Notes under the pieces: generated by a model
Told to the model about the DNA's origin: nothing
Database searches by the model: none
What the model saw: the letters and a program-made list of their open reading frames with translations, nothing else
Made by a program: the position numbers and the translations under genes
In this document: positions 1 to 64,000 of the stretch, piece after piece
Layout: each line of letters opens with the position of its first letter
How positions within the stretch are numbered: position 1 is the stretch's first letter
Assembly: GCA_023653785.1 (NCBI GenBank)
Contig: JAMKCH010035963.1
Location: forward strand, 36,961-100,960
Source of the DNA: Ophioderma brevispina
Lineage: Eukaryota > Echinodermata > Ophiuroidea > Amphilepidida > Ophiodermatidae
Direction of reading: 5' to 3'
Length of the DNA stretch: 64,000 nt

Positions 1-599
1 TTTCAAGGGAATTTCCACAAAATGTAGCTTTTTAATGGTGCATACAGTCTAACATGAACAAGTAAAAAATTGAATCTGACCGACTTCAGACTCATTTTGC
101 TTGATCGCATCGCATATGTTTAGTCAGTTCTGGCCTGTATGAAATACTAGTCCATTTAACATTGAAATTAAAAACCATAGGCTTTATTTAACATTTTCCT
201 TTAAAATATAGGGGCTTCGGAGCTAAACAGTCAGGAATATAACATAAGCATTAAAAAATAAAATTTCAATCTGTTCTCTAAACTTTGTTTATTTGGCATA
301 GGTCTGTAGATTTCAAAAATCAAGCTACATATAATCTTTAGCTATGTAGACAAGCAAGGAACATATTTATAGGCTATAGAACTAACACGGTCGAACATTG
401 ACATACACACATACAAGTGATAGACAAACAAAGAATGGATCTTCAGTTTTGTCAATGTATGTTTTTATTAGAATGTACACAACCCCAACACAAAAAGAAA
501 AGTTTAAGTTATATCCTTATAGCTAACATATGTTAATTCAGACTAACTCATAATTCCAATACTTTCAACTTAAGGTGTGCTTTAACATTTTCTAAACTC

Positions 600-2450
600 T
601 ATAGCAGTAGATTAAAGACTTTTGAATGTTCAAATCTGGGGTCAAAATTGACACCAGAAAGTCAAAAAAAAATCAAAATTGACCCAAAATCTGAGTCAGT
701 GAAGTTAAAATGGCAAAGTAATATTCCACTTATTTATGAGCAATTTTAAAACTTCTAAAATGAAAATCCTCATTTCTATTAATATATTGGATAGATTAAA
801 ATATAAATTTGACATTTTGGGTCAAAGACACACCCCAAAGAGCATAAAATAGTCAATTTAATAGTTCCCTTGATTGAATCGCCTTGGACTCCAATACCCA
901 TATGTTAAATATCGTGCCAGTATCATTTCAAACCAGTTTTTGAGATAAGGGCTAAAAATGTGATTTATGAAGCCTCTTAGAATACTGTGTAAAAATAATA
1001 AATTATGGACTTTTTCATCTTCTATATAATATTTAAGTTAAATATTTTACATCTACGATTTCACAGAGTAAAGAGACAAAAGTATTTTTTCTACAGACAC
1101 CATATTATATTCTGCACTTCCTGTAAATCTGTGGATCCAGGGAACGAGGCTATTAACGAGTGATCTTTATAATTTGACTCCAAAATTGACCCTAGAAAGG
1201 CCAAAAGGAGGTCAAATAGACCCCAAAAGAGTGTGAAGTAAAAGCTATATAAATTGGGCAAGTTGAAGCAATTGGAATAGACAAATGTTTGCCCTTTTCG
1301 TCAGCTGGCAACCACATCAATTGGCATTAACTAAACGATTCCCGTTTTGGCCAAAGGTTGACAATCATCATATTCTTTCGACTTTTGTCGAAATACGTGG
1401 CGTACTTCTTTGCAAAACGTCTTTATCATGCATTGCTGCTCCCACTTCAAAGAAAAGCTCTTCTATAGCTCTTCTGCATAGCATATCAGAGTAGGTTAGT
1501 GATCTGCAACCTCTACTTGGACATGAATAAAAGTCTGATATAATCTGGTCCTTGACTTTAAAGCAATGCCCACCAAACTGTGCTCTCTTATGTGCCACAA
1601 TTGTGGAGATAGGAGGAATTTCACCATAGATCCGATGTTCAGTAGGATGTTTTTCCAGGAGATATGTTCAACTCGCATGAGTTGTCTGTTATAAGTGCCA
1701 TTTAAAAGGTCCTGCAGCTCCCCATTCATTGTCAATGTTTCTGCACCATACAGTAAGATGATTTCCACACAGGCCTGTAGGAGGCAATCTTAGTTGCTCT
1801 GGAGACAACAGACTTTCATATTATACATAACCATAATAGTAAAACATTTGTGATAATTTCAGGGCTGAAATAAACCAAAAAATCTGATTTAACAACATTT
1901 TAGCATAGCTTTCATTCCGAAAGAACAACTGTTTTACCTACTAGATGCAAGTTTTACCTATAGTAGTTTCAGGAAAAAAGACTGAAATTGTGCCGTATTG
2001 GGTTAAATTTTGACCAATTTGAGTTGGACCGTTTTGATCCCTTTCAAAGTTTTTCATTGCTAATGTCAGTAGAAGGAACACTAAATTAGGAGAGGGGCTA
2101 TTTTTTCAAAAGGGGACTTCCCCAAAAATTACAAAGGGGAAAAATTTGGTCCCCCAAAATTACAAAAGGGAAAATTTGGCAAAAGTGGACTTTTTACCCA
2201 AATATTTACCCTTTTAAAAAAAAAAGCATATACCCTATATTTTGTTGCTCGCAAAATCTATTTTTGGCCTTTTTAAGCTCTTTTAGGGGGCTTTTGGAAT
2301 GGGAGCGTCAGCCCCACCGACCCTCCCCTGGTTACAAGCCTGATATTGTTCATTATTACCAATTTTTAACCTTTTTAACAGCACAAGACTGCAGATATGT
2401 AAACCGTGCATTAATTGGTTAATATATTTTGACCAAATTGGGTGTAATTT
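600..2450. repeat. Degenerate, partly inverted copies of the TCAATTTTGACC word
   Basis: Short copies of a palindromic word built on GGGTCAAAATTGACCC and an adjoining 'GGCC..TTCTGGGGTCAA' phrase occur near 641, 672, 815, 1176, 2005 and 2425. Several are in the opposite orientation to the ordered array at 2555-3150. The sequence between them is AT-rich and has no coding features apart from the LINE fragment at 1368-1768. Confidence 0.5.
1368..1768 (-). pseudogene. Non-LTR retrotransposon RT C-terminal fragment
   Basis: Two overlapping minus-strand frames together carry the motif series found at the C-terminus of many LINE ORF2 proteins. In order they are LLYGAETLTMNGELQDLLNG, a T-Y-N-R-x-LMRVEHISWK segment, FGGHCFKVKDQIISD and RGCRSLTYSDMLCR. 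The frame changes around 1560-1600, so it is a dead fragment. It lies inside the larger word-repeat region and may have been carried or inserted there. Confidence 0.65.
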
Positions 2451-2554
2451 GACCATTATTATCCGAAGTTTTCAATTCTGGATGTCACTACTAATAAAAG
2501 TGAATATAGGTTTTAAATTGGCAATTGATTATTGAAATTCCTGCCTTAATATTG

Positions 2555-3150
2555 AGATATATGCATACCAAATTTTCCTTGTTTTACCCATTTTACCCAT
2601 CACCATTCTATGATTTTTATCATATTTGGGTCAATTGTGACCCTTTTTGGCCCTTTCTGGGGTCAAACATAACCACAGATTCCAACATTCAAATTCTTCT
2701 TGAATCTACAGCTATACAGTGAGGGAATTAAATAGTTACATTTTAAAATTAAGATAAAATAAATACATCACCATTCTATGATTTTTGCCATAGTTGGGTC
2801 AATTTTGACCCCTTTGTGGCCATTTCTAGGGTAAAAAATAACCAGAAGATTCCAACATTCAAATTCTTCTTGAATCTACAGCTATAAAGTGGGGAAAATT
2901 AAATACCATTACATTAATATGAAGTTGGAATCACCATTCTATGATTTTTACCTTATTTGGGTCAATTTTGACTCCTCTTTGGTCCTTTCTGGGGTCAAAA
3001 TTAACCCCAGAATCCAACATTCAAATTCTTCTTGAATCTATAGTTATATATTGGGGTGAATTAAATAGTATTACATTTCAATATGAAGTTGGAATAAATA
3101 AATCACCATTCTATGATTTTTACCTAATTTGGGTCAATTTTGACCTATAA
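2555..3150 (+). repeat. Tandem array, ~168-bp unit, 3-4 copies
   Basis: The phrase TCACCATTCTATGATTTTT recurs at about 2600, 2768, 2931 and 3103, a spacing of 163-172 bp. Each unit then carries GGGTCAATTTTGACC, a variant of 'GGCC..TTCTGGGGTCAA' and AACATTCAAATTCTTCTTGA. Small open frames here are by-products of the repeat. Confidence 0.85.
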
Positions 3151-4059
3151 AAAAGAATTGCACCACTAATGATTTCTACATCCACCCAGGTGATGATCCA
3201 CACATATGTCCCTAACACCTGGGACCATTGGCATTTTTCTACTGGACCACCTACCATAACTCGAAAACTATAGCCCTTTTTCAAAGTGGCTGACGTACTA
3301 TTTGGTATATTGAATGCTTCTGATATTTTATGCCATCTGCGTATGATATTAGGTCAAATTTGTGGAAAATATCAAATGCATTGGTATAATGGTTTTAACC
3401 ATATTAAAGAAAATATAAATATAAAAGTCTTTTTTTTTCAAAAAAATACTAAAAAAACACGTTTTTAACCTAATTTTGTACCCTTAGCATCCTTAAACTA
3501 TACCTAAATTGGTATCATCTTGTAGAAAATTTGATTGGCTTTTAAATGACGTAAACGGCGCTATTTTTGGAGGTTGTAATCAAAAGTTATACATAAAAAC
3601 ATGTTTTTAGGTAAGAAAGCGGCCATTTTGGATGCCATCTTGGATTTTTATTTTTTCGCAAGAGGCTTATTTAACCCAACATCACTTTTCATACCCCCCA
3701 ACATATACACTATGCATGTATGGGGTCAAAAATTTTAGAGCAGGTCAAACCTTTTTTAAGCGAGATACGGATTGTTGGCTCCTGGACTAATACCTCTTCA
3801 ACAAAAATGAAAAAGTCATATGATGAAGGCTGATTTTTTGAGTTACAGAGCATCGAAAAATTTGGCTGTTTTCAAAATGTCCACGTCTAGTTTAATGTTA
3901 ATATAAGTTAAAATTTCACAGTTTCCCCAAACCCTCAGAAATTATACAAAAATGGCACAGGCAAAATATTTACCACCCAAATGGTTTGTTACTAGTCCAC
4001 ACATTATGATTAATTTCAAATTTCATTTAAAGACACAACTTATCAACATTTTGTGACTC
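3151..4059. other. No gene recognised
   Basis: AT-rich sequence without a coding pattern. It includes a stretch of degenerate repeat-like text (3190-3480) in the same style as the neighbouring arrays. No family was identified. Confidence 0.4.
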
Positions 4060-4325
4060 TTCATTTAGGCAAGGGCCATATTTGGGACGCCAACACTGTC
4101 TCAACACTGACATCGTCTGCTACACCTAGTTTATTTAGTGGTGAGATTCCTTACCCTTTGAGCTCTGTAACCAAGATAACATAACCACTTTCAGATACCA
4201 ACTGAAATCCCACTTCTTCCCTAATTTATAGGGTTTTCTTTTGTTTTTTCCCCTTCTATATAGCGCTCTGCCCACATTGTAAAATTAGGCGTTCTATAAA
4301 GCTCATTGATTATGATTATGATTAC
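4060..4325 (+). mobile_element. LINE 3' end (RT C-terminus and tail)
   Basis: The plus strand ends with a typical LINE 3' layout. A C-terminal coding scrap in changing frames (SSVTKIT, then TFRYQL and KSHFF-like) is followed by an untranslated stretch with TATATAGCGCTCTGCCCACA and TTCTATAAAGCTCATTGA. It finishes with a short (GATTAT)n tail at about 4308-4325. The clade (CR1/L2-like) is a guess from the tail. Confidence 0.5.
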
Positions 4326-4840
4326 CTAGGGTGCCTTGTTACTTAGTCAAGGGCGCAGTCAACGCACAGCATTTTAGCGACGCATCTCAACATTTGATTC
4401 CAGACATAATACTTTTTTACAATTTAAATGTGGAAGAATGAGCTATCATTTACATTGGAATTTTTAAAGAAATGATGGTTGATAGAAGATGTTTGAGGGA
4501 AGTTTAAAATTATCTGTGGAGATGAGTTGGGGAGAGTCACTCTTTATTTATGAAAATGGTATCCAAGGAATAGCTAAGAGTGGACTGCACTATGTGAATG
4601 TATTGACACTATGAAATAAAATCACTGAAATCTGTAATGAACATTGAAAAAAAAAGAAGCACTGAAATGTTCACTGAAAATGTGATCATTTTGGTGGAAA
4701 AAATTAGTGCATTCAGTGTGATTAAGGCTAGGTCAGTAATACGTTGAGTTATGTCAAGAGATGGCCACCTTTTTATTTGCTTCAATGGTTATTTTTAGGC
4801 TGTAATTTTTGAATGTCACAAGTCCTTAATGAGTCCTACC
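4326..4840. other. No gene recognised
   Basis: Unique-looking AT-rich spacer. At 4620-4700 it contains a few near-repeats of 'ACTGAAATGTTCACTGAAAAT'-like text, too short to classify. Confidence 0.4.
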
Positions 4841-5060
4841 TTACATGTGAGTGCTTACACCAAGGAAGCTGAAGATGTCGCCATGTTTCTTGCCAATTTC
4901 GAGAAAAAAGCCAAATAATTCGCAGGATTCAGCACCGTCGTAGCTACCCATGGCGATGTCAATGGGATTGTGGGATGTTTTCTTGTCCCATGTCTCACCT
5001 GAGTTGAACAGCCAAGATCTCATATGTATGATGATGTGCCTCTTTTTGCTGAAAATGTTG
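4841..5060 (-). pseudogene. Reverse-transcriptase-like fragment (GSYDGAE motif)
   Basis: One open minus frame reads RSWLFNSGETWDKK, then PIDIAMGSYDGAESCELFGF. I associate the D-x-x-MGSYDGAE-x-CEL-x-G pattern with reverse-transcriptase-like open frames that are multicopy in cnidarian, mollusc and echinoderm genomes. The expected downstream palm motif (YRDDG-type) is absent after the stop at 4841, so this is a short relic. The assignment comes from memory of the motif and needs a search. Confidence 0.45.
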
Positions 5061-5439
5061 CCTTAGTTGGAGGAAGTAAGTGTAGTAAAGTCTCCAGGGC
5101 AGCAGTTTAGAAGTTGGAGTATAGACGGGTAGGAACGGTACCTATACGGCAATAATAAAAGCATTGCTTCTTGTTTCAGTCTATTGAACTGTTTTCAATA
5201 CCATTGAGCGGTAGGGATAACAACATGCAAGAACAAAAATGGGTAGACATCGACATGCAGATCTGCCAACAGGGAAGATCATCTAGAGATCACGTCTGCT
5301 GTGGAACACAGAAGGCATGTTTCACGAGAGAGGGGTCCAGTAGTTTGGCCTTATCTAGAAAACACATTTTTCAGTACAATTTTTGTTTGGTCACTTTTTC
5401 AGATGTTTTTACCTATTTAAACTCATGAAATTCACAAAA

Positions 5440-5960
5440 GCAAAATCTGGTAGAAATTTGAGTTGCCTACAATAAGTAGTTTTCACGATATGAAACTTTT
5501 TGAGGGGTGAATGTTACACTTTTTGATGGACACAATTTTTCCATTTTTGTCCATCAAATGTTACATTCGCCTGAAAACGTATTTTGTTTTTAAAAATTGA
5601 TCTGAACAAAAGGACATTTTTTGAAAATTGGCTTGATATGAATAAGTGTCCTAAAATACATAATATATCTATTAAAAAAATCAAATCCTCTCACAAAAAG
5701 TAGGCAAAAAATCATCTTGTTTGTTGCAAATGTTACATTTGATGGACTATGTGTCCCATAAAATATGTACATTGCATTAAGAAAAATTGGATTTTAGTTT
5801 AAAATACTTTTCTTGCCCACATTTTACTTTTGGAGTGTGTCTTGCCTCAAAACTTTACATATAAAACTGATTAAATGACCCAAAATTACATTTGATACTA
5901 GAAATTTATTACACATTTTATGTAAAATCGGGAAAATTTGGACCCCTCTATCACAAAACC
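5440..5960. repeat. Word array: ATGTTACATTTGATGGACA
   Basis: Variants of the phrase 'TTTGTCCATCAAATGTTACATT' occur at about 5508-5532, 5545-5572 (opposite orientation) and 5727-5757, with a weaker copy near 5885. The spacing is irregular and both orientations are present, which gives local fold-back potential. Confidence 0.55.
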
Positions 5961-5969
5961 TGCCAGAAG

Positions 5970-6880
5970 GAGATTGGGACTACTTTGTTGCACCTACCAA
6001 GAGTCTTAGCACTATTTGCATAACCCCAACAGTGACTTGTGGCTTCATCTTCTGAGGTACAATTGTGTCTCTTCTGTCACATGTTGGTAAGGGCTATAGA
6101 GTGGTTATTAGACGTAAGTGCACATGCCAAAGGCATATAGTAAGCAGTGGTGTACCCCGCTTTTTTAATTGGGGGGGGGGGGGGCACATGTTTTTTCATG
6201 GTTGTGTGAAGCATATATTAAAATTTTAAGTATAGTATAGGCCTTTTTTTTCACTGTAAATTGGCATGTGCATGTGTGCAGAAAATAACTAATTTTTTTT
6301 TTTTGGGGGGGGGGCAAGATCCACCGCAGTTTAGAAAATTTTAGAAGGGCTAGTTCAGCAGCAAATGCACCAGGAAGTTCATGTTCCATATTGGCAAGTA
6401 TGTATTCATGTCTGAAGTATGGACAGTCATTCAGTCTGTTCTTTCGCAACACAGGTTAGAAATTGCTGATGCAGGTATGCAGGCCTGGATTTAGAACCTC
6501 AAAAATGGGCCTGCATTTATAAGGGTCACCATCGACTCCAGTATTCAACTGGGAAGCAGTGGCTTCCTTTCTTTCCATATAGGTCATCTGACTTTAGTGT
6601 CACTCCCCATGAACATGTGAAACAGGTGCACATTGAGTTTGGACAGTTAACTGTGATTCAGAAGATCAAGAACATTTAAGTGGAGTTATACCCAGTTGAG
6701 AAAGTGTCAACTAAAGTGTAAACAAAAGTTTGGGATATATGTCTTGCTAGTATTCACATTAGGGTCAGTAAATCAATTATGAATATGAGACAAGTGTGAC
6801 AAGTTATAGCATCATCTAAAGAATATTGTCTATAAAATTGGCGTATATTTTAATCTGCCAAGCTGGATGGATATAAATTA
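5970..6880. other. Spacer with poly-G/T tracts, no gene recognised
   Basis: The stretch contains homopolymer runs (G at 6171-6184, T then G at 6293-6314). A phrase at 6146-6160 (GCAGTGGTGTACCCCG) recurs as its reverse complement near 54824-54839, probably the end of a dispersed element. No supported coding region. Confidence 0.4.
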
Positions 6881-6889
6881 GACTCTGGA

Positions 6890-8048
6890 AGGTGACGATA
6901 GAATCCAGAATGGCTTCCATCTAACCCCCATCATGACTGTCTCTTGTACTTCCCTCTAACAAGCTGTATAGTCTGGCTGCTGTGCTGAAGTTTGGTACCT
7001 TTGTATGATCTTGATGTCGCAGGAAAAACTTGAGTCTTTGGGAATGGTAGATGAACACACTCTCCTTCCAAGAGCAGCAGAAAGTCTGACGATGCCAAAA
7101 ACTTAGTTGGAATAGTCATTTTGAGCCTTCCACAAAACATTTTAAAGATGCATTTTGTGATCCTGAGGCTAACACCTTGGTTTTTGTTTATGGTTCACTG
7201 GATATCCTCAAGAAAAGGTTATTTCAGAAGTTTTTGACAGTTTGTTTTGGTGTTATGAGCAAATGTTCGTATCACACTGCCCATGGACCACTGTGTTGTA
7301 ATTTCTGTCCGTTTACGGACAGAAAATACAAAATTGCAAATTTATCCTACAATCTTGTTCATAAGTCCTTGGAACACCTGTTAATATTGGCAGCTATGAA
7401 GTGATAATAGGCTTGAAACGCATTGTAACTATAACTTTCTCTCCCCATCCCCTCCCAATCAGTGTTGAAAATAATATGGTGCGAGATTGCTCAAGTGTGT
7501 CGTGCTCATGCAACATTGAAATGGGTGGGCGGGAACCAAATCTGCACAAAGTGTTCCAACAATTTTGAACAAGATTGTAGAATAGATCGAATATGCACGA
7601 AAAATTTGGCACACATACTATACTTAGGCCAATGGTTCAGATGGTATAAAAATCTCAACATGTTGAGGTAAGTTGGGGCACGAGGCTGTGAATCACGAAA
7701 TGCCCCTTTAAAGCATTCATTGTGAATATAGCACTGTAAGCAAAAAACCTTTGGGCTCCAAAGAAAAGTCATTGAGAAGAATGACTATATCTCTGCTGCT
7801 CCTATCCATGCATAGGTTGTTGTTGCAGGGTTGCAAAAGGCCTGAAATATTGTTGTCAATGGCTGAAATGTGAAGCTCTTGTCACATTTGGTAGGCCCCA
7901 TGATGATGACATTACAATATTTCCTGTGCCCTTCAGCAAGCAGGGTGTGTATGGCTCTAGCAAAATCAGAATGCTGTATGCCATTCCTCTCAACCAGGCT
8001 CACACTTGCTATCCTGTGCGGCCGCGGTTGAGGATGTGTACCCTCCAT
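6890..8048 (-). pseudogene. P-loop helicase-like mobile-element protein, split relic
   Basis: Two minus-strand blocks belong to one protein. The block at 8048-7785 reads FARAIHTLLAEG, YCNVIIMGPTKCDKSF and FCNPATTTYAWIGA. The block at about 7115-6890 reads DFLLLLEGECVHLPFPKTQ and, in another frame, ETVMMGVRWK. They match a helicase-like (SF3/Rep-type) family of multicopy proteins in marine invertebrate genomes. In the Walker A loop the second glycine is Asp (GPTKCDKS rather than GxxxxGKS), so ATPase activity is unlikely. An insertion of about 650 bp separates the halves. The source element class is uncertain. Confidence 0.55.
7130..7784. mobile_element. Insertion splitting the helicase relic
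   Basis: The two halves of the helicase-like relic are separated by sequence unrelated to it. It includes a perfect 11-bp-arm hairpin at 7302-7325 (TTTCTGTCCGT, two-base loop) and an AT-rich stretch. Clear terminal repeats were not found, so the boundaries are set by where the helicase frames stop. Confidence 0.4.
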
Positions 8049-8099
8049 AGCTTGGCCCCCTTAGAGATGCCTCCACATTGGCCATTTCTCAGGCTGTAC

Positions 8100-9030
8100 T
8101 AAGAGCCTCTTCAACCACTTTATTTTCTCTGATTCATGATAAATTCGGCCAGATAGGATTTGTCCTTTCTCTTCTGCATATTATCAAAGGCTAGTAACTC
8201 AAGCCTCATGTTGAGATTGTTTTGCACTGAGATCTCGTATGTCCACTTTTATAGCATTACTGCATGCGGAAGTTTTTCTAAAATAATAAAAATCTTTTTT
8301 TCAAAAAAAGATTGTGTAGCAGGGAATGACCCTGTCTCAAAGATGTATAAAACAGTGTGATACTTTTGGAAGTTGATGCTTTAAATGAAATATCCTCTTC
8401 TTTACAGCTTGTGGTAAATTATTGCTATATTTAGCCTATTTTCATTTCCCAAGAAAGGTCCTTTAATCTATAACCACACAACATCTCTTCATATGCTTTG
8501 ATCTCTAATGGCAACAGTGCCAAACATGGTGGTCATCTACATATTGTGGTTTCATTTTTGCATTAAATTGCTCTTTCTTGCAGCCTTGATTTAACAATAT
8601 GCCCATCCAAGGCAGTTAATGGGATCTTTCCTCAGTAGAATTAATACTACATAAAATGATCATAAAAAAATTATGGATTTACATTTTGCAGATATAAAAA
8701 TTCTTAAGTCATCAGCTTGCTGATGTTATTAAAGGTACCCAAAATTATGTCTTTTTATGCTTTAACACCCTTTCAACAACAGCATCAAGGTACCTTGCAG
8801 GGATGGGTTGAGTTCTGGTAATCAACCTAATGGGAGTCCATGTTCCTAACAAGACCCTACATAATCCCTGCTCTCCAACTTTCCTATGTTGAATCTCCTG
8901 ATTGTGCAATCCACTTTCTTGGAAGGCTGCCAGGCCATGGGATTTTGTGGTAGGGTTAGGGTTAAGAAATCTTATGATAGTGTGTTGGCTATGGGCGTAT
9001 GGAAGCACAAGTGTATCACTTTTCTTATTC
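8100..9030. other. No gene recognised
   Basis: AT-rich sequence. A 105-codon minus frame at 8745-9062 has no recognisable motif and runs into the minisatellite, so I do not treat it as a gene. Confidence 0.4.
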
Positions 9031-9032
9031 CT

Positions 9033-9530
9033 AGATAAGGAAGCCTTATCTCCAAATAACACTCTGTTAACTGGAGATTACGCTTCGTTAACTGGAGATA
9101 ACAAAGCTGAACCCCAAATAATGCGCCTTATATGCGCCTTATCTTGAGATAACAAAGCTTAACTTCAAATAACGGCCCTTATCTGGGGTTAACAAAGCTG
9201 AACCCCAAATAATGGTCCTTAGGCCTATATAGAGTTAACAAAGGTTATCTAGAGATAACAAAGCTGAACCCAAAATAACGGTCCTTATCTTGAGATAACC
9301 CAGCTGAATCCCAAATAATGTCTCTTATCTAGTGTTGACAAAGCTGAACCCCAAATAACATCCCTTATCTTGAGTTAACACTCCTTATCACCCCAGCTGA
9401 ACCCCAAATAACGGACCTTATCTGGAGATAACAAAGCTGAACCCCAAATAACGGTCCTTATCTAGGGGTTTACAAAGCTTATCTTGGGATAAGGTTCCTT
9501 ATCTCTAGATAAGGAAGAGTCTACTTAAAT
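9033..9530 (+). repeat. Minisatellite, ~47-bp unit
   Basis: Eight or nine degenerate units of 'AACAAAGCTGAACCCCAAAT' plus 'AACGGTCCTTATCTGGAGAT' run from about 9070 to 9480; GCTGAAC occurs near 9108, 9198, 9262, 9302, 9350, 9400 and 9438. Each unit contains the complementary words TTATCT and AGATAA, so single units can fold. Confidence 0.85.
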
Positions 9531-10019
9531 AAAGTGGTAATTTGACCAATTTGTGCACTCTTGTGTCACGAGGCGACTCATTATTTACATGAATGTAGCC
9601 CCACTGTCCCAGTAAAGGTCCAATTTCGAAAAGCAGAGACAGTGGGGTATGCCTCACTATGCTATGTAGTACAAAGAATTATGTAAATTCTAAGTCTTAC
9701 TTACCGTAACCATCACGTACGTGTCGTTTCGTAATGTCATCGTTTAACATTTTAGAGGTTTTCGGCATATCTCCTCCAGGTGGAAGTAGGTATAACAATG
9801 ATTTCAAAATTGTTGGCCGAGGACCGGGTTTCTTCTTTTGCTTGAAATTGTTTGGGGTAGGAGAACTGGTTTAAATTCACTACCCCTGTAGCGGCTTTTG
9901 AGTAGAGATTTTGTGATTCGCACCGTGCTTGCTTGCTTGCATGCAAGTTGCAGTTTTGGCGCCGATCCCTTGGTGGCTAATGACAATAGTTTGCACTTCT
10001 GGGTCAAACCCGTTGCCAT

Positions 10020-10065
10020 GGTCCTGTTATTTGGGGTTCAGCTTTGTTATCTGGAGATAAGCTTT
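10020..10065 (-). repeat. Inverted outlying copy of the 47-bp unit
   Basis: One unit (TTATTTGGGGTTCAGCTTTG followed by TTATCTGGAGATAAGC) lies in the opposite orientation to the main array at 9033-9530. Confidence 0.75.
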
Positions 10066-10073
10066 GTTAAGGG

Positions 10074-10437
10074 CAGTGTCAACCTTGAGCTTCCGAGTAT
10101 CTATTTTGGTTTGTAACTTCGCAAATATTTGATTATTGTCTGTAAAAGTATACATTTCTAGAAAGAAAATTGGACGATGAACCCGATGATGGCATCAGAT
10201 TAATGTAAAACTTTCCGTATTTTGAGGAAAAATACTAAAAAAAACATGATTTTGCCCCCAAATTTTCAGACAGCATAACAAAACAATTTGAATTTTCATG
10301 ATTTCTTATGTTATTTTTTAGAAACAAGACAAATAGAGCTTACTTTTCGAAATATAAGGAAAAATGTCAAAAAAGTGTGATTTTTACCTTTCTTTTACAA
10401 AATTTGAGTATAATATTGGAGAATATCTTTAGTTAGA
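10074..10437 (+). repeat. Dispersed repeat, copy 1 (second copy 45511-45905)
   Basis: About 365 bp, starting GTGTCAACCTTGAG, align in the same orientation with 45511-45905 at roughly 80-85% by eye. Shared blocks include TTGTAACTTCGCAAATATTT, GACATCAGATTAATGTA-like text and AGCATAACAAAA. No frame stays open in both copies. The element type is unknown. Confidence 0.8.
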
Positions 10438-11139
10438 AATCGAAAAATTAAAAATTGAGAAAACCGTCCCCAGAGAAGACCGATTGCTCATAGTAGCGAA
10501 AATTAAAAATTACCTTTTACTTCGGTACTTTTGAAGTTACCTTGTTCTGAAAATTTACCACATTTTGCGAAAAATTGAACATTGAGACAATCTGTCTTTG
10601 TTTAGTAAAAAAGTGACTTTCACGCCATTTCAAGCTGTATCTTCTCAAATAACTTTATCTTGAACTTCAAAATTTTTGAGTATGTGTGCAAGTGATGAAA
10701 ATACATCTTTATGCACGAATTGAATCAAACATCTTTTCTCTATAACTCCAGAAATCAGAGAAATTTAAATTTTGTTTATATTTAAATATTATTTTCGTTG
10801 GTTTCCACGATGCGTTCGTTTGCAACGTACATTACCTTAAAACACGCGCACGGCTTCATTACGCAGTTTTAAAAATTCACGCGCGACGCGATGCTGCGCC
10901 TTGCGCCTGACAGAGTGTAATGTGCTTTAAATTCCGCGGTTAAGACCATGTGGTTTTGTGAATTTAAATGGTCAAACAGCTGCTTTAAATCGGCACAACA
11001 AAAAACAAAAAAATAAACTCAGGATTGTCTTGCATTGGATTACCTTTGTTCGGTAACGATTTAGAACACAGTGTGTGTTTTAAAATGGTGCAAAAATTCA
11101 GAAATCCAAAAGTAAAAACAAAAAGCACTAGGGTTAACA
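10438..11139. other. No gene recognised
   Basis: AT-rich spacer with one GC-richer patch near 10800-10930 (CGCGCACGG, CGCGCGACGCG). No coding pattern, terminal repeats or RNA gene found. Confidence 0.4.
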
Positions 11140-11285
11140 CTACCCTTAACCTCAGATAAGGACCGTTATTTGCGGGTTCAGCTTTTGCTCAACCCAAGAT
11201 AGGACCGTTAATGACTTGGGTTCACTTTTGTTATCCTCCAGATAAGGTCATTAATTTTGGGTCAGCTTTGTTAACCCTATTGGAA
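11140..11285 (-). repeat. Inverted block of the 47-bp unit
   Basis: About three degenerate units (AGATAAGGACCGTTATTTG, GGGTTCAGCTTTTG, CCAGATAAGGTCATTA) lie in the opposite orientation to the 9033-9530 array. With the copy at 10020, they make the 9.03-11.29 kb interval look like one fold-back element. Confidence 0.75.
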
Positions 11286-12270
11286 GAAATGATCATTCAT
11301 AACAGAAACAGTCTTACTTGTAAATGTAAAGCCACAGAGCCATGCATGTGAGCATGCACATGGCCATGTTACATACCCCTAGGTGTGTATTGCTAGGTAG
11401 CAAAAATCGACAAGATGACTGTGAAACACAAATTAGTTCTTATGCCTACACTTAGGAAGTCGGTGGCATTTTGCTGGATGAAAGACAACTTTAGCAAAAC
11501 ACATTTATTCCAATGGAATGCATGGTCCCCCCTGCACCTATTCCTCAATGTTGAATGAAAGAAAAATAAATAATAGGGTGCAAGTGTGCACCATTGTTTG
11601 TACCTCGTACGGATGAGGAATGATGCAACATAAAGTTCGTGTATGTCTTATAACCATAAGACCTGGGATTTCCTCTATGGTCTATGCTCTTAACAAACAC
11701 TGCAGAGTCCATGGTTCCATTGACATTGATAATGAATAGGCCTGTTAGTCCAAAGGTTTTGCTCACAGATCAACACACTAATCATCACTCAGTTTTTAGC
11801 ATATGCATCTGAAAGCCAGGGGTTAAACATGGTTTTTTGGACCCTGTCTACTTGCTTGCCAATTATTGTGACATTCTATTTCCAAAAGTAGTCATTTGTT
11901 CATGGGCTTACGCATTTCTGTTCATTTCGCAGTGAGCCTTTGCAATCCAAGCACACACGTATCCATTCCCAACCTTTTGCGTATTATAAATTGTGTCCCA
12001 AAGTTGATGGTACAAAGTTTTTTTGCATCTTTTTGGCACACCATTTTGCGGCACATCATCAACTTTTATTGTCATTCGCAAATCTGGGACCATTCTGACG
12101 ATAACAGGGTCTGGCAAGACGCGCTCATAATGGCACTCTTCCCATCTCATCACTACGCCAATGCGAACTCCGACTGACTTCCCTTTTGGCCAGCTCTGGG
12201 GTTCATCTTGTCGTTAGCAATCTGGTCAATCCTGGAATGTACTGTAACGATTACCCTGTTCCTTTTTTGT
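11286..12270. other. Spacer, possible further MULE debris
   Basis: Minus-strand frames at 11908-12153 look weakly protein-like (GNGYVCAWIAKAHCEMNRNA) and lie just 3' of the MULE relic on the same strand. They may be its decayed C-terminus. I cannot confirm this. Confidence 0.3.
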
Positions 12271-12279
12271 TTTTGGTTA

Positions 12280-13370
12280 GCATAATATAATACATGAGAT
12301 ACGAAAAGCAGTCAAAAGTCTGACACTGACACATGAACTTATTAATTTCAATGTTGTTGTGGAACACAGTGGGTTAGTTTTGCGGAATAAAAGTGTCCCA
12401 GGTTGGAAACCTTGCCTGCCATCCAGTGTATGCCATATGGATAATCTTCTTTGAACATCAACTGGAATGGTTAACTTTTGCAAGCAGGTTTCTGGTATTT
12501 GGTTTTGTCCTTTTACTGTCAAGCTAGATTTAGTAGCAGCATGGATTTTTGTCATTTTTTTCTACTGGTGGTTTTTGGCCGGCTTGGTGACACAATCTAA
12601 ATTGTGTCTATTTTTTTCAGCATCTTCTTGGACTTTTTCTAGTATCTTTCCTTCTCCACGGTTAATGTGTGGTGAATGCAAACCCACTGTACTCCTCACA
12701 CACAATGTATGGTCCATCGAGAAGTGAATGCTTTTAAAACATCCCTTTGGCCTGTGTCCTTTCAAGTTCCTCATATGGTGATGAAGTTCTTTTGTCCTCC
12801 ATCTGAAGTTTTTGCGCGGCGCATTACTGCATGAAGAGACTCCGGAGGGTTATTGTCCGGTATGGTGTCAATAATACCCAAATCATGGGTGAGCTCTGTA
12901 CGGCAGTGGTCGAATATTTCTTTTGCCTTACTCTTCTTGAGGTAAAGAGAAAACTTGGGCGCTGTCTTCCCTTCACGTTTCTCCATGTCATCCCATTTGT
13001 TATATAAGTGGGAAAGATTGTTTGTATAGTCCTCATAGGAATGGCTGTGTATGAGCCCCATATGCTCTTTGTTACCGCTTACATCTTCCACTACGGTTTT
13101 TGAAAACTTATTTGAAAGTTTCAGCTTTGTGGCTTGAGTTTTCAGATTACGCTCAATGTGGGTAACACATTGCAGAGCCACAGCACCATGTAATGACTGA
13201 TAAAGTGCTTGCTGCAGTGTGCTGTCTCACCATCGGTTACAAAGCACCTAAGCCCAGTTGAAAGAGATGGTCTTGCGCGGGTAATTGCATCAAATAATAT
13301 CCTGTAGCATTCTCTTGTAAGCTTGTGTGTAATCATTATTGGACCTATAATAACAGGATATTTATCAGTT
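12280..13370 (-). pseudogene. MULE-type transposase relic
   Basis: Minus-strand pieces in shifting frames follow the order of Mutator-like transposases in invertebrates: YPVIIGPIMITHK (about 13370-13330), RARPSLSTGLRCFVTDGE (13290-13230), ALQCVTHIERNLK (13180-13140), then YNKWDDMEKREGK, IPDNNPPESLHAVMRR (12870-12820). GLRCFVTDGE corresponds to the second catalytic Asp region. VTHIERNL corresponds to the conserved LRC..H....L block, and PPES..A.MR to the block with the later catalytic acid. A frameshift falls between the second and third pieces, and stops follow 12771. Confidence 0.65.
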
Positions 13371-13489
13371 TTCTTTGATTTTTATCAGGAGGTTCCGATA
13401 GCTTGTGGTAACCACATAAAATTTCCAGAATTTGAACGTTGTGTCCACTGATAATGGGCTACAAGGATATTGCTTGTTACAACAACACT

Positions 13490-13830
13490 GAAAACCCAAA
13501 CTGGTAAATCTGACTAGAAAAAAGCTAGTCCAGATGGTTCCATCTGGACTAGGTTTTATCTAGTTAAGACAGTTTAGGCTAGTCGCTCGACTAGCTTTTG
13601 CCTAGTTGGTCAAGCCTGCTTGACTAGTTAATACTAGTTGCTCGACTAGTTTTTAACTGGCTAACAGCTAGTCAAAATGGGTTCCATTTTGACTAGCTTT
13701 GCCTAGTCATCGTGCTGACTAGTTGCAATAAGCTCTCAACTGGTTTTTAACAGTCAGGCTGCTAGTTTTGCATGCATCGTGCTCAACTGATTTTAACTAT
13801 TCAGGCGGTTCATCTGCTGCTAAAGGATAC
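13490..13830. repeat. CTAGT-word array
   Basis: CTAGTC and GACTAG alternate more than a dozen times in about 330 bp. They form palindromic phrases such as CTAGTCCAGATGG...CCATCTGGACTAG (13528-13555) and GCTAGTCAAAATGG...CCATTTTGACTAGC (13669-13700). The spacing is irregular (20-50 bp). Confidence 0.8.
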
Positions 13831-14062
13831 CTGAGAATGGAATTAAAAAAAATATTCCAATGAGTCACTCAAACAATTTCTTCAATTGTACAAATAACAT
13901 CAAGTATTTTAATTTACCCACACAATAAACACAATTAAGTAAAGTTAAAGTGTCATGCCGAGCAAGCTCATACACCAGGCCCATCTCTCTTTCCTTGGCG
14001 TTCAGGCCCACTCCTCCATGTAATTTTTGTGCTGTGGTGAGTTCCCAACCTCCCACATGAGT

Positions 14063-14063
<1 letters not shown>

Positions 14064-14102
<39 letters not shown>

Positions 14103-14120
14103 GGGGGGGGGGGGGGGGGG
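14064..14120 (+). repeat. Poly-G tract (G38-A-G18)
   Basis: There are 38 consecutive G, one A, then 18 G, followed by TGGGG. The polyproline open frames on the minus strand come from this. Such a run could form stacked G-quadruplexes. Its exact length is unreliable in any assembly. Confidence 0.9.
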
Positions 14121-14239
14121 TGGGGTGCCATACCTTCCCAGCATTGCGCGGGTACTATTTAAACACATGGGTGGAGAGGAGTAATTGAGTTAAGTGCCTT
14201 AAGCCCTTGCCTAAAATTTCAAGCCATACACTGAAAACC

Positions 14240-14590
14240 AAAAACCCTCTTGCTACTAATTTAAAACAGTACACTTGATGTCGATTTTTACTAACTAATA
14301 ATTAGTTCTCTGTAGGCCGTACTAATTTTATACTACTGGTAGTAGCAGCTGAACAAGTTTGCTGAACTAGCTCATGGTTAATAAGGAAATTCATTAGGAC
14401 GGTGCCTACAATTGTGCCTACTAGTATAGAGGGGCCTCTACTAGTTTATAAACTAGTGCAAAATGATGTCGCTTTTTACTACTTTGTTAAAGGGCAGTTA
14501 AGAGTTTCTACTACTTTCACTGATCGGAGGGCAATTAGTAGGGGTCATTGGTACGAGGTTCCACTTAGATGCTCTACTACTTAAGGGAGC
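14240..14590. repeat. TAGTA/CTAGT-word array
   Basis: ACTAGT, CTACTA and TAGTAG words repeat irregularly in both orientations, for example GCCTACTAGTATAGAGG...CCTCTACTAGTTTATAAACTAG at 14415-14458. The style resembles 13490-13830 and the arms of 61736-63442. Confidence 0.6.
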
Positions 14591-15290
14591 TGGAAATAGG
14601 TATCTGAGAGATTGCATTATAATGATAATGATAACATTAAGGACTTTCAATGAAGCCAGGCAATGGAAGTCTAGCCTACTAAACCAACCATGAGTTCTTG
14701 ACCCATACTTTTGTTCACTGCTGAAAATGGGGGGCATCATCTCATAATGCTCACGAAGTTTCAACCACCGAACATAAAGAATGTGAGACGTGGTAAAATT
14801 GCATATGTAATTTGCAAATGTAAAAAAAATAAAAAAAATAAAAAAAATGTGCAATTCTAATAATCATTGAAAATAACTATAGAATTAGCCATAAGGATTG
14901 CAAACTTGTACAGGCCAACTGAAATTATATTTTGGTTTCCGGTTAAACCTATTGTAGAAAGACTTGCATATTTCCTTTGCCTCCCACCCCCCCCCCCCCA
15001 ACTGAGCTTGTGGAATTCAAGTTCAAAATGAAACAGATATACTTCAGAATTTAGGTTTCAAAAATGGGAAGAAAGTACGTCTTTCTCGTAAAGGTTTCCC
15101 TATCGATTTTGTTTGGGGTTTTATTTTTACTGGTTTGTACTAATCTATTCGTTTTTTTTAATGTTACCGGAAACAAAAAATATTTTTCTATTGAACCCAT
15201 TACATCAACTGATAATTAACCTTAAATATATGAAAGACAAAACCATTTTTATAATTTGACCTTTCAAGACCATTCAAATTGACCAATTGG
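14591..15290. other. No gene recognised
   Basis: AT-rich spacer with short A-rich microsatellite text (14821-14848, AAAAAAT units) and a C10 tract near 14989-14999. No coding pattern. Confidence 0.4.
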
Positions 15291-15299
15291 AAAGAAAAA

Positions 15300-15570
15300 T
15301 CCAACATTTTCTTCTGGGTAATTTTACTTGAATAACTTGGAATGACCTACCAAAAAAATTGTGACAAATCTTTTGGAAAGTATAGAGTTGGAGTCATAAC
15401 TAAATTTTGTGACATGGAGAACATTAGTCCATTTCTCAGTGAGGTTGAATGAACAATGAAAATTACGCGGCTGGTGGTACCCCTTGCGACAGTGCGCCGA
15501 TTCTTTAGTGCCATTAAATCCAAAAATGGCGGCTGCCCCCCCCCCTGTATGACCAAAAATGAGTATGCTC
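15300..15570 (-). repeat. Dispersed repeat, inverted copy
   Basis: This block contains the reverse complement of sequence also found at about 16440-16620 and 18390-18580. The common text covers a 'TACAGGG..GGCAGCCATTT' start, 'ACTGCG.GGGATACCCC' and 'TTCACTGAGAA...GGTCA'. The open frames that run through it are shared by-products of the repeat. Confidence 0.65.
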
Positions 15571-16283
15571 AATTGAAAGAATGTATGAACTTAATTATTT
15601 ATGGATCTTAAAGGATAAAAAAATTCAATGGAAAACCAAGTCTAGGATGTTGACCGTAATGAATTATTTATAAGGCCTTTGACTGTTTGTTGTTTGTGTA
15701 TCGAGTCAAATTTTCAGAATGATTCTATTGAGCTGAAATTGGTGTCAACCCGTGGCTCAATGTATTTCATTACAAAAAACTCAAAAACTAAAGGTTGCCG
15801 TATTCTACCTTGATAACCAGCAAAGACCACTAATCGTGACTTTTTTCCAAGTTAACAGGAAATCTAGTCATCAGAGGTTTGGCGAACTATTAACTTTATA
15901 GCTCTTGTAACAAAGGAGAACAATTTACCACCAATTTCAGCTCAATACAAAACAATTTGACTTTTATTGATTCCAACGTCAATTCACTGACCGCAACACA
16001 CGGGTATGCCACGGGAGAAGAAGCCAGCAGGCAGGCGGCAGAGGCGCCCCAGACAGGACGTGATCTCCCCACGTTAGACTAGACATGGTTCCCATTGACT
16101 TTTTTGAATCAAGTGTATAATTCTTTACAAAAAACACAATAAAAAAAATAAAAAAAATAATGCATTGATATTTGTAATTGCACAATAACGTATGTAACCG
16201 GTTTTCTTAAATTTTTCGTGCGGACGTTGATCGCATTCCATACCATATGCAGATTTTGTGGGTAAATGTCAGCTTGCTTTAAT
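15571..16283. other. No gene recognised
   Basis: AT-rich spacer between inverted copies of the dispersed repeat, with an AAAAAAT microsatellite near 16139-16160. No supported coding region. Confidence 0.35.
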
Positions 16284-18251
16284 AAACGCCCCCGTGTGGA
16301 CTTGGGGGCCACATTCAGCGTCACAAACTCAGCCGCGTGCGTGCACTGATCTTTTGCCAATGCGCGTGAAGCTAAAAAATAGGCAGACATTGAACCTCTA
16401 TGTAAACAAAGTTCATAATAAACAATTTTGCAATTTTGAGCATGTTTATTTTTTGGTATACAGGGAGGCATGCCATTTTGGGTTGGGTTAAAATCCACCC
16501 ACAACTTTCGCAGGGATACCCCCTGAAAATTTTCATTCAACTTCATATAAAAGACAAATGCACTGAGAAATGTGATGTATGCTCTCATGGTCACAAATTA
16601 TCCAGATGACCAATGGAAATTCAACACTCATTAGCATTTTGATGTTGATGGTGGGATGTTGTACAATGCAATTGTCATTGAAAAAGACATGAAATGATAA
16701 GGGCCAGCAATCCATAGCCCTTCGGGTTGTCCAATACTGGGGTCCTAGCATATCATATAAATACCTCACAAGTTTATCTCAGTAATGTCTACAATGATAC
16801 TTTATGTGGATTTGATTATAATATTGTATTATACATCTGTCTGTTCGATATGTTTGCCTGAATAAAATGAATTGAAGTCGAATTGAATTGATTGAAATCG
16901 GAAGGAAAAGGTTTGTAGTAATTTTACTTGGAATGACATGAAAACCACCACACACACCCACAACTTGAGCCCAAACCTACATATTCCACATGCCACCTTA
17001 CACCTAACCACACCCGCCACCCACCCCAACGCATCCACACAACATATTTTCTCGCATCCTTCAACCTAACCATGCAATCATCTCTCCATACTTGCTCAGA
17101 CCCCAAATGCCAGGGGATAGAAAATATAAAATCTCAAGTTCATAGAAATGCTGCACTGCTATGAGAAGGTTAAGAGACTTTGCACAGTATTCAAGAGGAC
17201 TCACAGAAGACTTGGTAAGAGAGACTTCACACTGTACTCCAGCAGAATAAGAGTGGAAAACTTGAAATACACTAATTATGAGCTTTCACCTTCCACCTAC
17301 AGACTTGCCAGGGGCAGCATCAGGGAGTGGCAGGGGGTATAGCCATCCTCCAAGAGTTTCAAAATTAAAAACAAAACAGGGGGCAATAAATTGTGTTAAA
17401 ATTAGGGTTTTTACCTATGTGAGTTAATTAATCATGTAATTTTTTGCCTATAAGATTTTACTCATGGTGCTGCCTCTAGTGGAAGCTAGATTGTTGAGAT
17501 TTAATTTTTGCCCATTTTCAACATTCAATCTTGACATAAAAAAAGAAGCAAATTAAAAACAAAGCTGTGGTTTAGAAGTGTGACAATGGAATGAAAATAA
17601 TGTTACAGGGTGTCCCAGAAAAACGGAACCCTAAAAGCACCCTCATTTCCATAACCTCATGTAAATAAATGCAAATTAATTTTCACCTTTTTGAAAACAT
17701 TGATTAATTAGCTTTTCAATACCGAAGAAATTTTTCCTATCGGGTACAAAATGGCTGAGCTATGGTCACTTGAAGAAATTTGCAGTTTTTCGACTCTGTC
17801 CACGGGAACCAGTAAATGTTGCTTCTTGTTGTGCATTTCGACGCCAACGATAAGGGGTCAAAATGCTCAGTAATTACATTTACTCCCTTTGTGAGTTGTT
17901 TTTGAACATATTTTAAACATTGTCTGCAGTAATTTATGTGTGTTTTTAAAATAAATGTTTAGGTAACAGGCCCTAAAGTGAATTTACCGTAATCATTGTC
18001 CCTTCACTGAGGCAACATTGGTGACGAAATGCACAACAGGGTATGACTTGTAATCGGTTTCTGTGGACGAAATAGAAAACGGTCAATTTCTTTAGGTGAC
18101 TCTAGCTCAGTCGTTCTGAAACCGACCGGAAAGATTCCTTCAGTTTTGAAAAGGCAACTAATTGGTTTTTCAAAATATGTAAAAATAAATTTGCATATTT
18201 TTAGTTTATCATGCATTGGCAAAAATCAATGCACTGTGTGTCAGTTGATAT
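16284..18251 (+). repeat. Tandem duplication, copy 1
   Basis: About 1.97 kb matching 18252-19975 in order and orientation. Shared blocks include AGACTTTGCACAGTATTCAA, ATGAGCTTTCACCTTCCACC, TACAGGGTGTCCCAGAAAAA and GTGAATTTACCGTAATCATT. Differences are mostly single-base gains and losses in homopolymers plus a few small blocks. Copy 1 contains the left end of the TIR element but no right end. Confidence 0.85.
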
Positions 18252-19975
18252 ATGCATGCGCCCCTGTTCGTGACTTGGGCCAACTATTCAGCGTCACACT
18301 GCAGCGTCCGTGCAATGATCTTTTGACAAGCATTGAAGTAAAAATAGGCAGACAAAGTTTCATTTATCATTGATTTGAGCATGTTTATTTTGGTCATACA
18401 GGGACGGCAGCCATTTGAGGTTTTGGGATTTAAAAATCCACCCAACACTGCGAGGCGGGATACCCCTGACCAAAATTTTCATCAACCTTCATTAGCAGAC
18501 AAATTCACTGAGAATGGTTTATGCTCTCAATGGTCACAAAAATTTATCCAGATGACCAATGGAAATTCACACTCATTTGCATTTTGACGTAGAATTTGAG
18601 ATGGCTTTTTAAATCAATTGTCTATGAAATCGGAAAACGGACTGCAGTAATTTTACCTTGGAATGACTGAACACCACCCCCACCCCAACTTGAGCCCAAA
18701 CCATACATATTCCATGCCCCTTACACTAACCCACTCACCCAACCCACCCCACCCCAACCTGCACCACAAAAACATATTTCTCGCATACTTACAACCTAAC
18801 CATGTACTCATTTCAAATGCCCCGACCAAGCTGCCAGGGGATAAAAATATTAAACTCTCACAGTTATACCAATGAAGCATTCTCGAGAAGGTAATTAAGA
18901 GACTTTGCACAGTATTCAAGAGGACTCACAGAAGACTTGTAAGAGAGACTTCACACGTATCCAGCAGAATAGAGTGGGAAGGAAAACTTGAAATACACTA
19001 ATTATGAGCTTTCACCTTCCACCTACAGACTTGCCAGGGGCAGCTAGGTAGTGGCGGGGGTCTGCCATCCTCCAAGAGTTTTCAAAATTAAAACAAAAAG
19101 GGGGCAATTAAATTGTGTTTAAATTAGGGTTTTTACCTATGTGAGGTAACTGTGTAATGTTTTTGCTATAAGATTTTAACTCAGGTGAGGCTATAGTGGA
19201 AGCTAGATGTTGAGATTAATTTTGCACCAGTTTTCACATTCCAATTCTTGACATAAAAAAAGAAGCAAATTAAAAACAAAGCTGTGGTTTAGAAGTGTGA
19301 CAATGAATGAAAATAAGTTACAGGGTGTCCCAGAAAAACGGAACCCTAAAATGCGCCTCCATTTCCAGAACATCATGTTAAATAAAATGCAAATGAATTT
19401 TCACCTTTTGAAAACCATTAATAGCGTGCAATACCGAAGAAAGTTTTCCGATCAGGGTACAAAATGGCTTGAGCTATGGTACTTGAAGATATTTGCAGTG
19501 TTTGTCGACTAATGTCAAGGAACAATTAAATGTTGCTCGTGTTGTGCATTTCGACGCCAACGATAAGGGGTCAAAATGCTCAGTAAGTAATTACATTACT
19601 CACCTTTGTGAGTTCTGAGTTGTTTTTTTTGAAAAAAACAGATTTTAAAACATTGTGCTGCAGTAATTTATGTGTGTTTTTTTGTTCATTAAAATAAATG
19701 TTTAGGCTAACAGGCCCCTAAAGTGAATTTACCGTAATCATTGTCCCTTCACTGAGGCAACATTGGTGACGAAATGCAAAACAAGGTATGACTTTAATCG
19801 GTTTCTGTGGACGAAATAGAACAACGGTCAATTTCTTTAGGGTGAACGCTTTTAGCTCAAACGTTCTGAAAACCGACCAGAAAGATTCTTTCAGTTTGAA
19901 AGGACAAACTAATGGTTTTTCAAAAATGTAAAATAAATTGACAATATATTTACAGAAAGTATTATGCCAATGAGG
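18252..19975 (+). repeat. Tandem duplication, copy 2
   Basis: Second copy of the unit starting at 16284, shorter by many one-base deletions. It continues past the point where copy 1 ends into the right terminal repeat of the TIR element at about 19970-20018. Confidence 0.85.
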
Positions 19976-20018
19976 GTACTTTTAGGGTTCGGTTTTTTCT
20001 GGGCACCTGTCCTGTAGT
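19317..20018. mobile_element. TIR element beginning TACAGGGTGTCCCAG (~700 bp)
   Basis: The left end, TACAGGGTGTCCCAGAAAAA then CGGAACCCTAAAA, is matched inverted at 19975-20018 (TTTTAGGGTTCGG, TTTTTTCTGGG) over nearly 50 bp. TA at both edges and the CAGGGTGTCCCA start suggest a Tc1/mariner-like non-autonomous element. No transposase frame is visible. A second left end lies at 17604 in the duplicated copy. Confidence 0.7.
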
Positions 20019-22260
20019 ATAACTGATACACAATTGGGGGAAAATACTTCTGCAATGATTTGAATTGTTGGTGAGCTAGTTTTGAGACAATTAACTAATG
20101 GTACGCCCTTATAATTGTCGTGTTTCACCCGAAGTTAGATTCCCCTCCTTTTTGCCATGCTAGTTTAAAACACATTTCACAGCTCAATTTCACTGTCATT
20201 ATCTGCAAAATGAGCAGACTTTAAAATGATTGAAATTTACTATGTACATATCATTAAATTTAAAATTTAAAAAAAGAAAAAACCTAAAAAATTAAAATTT
20301 TGGAAAATTTTGAACTGGATATATTGAAAGTGTAGTAAACTTTTCCAATTCCAAGTATGGAATAACTCAGTTCACTTCCCCTTTAGCCCCCAAAATACCT
20401 ATATTTGGCTATCGCTTAGGTCAAGGTACTATTAATATCCCCTGCTACTCACACATATATATGCGAAAGATTTACAGAATGGTGCTGTCTTCCATGTTAT
20501 CAAAACTCCATAGCCACAAACTTTCAAGTAATTCACCTTAATTGCTACTTTTAGAAATGATCCAGATGATTTTAGCTTCACTTTGTAAAACCAACTTAAG
20601 GCATGGCAACGTGATATGTTTCAATCCTTTCATTCATTTTGACAAAGTGCAGTAATTAATATTCATATCTCCCCAAAACTTTAATTATGCATTGCGTGTG
20701 CTTATACTCCCCAGATTCTGAGGATTGTCTCCAACTCTCTGTAACATGAACACAACAGGTTCATGCAGCAGTTTTGGAGTATTTTATCACTCTCTGTCAA
20801 CTACAAGTTGAAAAATCCATCTGTGACCAAGGTTGACACTCTTTTTAGTTAAAGACCATTTTGAGTAGTGGCCACAATGTAAATACAAGATCAAAAATTG
20901 TGTTATTTCAATGATGAACTTTCCATACTTCGCTACATATTACTATTCAAATGCAATACTAAGTTTAATGAAAAGGTCAGAAATTGGATTTCCAAAAAGC
21001 TTGTTTTGAAGACTTGTTTACATTAACTTCTGTGCCATAAAAGACTTTAAAAGCCCCTCAACTCATACGTTGTATTTATATTGTCATGCACTTCCTTTAA
21101 ATTGTTCATTAAATTCTGATCAGAAAACCACATGACATTGATTTGTATCAATTATGATTATTAGTTTAGAATGCAAACTACATGAGGTGAAAATCTCAAT
21201 TTTGACATTTACCGTAAAGAGCCAAATTTGGTTCGTGTGCATCCACATTTTTAAAACATTTTCTCTACTTGGAAAACTCCCGAGTTAACATGACAAGGGT
21301 GGTAAGTGGCTTATGTGTGACCCATCCTCAAACCAGAGTCTTGTAGGCTTAGCGACCACAACTCTAATTGACATGGGATTCGTAATCAATTTGTTAGTTA
21401 GATATTGGGCCCAAACCACCGTAAACTTAAATTAATTCAGCCAAAAGGTTCACAGATTCATGTTCACAAAATTCAAACTACCGTCAACTTGCAATTTCAA
21501 ACTCAATCGTCATGCCAAAGTTCAATGCAGTATATCACAAACAATGCACCCAAACCACCGTGAAAACTTCAAGCTACACTACAGTGGATTTCGTCATATA
21601 TAAACCTGCATATCGCACTCTCTGCGCCATCAAAAAATCAGCTTTTTTGCATGGTTGTATTGGAAATGGTTGTAAGTAAAGCACGGGGCGGGTAGTAGGT
21701 TGGTGCAGGCGGTAGGTAGAAAGATCCCTGGAAGTGGTTAAGCTTAACACACGCGTTTTTGGGCAAAAATAACAATTTTGAGTGCATTGTGTACCAATAG
21801 AAGGGATCCCAATGTTTAGTAGAACACAAAACATTGTAAATGCATCTTCAAGACTGCTTTTAATATGCTTTTAGGGCCTTTGTTTTTTACAAGAGAAACA
21901 GTAATATAAGTGGTATATACCAACACTAACAATTTAGAGACAAAATGGGCATTTGCAATTTGGAAAAAAAAAAAATGACTGATTGGCTTGAATCACCAAA
22001 TGTCACTGGTTTCATGTTTTAACAAAAAAATCCAAAAATTCAAACAGTCATTCAAAAGACATGATCATGGCATGCCCTTTGTAAACATATTTTCTAGCTT
22101 GCAGTAATTACAATCAAACATTAGAGTTCAACTTGGATAAGATGGTGATCAGTGGTGTGGTTGTCCATTCCTCAAAATCCATAGTACAACCTCTCTAGGA
22201 ACAGAAGGGTTTTCTTAGTTTTAGTTGGGTGGCAACGTTGAATGAGTTAAATGCACTCAC
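20019..22260. other. Long spacer, no gene recognised
   Basis: AT-rich sequence with no convincing exon. The phrase CAAACCACCGT occurs at 21413 and 21549, too short to define a repeat. Overlapping frames at 21574-21834 show no family motif. Confidence 0.4.
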
Positions 22261-22388
22261 AACGCAGCGACTCCAGATATATATCGGTAGACGTCGACAC
22301 CATTCCAACTCCATACGTAAACATTGTACCATGGGGGAAGTGGGATGAGTCTTGGTACTCGATGAAGAGAGGACTTCCTCCAGCATCC
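22261..22388 (-). CDS. Candidate orphan exon, unknown protein
   Basis: A 128-bp stretch is flanked by a pyrimidine-rich acceptor (TTTTAACTAG) and a strong donor (GTGAGTGC). One frame reads DAGGSPLFIEYQDSSHFPHG and then TMFTYGVGMVSTSTDIYLE, which looks like an extracellular beta-sheet module rather than random sequence. All three frames happen to be open. The frame chosen here would need two bases from an upstream exon and so does not join directly to exon G, which ends in phase 0. I do not recognise the domain. It may belong to a separate host gene. Confidence 0.35.
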
Positions 22389-22795
22389 CTAGTTAAAACA
22401 AAACAATGCATAATAAAAAAGATGGTTACAATTTTACCTGATAGCTATGTTTTGTTTAGTAACAAGCATCAACCATAGGTCTGAAAATAATTGAAAGTGG
22501 AAACGAATATCTCTTGTCTTGTTATTTACTGGAAATGAAGGAACTGTGCATCTTTCCGTTCATATAATTCATATATAAACACAGAGCAAAGTTGAGAATT
22601 TCATTAAAATTTTCAATTCTGAAAAGTCTATTGAAGGTTTGTTCATACTGTACTGCTGCAACTGGTTCGGCGAGTTGCATGACCACATTGCTGCATCTTT
22701 CCACCAATACGGCATTGGATACTGCACTGAACAAAGGAATGATATATTTATATTATTGGCATTGCGCCACAGCAACAGTGTGTGGCTAGGTATTT
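22389..22795. other. Possible second orphan exon, weak
   Basis: On the minus strand an acceptor-like TTCCTTTGTTCAG precedes about 150 bp that are open in two frames. One reads NVVMQLAEPVAAVQYEQTF and continues helical-looking to MNYMNGKM. No good donor follows, so this is only a candidate exon. Confidence 0.2.
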
Positions 22796-22799
22796 GGAA

Positions 22800-23312
22800 T
22801 TAGAGAATAACGGTATGATTGTGGGAAACGGTACTTCTTTACGACGAATTGAACCAACGGCGATACCATTATTTTAAGTGCGAAGAACGAGGCCGGAGGC
22901 CGAGTTCCTTCACGCAAAAATAATGGTCCCACCCTTGTCGCCGGGTTCAAGTCGGCGTTAAAGAGAGTACCGGTTCCCAAATCATACCTTTATTCTCCAT
23001 TCTAAACAGCTTTATCATTTGAGGGCATCTTTAACCCAATTTCGCGATGCTTTACGGCTTAAATACAAACAAGAAAGACTGCCACCACCAGTGACAACAA
23101 TCGACAACCCGTTGAACGCAAACGATCATACGCAACGAGACGGAACGTAGGGCAGGTCGCGCGCGGCAAAGTAGCAAAACGCGTATGACGCGAGCGCATT
23201 CAACCTAAAAATAACATCAATAAGCGGCGGCGTACTACCTGGGTTAATTAAACGAATTCAACCCGGGCATCAGCCAATGAAATTACTGCATTTTCCACAG
23301 CTGTGTAAGAAT
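22800..23312 (+). mobile_element. Hairpin MITE family A, copy 1
   Basis: The left third is an inverted repeat: AGAATAACGGTATGATTGTG near 22804 against CAAATCATACCTTTATTCTC near 22980. Its loop contains GAGGCCGGAGGCCGAG. A second, outer pair follows (ATTCTAAACAGCTT at 23000, AGCTGTGTAAGAAT at 23299). The element aligns along its whole length with 24891-25355 at roughly 85-90%. No coding frame. Confidence 0.8.
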
Positions 23313-24517
23313 GGTCCCTACACATTTGGCAGTGGGGTGGAAACAATTTTTAAGAGAGGAGCCAAAGTGTGCACCCTGTTTGTGTTGAACCTTCAAAAAG
23401 TTGCCTATCATAAATTGCTGTGATCGAGAGTGAGTGGAAAATTGATTTACCATATGCTCTCTAGGAACATTTTTAAAGCTAGTTTGAAACTCCATAATGC
23501 TTTCAAAAAAAATCCTTGTTAGTTTACTTTCAAAAATGAGGGGGCAGGCCCCCCTCCCACGTCAAAGGGGGGGAGCAATGCCCCCCCCCCCCTTGGCCCA
23601 CCCCCAGTTCTGCCGCCACGCATTTGTGTTTTTCAAAGATAAAGATTTTCAATTACCAAGCAACATAAAGGGCTCATTTAATTAAGCCAACTTTTGGCTT
23701 ATGCATGTGAAATGTGGGGTACGTTCATCTCATTGGCCTTGTTTTCGTATCCAATTTTCTGGAGTCTTTTTTTCCTCCGGTAGGATCCCAACAGGCAATT
23801 AAAGCGAAATGGTAACATTTAAAAAAGAAACAAAATCAAAATAAAACAAGGAATATGCATCCTGCAAGGGATATACACTATGCTACATACATGCATGTAC
23901 ACATTGGGTGTTTTCATCGAACTTCAATGATCGGATTTTTTTTTTCTCTTCATTAACTGGAAGGTAGATATTAGGATATCATGACTTTTCCAATTTTTTT
24001 AATTTTGTTTTTATCTTGGAAAGATACAGCACAGCTTCACTAATTAGGTGTCATGATTTTTGGTCTTGCATTGTAATGCGAGCCAGAGTATGTTGTTCAT
24101 GTCACTTTGGTTTCATAATGCTTTATTCAGTGTCTGCTAATATAAATTCTAAATTTTACATATGAAAATGTGTACTCTATAGTTGCCATCAGAATTAGGG
24201 GGACAAATTTCGCGTGTGACGGAACATGTAAAGTAAAAAATGAACACATTGTGATTGGTTGAGGAATTTGAATTTAAAGTTCTACATTCTCCACAATCAA
24301 ATTTCGTGCAGTTTTTTTGAGTCAAAAAAGTTACAACTAAGAATGATCATAACCGTCTTATGCATAATCAGGTGAGGTGAGCTACTGTTTGGGTTTTTAA
24401 ATCATAATTTTCGGTCTCGGAAATGTCCTGCCCACTGCTCATATGTCACACGCCCAATTGTTCTCCTAATTCTGACATCTGACGGCGACTATAATTCCAA
24501 TGAAACTGTTCACATAC
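23313..24517. other. Spacer, no gene recognised
   Basis: It contains a G/C-homopolymer patch at 23539-23620 (GGGGGCAGGCCCCCC, C13), probably the end of a dispersed element. The rest is AT-rich. This is where the 3' exons of the SAMD3-like gene should lie if the gene is complete, but none was recognised. Confidence 0.35.
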
Positions 24518-24606
24518 CTTATCAGGATCCACAATCATAAACATGTCATCTATCTTTTCTCTGAAGAGCATAGGAATCCCCAGTAGTGCGGCTCTGGCTA
24601 CAGCCT
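24518..24606 (-). CDS. Exon G of the SAMD3-like gene (last recognised)
   Basis: The acceptor is TTTCTTTGCAG and the donor is GTATGTG. The exon encodes AVARAALLGIPMLFREKIDDMFMIVDPDK and ends in phase 0. The LLGIP-hydrophobic-REK..D.MF motif fits the C-terminal half of the family, where several more segments are usual. No downstream exon carrying them was recognised, so the gene may be 3'-truncated or continue outside the recognisable sequence. Confidence 0.72.
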
Positions 24607-27600
24607 CTGCAAAGAAATAAGAAATTGAAAGAGTAAAGAATGTTCGAAAATCACATAATATAGAGCTCAACATCTCTTACCTTTAGGGTTCTTGTCAACT
24701 CAGGACAACACCTCCCCGTTAAAGCAATAACCATTAATTTAAATTCTATACAAGACTTACACAGTGCATAAAATGACCCTAAGAACTAGTTTCTTTAATG
24801 ACTGATTTAGGTGACATTGGTCTAACAATTGGTTAGCAATGACATCATACGATATTGTGTACAAGTATGTATACACATGACCTATTTAGAGAATAAAGGT
24901 ATGATTTTGGGAACCGGTACTCTCTTTACATATTTTCAGTGGAAGAATGAGGCCGGAGGCCGAGTTCTTCCACGCAAAAATAATGGTGTCGCCGGGTTCA
25001 ATTCGTCGTAAAGAGAGTACCGGTTCCCAAAATCATACCTTTATTCTCATTCTTAACAGCTTTATCATTTAAGGTCATCTTTAACCCAACTTTGCGATGC
25101 TTTACGGCTTAAATACAACAAGAAAGGACTGCCACCACCCAGTGACAACAATCGAACAACCCATTGAACGCAACAATCATATGCAACGAGACGCAACGTT
25201 GGCAGGCGCGAGAACGTAGCAAAACGCAGTATGACACGAGCGGTTCAACCTAAAAATAACATCAATACGCAGCGCGTACTACCTGGGTTCAATTAAACGA
25301 ATTGAACCCGGGCATCAGCCAATGGAATTGCTTACATTTTCACAGCTGTTTAAGAATAAATAATACATATACTATTATCTTGCCCAGTTTGAAGTTCAAT
25401 TGGAAATGGATTAAATAGTTGTTGTTCAGGTGGTATTGGATTAATATTGAAATGCAAATTGGCTCATTCATATTTATAACCTAACCAAAAAGCATAAAGT
25501 ACATGACAACATGTTCAATCACCCTGTCAAGTTCATCTGCTAACTAATTATATCCGGGAGCGGATACTCCGAGAGGTCATAACTCTGCCCAGCAACATGA
25601 CGTGCGTAACTCTATGCCCATTGCACACAGTGTCATGCGATGTGCAGTGAACCTAAAGATGCAATTTTCAGTTTGTTTTCACTGCTTCACCGCAATTTAG
25701 GGATTCCTTGGACCGCCCATGATTTGTTTTCTCCGCAATGAAGATACGTGACGTAGGTCTGCTTGTGGCTATAGTTGGCAGAGTGGATCATGAATTTTCT
25801 TCCTTATGTATGCCATCCACCAAGACAGGCAGATAGACAACCATCTATCTTCCATGATTACATAAGACTTTTCACAGCATGTTACATGTAATCAAAATTA
25901 ATATAAATTTTAGGTTATAGGCAAATCCCTTTATGACCAAAATATTGCAAAATGCCTTGTACATAATGGGTCAACCAGTGTATTTATGTTTAATAATGGC
26001 CTAATATTGATGCTGGTATGATGGGTTAAAGTAGCTTTTTCTTAACTCTCCCCACACCGTGGAAATTCAGGATATTCACGATTATCAAAACACATTCTAA
26101 TTAGAAAAGGTATTGTTTTTAGACCCAGCCGTTGTATCTACGCTCTGATAGAAATCACGGGCGCAATTATTATTTTCAGTAGAACAACGAGCCCAGAGGG
26201 GAGTTGTTCTAACGCAAAAATAATGATTTGCCCATGTTTCTATCAGAAATAAATACAACAGCTAGGTCTAAAAACATTACCTTTATTCTCATTCTTTAAC
26301 AGCTCCATTACTTGTCACGTTTTTCCTTCTTTTATAGCAAATAATTATGTACTTTAATGCATAAATTACAGCGCTCTCACCTATCAAAATATTCGAGTAA
26401 TCCGCACGTATTTTCTGGCGTGTAAAGCTTGAATAAAGCAATGATGACGCGTCCTCGCACAGTAGCGACGCAAACGGCTTTCATAGCAACAGGTATGCGT
26501 ACGCGCCGTTTTCTCTGTACCGGGGTAGAAATACAGTCAGAATCAATGAAATTGCGAGAATCCTCATAGCTGTTTAAGAATGTGAAATACTTACTTTCCT
26601 TCTCCTCTTCATCTCTTTCTCCTGGAATCTTTCCAGCCATCACCTTGAAGCAAGTAGGTGGTTTCTTTAGCCCCATTACATAGTGGATAATTTTCTTTCC
26701 GTATTTCTTTAGGCCATCACAAAACTTGCTGTAGTAATTCCCTTGTCCCATCAAGCGATCCATCTCATCCATAAGCTGAAACATAAGGATATAAAGTCTT
26801 TTTCAATGCATAAGGAAGATGAATCATGCCACATCATCAGATCTATAATATTTCAATTGAAATTCTAACAAGTACAGAGTCCACATTTTGGTGTACTCAA
26901 CACTTAAATATTTCACCATAATTTTTCCAAAAATCTACATTTACTGTTGTGGACATCATGGTAGATATGCTAGCTGACTCTTCATCTCAACACTGCCAGA
27001 AGATTTCCCCAAAAGATAGTGGAGCATGTGACTGAATTAATATTTGATGTAACAGAATAGATAACTGTTAAACTATCTCCAATCTCAATGCATCTTTTCC
27101 TGTAAGAATCAATTGGCAGTGTTTCCAAGCTTTTACACTTTTAGGCTATTCAACAGACATGGAAATGCATATGTACTAGTGGGGGAGGGGGCACAAAAAC
27201 AATAGCGTTTGCGGACAAACCAACCCGACTGTGTTCCAAAATGATTGTATGCATGTTGGACGGAATTTTTAGAGGCTAATTGCTGGTATTTTTGATCTAG
27301 GACAGATGATTTGTGATCATTTCTCATATATATAAAATAGATATTGTGCCCTCCTAATAAAATAAATGAAATTCGAAAATAGTCCTGTGTGATTCCGTTT
27401 CATCGCCAAAACCTTTCATGTCGGACCGAATCGTAGAAATAGAGCTCTCGATGAAATGTTATGTTCATTGCTATTCTATCAAAATTAAAAAGGAAAAAAA
27501 TTCTTTTACCCACTGAATATAATGAAGCTACAAATCACTGACTCCAAAGAAGTACCAAATGTTAATTTAAAACTACCGCTCTTCCTAGAACGCCCTCTGG

Positions 27601-30600
27601 AAATGGAAACATGTTGGACGGAATTAAGCATGTCGGACGGAATGGAAATGTTGACATTTTACGCGACTTTGCTATTGTGTATTTATTTTTGCACCATCTA
27701 GTAACTCGGGATAAGACGTATTAGTATTGGCATATACAGGGTGTCCCAAAAAAACTAACCAAAAGTAATTGGCTGTAACTCATTCTATAAATGTTGTAGA
27801 ATGTTAAATTTGGAATCAAATTGAAGCTGAAACTTGGGAGACTTATTGATATACCATATTTTGAAGTTTGTCTCAACTGAAAGATTTCATTTCTCTTGTT
27901 TCATTTTATAACATTTTCCTATTTCACAGAAATCAGCATGCCAATCAATGGTCAAATCAAGATCATGCCAAAATGGTGCAACTACATACCTGTTTCGTAA
28001 TGGCCATTTATTCTGCATATAATCAATGCATCACCTGTTCATTTTCTTCCTTATATGGCATTGTATGTTCCATATATGGAAGATAATGATCAGGCGATGC
28101 ATTGATTACAAGCAGAATAAATGGCCGTATAAGCCATTACTCGAAACAGGAGCGACTATACTTTGAACTGAGGCATTCTGTTACTGCAGTGCAAAGAGAA
28201 CTTTCTGACGTTGGTTGTGACAGTTTTTCTGTCTGGATGATTCCTCAAACCATAACAGCATGCAAGTTCTCTTTGCAGTACAGTAACGTAACAGAATGCC
28301 GAAGTTGAAAGCATAGCTGAACCATTTCCGCACAATCTTGATCTGATTGTTGATTTAACATTTTACAACAAAATGAGTTACAGCCAATTACTTTTGGTTA
28401 GTTTTTTGGGGGGACATCCTGTATCAGAACTGGTAAAATAATTGCACATTTATTTGTGTGTGTGTTACGCAACAAAATCCGTAAAAATGCCGTCCAACAT
28501 GTTGCATTTTTTTTTTTTAAATGTCTAATTATTTCTAAAAAAACAAAAAACAAAAACATTGTTGATATATTTTTCTCTTTGAAACCTAAAATTATTCCTA
28601 TTTCTTTATTAGTCAAAGAATATTTACAAAAAAAATTCCAATTACCAGTCAAAGAGACAAAGAAATGAATCAAGTCTGCCAAATTAAAAACTTCGCACCA
28701 CAAAATTGAAAAAATGTCGAAAAGTTGTTTTTCAGCCGTTTCCAGGTAAAATCTTACAGAGGAAATTGATCTTTGTTTTTTCTGGGTACAACTTGATTGT
28801 TCTTAATGATGCATGTTTAATGCAACTTGAAATTGCCCAAAAGAAAACTTTAAGAGCACTCGTTTGACTGTTTAAACCATGTCAAACGGAACACATGTTG
28901 GACGGAAAAAAAAAATCTTACCCCTTTTACTTTAATAAAAGAAATAAAGCCAGACTTTGAAAAAAATAAATTTAAAAAACCTCCCCGGCCTACTTTTTCA
29001 CTAAATTCATGGATACTTGATAGAAATATTTTATTTGAAATTTTGTTTTTTATAGAAAAAACTTTTTAAAATTTTTTACCATGTCAAACATAATTTTTCT
29101 TTGTTTTCTTTTCTATTTCTCTGGGCATTTAATATTTGAATACATTTGGGGGTTATAGACATGCTTATATTATTCATGTAAAGTGTCAACTTTATATCCA
29201 AAGGTATGCTAATTAAATTAATCTTTGAATGTTTTTCATGTAATAATGGTTATTTGTTGGTTGAAATTCCATCCAACATGGTCAGAAATTTGAGTTACCT
29301 GTAAAATTATTGCATCAAAACAGGTGTAACAACAATTTTATATTTGTTTACTTTTATTTTGTGACAGACAACATTCAAATCATTCAAAATGACCTAAACA
29401 CAATCTATAAAGAAATTTGTCAAATTTTACTATTTTGGTGACACATTTTCAAAACAGCCACTCCTTAGAGGGAATCATCTGGCATTCCTTAGTTTTGCAG
29501 GGGGAAGTTACTCATAAAATAAAAATTTAGGTGGAAATTCACTGACTTTACATGATTTTGTGGAGGAAGAAAAAAAAAATACCCCAAATCCAGGTTGGTT
29601 GAACCCTTCAAACAGCATTTTAAGTATAGGTGTGTCACCTACCTGGGTTTCATCAAATAGCCATGGGTAAAAATCTTGTACTGTTGTAACCAGGGCATGT
29701 TCTTCAACAATCTTCTCTCTTCTGTCAGATAGTGTTGCATTCATAGATATTCCTACACTTTTAATATCAGGATACTGCCTCTTCTTCTCATTCTGCATCC
29801 ACTTCCTGTGCTTTGCAATTGTGCCTTCATCCTCTCCTTCAGGCATTTTGGGCAGGTAATTTTCAAGTCCCCATTGAGGGGGTGCAGAACCTGTGGTAGA
29901 GGTATGTGGCTGAGTGGTGTTGCTACTTTTTCTTTTCAGCTTGCGAAAACTAGCTTGCAGCTCTTCGGACTCTGAACCGCGCATATTTTGAAATTTTGTT
30001 GTCAGTCTGTTCTTCCACAGCACCTACATTAATTGCAATAATAAATAAAAAATCACATCGATCGCCAACATTAGCTACCCTTCACTGATTTGGACATTAT
30101 GGATTTAAGTTAAAAATTGTCAGTTTGGGGTTTGAACAGATTTACAAATCTCATTTCATATCTAGCTAGTTGTGTTTGCCATCTCAGTAGAAGTTATACT
30201 GGTACAGTGAAAATGGTTTCTTTTCCTACATGACATGTATATGCATTAAGTAATTTTGGTAGCCATATTTTGGATACTTGTCTCTTCTCTCTTTCAATAA
30301 TAGTATATAAAACCATCTGTGCCATTTCAGAAGGGGCATATTACCAGAGGGGAGTAGGGGGGCTGGTGCCTTGACTGACATCAAATAATCATTTATATAC
30401 GGCCAATTTCGCACTGTCATCCAGGGGAAACGGGATACTTTCTTTTTCGGCAGTTTCACCTGCAAAAAATAAGGGAACAACCCAAAAGATCGACGAGTCC
30501 TATAAACAAGTTTCATTAGAAGGCTGACCCCCTCCCCCCGTGCCTCTAACGTAATAAGGAAATATCGAAATTTCCTAGTCGTATTCAGGTTATACCTTAC

Positions 30601-33600
30601 AAGTTGGGTGGGAGAAATGGGATGCCCCTATATAAGCATAGTCACATGATTGATCCTAAGCACTAGGCATGATAATAATAATATTAATAATAAAAATAAT
30701 AACACAAACATTTGTAATTCTAAACAGGGTGATGATACAGTGTGTAGCTTTTATTTGCAGAAGTTCTCTACATGGTTTGGTTTTATCCAGAGGGTTATTG
30801 AGTCAATCCCACAATGCACCAGTTTTGGGAAATTTCACCTCAATAGGGTCATGTGATCACATAAAAATCCTATTCTTAACACATAAAAACCCTGACTTTC
30901 ATGCTCATTTTAACCCACAAAGCATTAGTACTTAGGGAATTTTTTGCATGATTATGAAATGTCTTGTGGTTTTTAAACTTTTGGAACACTTTTTATCCCA
31001 AAGTACTGACATGTGTTTTGTACAGTATGGTATAGGCACATTGCTATGCATTATGGGATTGGTTCAAAACACCCTCTGGGTTTTATCTGAGACCAATTCA
31101 TAATGGCATTATTTTAATTTTCTAATGATTTGAAAATGGTAATTCGAAAAGTAAAGCTAAGCAAAAGGAACAGTCCAAATTCAGCAAACAAATCTAGCAT
31201 AATAGCTTTTCCACCCTAAAAGATTAGCAGGTAATGTACCTCCTTGCATTTTATAGTCTCCCCCCCCCCTTTTGTCTTCTTTACAGACAAAAAAGTATCG
31301 TCATCACATCGAACATTTTTTGTAGTAAATGTTTGGCAACACCAATTTCTTTTGTGTTTTTGCCCAATTCTTGATCGCATTTTTAGTTGTAAATGACCGA
31401 CAGAGGTTATTAAAGGACACCAAAGAAAATTAAGGAATGTCAAGATCGTTGACAGTTTTAACAACAATGTCCTGATAATCCTGAATAAAATTTAAAAAAA
31501 TCCTCCCTGCAGATAATATTAAGAGAACGATGAAGATGGTGATGATGAATGATCTTGATTTGACATTTTATTACTAAAATGTTTTAATCATCAATGATTA
31601 TGTTTATTATCATTTCCTCTCGTAACCGACCGATGCTTTTTCACTAACGTAATCGACATTTTGACCCCCTCCCTCCCCCAATGAAACTTATGTTTATAGG
31701 ACGTCATCAATCTTTTGGGTTGTTCCCTAATTCTAATGAATATTAATGGAAAAATAATATGGATTAGGCGACAAAAAAAACCCCGTTTTACTGGCGGGCA
31801 GACCTTTCAAGTAGGGTCGGTCGGTCGGGTGAATTTTTTCTTTTTTAAATTTTTTTTTCCATGGAGGTTAAAATTGGCCTAAAATCGCCCCAAAACCTGA
31901 AAAAATCGGTTGAAAATATGAAATTTTTTTACAAATTTTCGAATTTGCAAAACGCAAAAATCTGGGTCGGTCGGGCCTGTAAAACAGTTTTTTTTTTCCG
32001 TCGCCTTACCACAGAAAAATGTGGCATTTTATGAACTGGAAATTTAAGTAATGTACCTTTACATCACCATACTGCATCCCACGTTTGCCCAAAGCAGGGT
32101 ATCTGCGGAATAGCTGGTCTATAATCACATTGTACTGGTTTGGTTTTGGGTAGCTGTGTTGAACAAACAAAAGAAATAAAACTTTTTTACAAAATAGAGA
32201 TCAAGATCTTGGCATATTTCTGTATCTTTTGGGTTTTCGTCTTGTGGCAGAAAAATTATACGCACAGTTCTCCAGATCTACACTCACTCGCACACACGTT
32301 ATTGCAGACCACATACCCCACTGATTGACCATGACAAAGAAACAGCCCACAGAAGCTGGACTGAACTGCCTTTATTTGTCATTCCAGTTGTTGGGATATT
32401 GGGTGGGGATAATGCACTTTATTGAATCATTCATTTCCACCACACAGTGTACAAATGCACATTTTCCCGGAACCTCAAATTGGTGCAAGGCGAGGGAACT
32501 ACTGCTGCGCCAACAACCTCAGCTGCTCCCCCAAAAAGTTGGCAATGATTACTGTGAAATGGGCCCAATTTAAGAACACTTAATTCTTCCCATTTTGATA
32601 ATTTTTGACTGCACATTACTTTCATTTTACCCTTTTCTCCAAGCATTATTGAAAATATAGTCAATTTCAAGGTGTATACTTAAGCGGAATTCACACATTT
32701 GGTGGTGATCATAACTACTTCTGTTTCAGGGGTGTAACAGGGGTCACTTGTCAGATGTGGCAAATTCCTGGTTTTGAGGTAGATTTTCCCGGTTGGAGGT
32801 GGTTTTGAGGCAGTTTTGAGCAGATTTTCCTGGTTGGAGGGGGAAACTTCCAGGTGAGCAGCAAAAAAGGCTGATTTAGCACGACTTTCAAGCTATTTCT
32901 TTTCGGTCAAAGCTCATGGGATGGCAACCTGCCACCTCCCGCCCCACATGTTACGCTATATATACTGTCCTGTTTTGCCTCGAAAAACAGGAAAAACTTT
33001 TGAACGAGACAACAAAATAGACATAAGGTGAAAATTCCAGTTGATAAAAATCATGTTTGTTGCCCATGGAAAATTTCCTAACTTGAATGTAGGGAATGTG
33101 TTCATGCAAAAATATCACACTGTCAAAAAATTGAGGGCATCCTCCCTACCAGATGTGTGAATTTCCCTTTGAAATACTACAAATTAAAGCATATGAGCAA
33201 CAAGTAAAATGGATGAAAGAGATGTCTTGGAAACAAACTCTTGAAGTGTACATTTCTGTGTATCACAACGTTCAACAATTTATTACGCAGCTGGTGGTGG
33301 AATGATTTTTTAAAGTGGAGGGGCCAAAAATGTGTGAACCCATTTTTTAAGCTTCCATTTGCTTAGCTGTAAATCACCATCAGCGAAGCAAGCGCACAAT
33401 TTTGGGTGCTCTCTGGAGGCATTTTAAGACTCTTTTGACACTCTTGGAATGTTTTTTCCTACAAAAATTACTGTCAGTACATGGCCAAATGCCTCCCACC
33501 TTCAAAAAATTGTCGGTATAAAAGTGGACCGCCAGACTATCACCCCCACCCTCACTTCAAAAAAAGTGGAGACCTTTAACCACCCATCCTGCTCTGTTCC

Positions 33601-35426
33601 ACCACCACTGCTTTATGGAAATCAGTCTCAAGTCAAGTTAAGGTCTTACTATGCCATGTATTTGGTGGTCACATCCTTATAGATTTCCTCCAGCAAAATT
33701 CCCCTCTCTGGCACATTCAGATCAGTTGCACCTGCTTCAAGTTTCATAGCAATTGCTGGTGGGAAAGTGGGCAATTTCCATCCAATGTGCCAAATCTGTG
33801 ACATTGTTGACCTACAGGTAAAAAAAAATAAATAATTCAGTAAAATCAACTGGTAATACTGGAAGACAAAAGGTACACAATACAATGAACTCTTAAGGGG
33901 TTTGGCAGGAGATCTGTTTATGCGCAAGCAGTTTTGAGCTTTGCGAGCGTTCAATTTAGCACCCACGGCCCACGGCAAAAGAAAGAACTTGCATTTTGAG
34001 GTGCGAAGGTTTCACGCGCAGATACCGTGGATCTTTTTGCGTTTGGTTTGTGTTGATTTACGCGAAGAATTAAAACAAAAACAAATCGCGTCAATCTCGC
34101 ATCCTCTACACCCGCATTCAGTCACACACTATTTTGTAGGCGATCCAAAAGTCAAATTTTTATTTTCCCCATAGACTTGCGTGGTTTAAAAAGCGACAAC
34201 ATACCTTTTTTTGTTTTGGCTATAGCTCCAAAAAAAAGTCGGTGACCCTTTTTCACTTCAGATTCTTGATCGGTACCGTTTTTAATACCATATATGTGAA
34301 TTCTGGAAAATGTCAAACCCCTTAAATTTTACCATTTGAAGTATGAATATACTTCAGACTTCAATTGTGAAAATGAAACACCAAACAGGGCAGTTATTTT
34401 CAGATTTTTTTAGGTACATGTAGGCTGTAGAGAACCATGTACCTAGATGTTTCTATTTCCTTATTTTTTAACTGGACCAAACTTGGGTCAAACAGATGTC
34501 CTGGGCTGGGCTGTGAGTCATTAATTCTGAAACAAATTTCAGGCTATGCGCATATAAACCCAGAAGTGTGCGACAAACACTTGAAAATGGAAATTCATGC
34601 GCAATAAAAGAGACGTGCGAGTAATTTGTTTCAGAAATTATGACAGACTAAATAAACAATCCAGCATTTCACATGTATTGCATAATGAATTAATGATGGT
34701 TGTATAATGATGTCTGGGTCCAGACAGCTAGTGTCAAACCTTTTGTCGAGTCCAAGGTGGTGTGCAAACATATTTTCCAGTGAGAAATAGCAAAGAAACA
34801 AAAAGTCTAGGTTAATTATTTGTTGATTGGTAGATTGAGAAGGAAACTAAAATCAATGCAGAGCACAACTCAGCTATCTAGAGAAATTAAAGAGGTAATT
34901 AAGCTGACTTCTATAGCAAAACTTGATCGGCCCAATGTATGCCTGTACTTACGGGTCATAATTGGTGGTAGAAACACATTTCGGATTCTCTTCATCCTGC
35001 TGAGCAGGTCCACCACCTTGAATGTCATCATGATCCACAATCGCATTGTCATCTCCATCCCCTTCCTGAGTGTTGTTGGTTTCAAGAATGCTGTGCACTT
35101 CTGGATCTGGAACGGCTACAGCGTTGTCCTTATCTTGTTGTTGCAATGCAGCACGTCCTCCTCCTCCTACTTCAATCGTGACTGGCAGCACTTTCACATC
35201 CATATTAAGTTTTAGCTTGGTACCTCCTTTGACTAGTTCATATTTTTCAACATCAACAAAGCACTCAAACTCCTCATCCCATTCTTGTATGAAAGCAGCC
35301 TCTGGTTCTAAGTTGAATACTTTTGTTGCACTGCTTTCGAGTTCCTCTCTAGTAGCGCCCAGTCTGTTGTTGTTTTCAAGTGAAATTCTAGCATTGTGGC
35401 CATTGTAGGCCACAAGAAATTTATGT
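24518..35426 (-). CDS. Intact multi-exon gene, SAMD3-like/PB1-like family protein (5' and 3' ends not found)
   Basis: Six exons on the minus strand join at GT-AG sites: 35426-34953, 33811-33650, 32153-32057, 30023-29643, 26775-26595 and 24606-24518. The phases match at all five junctions, giving 461 codons without a stop. Numbering from the first visible residue (HKFLVAYNGHNARISL), residues 1-75 look like a ubiquitin/PB1-type beta-grasp. Residues about 85-157 are a Gly/Gln/Asp-rich linker, and 160-245 carry the WHIGWKLPTFPP and YPKPNQYNVIIDQLFRRYP motifs. Residues 245-262 (VLWKNRLTTKFQNMR) are a basic segment, 345-371 end in FYPWLFDETQ, and 432-461 contain LLGIPMLFREKIDDMF. The order resembles metazoan proteins labelled 'SAM domain-containing protein 3-like', which are multicopy in fish and invertebrates; no SAM domain is visible. 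Function is unknown. A DNA-element accessory protein or a domesticated derivative is my inference. No initiating Met exon or terminal exon was recognised. Confidence 0.75.
24891..25355 (+). mobile_element. Hairpin MITE family A, copy 2
   Basis: Same layout as 22800-23312, with a cleaner hairpin: AGAATAAAGGTATGATTTTG (24892) against CAAAATCATACCTTTATTCT (25028). The inner loop has GAGGCCGGAGGCCGAG and the outer pair is ATTCTTAACAGCTTT / AGCTGTTTAAGAAT. It lies in the intron between exons F and G. Confidence 0.8.
25356..26100. other. Intronic spacer
   Basis: AT-rich intron sequence between two MITEs. No repeat or coding pattern recognised. Confidence 0.4.
26104..26580 (+). mobile_element. Hairpin MITE, diverged relative of family A
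   Basis: Same architecture as the two family A copies with different text. An inverted pair AGGTATTGTTTTTAGACC / GGTCTAAAAACATTACCT flanks a loop with AACGAGCCCAGAGGGGAGTT. An outer pair ATTCTTTAACAGCT (26292) / AGCTGTTTAAGAAT (26568) follows. The right end lies about 14 bp from the donor of exon F. Confidence 0.7.
26595..26775 (-). CDS. Exon F of the SAMD3-like gene
   Basis: The acceptor is TTATGTTTCAG and the donor is GTAAGTATT. The exon encodes LMDEMDRLMGQGNYYSKFCD and continues to a Lys/Glu-rich end (GERDEEEKE), leaving one base of the next codon. A MITE begins about 14 bp beyond the donor (see 26104-26580). Without splicing, the frame runs about 70 further codons through the MITE before a stop at 26377. 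Confidence 0.78.
27251..29281. mobile_element. Word array: ACATGTTGGACGGAAT
   Basis: Variants of ACATGTYGGACGGAAT occur at 27251, 27417, 27609, 27629 and 28893 in the forward orientation and at 28489 and 29265 in reverse. Related CATGTCAAACGGAA copies lie at 28879 and 29081. The text between is AT-rich and unrelated. A separate MITE (27737-28425) is nested inside. Terminal repeats were not found, so these limits are only the first and last words. Confidence 0.6.
27737..28425. mobile_element. TIR element beginning TACAGGGTGTCCCAA, nested palindromes (~690 bp)
   Basis: Terminal inverted repeats of about 50 bp: TACAGGGTGTCCCAAAAAAA then CTAACCAAAAGTAATTGG at the left, mirrored at 28375-28425. 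TA lies at both edges. Inside are further inverted pairs (GCATTCTGTTACTGCAGT / AACGTAACAGAATGCC; GTAATGGCCATTTATTCTGC / GAATAAATGGCCGTATAAGC), so most of the element can fold. It resembles 19317-20018 only at the extreme ends. No transposase. Confidence 0.8.
29643..30023 (-). CDS. Exon E of the SAMD3-like gene
   Basis: The acceptor ends AATGTAG and the donor is GTAGGT. It has 127 whole codons and begins VLWKNRLTTKFQNMR, a basic W...KF.N.R motif that directly continues exon C. A Ser/Thr-rich linker follows, then PPQWGLENYLPKMPEGED, a Lys-rich helix, and FYPWLFDETQ at the end. Reading past the donor gives a different, probably untranslated, tail of about 44 residues. Confidence 0.8.
30024..31763. 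other. Intronic spacer between exons C and E
   Basis: It contains an AAT-type microsatellite (30668-30705) and short C tracts. An acceptor-like TTTTTTGCAG at 30460-30470 precedes an open stretch on the minus strand, but no donor follows and skipping it keeps the reading frame, so it is not called as an exon. Confidence 0.4.
31767..32005 (-). mobile_element. PIF/Harbinger-like MITE (GGCGAC ends), copy 1
   Basis: Ends are GGCGACAAAAAAAACCCCG and its mirror TTTTTTTTTCCGTCGCC, flanked by TTA on both sides. Subterminal GGTCGGTCGG blocks lie inside each end. The 3-bp TWA target duplication and GGC ends suit PIF/Harbinger. It is the opposite orientation of 49421-49738 and lies in the intron between exons C and E. 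Confidence 0.8.
32057..32153 (-). CDS. Exon C of the SAMD3-like gene
   Basis: The acceptor is TTCAACACAG and the donor is GTACAT. This 97-bp exon completes a Tyr codon and encodes YPKPNQYNVIIDQLFRRYP followed by ALGKRGMQYGDVK, ending in phase 0. It was too short to be found as an open reading frame and rests on motif and phase agreement with exons B and E. Confidence 0.78.
32682..33170. mobile_element. TIR element, ~490 bp
   Basis: The left end AAGCGGAATTCACACATTTG pairs with the reverse complement of CAGATGTGTGAATTTCCCTT at 33150-33170 with a few mismatches. Inside, GGTTTTGAGG / TTTTCC.GGTTGGAGG is repeated directly at about 32770-32840. It lies in the intron between exons B and C. Confidence 0.55.
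33650..33811 (-). CDS. Exon B of the SAMD3-like gene
   Basis: The acceptor ends CTGTAG and the donor is GTAAGA. The first G completes the Pro codon left by exon A. The exon encodes STMSQIWHIGWKLPTFPP and then a helical-looking stretch ending in EEIYKDVTTKYMA, the end of a motif conserved in the family before the YP..NQY segment. It ends with two bases of a Tyr codon. Confidence 0.8.
34511..34648. mobile_element. Small MITE (~140 bp)
   Basis: Inverted ends TCATTAATTCTGAAACAAAT and GTAATTTGTTTCAGAAATTA enclose about 85 bp containing ATGCGCATATAAACC. It lies in the intron between exons A and B. Confidence 0.65.
34953..35426 (-). CDS. Exon A of the SAMD3-like gene
   Basis: The acceptor is a pyrimidine-rich stretch ending TTTCCAG at 35427-35432 and the donor is GTAAGT at 34952-34947. 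The exon encodes HKFLVAYNGHNARISL, then TREELESSATKVFNLE and FIQEWDEEFECFVDVEKYELV, a beta-grasp-like pattern. A run of glycines and an acidic Gln/Asp-rich linker follow. It starts with the last base of a split codon, so at least one upstream coding exon must exist. None was recognised between here and 41 kb. Confidence 0.8.
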
Positions 35427-36957
35427 CTGGAAATTGGGAAATGTCAGATCAAAATGCATACATGAATAATTGCATAATTTGTGTATAGATCATGTATTCA
35501 CTGACTACATTTCTGTGAATCTGCAACTCTCTCTTTTGATTGAGGGGATTCATGACCAACTTGCATGTGTGTAAATACCAGAATCGCTTAAACTTGCCTC
35601 TGTTGTTTTTTAAAATCTGAGACCCTGTGTCTTTTAATACAGAAAACCCACATTATTAGATTTTAAATGTATTGAGACTGATGCACATATGTATATATTT
35701 TGTACATGAATATGTAATATTTTCCTATCTCCAAATTGTACACCAGTAAAGTTACATTAAAACCCAAACAAAAATTTTAAAAATTTCATCAGGTTGTCCA
35801 AAACACATGACAAAAGTTTGGCTTGCTGCTGTCTTTACCTGTATTTTCATTATTAATATTAAAAATCATCTTTACAATATTATTAAAATAATACTAAATA
35901 TTATTATCATTATTATTATTACCGTAACCACTCGGGTTTAAGCCCACCTTCAGGTATAAGCCCACCCCCAATTTTTAAAGAAAATACAGGAGCTAGCATA
36001 CACTCTGGTATAAGCCCAGGTGGTCATTTTAGCATTCAGGAAACAATGTGGCAGTAATTACACTTAAACAAAATCACATTTTAAAACTTGATATTCTATA
36101 GAGCCATCAATGTAGGGCCCAATACATTGGGATGGCTTGTTTGCTAGTATAATTACTTTGAGGAATGTGATGGGAAAATTGAACTTTTATTTTTAATTTC
36201 TGCTACAACTGAAGTGAGTAATATGCTCTTGAAACGATAATGTAATTTTGTATCTGATATACCCCAGGAGAACCTGATTTAATGCACAGTTGGCAAAAAT
36301 AATTATTGTTTTCCTTTCTTGACAAATGTCCCCCCTTAATCCAAGTTCCCATAGGGCTAGTGGCATTATTCTAGTTCAATGCGCAGTCCAATACGTATGT
36401 TTTAATTTGCTTTTTATCCCATCTCTCTAAGATCAATCGTTTTTGAGAAATCCTTGCTACAAGGATGACATGTCCTTAAAATCCACTTTCGAGATATCGG
36501 CAATTTAGTCTAGAAACACTGTTTTTTAAGTGTTAGTATATTTTAGAAATGCTATTTTACTTTTATTATCAATTAAATAATAAGTGCTTCAATTTTCACA
36601 AATAATTGTGGAAACTAGAGATCAAAAGCTTATTTACTTTTTGAGATATGATTTTTTTAAGTGGAAAAAATTAAATATCGCAGAGCTCTTGAGAAAACAA
36701 AATACATAAGAAATATGATTAGAGATTTCAGTTTGCGAAGTTGCATTTTCGATCATAACTTTTGAACGGAAGCTCTGATTGTCGTCAAACAAAAAGCAAT
36801 AGAAAGGTAATTTCTTCCTCAGTTTCAATATGTAGTTTTTATTTTTAGCCTTCTGAAGGGGTAATTCCACCTTAAGGTTTCAAAACATAATGCCATTATG
36901 CCAAATGAATTTTTAGGGCACTTTTTTCACTAAAATATTTCAACATCAAACATTATG
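35427..36957. other. Spacer upstream of exon A
   Basis: A block at 35920-36030 repeats 'TATAAGCCCAC' (GGTTTAAGCCCACC, GGTATAAGCCCACCCC, GGTATAAGCCCAGG), typical of a dispersed element. The missing first exon of the SAMD3-like gene could lie here, but no ATG-bearing exon with a good donor was recognised. Confidence 0.4.
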
Positions 36958-39900
36958 CATATGGGCCAAAGCCAAAAATGGTCATCACCAAACCTAAAAA
37001 TCCAAGTCTGCTATTGAAGTAAATTACACCCATGGCTACAAAGGGTACTAACCAAAGCCTATGAAACCAAAATTTTTTTGCGATTACATGCATCGTTATT
37101 GAAATAAAGGCAACTAAAGATAAAAATGGCGCCCTCTTAGTGCGACGGGACGGAATTTGAAAAAATTGATATATCTTAATACTAAAAAGAGATAACAAAT
37201 TTCTGTTTTTTGCATTTTAATATTTCTTTGATCACACAATTCAAACATTAAAAAAAATTCTCACAAGTGTTTTTAAAAGTAGGAAAAAAACGGAATAAAA
37301 GGGCAAAATTCCGTCCCGTCGCATTTTGAGGCGATTTTTTTTCATTTTCGAGGGCTAAAAATTATTCAAATTGAATGAAACTTTCCAAACTATCAAATAT
37401 TGTTGCAACTGTCATGTTAACAAACAATAAAATCATTTCCAATATTTCTCCTTAAAACAATAGCAGTGTGTCTTTTTCATGACGGGACGGAATCAAGTGC
37501 GACGGGACGGAAATTTGCCTAATGAACATACAGAAAAATTGCGCTTGCTGCTATTTATGAAATTTTTTTTAGGTATCAAACATACCGGTATTCATGCCCC
37601 TTCTGTTTGTACTAAGCAATAAAATGCTTTGAAAACTTCATTTTGATAATAAAAAATTACCAGTACTATCATTTATAAGAAAATGATTAAAAACACATGC
37701 TTTAAATTCAGTATATTGTCTAATTCACATACATGTACCCAGCTTGAAATACTATCACATACCCTGAGGGAAGTTGCTTCTACCTTCAGCCTTCAGGGCA
37801 CTTTATAATAGCCCCTATCTAAAAATGGAATAGCCCATTTCACACTGATTTTGGGGGATAAGAAAGTCCCAAATGTTCACATGTGGGTGAATATCCACAA
37901 TGCTACATCCTTTATTATTTGTATTATTTTCATGACTTTTTCTAAACTAGTCTTGTTCTTTAACTTGTTTGTTAATAAATTCCCAAGTAACAAAGATTGT
38001 TATTTTAAATGTAGAAGTTGTAACTATGCAGAGATGTAAATTTTCTGGAAATTTCCTGATATCAGGAAATGGACTTCTCAAAATATCCGCACTTATTAAT
38101 TTTCAGCCCATTTTGGGCCCTTTTTACTCGATTTTTCAGGATTTCATCGTGCTACTTTCACTACTATGAGTTAGTTGCACTCATTTACATAGAATAAGAA
38201 CAATTTTGGGCAAAATGATTGTATGTTGATTGGTTTGTATTTTATCAGTGAAATACTGATCATTGAACTGCATTCAATTTTCTTTGGAGCAAAGTGCATG
38301 TAAAAATTGTAACTGAAAATACATTAACTCTTTGCATGCAGTTAAGACATGGTTTAAGATTCAACCTAGGTTTTACTGCCAAAAGTGTAAAAAAAGTGAA
38401 GGTGCTTTAACAATGAAACAAAACATGTTTTCTAGGTTAAATTTTGTGTAGAATCCAAATCTGAAGTAAAAAATGCAAAATGTTGGATGCGTTCAGAGAT
38501 ATCGCATTTTGGTGTATTGCGCAATGGCGAGTCCCATAGAAACCTATGGTAAATTGCTGGAAATTGCATCTTCCTTTGATAAAAAAAAAATTTCTCAAAT
38601 ATTTTGCAGTTTGACAAAAATTTAATACTAAATTCTTGTGGGAATATGTCTTGGGCATAATCGATTAACTTTTCAACAATGTCGCCCTTTTCGCTATTTT
38701 TTCGCGGGTTCTCGAAACACCGAATTTTAGGTAAAATTTGAATTCCGCAAATTGATAAAAAAAAATTTCTCAAATTTTAGACTGGGTGAACAAAATTTAA
38801 TACCAAAACTATGTAGGGACTTGCTTTGAGCATAATCGATTAAATTTTCAAACCTAGAGCTCTTCTAGTTTTCTTGTAGTTCCAATTTTATTGAACGACG
38901 ATATTTTTTTCACGCACTGAATCAAGGGGTAGGGGAAACATTTTTGTATTTTTGGAATTATTCCTATACTTGAAATGGAGCAAGTTTGGTATGAATTTGA
39001 AGCTTATTAAATTCTACATAAATGACAGGAAATCATCACTGTAGACCCTTCCTTTCAGAGAGTGATTGTGCAAAGAAAATTTTTGTTCAAAAGTGCTAAA
39101 TTTTGACATGTCGTTTTCAACGGGACATGTCAAAATTTGAATGCTTTCTTGTGTGCCAAATTATGAAGTAAGTTGATCAAAAATAAATACTTGAATTATA
39201 AGTTTTACCTTTGGTGATGAACTTCGACATTATAAAGGGTCACATATATGTATATTATGTAGACCCTGTAAGTATTCAAGTTGGTAGGTGAAAATTTTTG
39301 TCACCCGAAAAGTTCAATTTTCGGACAAAATCGGCCACCAATCAAGTATTTTATGATCATAATAATGAGTGTATGTACAGGGTTTTGATTAAAATTCATT
39401 TCGATGAACAATTACCCTAGAAATATGACATCTTAAAAAATTAAACATGCTCATATTTGCTCAGATATGAATTTTTTTCAACACTTGGCACTAAAACCTC
39501 AGTCAATCCTGAAAACCTGTCTTAAAGTGAACAAGCTAATTTCCTTTAAATAATTACATGAGATACATGGGGGGGGGCGGTCAGTTTTTTTGTAGTTTCG
39601 GGGGGGGAAAAAAAAAAAAAAAAATTGGAAACATGTGTGACTTTACAGTTACAAAACTGCTTATAGTGTTGTATTATTGTAGTTAGTGTATGCAACGATC
39701 CAAAACAATGCACGAAATGGATATTAATTATTTAAAATGGTTTAAGCAAAAAATGGTTTATGAAATATGGGAATGTTGCTTTAATTTGCCTTGGCTTTCA
39801 CTCAAAGTGGAGTAAAATGCAATTTTATATGAAAGGGATATTGCCAAATTAAATTAAGGCAGGAAATTGATTCCGTTCCGTCGCATTCCGTCCCATCCGC

Positions 39901-40730
39901 ACAGACATGTGTTATTTAAGAATTTTCGTAGCTGCTAGATTAGTAAAAGATCCAAATTTCTATGGATATTAATAGCATGATAGTTTGAACTTAATTTGAT
40001 GTTAAAAATTTCATGTACCGTCCTAACTTTTGATAAATTAAGCAAATGTTCATTTTTCCAATACCATGAACTGTAACTGAAAAGTGTTCCTGAATTTAGG
40101 CAAAAGGTCCTGAATCTGGAAAAGTCATGAATAGGAATTAAACTTAATTCAGACCTACATTTCAGACACTTGCCCCACCCAAATTCAATTGATTTGCACC
40201 CAGAACAAAATCAATAAATTAAAAGAGCCACTGATAAATCAACATAAAGTGCTGCCTATTGATATTACACAAACTTCAAGTATTGTAATCTACATTGTCC
40301 TTTGTTCCAAAAACCCAAATCTATAATCCTGTTGAGTCAGTTTATTGCTTTTCATACAATGCAGACTTTGGGTGGAATGGTCTGAATTGGTGTCGGAATT
40401 TTGGTCTGAATGTTTGTCTGAAATTGGAGGAGTCACAACTAGATAATGCCTCAGTGTTGTGAGTGACTAAAAGTCAGACGCATTTAGCCCAAATTCAGAC
40501 TTTTTCATTTCCAGTGACCTCCGTCCGTCGCGCCATTAATATAGTTACCATGGCAACATGTTTGACCTGAGTTTTCTTCATGTGTCCTGAATGTAGTCTG
40601 TGAGTTGCTTTTTTACTTAAAAGCACCTCAACCATTTACACATGCAACTGGTAAAGAGGTGCAAAAGAAAGGGCCATCATCAAATTCCGTCCCGTTGCAT
40701 ACGAGCTTATTTGGCTTGGCCCTAAATATG
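36958..40730. mobile_element. ~3.8-kb element with GCGACGGGACGGAAT word array
   Basis: GACGGGACGGAAT variants are forward at 37141, 37481 and 37498, reverse at 37308, and reverse at 39870, 39883, 40519 and 40684. Left copies are thus mostly forward and right copies all reverse. Imperfect ends CATATGGGCCAAAGCCAAAA and TTTGGCTTGGCCCTAAATAT fit a terminal inverted repeat with one small indel. No transposase frame is visible. Confidence 0.55.
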
Positions 40731-40731
40731 A

Positions 40732-41177
40732 TAATGTTTCTCTAATAGTTATGTGTAAAACTTTAAAAAAAATAATTTTGTGTGCTTTACTAAGAAACAA
40801 TATGGCTGTACAAAGATTGTTTGTCTCAGTCGCTTCGTTGGACTCGATGTGCACAAAATACCTCAATGGGAATGACTTTGTTGTTGACATCGGTTATGAT
40901 AACAAGGCAAGTGGTTGATAATCAGAGTTCACTAGGTTGGCATAGAATGGGACTACTGCATCTGTCACTTTCTACTTGAAATGCATGCTGTGATGCAAAT
41001 ATCTACTCTTCATGGGCTGGACAATAGAAATGGAAACCCTCCAACTATAAAACAGTCCTCAATAATGGCAAAGATATCATGATCTGATATATTCTTGAGT
41101 TATGGCTGATTCACAAGAGTAGGTAATTCCCTTCCCACTTGACACTTTCTGCTTTATATACCATATTCATATGCTCA
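40732..41177. other. Spacer 3' of the transposase relic
   Basis: AT-rich sequence between the word-array element and the decayed transposase. No coding pattern beyond the end of the relic. Confidence 0.4.
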
Positions 41178-43287
41178 TCAATCTGATTCGAAGTTCTTTG
41201 CCACATGCAGGAAGGGGTCAACAGATACATCAATGCCCATATGTATGTCTATTTTCCTCTTGAACAAGAAAGTTAGACTTGATTGATCTGTAGCAACTTG
41301 GCATAATTCATGGCGTTCTGCAAGTGTCCTTGAAATATTCTGGTGTTTTTTGTTGATTGGTAGATCTCCTTGAAGTAAATTTGTTAGCCTCGAACTCATA
41401 GTCCAGCATGGACGAGTGGACCAAAGTTTATCATCAATCTCTGGTAGTGTATAAGGTAATGAAACTTGGGTTTCATTGGGCTGTGTTGGAAATCAGCAAA
41501 ATAGCCTGGTCAAAAATTCTTCTATCAGATCTGCAAAGAAGTCTGCCAATTCAGGTGAATATTTTGGGCATGTGTGTATTCAACACATCAACACAATGCA
41601 AGGATACCTCCCAAGCTTTTCTCTATATGGCACATTTGAATCCAACCATTAATGGCAACAATCTCAGCAAGCACCATGACTGGGCCTGTGTCTGTTTTAC
41701 CTTGAAGGATGCCATATTTTCAGACATAGTGGAAGGCTTGCAAGACTTATCTGGACCACTATAGGGAAACTCAGTCACTTGCTTATTCAGGTATGGAAGA
41801 TCGAAGTACCCTGACCGTACACAATAACGTATCACACACTCAACCACCTCAGGGACTATCCCTTCCAACAAATCATGGGCCTGGTCACCAGGTAGGCCTT
41901 CAGTTACATGGTAGTACTGAAGCTCATTCAATGAACTGTTCCTTTTCAATCCATAAAATGAGGCAAGTGCTCCATTTTCTGCAACCATTTCTGCCTGCTG
42001 TGTATAGCCTGCTTTTGATCTGCATCTGATGAGTGGTGACATCCTGAAATGATTTTTAAGTGCAATCCTGGATAGGTTGCAATATCTACACAGGCGATCC
42101 ACTGTTGAAAAACTTTCCATAAAGCCACCAATTCCATGGGCCCCAAGATTGTCAGCTGGTATATAAGCTATTGTGCCATAGATTTTGTGCTCTACTCCAT
42201 CCTTGAATATACACATTCCCTCTTGTTCTAACTTCTTTACATCCTCTAGCAGGGGATGGAGTACATTATCTATGCCATACTTTTTGACATCAACAGATTT
42301 GCACAAGATAGCTAACTGTATGACATGCAATCTAGATCTGAACTTTGGATGCAAGTTGCCTAGTACGAAGTAGAACCCACTGATTTTGGTTTTCTTAGCC
42401 TTATTTGTTAAGGGGTTTCCCAACGTAAATTCATCATAATAGAGAATCAGCTGCAAATTCATATGATTTCTGGCAAAGATGGGATTTTTTTTGAAGAAGT
42501 GTGAATCACAGAAGTCTTCCAGAATATCTCCCGTTGTTTGATGTCCTTGATAAATTTCAGTAAATACATCATCATGTTGCAATAAGGCTTGCACTGTCTT
42601 TAGGATTGGTACATACTGCATGCTACTTGTGGTTTCCAGATCAGGATGCTGTAGTGCAATTTCAACTGGTTGAACATGTTGGGAAAGCTCACTAACATAC
42701 TTGTTAAGGGTCCTCTGGCTTTGGAAATAAGAAAAGGATTCCTCATATAGAGTCTCATTCATGCCTTCACTGAGACCATGTTGCTTTAAGTCATCCACAT
42801 CAGCACCATTATTCTGGAGACAATCTACAACTTTTGATGCTATTTCTTCCCTACACAATTTAATCATCTCTGCAACCTCCTCAGCAACATATTCACATGT
42901 TTTACCAGGTATCTTGAACTTCTCCCTTAAGGTAAGAAGGAATGAACTGACTTTTTTCTTAGGATCTATATTCTCTTCTTCTACTAGTACTTCTTGTTCT
43001 TCAACATCAACTTCCTCTCGTGCAACATCTTGATCTGCAACATCCAACTGCAATGCATCATTAATGCCCCTATCATAACAATGCTGATCCCAGAAGTCTT
43101 GATGCTTTGATTTAATGTGCAATTTGTATGACCTAATATTATGATATATCTTTTGACATCCACCAATGTTACAATGTATGTAAAAATCAGGTGATGCATG
43201 CCCATGACGGTAATGTTTGAGAAGTGAATGGAAGTTTTTTGTCAAATAGTTACATCTGCAACAAATAAAATCCATCATCAACATCAA
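41178..43287 (-). pseudogene. C2H2 zinc-finger / Tnp2-like DNA transposase, 3' part decayed
   Basis: An open frame of 554 codons (43287-41623) is followed by family-like sequence broken by stops and frameshifts down to about 41178. The N-terminus has two C2H2 fingers, C-x2-C-x12-H then C-x4-C with HIKSKH, followed by an acidic coiled stretch (VEEQEVLVEEENID). The core includes NLQLILYYDEFTLGNPL, KISGFYFVLGNLHPKFRS, the cysteine motif CRYCNLSR and LPGDQAHDLLEGIVPE. The H-D-L-x-EG motif resembles Tnp2/CACTA-type transposases; this is inference. After the first stop, pieces such as LIEEFLT and ISRTLAERHELCQ lie in shifting frames. It was probably once an active transposase and is now inactive or truncated. 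A splice-acceptor-like TTGCAG at 43256-43261 could mean an upstream exon, but the first finger needs residues encoded upstream of it, so the Met at 43287 is the simpler start. Confidence 0.7.
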
Positions 43288-44069
43288 ACAAGAATAGTAG
43301 GCGTATCAATGACATCCAGAAGAAAAGGTCTAATTAAAACACTGATTCTACTACAGCTGAAACTAGAATAGCACCTGTGCGTACAAGTAGCTGCAGTGAA
43401 AACCGTATTTACTTATACATTGTACAGTATGTGGTGGTTTATGGAAAGTACTCAGCTTCTGAGATAATAGGAAAAATTTCACTTTCGTTCTTCACAACTT
43501 TCTCCAAATCTGCTGTGGAGAAATAAACATTACACATTCATATACTGAGCTAGTCAGCTGGATATTCTATTTCCTTAACTGAGTTCTATATACACAGTAC
43601 AGGGTCTCAGTATTCTTGATGATTAAAACTAACAATTTTGATTCTGAAATGAGTAGCTTCACAATCTACTTGCACATGTAGACAAAGTGACAAGAGGCAA
43701 GGCTATATTATGCACAGTAATTTATTTTAATATTTTGGGAATGGTAGCTGAAATGCAGTCAGTCGTATACATGTAGTAATAGCTCTAAATCAATTGTGGA
43801 TGCAATATTCTTTCTGAAATCTCTTTACACTTTAAGGGGGGACACCATCTCCATACATGTTGATGTACACATGTCATACATGTACCTGTGTTAAAAAACA
43901 GAAAATGAACATGATTCACAATATTATTCAACAATAAATGCACTAAAAATGTTTGTGGTATTCATACAAAGTCATGCAACCTTTTAAAACTTATAGGGAC
44001 ACCATGATATTTCACATAAAATACACCCTCAATTTTCTGACTTTTCTGTTATTGGTGAATATGGCCCAT
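43288..44069. other. Region 5' of the transposase gene
   Basis: No upstream exon or recognisable promoter element was found. It contains imperfect repeats of ACATGTA text near 43850-43890 (CATACATGTTGATGTACACATGT). If the transposase unit had terminal inverted repeats, its left end should lie in or beyond this stretch, but none was recognised. Confidence 0.35.
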
Positions 44070-44947
44070 TTCATAGGTAGATGCAACTTTTGTCAACCAG
44101 GGGGGTCATTTTTTCAAACACAGTAACAAGCTTTTGTTTTACCTTCCTGTGTGCGTAAGAGTATAGAATTTAAGGGGCAAAATAGGTTTTGGAGCTTAAT
44201 CTTTTCTCCTTTATTGCCCTTTTTACAAAGTTGGAAAATTGAATTTTGGTGAAAAATACAATAATTTTAATGGAAATTATAGTGAAAGCACTCTTGTAAT
44301 ATAAAATAAGTCTCATAAAGATGGAACCTATTTCACACACACAGCAAGCAAGCCCTCTGCCATGCTGGATGTGACAAATTTGTGAACGGAAAAATGTGAA
44401 CAAGGATTTAATTAAGTGTAACCAAGTAAATTTTATAACCAGACCTCTAATTTTTCATATCATATAATCTTGAAGGGTTATTAATGTAATTATGAAATTA
44501 AATGCCACAAATGTAATTTTTTGGTGTATCTGGGTATAAATGAATACTATACACAAATGTGAATGGAAAACGTCACAACCTGCCACAACTTTTGACATGG
44601 TTCAAAGTCCCTGTAACAGACTTTCACTACCTTTTGTTTTTACATGTTTGAAAGGCATCACTAAATGTCTCAACAACAACAAAAAAAAATTCTGATGGGC
44701 TCAACAGTGTTATAATGGCAGCTGAAAACAAAAAAATGTTTTTCAGGTTGACAACTGGTTGACCACATTTTGACCATTGGTTCCTGAGTGTACCCTGAAA
44801 TACAGAGAGAAGGAACTTGGTTAAGATAGTGGAGGTAGACCTTGTCAGGAGATAAGTGAAAATACCCACAATGATCTTCCAGCCTTCTTTATTTTTACAC
44901 AGGGTGGTCCCAAAGTGAAAACTGCTAAAGTTGCATCTACCTATGAA
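44070..44947. mobile_element. TIR/fold-back element (~880 bp)
   Basis: TTCATAGGTAGATGCAACTT at 44070 is mirrored by AAGTTGCATCTACCTATGAA at 44928-44947, a perfect arm of about 20 bp. Further partial matches inward (AGGGGGGTCATTTT against AAAGTGGGACC-like text) suggest longer, decayed arms. No coding frame recognised. Confidence 0.65.
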
Positions 44948-45510
44948 GCAGGCTGTTTGTAATATGGTAAACCAAACACATCCATAGAACAAAATAGGCC
45001 ACATTCATAGTCTGTATGTCAAAATTAAAGATTTTGACGCTTAGGGTCCGACACAAGATTTTAACCGGTTAACAATGGGTAGCCGGGGAAGCAAGTGACA
45101 TGTGCACAAATAGTGCATGCTTATGTTAGATATGATCTCTCTAGTAGAAAAATAAATCTCAGAAATGCCTTTCAGCATACTTATTACAGTAACTTGAAAT
45201 GGGAAAATTTGTCGTTCACATGCATACTATGTATAAGTCTACATGTATGGGAGAAAAAGCCAACCAAAAACCGACACATTTTGAGGCGTAACTTCCAAAA
45301 TATGTAACCTACAGTGATGGTTGACCCCTCATTTTAAATTTGAAGATCTTTCCAGTGGAAGAGGTTTCAAAACAATAACACATGAAAATTTGATGACCAT
45401 GCTTCGCTGTCTTATACAGAACTTTGGTGTTCACCGTGGCTATGACGCTATTAATATACTACAATTAATCATTTAATTTCTCAAAACTCTAGCATTCGCC
45501 AGCATTAAGG

Positions 45511-45905
45511 ATGGTGTCAACCTTGAGTTTCAGGGTACCCATTTTGGCTTGTAACTTCGCAAATATTTGACTATAATATGTAAAAGTTACATTTCTAGAA
45601 AGTAAATTGGACGAGGAAGCAATTGTGACATCAGATTAATGTATAACTTCCCATATTTTGAGAAAAATACTAAAAAAGGAAGATTTTGCCCCAAATTTTT
45701 CAAAACAGCATAACAAAAACAATTTGAATTTCCATGATTTCTCGTGCTATTTTTTACATACAAGACACATTTTTCTAGGAATGTTTTTTTTTTTCATTTT
45801 TTTAAATAAAGCTTAGTTTTCGAAAAATCAAGAAAATTTTCAAAAAGGTTATTTTTACTCTTTTCCCCAAAATTTGAGTACATATTGAAGAATATCTTTA
45901 ATTAT
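45511..45905 (+). repeat. Dispersed repeat, copy 2 (see 10074-10437)
   Basis: Same orientation as copy 1, starting GTGTCAACCTTGAGTTTC. It has small indels and one extra T-rich stretch near 45786-45805. Confidence 0.8.
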
Positions 45906-46622
45906 AGCATTATGAAATCATTATACATGATGTATGTTTCTGCCAGCAAAGATAGCTATATGTCGCAGGTTCTACATGGAATTCCTGGCCATGGAGATTT
46001 GCTTGGACCACGTTTAATACAGTGGATGTAACAATTAATAGGAGAAGCTAGGGCCTATTATATACATGTATGGTGCAATTGCAAATCAACATTTATGCGT
46101 AGCCCGGCTAGGCCTAATCCATGGCCTGGTAGGTCCATGGGTCTTGATTAGTCTTTCAGCAAGGTAAAGTCCGAGCTTAACATAGAAATAGAGTAGGAGA
46201 AGCCGAACTGGCTATACCCGCCTGTACTAAAAGTTTGTAATCAATAATACGCCTATTTGGGGGTTATTGGGTTTTCGCAGAAAACAGCGAATACGGAGAT
46301 GTGCGCATCCTGCGTAAACGATGGCGTGCAAATAAGCGCACTTGCTGCGAATTTGTTTTAAGTATAATGCATTAAAGGTTTGCAAGCGCGTCATGCAAAC
46401 ATTTATTACTGTTGGTGTTCGCGCCTTTTAATAATCCAGGGTTTTGCACGGATGGCTTGGGAAGTTTTACTGTAAACACTGTTTGTTTTGGTTATTTGTT
46501 TGTTTTTGTTTTGGTTTGGTTTGTTTTTTAATTTTTGTTGTTGTGTTTGCTTTTAATTTTTTTGGGGGGTCTGTGAGTATTTGTAAGATGTTCATGAAAT
46601 AAAAACCCGGCTTTTGAAACTT
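45906..46622. other. No gene recognised
   Basis: Includes GCCTATTTGGGGGTTAT at 46251, whose reverse complement occurs at about 50467 (ATAACCCCCAAATAGGC). The tail is T/G-rich (46490-46570). No coding pattern. Confidence 0.4.
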
Positions 46623-47802
46623 ATATGGGTCTTTCCATGAAAAATGTCCTCAATCACATTTTTGATATGTGTGATCACAAAATTGTTTATCTTAATTAGA
46701 CCAAAACAGTTTTTATAATGATAATGAGTTCAACTTGTGGACTAAATCAAAGGCTTTCATATGCCAACCAACTTGGTGCAAATTATTTATAACATTTTCG
46801 TTAATTTTCACTAATACGATGGTGTCCGGGGTTAAATATAGGGACATTTTGTGACATAGAAAGTGATCAGAAATAAGTTGTAAATGCAAGAAAATGGTTG
46901 TTTACTTCCTTTTATTGATCTAGGTGGGCAGAAATATAGGTAAAAAAACATATGAACAGATCACATTTAAAATATTTCTTCGTTATTTCACTGTATATTT
47001 CTATAAAGTGCAAGAATCGACGTGTAACATTTGGTGTCCGACTTTAAATGTTTTTGTTACATATTGAAAGCGTGTGTGACTTCCATATTTTTGTCCAAAT
47101 GACCTCTATATCAATTTATAATGATAATATACGACTGCAGGTACAAATCTAACAGCATTTAGAGACAATAAATTTTGTCATATTTCAGATTTAGCACAAT
47201 TTAGACGTAACTGTGGTGTCCGATGTTACACGTTGATAATTTAATGCAGTTTTGTCTGTATTTTCACTGTTAAGCAAGGTATGCATTTTCCATACCATGT
47301 TGGGAAAAGAACTTGGCTAACATATTTTTAAAACCAAAAAAGGTCACCTTTCACCTCTGTCTTTTGTGAGTTTGGCACCTTTGAAGTGGTGTCCGACGTT
47401 ACACGTTGAACTGCCAGTCAAGTAAAACGGTATTATTTCATGGAAAAATGCAGGCTTACAGTCACTCAATGATAATGTTGCAAAAAGACAACATTTCCAA
47501 TCTACAAAAACAATTCTGATAATTTTGTATGATACATCATTTTTAGCATGCATCAATCAACATGTAACAAGGACGCCGGTGTCCCAGTGTTACATGTTGA
47601 TTTCCCACACTAACTCTATGGGAGTAAATATGACTTTCTTCAAATATGGCATTTGCTGTAATTTTCTGTCAAATTAACTTTGATTTATGTTTGACAAAGT
47701 CTATCAGAACACTTGGAATGCAAGAAATTATCTAAGTATGTATTTTTGACATTTTTACATCATGTCACACTTTGAGGACATTTTTCATGGAAAGACCCAT
47801 AT
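46623..47802. mobile_element. 1.18-kb TIR element with five copies of a GGTGTCCGACGTTACA word
   Basis: Ends are perfect inverted repeats of 31 bp (ATATGGGTCTTTCCATGAAA at the left, continuing 11 bp). Inside, GGTGTCCG-type words occur near 46820, 47032, 47212, 47387 and 47572, about 175-210 bp apart. The last three extend to TTACACGTTGA. No long frame is present, so it is non-autonomous. Confidence 0.85.
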
Positions 47803-48944
47803 GGCAGGAAACTATGCCTACGTTGGATTTTTCACGGCCAACATTATGGAGTCGATAGGCATTCTCTTTTAGCAAAATTACCCAAGATAAGTAGATAGAC
47901 CTAGCCTATTTGAACAGGAAAACGAAATGGAATATCACGCTCAAAATTTCAGGAATTTCATATCTTATCAATACCAGCTACCTCACAAAATAAGAAAAAA
48001 ATTGAGGTAGTGTGGTGCAAGTTAGTCAAGTTGACATGGAATCACCCTACAGACTATGGATTTTTGATCTCACTTTGAAGCCAAGACATTATTTTGAACA
48101 TGAGTAAGTGACTTCGGCGAGGAAAAAACTCATTTAACCACATGAGAGCTTCTAAAAAATAGCAAGATTTAACAGAGTTCATTGGGTGCCCCAATTAGTG
48201 CCCTGTAACCTATTCTACTGTACTTGGTGCCATTCCATCTGAAGTTTACTTTATTTTCTTTAAATATTTATTTTCCGTATAAATCAACGTGTTGAAGATA
48301 CTGAATCAAGTTTACAAACACCACTACTCCCATTTTGACGCTACAGACCCCAAAATTTATGTATATTTTTTGTGCATGTTTACCTGAGTGAACAAAGTTA
48401 TCCGGTATCATTTCTAGTGCGATACCGCTATTTCATCATCAATTTATGTGCTACTCTTTGAGAAAATAATATATTTGTTGGCATGTCTCTCTAGCTCTAT
48501 AGCACTATACTTTCAGGCCTTGTCTTTTGAGGCGTGGGAGTGCGATAGCACACATCACACACAAAAAAATGGTTCTTGAGGGTGCGATTTTCAGCACACC
48601 TAAATATGGTAAAATAATACACAATTTTGATACAAAATGCACACCTACATCACACCTGACTCATCTTCAGAAGTGCTTTTTTTAGCACAGTAGGCATTTT
48701 TAAAAGAAACGGCTGTACTTTTTGCGACCAGAATGCATGTTTTCTTGATTTACCAACTCAAGTTTCTTGATGAAAACATTAACAGGTCCATCATTCTTCC
48801 TTAGGTTACAATTTTTAATTCAACTGGGAGTGATGTACCTTATTTCTTGCATTGTTTTCAAAAAATGCTGTTTCAGCCATAGAAAGGTACAATGATAAAT
48901 TACAAGTCTATTGTATACTTATGAGATTTTAATTTAAGGGTCTT
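47803..48944. other. No gene recognised
   Basis: AT-rich spacer without repeats that I could pair. Confidence 0.4.
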
Positions 48945-49149
48945 TACAGTCTGAATTAAAATTTTCTTGGACAGGAGAGACGCACACACACTGTGTATAC
49001 GCAGCAAGAAAGCTGCAAGATATGCTATAATCCGGCGCATCATTGGACCAATTACACACTGCGGTGTGACATGCAACGATTGTTTTGGTTCATGCAGACC
49101 ACGCGAGCGTGTCACTTCTGCTGTCCAACAATTTTTTAACCAGACTGTA
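48945..49149 (+). mobile_element. MITE family B (CAGTCTGATTAAAATTT ends), copy 1
   Basis: Ends TACAGTCTGAATTAAAATTT and AACAATTTTTTAACCAGACT are inverted, with TA at both edges. The interior (GCGCATCATTGGACCAATT, GTGTATACGCAGCA) matches 50711-50899 in reverse. Small open frames through it are by-products. Confidence 0.8.
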
Positions 49150-49420
49150 GGTGACATGAAAAGGTCTACACTTGTCTTTAAAATGAAAAGTCGACTTTTA
49201 ATATGATTAAACTTATCGTGCTTAATAACCTTCTATCTGTCATAAAATCTTACAGAATGGCAAAAAATACTCAAAAATTATGTTAATGAACACATCAAGT
49301 TTTACACATTGTCTTCTGTCACTTCATGTGGACCAAAATGACACGTCATGCATCAAAACCTACCACAGTGCGTCCTGTATTGAACTTGGTTCACTCATAT
49401 GAAAGTGCAAATGTAAATAA

Positions 49421-49738
49421 GGCGACGAAAATAAAAAAACGTTTTACGGGCCCGACCGACCCTCATTTTTCAGTTTTGCAGATTTTTTTTTTTTAGTTTT
49501 TCCAAAAATCATGTAAAATCAGCCTGTTTTTAGCCCAAATTTATCAATTTTGGCTATTTTTTAAAGGAAATTTGTAAAAATTTTTAATTTTTTCCTCTTG
49601 ATTTTTCAGATTTTGGGGCCATTTTAGGCCAATTTTGACCTCCAGAAAAGAAAAAAAAATTAAAAACTTTGAGCGACCGACCGACCCTACTCTTAAGGTC
49701 CTCTCGCCCGTAAAACAGGGTTTTCTTTTTTTGTCGCC
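49421..49738 (+). mobile_element. PIF/Harbinger-like MITE (GGCGAC ends), copy 2
   Basis: 318 bp with GGCGACGAAAATAAAAAAAC and TTTTTTTGTCGCC ends, flanked by TAA on both sides. It carries GACCGACC / CGACCGACCGACCC subterminal blocks and is the inverted relative of 31767-32005. Confidence 0.8.
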
Positions 49739-49741
49739 TAA

Positions 49742-50710
49742 ATGTTCTAAATTTGTGTTGACATAATAGAGATTTTTGGTTTGTACGTGAATGAATATAT
49801 ACCAAAAACTAACTAGGTAAACTCATAGTTAAGGGTATTAGCAAAATGTAGCTGATGAGATTAGCTCAGATCAAATTACTATACTCGATTCATCTGATAT
49901 GTGACCCGTACCATTCTTGCGGAGGTGAAAAATTCAATGAGGCGCAGGGACTTCTGTTAATCATGTTATTGTGAGGAATGTTAAAGGCCTGAAATACACT
50001 ATAAATGCGATTCCATACATGAATGAAATTGTATTTAGTGGCAGGTGAGTGAGTTAAATGACCAAAGTGTCCTCCAAGATAATCCGGTGTGGCACGTGTA
50101 TTTGAATTCTTTCACCTTCCCTCTCCGACTTATTGGAATAGGTCCAAAACTCTAGGGGGACGAACATATCACGCGAATCGAGTATAGTTTGATTTCCTTT
50201 TACTTACTATTCTGCTTTGATATAATCAGATCGCAGCTAAAGTGCGATTCTGAAATAGCCTTGGGCACATTTTGAGGTTTGAATAAATGTGAACGGAATG
50301 GGAAAATCTCGCAGCGTTGCACTGAGCACCGCGTGTGACGACTGTGTAGGAATCACCACGATTGCGTATTGCGTCCAACTTCACGCCTGACCAATACTAA
50401 CGCTTCCTAACACGCATCACAATGAAAACAATTTTTGACTGCGTAAAATCATCCGATCGTACCCCGATAACCCCCAAATAGGCATCCATGAACGACCAAC
50501 AATGGCGACTCAGTCCTCACCCTTGAATTTCTCTCTATGGAGCTTAATGACAAGGATCTACTTATATACTCTGGCTCAATATTTCTTGGACATTTTTGAA
50601 CGCACCCTCGCTTCCCCGCCAAAACGGCGCACCATCATATTGCATGTAGGCGCAATAAACTCATGAAAATATTCTTTACCATGCATTCAGCACTCATAAA
50701 CATTCCTCAC
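49742..50710. other. No gene recognised
   Basis: Spacer between two MITE copies of family B, with a GC-richer patch at 50310-50420. No coding pattern. Confidence 0.4.
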
Positions 50711-50899
50711 TACTGTCTGATTAAAAATTTGTTGGACAGCAGGGAACACACGCACGCGTGGTCTGCGTGAACCAAAACGATCATCGCGCGCCACACCCCG
50801 GTGCGCAATTGGTCCAATGATGCGCTGATTACAGCGTAGCTTGCTGCGTATACACAGTGTGTGCGTTTCTCTTGTCCAAGAAATTTTAATCAGACTGTA
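50711..50899 (-). mobile_element. MITE family B, copy 2
   Basis: 189 bp, in reverse relation to 48945-49149. Ends TACTGTCTGATTAAAAATTT and AAATTTTAATCAGACTGTA; the interior has ATTGGTCCAATGATGCGC and CGTATACACAGTGTGTGCG. Confidence 0.8.
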
Positions 50900-51319
50900 A
50901 AATGAGAAACAATAACCAACAGGGCTTCAATTTCAAAGTACAGCAGCCGTCAGAATTCCTTATCTCAGCAGACGCGATTGCCGGTCAACATGCATGACAT
51001 GCATGCATGGTCAAGACTCAAGGGGTGGACACTCGTATATTGAATCCACGACAAATCATGTTAGGGTAGAAATTGCCTAAAAATTGTGCACAATGGGGTT
51101 GAGCGCATAGCCGTAACATTCAAAACTACCAGCCTTGCTAAATTTTGTCACTGTATTATGAAAAGGTTTGTGTAGATATTTTGTACAAATTTTATGTTTT
51201 CTGTAAGTTATAATAATTAATACTTTTGTTATAACATTCTCTTATACCAACTGTATTGGTTGCACAGAGATTGAATAAACCATGAAACTTGTAAACTTGG
51301 CATGGTCAACAATTATGAC

Positions 51320-52080
51320 AATTTCCAGCTGGGAGGAACCAATAGACTATTTGCACATCCCCGAAATGCATCTCATTCGGTGCCCATTTCCATCCGGGAA
51401 CTTTTGATCGAGAAACTCTATCCGTCAACTGTGCCAGTTGACGGATAGAGATTTTAAAAGTATAAATACGGGCGGCCCTGCGTTGCAAAAAAAATTTGAC
51501 GATGGACTTTGATATGCAAATTAGTTTCTCGCCAGTCGACTGCACTTGCAAAGACTTGAGCTTCCAGATCGGATTAACTTTTTTCACTGAAGATCCTTAA
51601 GCAAGGATTAACCGGTCATGTTTTGGTCATAACTTTCCGCCCATTTCTGGTACCTTAGCACTTCTAACCGTAAATGCAGTGGCATTTACGGTTAGATATT
51701 TCGAACAAGGGAACTTATACCAGCCTCAAGTCGGCTAAAAACATATGATTAGGAGCGTAACAAAAATACCAAAAAACTTACACTATCTGTGACGTTGCAC
51801 TATAGTTGGGTAATCGTCCGTCAGCTGACAGTCAATGCTCAGTTACCGATGAAAATATCCCGTTTTGTCGTAATTTCAACACCAGTGCCTCGATTGTTTT
51901 TTGTTCCATAGATATTCTTCTACATTTTTGTAAGATTAACTTCACGTGAAAAACTTTGTATTGTAATTTTAGGCACTGTTCGGCGACGAGAACGAACAAC
52001 AAATTTTTTTGTAAACATGACCTCTGGTACAAGTTCCCGGATGGAAATGGGCACCGAACACAGAGCTGGAATAATAAACC
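51320..52080. mobile_element. Fold-back element with two perfect internal hairpins
   Basis: The left arm TCGGTGCCCATTTCCATCCG (51378) is mirrored at 52030-52060 (CGGATGGAAATGGGCACCGA). Between the arms are two perfect hairpins: 16-bp arms at 51416-51450 (CTCTATCCGTCAACTG, 3-base loop) and 14-bp arms at 51664-51695 (CTAACCGTAAATGC, 4-base loop). No coding pattern. Confidence 0.7.
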
Positions 52081-52555
52081 AAGAGGGGAATCGCGCGTGT
52101 TATTGAATAGGCCAGCAGCTAACCTTTTTCCACATCTCACTGCACCTCACGCTCCATCCTTTTTGTTTGCGCAACCCTGCCGTTTTTTCGCTGCACAAGC
52201 AACCCACCTACAAATCTAGTCCCAATAGGTACCCATATACTTTCGGGTTATAGGGTACCACCAACCGAGCTATATTTACTAAACTAGAGTTGCGACTAGC
52301 CCTATCGAATGAAGCCGTGCGTAGTTGGGTACGCATCTACGCAGACCAGGATATTTCCCGGCATTGCCCTAGCGATTTGGGGTAAATTTTGGGGTATGCT
52401 CGCAGCATGGTGCGATTTGTTGGACTTGCAAATGGCAGCGTAAAGAGTACGCAGACAGTTTATGCTGTGTGGATTTCGATGTTTTGCCACATTGTTCTTA
52501 ATTTTTTCAGCATAGGCCGCAGCTTTTGCTTTATGTTTCACTTGAACTTGACAGG
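52081..52555. other. Spacer with an unassigned 96-codon minus frame
   Basis: The frame at 52302-52592 (minus) has a Lys/Arg-rich start (MKRRNERKERIM) and a fairly protein-like tail, but no motif I recognise. It partly overlaps the pyrimidine tract, so it is not called as a gene. Confidence 0.3.
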
Positions 52556-53015
52556 ACATAATCCTTTCTTTTCTTTCATTCCTTCTTTTCATCTTTCTCT
52601 CTGCATGTTTCCCCGCTTTCTTTCTTCAAGTTTTCTTTCTTCTTTTTTTTTTTTTCCTTTCTTTGGTTTTGTTCTTTCTTTCACAGTTTTCTTTCTTTGT
52701 TTTTAGTTCTTTCAATGGTTCGTTTCTTTCTGTTTTTTAGTTCTTTCTTTCTTTCAATTCAAAGTTCAATTTTTTTTTCTTTGTTTTTAGTTCTTTTCTT
52801 TTCACAAATTTTCTTTCTTTGTTTTTAAATGTAGTTATTGTTTTTCATTTTTAGCTATTTTCTTTCTTTGTTTAGTTCTTTCTTCTCTTTGTTTTTAGTT
52901 CTTTCAAGTTTTCTTTCTGTTTTTTAGTTCGTTCTTTTCTTCAGTTTGCTTTCTTTGTTTTTTGAGTTCTTTCCCTTTCCTTTTCCTGCTTTCTTTCTTC
53001 TTTCCTTTCTCATTT
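52556..53015 (+). repeat. Polypyrimidine TTTC/TTTCTTTG tract (~460 bp)
   Basis: Almost pure C/T with recurring TTCTTTCTTTG(T)nAGTTCTTT phrases. Strand-asymmetric purine/pyrimidine tracts can form triplexes. Here it is most simply an expanded, interrupted microsatellite. Confidence 0.85.
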
Positions 53016-53266
53016 TCTATCAATTAAAACAAAGAAAAGTTGCAAACACCTGAGTAGACTCAGTAGATCAAATACTCATAATTTTATATCTTTGAGAAGC
53101 AAGACGAGCCCAGAATATTGGTTTGTGTTTCCGAAATTTACATCTGCAGAATTTAGAAGAAAAAATGAGAGATCAGACCAGACTTTTTGGAAATAGGACG
53201 TTCCACGAGAATTTGAGCACATGGACAAAACTCACTGATATTGAGTCAGATATATTATCATAAATT

Positions 53267-53406
53267 AGGGTGTCATTCATGGATTTCATAGTAAACGCTT
53301 GTTTTTGCCCGAGTGCGAGGCCGGCGCCGGGCGGTGCGACGCGACCCCCGCCGGCCTGCCCGAGGGCCCAAACAACGTTTTACCATTAAATCCATGAATG
53401 AACCCT
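53267..53406. mobile_element. Short hairpin element with GC-rich loop (~140 bp)
   Basis: AGGGTGTCATTCATGGATTT pairs with AAATCCATGAATGAACCCT, and the pairing continues inward (GTAAACG.TTGTTT...CCCGAG / CCCGAGGG...AAACAACGTTTTAC). The centre is GAGGCCGGCGCCGGGCGGT, recalling the GAGGCCGGAGGCCGAG loops at 22.8 and 24.9 kb. Confidence 0.75.
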
Positions 53407-55870
53407 GTTCCACATCATTATTTTTGCATGTTGGTACCTTAAATCCTCGAAAATCAGCTGCAAAATCACTCTTTTTCGTGTAATGTTTTCACAATCATCT
53501 TCTTTTCTTCACACATATGCACCTAGAAAAACAACAGCACGATAATGTATCAATGGATGTTCCATTAACATAATAGGGGTGTGCTTCGAATGTGCACTAA
53601 CATGCAATAGTGATGAAGGCAGTTTTCTTTCTGTTTTATTCAACACATATTCCGAAAAAATACTTTTGTTTAGTAAGTACCGTATATTGGGCTTCAATAT
53701 TTATTTGAGCAAAAAAAACAATATAGCCGTAACAGCCATAGCTCCTTGACACACGTCCCCTCTACTCTTTCACATGCATACCCCATTGATTAGAAATCGA
53801 TTACTGCAGTGCAGGGCATTAAACGTTGTGTAGGACCGGCTCGCAACCAATCACAAACGCGGAATCTCCTAATGATGTGTTGACAATAAATAAAACAATA
53901 GTAGCTGGTCTCATGAAAACTAAATTTCTCCTGAGGGCTTCAACCAAAACAATAAGTCATTAACTGTGCCTAGATGTTTGTTCAGTTGTACCGGATTTTC
54001 CCCCTTTCTATCTTGTTTGCTTTCTTAAAATGTGTATTGCGTTTTCTTTTTTTTCTCGTTTTGGTTCTTATTTTGATTTTTCATCTTCCCTTTGCTTCTT
54101 TTTTACCCATTTCGTGTTTTTTTTATCCCTCGTATTTCTTCTATTTCTTTTCCATCTCTCATTTTTTTTGTTTTACATTGTAATTAGGCTATCAGATCGG
54201 CAAAAAAATCAGTAAAGAAAAATAAAAGATTGAAGCTTTTCTTCTTTTCTCACTTCATCTTGTGGTATTACTACTACTACTTTGTATTACACTTTACGTG
54301 ACGACGCTGTACGGTACTGACTACTAACTGCCTTTTTTCGCATTTGTTTATTGATTTCCTGTATATAACCTTCTTCAGTTTACTATTTTTTCAATTTGTT
54401 TGATTTTCAATTTCACCATTTTAATTCTTACTTCAGTGGATTTCTTTGTTGGGTCTTATCTTTGGTCTGATACCACCTACGTTTTAAGTGCAAGAACTAT
54501 AAGAAACACGTGTGTAAATATTGTAAATCCTCCAGAAGTAGCACTGAGAAACAAAATTAACGGTGAACTTGAAGAAAGATGCTCAGAAAAGATTAACGTC
54601 ACTCGTTTGTTTTGTTTTGTACAACATGAAAACACAAACATCCAAATAAGAAACACAAACAACGTGTATTTGCTTCAAGGACGCAGCGCTTACTGGTTAA
54701 GCACTGTGCGGAGCGCCGAACGTTTTTTTTAGGGCGCATGAAATACGCACGCGTCATCAGTCCATTGTTTTTTTCACTGGGGCGTCAAGAAACCATTCCT
54801 ACGCGCGCAGGGGACACCGGCCCCTGGGTACACCACTGCATAGAAGGTCGATGTCCATGAAATTCCCCCTTGAGTGTTGATGGAGCAAAATTTTTCACAC
54901 CTAATTTTTCTCTGAAAATTATATGCCTGCAATACTTCTTCACAATTCCATATTCTACAATGTACGGTTAACAAATGAAGGTAAGTTAGCAGATAGAAGT
55001 ACATTTTGTTGGTTAAATCTTCATGAGAAACTTCAATTTCGTGTACACTCAGCTGCAATGCAGAGTGTGTGACTCTATCGAAGAGTCACTGTTGGGACTA
55101 CTAACATAATCTGTGCGTCGTGGCGTTATGTTATCAAGTTGCATTTCCCAAGTGGTCCATTGGTCTCCGATGACCGATTTTTCTGCAATATATGACATCA
55201 ATCGGTGGATAAACCATGCATTATTCTAAAAAGATTCCTGAGTTCCTAATGCAACAAAAAGTCTCCCCGATGACCCCTGTTAATTTTGCTTATCGTAAAA
55301 GAAATATTTGAGCCCGAGTGATACTGTGGCAATCGGGTTGTTCTTGTGTGTTTTTCACTCGCTAAGTGCCATCTCACGCTTGAAGTATTTGGAGAAAAGA
55401 ATTCTTTTGAACGGAGATTGGTAGTCTAACAGGGACAGTTGGGGGCCCCCAAAGTGTAGGTTCCCTGCACTTAACTTCCAGATCCATTCAACTCCAATCG
55501 TCATCTTTCTAATAACATCGCATAAAACCCGTTCAAATGTTTACACCATATACAACTGTAAGAAATGAATAGAAATTAAATCTTACGGCACCTTTCAGAC
55601 ATTTCAGAGGGCTAAATCCGAACACGCTTTCACAATAACTGCTGGATGAATCGTGTGAAAAGTTATGCGCACTATGGGTTGGTTGGAGTTGTTAATTGTT
55701 TGACTGACTTCACCTATACTCAAACTGAGTTTTTGTGCACACCCGTAAAGGAAAAAAAGAAAACAAATAAACAAATAAACAGGAGCAACATAAAAAGGAG
55801 CCAAAACAAACAAAAACTGGGAGGACAGCTAATAAAAACAGAAACACCCCTACCTGACTTAAGACCAGGC
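53407..55870. other. No gene recognised
   Basis: A T-rich tract lies at 54030-54180. The phrase GGGTACACCACTGCAT at 54824-54839 mirrors 6146-6160. A 110-codon plus frame at 54400-54732 has no family motif. Confidence 0.35.
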
Positions 55871-56339
55871 CTGCCAACCCGTAATTAAAGTTTAATAATC
55901 ACGCTCTAATAAATTGACAACGCCTCAAATGGAGGTGATTTCCTTTCCTCCAAAAATCCGCTGATTCAGGGACTAGCACCATTTTAAACTCAAATTTATC
56001 AAAAAAGGCTGTTCTTTGCTCATCATATTTACTACAATAAAGAAAACAGATTTATGTCCTCTGGAACCCACAGAACCACAAAAACCATTTAGGTGCCTTC
56101 CAAAAGAAAAAATAATTATTAAGGCACACCTACCCCCTCTCAGCCTGTGAATAATAACTACTCATCCTACTCTCTACGCCCAAAATTAGTCTACTATGAG
56201 CTAGAGAGACATAGGTCCTAATTCTCTTTAATTTCTAATTTTGGAGAATAACATTACCCCAATCGTTTCTCCAATATCGTTTAGCATATCCACAGACTTA
56301 ATAAAGATTTAATCTCTGAGCGGCCAAATTTAACAGGAT

Positions 56340-59300
56340 ACTCAATCTCACACTCCTAGATGCATCTTAAGAGCATTATATCGCCCCCTCATTGCCACGA
56401 ACCCCCACATTGACTTGGGACCCAAGCAAGAAAACCGACACCCCACACCATTTAAGATGAAAACAGATGTTTGGATTTCAATGACAATCCGATTATGTGC
56501 CTTAAATTGAACAGAAGCGTTAAGAGCACTGAGGAACAATCATAAAAAAATACAAACTGGTAATGGACTTACCATCCTCAATCCACTGGGACTCTAAGAA
56601 GCCACCACTGCACAGATTATTGTAAACATAACACAAACAAACACCGTCAGTTAGCCTAAAGTTTGTCCTAAATAGACAAATGAGGAATAACAAACCACAG
56701 CCACCTTACTAGCAATACCATCCCATATTTACTCCCATCGTAAAATATGTAGGTACTTTACCCCAAGTTAAACCCATTACTCATCAGCCTTGCATTTCTT
56801 ATCACAGTCCAAATCCAATTTTAACTCACAGCCTCAAATCCCACAGCTCTGGGAATTTTCCTCAGATGGCCAAAAGGAAAACACTGGGCACAGTATGGAA
56901 CAGAATAATTACTATTTGCTGCATCTCATCCCAAAAGGTTCATGGTTTTAAAATTTTTTTTTTCCTCCTGCATAATGATACTGCCAACAATCAGCAAATA
57001 TAGTTTTAACAGGATGAAATTTATTGAATCAATTAGCTTTGAAACTTTCCCAGAAAATTTCTCTTCTATTTTAGTGGAGGGATCGCCACATTCCACCTGA
57101 AGGAAGCAAGAGATGTGCCCCTAATAGCAACCTTTGAATTAAAGGCCTTATATTGGATAGAATCCAACTTTTCTTTCACACACTATCCGACCGGAACATA
57201 AGACTCGCACCATAATCCATCACAGTATGGCGAATAAGGGCTTTGTTATAAACGAAAAACCCAAGTTTTACTATCGAAAACCCCATCACACCCAGAAATA
57301 CAACCGCAGCCATAAGTTTTATTTACATCTTAACAATGAGATCAATATGCTTATGCCAAGTCCTTGCTATCAAGATCAACCTAAAAACTTTACAATCAAC
57401 ATCTGCTTAATCTGATTAACCACTAGCGCTTTAATTTTACCTCAGTATGCTTGGCATTACTAAACAAAATGACAAACAGACTTCGAGGAAAGTGTAAAAA
57501 CCCCAATCATTACACCATCGCTGACAGAGTCAAGAGCCTTTTTGAGCTTCCGAGTCAAAAAGGAGACATCGATTAGTCTTCCACAAGCAACATCATCCAT
57601 ATTGTGAAAAAGATACTCCGTGAGGTAAGATTTTCCTACCCATATCATTTACCATTACAAAAAAGTGTAGGCTCAAAACACGCCCTTGAGAACCCCCCAT
57701 TATCAGTGTAACAGATTTGAAAAGTAGGCCATTAACCTTGACCTGATTCTCCTCTCTTTAAATCCAACATACAACCCATTATAAATTTTCTTTTACTATA
57801 CCAGATGAGACATTTTCCATAAATCAACCATCCCTCCACACCATAATCTAGCTGCCTAATCTAAAAGACACCAAGGTCTTTTCTTATGACAGAGTCCTTT
57901 GTTAATATCAGACTCAAGCCTAACACGATGATCCGTAGGTCCGGTGACCTCTACGAAACCACTTTGATGGTGAAAAAAGCTGAGTTTCTCAAGAAAAGAC
58001 ACCAAACAACCTATATTTATCAACCTTTCCATAATCTTGTCAACCCAGAAGTAATAGCGATTGGACGATAAGAAAGGTGTCTTAAGATCTATACCAGGCC
58101 GTTAAATAGGACAAGAACCGCTCCTTCCAAGAGATGGACAAATAACCCTCATACCAGCTCTTTTTATAACTATAAGCAAGCAAGCTCTTCCAACAGTATC
58201 AAGATGTTTCACACAGTACCATAAGTATACCATCTTTACCAGGAGTCCGAATCTTTCAAACAGAATAAATCGCATACTTAAGTTCAACAGTGAGAAATCG
58301 TCATCAGTAGGATTCTTAGTATTCCCGATTTATGTTTATTACCTGATTTTTATGCGTGCCAAATTACGAAGAATCAGCGAACGATTTCATTTACTAGAAA
58401 CCGCAGCGAATGTCTCCACAAAAGATCTGCCTTATCCTCATCTAAAATAACAGCTTTATTATGAATGACTAAAGTTTTGCATATCTCTGACTGTTCTATA
58501 CCCGAAATATTCTTACCCTTCCACCTTCCTGCAAATTACACCTACTAGGGGTATTCTATTATTGAACCACAAAACTTCTTCTGCCAATGATCCTTTTTTT
58601 GCGTTGCCTATTACACCTAGTACAAGCTTTTTTGCTTTCTGTATGCCAGAACATCGTCAAATTCCGAGATTTATAGCACTTTTTTTGAGCCTTGCTTCCG
58701 TTTCAAAACAGATCCCTCCAGCGATCTCTCATTCCCCAAGGAACAGAATTTTTTATTATGCAAATTCTCTTGCTGGGAAACGAAGAATTTATCCAGCGCC
58801 AAGGAATAATTCGGCGAAACTGCATTCCAATGCCACATCATCAAAACAAAAAAACCCGAATCAGCTCAGGCCTTCGGCCTCTGAAAAAGACTATACAGTT
58901 ATCGCTGAAACTGCCCAATCAACATCTTTAAATGACCATCTCTGGTAAGGTCTAGGACAATTATGACAATATCCAGACCAGACACCGATAATGTTGATAA
59001 ACTGGAAAGTGATCACTACCTTTGAGCTACATTGAGAAACATCCGAAGAACTAACAGCAGCTAAATTATTAAGAGACCAAGGTCGATCCAATGCGAAAAC
59101 TTGCCACGCGAGATCATCGAGTACCCCGACCATCCATTAAGAAATACAAACGTAAAACTCTCAATAACATCCTCCACAATCTTGCCATTTTCCTTTATAC
59201 GGCCCCATAATTGATTATAAGCTTAAAATCCCCACAACGACAATCTTACCTCTAAATCACCCAATAACGTGATCCAAAAAATTACTTTGCAAATGTAAAC

Positions 59301-59775
59301 AAGGATTATAAAAATACCACATTCAAAAAAACGATTCTCAATACAGTTTTCCACAAAACAGCCTGAACCTCCATAACCATCTTGCTTGCGGAATATGAAT
59401 AAACACTAGAGGCAATACCCTTCTAATAAAAAGGCCAAACCACCATGAACACCATCATCGCATGCCTATCTTCCCTAATACAAACATGCCCACTCATATT
59501 ATAAATTCAATGAAGGCTTCAACCATGGTTTTGACCAGATTAAATCAGGAGGGCAGAGATCGCCCCATCCATTACATACTTTTTCATTTGCCCTGGCCAT
59601 TAGCACTCAAACTTTGAGCATTCCACTGAAGAATGAAGAAATTCATAACAGAACAAAAAATTAACGTGTCACAGCATTGAAGGCTGTTGATAACTGCCAA
59701 TAATTCTTCAGTCGAAACATTCTCATCACAAAATTTATCCATATCCACGAGCAATAAGTTTGCAAATATCATCAC
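56340..59775 (-). pseudogene. LINE ORF2 (endonuclease-RT-RNase H), broken
   Basis: Endonuclease end (RVLDDLAWQVFALDRPWSLN, SDHFPV), RT motifs (PGKDGI, FHNMDDVACG, KLDSIQYKA) and an RNase H tail (FLAWVPSQ, VGVRGNEGA) follow in order with many stops and frameshifts. The two catalytic aspartates of the RT motif survive as DD but their context is altered. Confidence 0.7.
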
Positions 59776-60124
59776 TGTTCCTTATGTCTTCGTTCGAAAA
59801 AATATTCATGAATATAATGCACCAAAAGGCACACAGCTGGAACTGATGAAACTAGTTAATGGGATAATGCAGTTTGCTGAACCACATCCTTCTCAGTGAT
59901 TTGTTCCAACCTCACAGGTAACTTTATCCTGAGACAAAAGCTGAGTAACAGAGTCCACTCTTTGGCGACCCTAACAGGGTGAGTAACAGCAGCACCACCA
60001 CCTCTATAATCCCACTCTTGGCCCTAACAGAATGAAACAGACTGCTTAGACGATTTCCCCATTTTTGGCTCTTGGGTTCCTATCTCTTTTAAACATTTTC
60101 AACAGCGTTCGATATGAAATATGT

Positions 60125-60735
60125 TTTTCTGAGCTAATATTTTTGGAATCTTCTTCTCATCTCTGATAGTTTGACAGCCAGCATAGGCAGCTGAATGTCT
60201 GCCACCACAGCGACACAACAAGGGACATTTATCACAATCATCAAAACTATGAGCAGATCCACATCTAAATCTCGACTCCCTTTACAGTTTTTAGCCAATG
60301 ACCCAGTCTCTGACATTTAAAGCAGCGGTTATTACTGCAGGAAACATCGTTTTAACTTGGAAACAATGATAACCAAGAGAAATCTCATATGGAAGTTCTT
60401 TCAAACGAAGGTAATAACAACAGAGAGGGAATCTTCCAACTTGACATCTACCCGACGCCTTACAACGCTGAACATTAGAGACAATACTGCCCACAGAGCC
60501 TCCCGAATCTCATCAGAAGAACACTTCTAAAAGGCAAACCATGATATACCCCTTTTACAAGTTTTTTCATTGAATTGAGGAAACTCGTAGCCATAGACAT
60601 CTTCCACGCGTGGAGGGCAGCTTTCAATTTACAGCTTGGGCTGGAGAAAGAAAACTTCTCAAAATACAGGTTTTCACCACGAACCTTGCGAATAGATTTA
60701 ACCTGCCCACCTGCAATTTTGTTACCTCTCAGCAC
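60125..60735 (-). pseudogene. LINE ORF1 (gag-like, zinc knuckles), broken
   Basis: The pieces read VKSIRKVRGENLYFEKFSF, then SSDEIREAL, SVVITF, LPYEISLGYHCFQVK, KCQRLGH and CRCGGRHSAAYAGC in at least three frames. The layout matches Jockey/I-type ORF1 proteins: an RNA-recognition-like region followed by cysteine-histidine knuckles that bind nucleic acid. Confidence 0.7.
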
Positions 60736-61735
60736 GACTAAGGGATTAAAACTTTAGCCAAGGACACAGCAGCAGAAGAAATTATCACAAGCGTTATGAG
60801 GTTGAGATTCAGTAGACTCAGTTAATAATCTATAAGAAACCCACTTAATGACTAATCACTCAGGACTTATCAGAATTCACCTATCCCCCTTACTTGAACC
60901 ATTATTGGAAAAAAACTTTCATGGACCCTAGTTTATTAGACTTAGTCTTTTTCTGAACAGTTTGCCAAGAAAGTTCACTCCCAAATTTTGATTGTTGGAT
61001 ATCTCATCTGACAAGCTTATCATAACGACTAACTCATCATATAAATTTATCAATGTACTAGGTTGACTTGTACCCTGATTATACCCTGTGGTCAGAAAAT
61101 CTCAGGCTCAGGCCTGCTATCAGAAGAAGAACGAGGTCTTTTCCTCACAGCAGCAGGAGTAACGGTATATGTACAGATCCATAGGTTCAACTTCACCCTA
61201 AACATCGTTCAAACTAACCATCATTATCATGACTAAACACAACATCACTCCTTATGTTCAGATTACCATGCCTTACAACCAGACCAGTCCCAGGGTATGT
61301 CATCCCACCCCGTCCACGCCCTCTACCTATACCATGCCATTTGGCATCAAGCGCTACACAAAAGATACAAGTATAAACGGCTATGGCAGTCGAGGCCCCG
61401 CCTACAAAAACAGTACTAAGAATTAAGACCCACCACAAAAAAACCCAATTATATAAAACGAAAACTACAAAAAAATATCAAATGAACGTGCTTGGCAGAA
61501 CCCTGAGCAATGCCACGTGCTAAAACAAAAGGATGATTGGAGGAAAAGAAATGCAGGACACGGCTGAACTCACGTATGTCCTCCTTCAGATCCAACGAAA
61601 AAGTCCGCGCACTATGTACTGAGCATCTTTTTTTTAAATATAAGCTAGACTCTGTAAGAGTCGCTTGCCGTCGTCTTCAGCCAACGAAGATGAAGACGCG
61701 CCAGTCGGGCACAGAGACGAACTTTATGCAGCGGC

Positions 61736-63442
61736 GGCGGGAAATGTTAGCGTCGAAAAAACAAGTTAGGGAAAGTACGTACATAATATCTGCCCAAGAA
61801 ATGAGCTAAGAAATAAATTCAACTGTAAGTTCACAAACTAGTGCGATCCCTTGAAAGCGATAGAGTTGTAGTAGTAGGCATTCTACTAGTACTCATATTT
61901 GTACATGGTTACTTCGGCGTCTTTTACGACGAGTCTCACTAAATTCGTAATATTCTAGTTTTCAAACTGATGGAACTAAACTGATCTACTACTTTATTGT
62001 TAGTAAAGATCCTGATATAACGAGTTTTGGTTTTCTGTAAGCTTATACTAGCTTACAGTAGTCTGTTAAAGACACTATTCAGTGATTTGCTAAATCAGAA
62101 AATAGAAAAAAAAAAAAAAAAATCATTCAAAATCAGATTGTGCATGTAGGTAACAAGTACAGGTATTGTTCCTAAGCATACCATCAAATGATTTAAGACC
62201 AGAAGAAACCTAAATAAGGACAGAATCGGAAATTTTCGTCTTACTGTCCGTTCGGCCAATTACTACAACACGTAATTTGATAATGGGAGACTAGTATCTT
62301 GGAACACTGCGTTTTCTTCCTTTTCTGTCCAATTCTACAGCTGGAAAAGGTAATTATGAGATATGCAGGATTATCCTGCCTTGGAAGCTATTCCTGAACA
62401 CCTTTTAAATATTTGCAATCACTTTGATAGTGTCTTCAACATCTCAATTTACCCCAAAATGCTTGATTGGCGGTTTTGGGGTTTGGTGATTAGTGAAGTA
62501 CCCAGTTACCGACCTTGATATCAAAGCTATCGGCTGACAGATTTCTGTGCAAAAAAAAAAAGGGGTCATTCACACAGTTTTGTAGAGGAGAATAAAATGG
62601 GGGCATTCGGCGGGGAAGAGAATAAACGGGGCATTTTGATGGGCTAACTTAATTGATTAACTGATGTTGGCCTAAATAAATTCCCCCTCTCTTTTTGTTA
62701 CACACAAATACAGGGGTACGACCAAAACAATAAGTTTTGATGGGGAAAAAAGGGGGTCATTCAGGGTAGATCCCTAAAAAAACCTGGGGCTTTTAAAGGG
62801 CACCATTGGGAAGTTGTGAGGACTTTAAATAAAGGGGGGGTAATTGGGTGACAGATTGGTAAAAAAGGGGGTCTATCGAAAGACGGAGAATAACGCGTGC
62901 TTATCATCATGGTGAGTGTCTCCCCCCCCCCCCCCGAACCCGGGGATGTTCCTTGTGCAAAAAGTAATCATGTGATCACTTACTCCAGTTAGGATTGACC
63001 ACCAGATATTTAATTTACTCTGGTGGGAATTACAAACTACATGGTCTAGCCCAGATTCAGAATTTGGGCGAAATCTGGTTGGGGTTGAACAAATTAACGT
63101 TTTAAACCTCACAGAGAACCAAAAAAATGTTAGGTTAGGATCTTTACTTACTGATTATCAATTAGTAGACTCGTTTAGTTCAGTCAACGGAAACTTGATT
63201 TTTTGAACTGAACTAGAAATTTGTGACCGGGCTAGTGACTCTTAGAAGGCGCTGTACAATTAAAAGACTAGTAGAAACGAGTCTACTACTCAGTGTGAAG
63301 TGAGTCTTAATAATTTAAAATCGCAAAACTAGTTCCTCGGACGTTCTACCAAATTGAACCCACTAGTTTTGGTCTCGATATTACGTAGACCAGTGGTATT
63401 TGCTACTATCTAATAGTTTTTTTGAAGCCAACATTTCCCGCC
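61736..63442. mobile_element. 1.7-kb TIR element, GGCGGGAAATGTT ends, CTAGT words
   Basis: GGCGGGAAATGTTAGCGTC (61736) and its mirror GAAGCCAACATTTCCCGCC (63424-63442) form an inverted repeat of about 27 bp including the adjoining A/T run. Both arms carry ACTAGT, CTACTA and ACGAGTCT words (61840-62060; 63150-63420). The middle holds A, G and C homopolymers. No transposase frame. Confidence 0.65.
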
Positions 63443-64000
63443 ACTGTCTTACCCGTTGCCCGTGTCTTGAAGAACGTCATTGAAACCGTCTAAACAAGAG
63501 CCTCGAAAAAAATGTCGAAAGGAGGCGTAAATAACACTAAGTTATATTAGCAGTACATGGTTGCCAGTAATTGTTGTACACTAACATGTTTCAATTGTGA
63601 TTTAGGAGCATGCGCGGTCAGTGACGAATGCGATTCTGGAACTTGAGTCACATTGCCGGCAAGTGTACGCTCTCATGTGTAGTGTATAGTCCCACAGTAG
63701 TGTTATGAGTCTCAGGCATTGAGTATTATTAAAAGCTTACAGCGTACATGCCCGTATGGAAAAGCAAAAGATTGTAAAACTACATCGAACATGCTGGTAT
63801 ATGCCTATTCTGCATGGGTACCAGCCGTAGTAACCATTCCACCAAAGACCTATAGGGTCTGATTCCACACTGTTGGTTGTAGTGTATAGGCCTATTCATG
63901 GGCAGGTAATGTATACCACTGCTAGAACGGGCTCCCCCAGTGGTGTTTCTATCCCGGGGTTGTGAACAGGCATGTAGCAGACTTAGTAGAATGGTGGGGC
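63443..64000. other. No gene recognised
   Basis: Unique-looking sequence up to the window edge, with no coding pattern or repeat that I could pair. Confidence 0.4.

What the first reader, a model, noticed from the sequence alone, without database searches (positions are those of the whole stretch)
24518..43287. Decayed zinc-finger transposase beside an intact same-strand partner gene
The sequence shows a C2H2/Tnp2-like transposase with a broken 3' half at 43.3-41.2 kb and, downstream on the same strand, a phase-perfect six-exon gene with a PB1-like start. Both belong to families that are multicopy in animal genomes. Inference: they were two genes of one DNA element, and the partner outlived the transposase, which would suggest host recruitment. 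The alternative is chance adjacency of an ordinary host gene and a dead transposon.
Basis: partly seen in the sequence, partly recalled or inferred. Interest (0 to 1): 0.8.

Follow-up and report, generated by a model that had tools for sequence, protein, structure and literature searches.

The report
Two-gene transposon with RAG1-like enzyme
This stretch of an animal genome holds a RAG1-like cut-and-paste enzyme gene with a second gene behind it, and the same pair recurs in the same order elsewhere in that genome, so they look like two genes of one mobile element, while the apparent damage to one of them looks like sequencing error.

Summary
Both genes are real. The inference that they are two genes of one element is supported within this genome. 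Genome-wide searches found two more contigs, C14662 and C54623, with a transposase and a colinear partner gene downstream on the same strand. Partner HMMs found partner exons in the same position at C24500, C9451 and C65742, weakly at C5043, and at C52493, a near-twin of C65742. All eight long transposase loci keep D, D, CxxC, HxxxH, E. The predicted fold is RAG1/Transib-like with a BAH-like end.

That the partner outlived a dead transposase is not supported. The broken 3' part needs 17 frameshifts but 2 stops at the middle penalty. Non-coding copies and two contigs that agree for 12 kb, then turn noisy, point to indel-rich stretches in this assembly. No convincing element ends were found. Eight of 11 contigs hit by genome-wide partner searches show no transposase hit. 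Other species were not tested.

The parts
41626..43305 (-). Transposase gene, open 5' two thirds (ATG at 43275): C2H2-like fingers, helical part, first part of the RAG1-like DDE domain with D, D and CxxC
40840..41665 (-). Transposase 3' third (HxxxH, catalytic E, BAH-like domain), readable only across 17 frameshifts at the middle penalty; probably base-call errors
34953..35425 (-). Partner gene, first exon identified (ubiquitin-like/PB1-like start by model only); a tiny exon upstream is inferred
33650..33811 (-). Partner exon 2
32057..32153 (-). Partner exon 3
29643..30023 (-). Partner exon 4, found at other loci
26595..26775 (-). Partner exon 5
24518..24606 (-). Partner exon 6, ends on a splice donor
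22114..22388 (-).
   Evidence: local score 72 against a best of 44 in 24 base shuffles
36959..40727 (.). Stretch bounded by inverted arms (25 nt, 72%) between the two genes, probably a separate non-autonomous element inserted there; no clear target duplication; includes motif ATTCCGTCCCGTCGCA

Best explanation
The locus is one copy of a two-gene DNA transposon lineage of the EnSpm/CACTA-Mirage-Chapaev-Transib (CMCT) kind, in an animal whose closest named matches are echinoderms. Gene 1 is a cut-and-paste transposase: N-terminal C2H2-like fingers, a RAG1/Transib-like DDE core with a CCHH motif, and a C-terminal BAH-like domain. Gene 2, downstream on the same strand, is a multi-exon partner, probably with a ubiquitin-like start and a mostly helical body. 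Shown: homology, catalytic and CCHH residues, predicted fold, and recurrence of the pair in the same order and strand in this genome. Inferred: the transposase binds and cuts the element ends, and the partner is an accessory factor needed for or regulating transposition, as TNPA is for En/Spm or RAG2 for ProtoRAG (works like, not a member). A 3.8-kb inverted-repeat stretch probably later inserted between the genes. The 'decay' of the transposase is probably an assembly error stretch.
Against: No convincing ends: no CA..TG repeat pair with a duplication of 3 or more encloses both genes (0; shuffles 0.57), though repeat pairs without duplication exceed shuffles (40 against 19); scans at C14662 and C54623 had no control and no convincing pair. 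Of 11 contigs found by genome-wide partner searches 8 carry no transposase hit. In C6456 and C57413 the partner lies near the contig start, so the upstream part is missing. C10717 (lone exon 6, first 20 kb examined) and C23974 (one exon, 8 kb upstream examined) show none. C60536, C10749, C44161 and C53463 were not examined further. Close copies were seen for one lineage only (C65742/C52493), and those could be duplicate contigs; the DNA copy-number search did not complete. Co-occurrence was not tested in any other species.
Confidence: 0.7

Rival explanations
1. An ancient, host-owned gene pair: a RAG1-fold transposase and its partner were domesticated together and are kept as linked host genes, duplicated into a small diverged family.
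For: Few copies scored in 2.51 Gb (lower bounds); five in-genome loci compared are 24-33% identical apart from one 98% pair; long open frames of 613-906 aa at C24500, C9451, C65742, C5043 and C52493; all catalytic residues kept; no element ends found.
Against: Catalytic and CCHH residues are complete at 8 of 8 loci, as in transposases; named relatives are scattered over echinoderms, a fish, a mosquito and a beetle; C65742 and C52493 share a stretch with an abrupt left border, though they may be duplicate contigs.
Confidence: 0.15
2. One reading: the transposase really decayed and the partner survived as a host gene.
For: The 3' third of the transposase cannot be read in one frame, while six partner exons are open. 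One copy pair inside the noisy region (19763-20007 / 17847-17609) has an ordinary 5.2 mismatches per gap.
Against: Lesions fit about 1-2 substitutions per indel in simulation, the partner's last exon has similar lesions, and non-coding copies and a twin contig show the same kind of local noise.
Confidence: 0.1
3. Chance adjacency of an ordinary host gene and a transposon.
For: 8 of 11 partner-hit contigs have no transposase hit; an inverted-repeat stretch separates the two genes in the window.
Confidence: 0.03

Closest known systems
[quoted passage not shown]). Maize Spm and S. mansoni SmTRC1 also make more than one protein (PMC1636069, passages seen).
   Different: Pfam Transposase_21 stays below its cut-off; C2H2-like N-terminus and BAH-like C-terminus; no CAC..GTG ends found. 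Spm and SmTRC1 make their proteins by alternative splicing of one unit, whereas the partner here looks like a separate multi-exon gene without a Pfam or PDB sequence match.
RAG1/RAG2 and ProtoRAG
   Different: About 12% identity; the partner shows no RAG2 likeness in the searches run; genes are head to tail, whereas ProtoRAG's are convergent (recalled).
Lytechinus variegatus LOC121426075 (P0050)
   Same: 37% over 454 aa with the partner; same start and same C-terminal domain.
   Different: Function and neighbourhood unknown here.
Fish 'sterile alpha motif domain-containing protein 3-like' proteins
   Same: Recalled likeness of the exon 4 and exon 7 motifs; a lead only.
   Different: Not tested; no such protein came out of the searches.

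Membership tests
CMCT transposases (EnSpm/CACTA-Mirage-Chapaev-Transib) | Three catalytic acids D, D, E | tested here: met
   D275, D369, E624 (P0001 numbering) in 8 of 8 long in-genome loci; for the window, E624 is read across frameshifts
CMCT transposases (EnSpm/CACTA-Mirage-Chapaev-Transib) | C(2)C and H(3-4)H between second D and last E | tested here: met
   C390-C393 and H600-H604 in 8 of 8 long loci; definition from PMC12730594
CMCT transposases (EnSpm/CACTA-Mirage-Chapaev-Transib) | 5'-CA..TG-3' ends and 2-5 bp target duplication | tested here: inconclusive
   Both genes: 0 pairs with duplication >=3 (shuffles 0.57); transposase alone: 2 weak pairs (shuffles 0.4); pair counts without duplication exceed shuffles. 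CACT scan 74 pairs against 60.2 shuffled, 0 with 3-bp duplication against 1.15
EnSpm/CACTA proper | Pfam Transposase_21 (tnp2) above its cut-off | tested here: not met
   window ORF 13.5 bits against 28.6; best relative P0035 23.2 (best of 32)
RAG/ProtoRAG | RAG1-like core fold | tested here: met
RAG/ProtoRAG | RAG2-like second gene | tested here: not met
   P0050 has no Pfam match up to E 10 and no PDB sequence match up to E 10
PB1-domain proteins | Pfam PB1 match | tested here: not met
   P0050 and the window exon show no PB1 match; secondary structure order b-b-a-b-b-b only, pLDDT 37.6

The most novel reading that the evidence does not exclude
A second deuterostome two-component recombinase analogous to RAG1/RAG2: a RAG1-fold transposase carrying its own BAH-like chromatin-reader domain, which has kept a dedicated ubiquitin-like partner gene beside it through deep divergence of its lineages.
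Probability: 0.3. Interest if true: 0.75.

Novelty: new variant of a known kind. Interest (0 to 1): 0.55.

Why it matters
If right, animals harbour a low-copy two-gene transposon lineage with the RAG1 fold whose partner shows no Pfam match, hence no detected likeness to RAG2 or to the TET/JBP partners of fungal elements. That would give a natural comparison for how RAG-like transposases acquire partners. The case also warns that apparent pseudogenes in such assemblies may be base-call noise.

Tried and rejected
No relatives in phage records or viral contigs, and no Rfam match at the gathering threshold in the window. P0050 folded alone gave pLDDT 37.6; its fold search had no row at E<=1e-3. 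The transposase model had no viral fold match at E<=1e-3. No profile homology between P0050 and the transposase family. The two partner searches gave 0 and then 1 protein; all 3 protein searches are used. Literature: eight answered searches, seen as listings (titles and abstract starts of the rows shown) except PMC12730594 (passages, section 16) and PMC1636069 (passages); PMC3093488 is not held. No row shown names such a partner or a BAH-bearing transposase; this is not proof of absence. I first thought a conserved 5' ORF with a neutral 3' end might mean a recruited truncated transposase; I dropped this when the lesions proved indel-dominated. Of the two contigs C65742 and C52493 it is not known which one is noisy, and a divergent haplotype is not excluded. 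Their shared left border (11591/21229) shows no recognisable terminal repeat, and they could be duplicate contigs.

Full report
What the sequence shows. The transposase ORF (43305-41626, minus, ATG 43275) has 49 listed homologues; the named ones include Amphiura, Holothuria, Serrasalmus, Anopheles and Photinus. The four closest full-length ones fetched, P0001, P0002, P0003 and P0005, are 801-812 aa. The window copy aligns to P0001 from residue 1 to 812, with 0 frameshifts and 0 stops in the first 540 residues, and at the middle penalty 17 frameshifts and 2 stops in the rest. Across four relatives and four penalties the 3' part gave 10-27 frameshifts and 0-6 stops, and the 5' part 0-4 frameshifts and no stops.

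The partner's six exons are right, and the gene matches Lytechinus LOC121426075. A first tblastn did not find the C-terminal exon. A frameshift-aware local alignment finds it at 22303-22129, score 72 against at most 44 in 24 base shuffles, behind an acceptor at 22389. It needs 4-5 one-base shifts, counting one at its start that could instead be a splice-phase issue.

Decay or error. Relative to how P0001 itself compares with P0002, P0003 and P0005 in its two parts, the window's 3' part keeps 0.90-0.94 of the expected identity (my arithmetic, middle penalty). In simulations with 18 indels on a piece of the window ORF (24 runs per setting), one to two substitutions per indel left 0.94-0.90 of the identity and eight left 0.69. 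Self-comparison of the window listed 14 copy pairs of at least 120 bp. Three pairs (18625-19952/16893-18203, 24886-25357/22800-23312, 18259-18629/16287-16683) differ by 1.0-1.8 mismatches per gap; the other 11 by 4.3-11. Overlapping copies are not independent, and one of those 11 (19763-20007/17847-17609, 5.2) lies in the same region, which speaks against uniform noise there. In the largest pair 61 of 81 gaps are one base. Contigs C65742 and C52493 agree almost perfectly for 12 kb (0-8 mismatches and 0-6 gaps per block of up to 1000 columns), then jump to 37-68 mismatches and 38-55 gaps per block over the last 7 kb. The assembly therefore very likely contains noisy stretches, and the transposase's 3' third and the partner's last exon show a similar signature. 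I take the decay as probably artefactual; raw reads would settle it.

Two genes, one unit. The window lies in G000:C35947, a genome of 2.51 Gb in 65,844 contigs. P0001 hits 13 contigs; P0012 adds C39646 and P0035 none. The window partner hits 6 contigs and P0050 adds 5. Counts are lower bounds. Three contigs are in both lists: the window's, C14662 and C54623. In all three the partner lies downstream on the same strand, with colinear exons. With HMMs built from the partner exons of these loci and P0050, the ORFs of both strands of the fetched stretches gave same-strand downstream hits at C24500, C9451 and C65742; at C5043 in the second round; and at C52493 (e7, 8.5e-10) only with an HMM containing its 98% identical relative C65742, the first-round HMM giving nothing better than 1.5 there, so it is not independent. 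So 8 of 8 long transposase loci show at least one partner-like exon, in 7 separate lineages, one of them weak. Of the 6 contigs with only short transposase pieces, one (C41863) was examined, over 8.75 kb downstream, and showed none on the right strand; the other five were not examined. First-round HMMs gave no hit at or below 1e-3 in 20 resampled sets of the eight stretches L032-L039; the second-round HMMs had no such control. Eight partner-hit contigs lack a transposase hit; the partner may also exist alone or in remnants.

Surroundings. Between the genes lies a stretch bounded by 25-nt inverted arms (36959-36983 and 40703-40727, 72%). The motif ATTCCGTCCCGTCGCA occurs 5 times in the window against 0.01 expected, all within 37.1-40.7 kb. 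At C14662 the aligned parts of the two genes are only about 0.6 kb apart, so I read the window's 3.8-kb stretch as a later insertion (inference). Ends of the two-gene unit were not found; the scans at C14662 and C54623 had no control.

Mechanism. By the known chemistry of the RAG1/Transib/CMCT group, the transposase should excise and insert the element; the BAH-like domain suggests chromatin binding. The partner's role as accessory factor rests on conserved linkage and on analogy with TNPA (PMC1636069, passages) and RAG2 (recalled). It is inference, not shown.

Noticed in passing
window 16287-19952: A tandem duplication (copies 16893-18203 and 18625-19952) whose copies differ by about as many gaps as mismatches (82 mismatches, 81 gaps); two 150-column stretches have 1 mismatch but 6-7 gaps.
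   Followed up: yes
window 27252-29280: Array of motif ATTCCGTCCAACATG in partner intron 4, 7 matches against 0.14 expected; it shares ATTCCGTCC with the motif of the 37-40.7 kb stretch, perhaps subterminal repeats of related elements.
   Followed up: partly
window 1371-1789 and 12774-13226, minus: ORF pieces that look to me like a LINE reverse transcriptase tail in two frames and a MULE-like transposase fragment (recalled likeness; Pfam gave nothing supporting it).
   Followed up: no
G000:C65742:11591-26292 and C52493:21229-35942: Near-identical stretch holding the transposase and part of the partner gene, with an abrupt left border; a recent second insertion or a duplicate contig.
   Followed up: partly
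G000:C10717:1414-1503: Partner exon 6 alone, 97% identical to the window's, with no other partner exon or transposase hit in the first 20 kb of that contig.
   Followed up: partly
window 31764-31938 and 49568-49741: Inverted copies of a small repeat with TTAGGCGACAAAAAA ends, one of them in partner intron 3.
   Followed up: no
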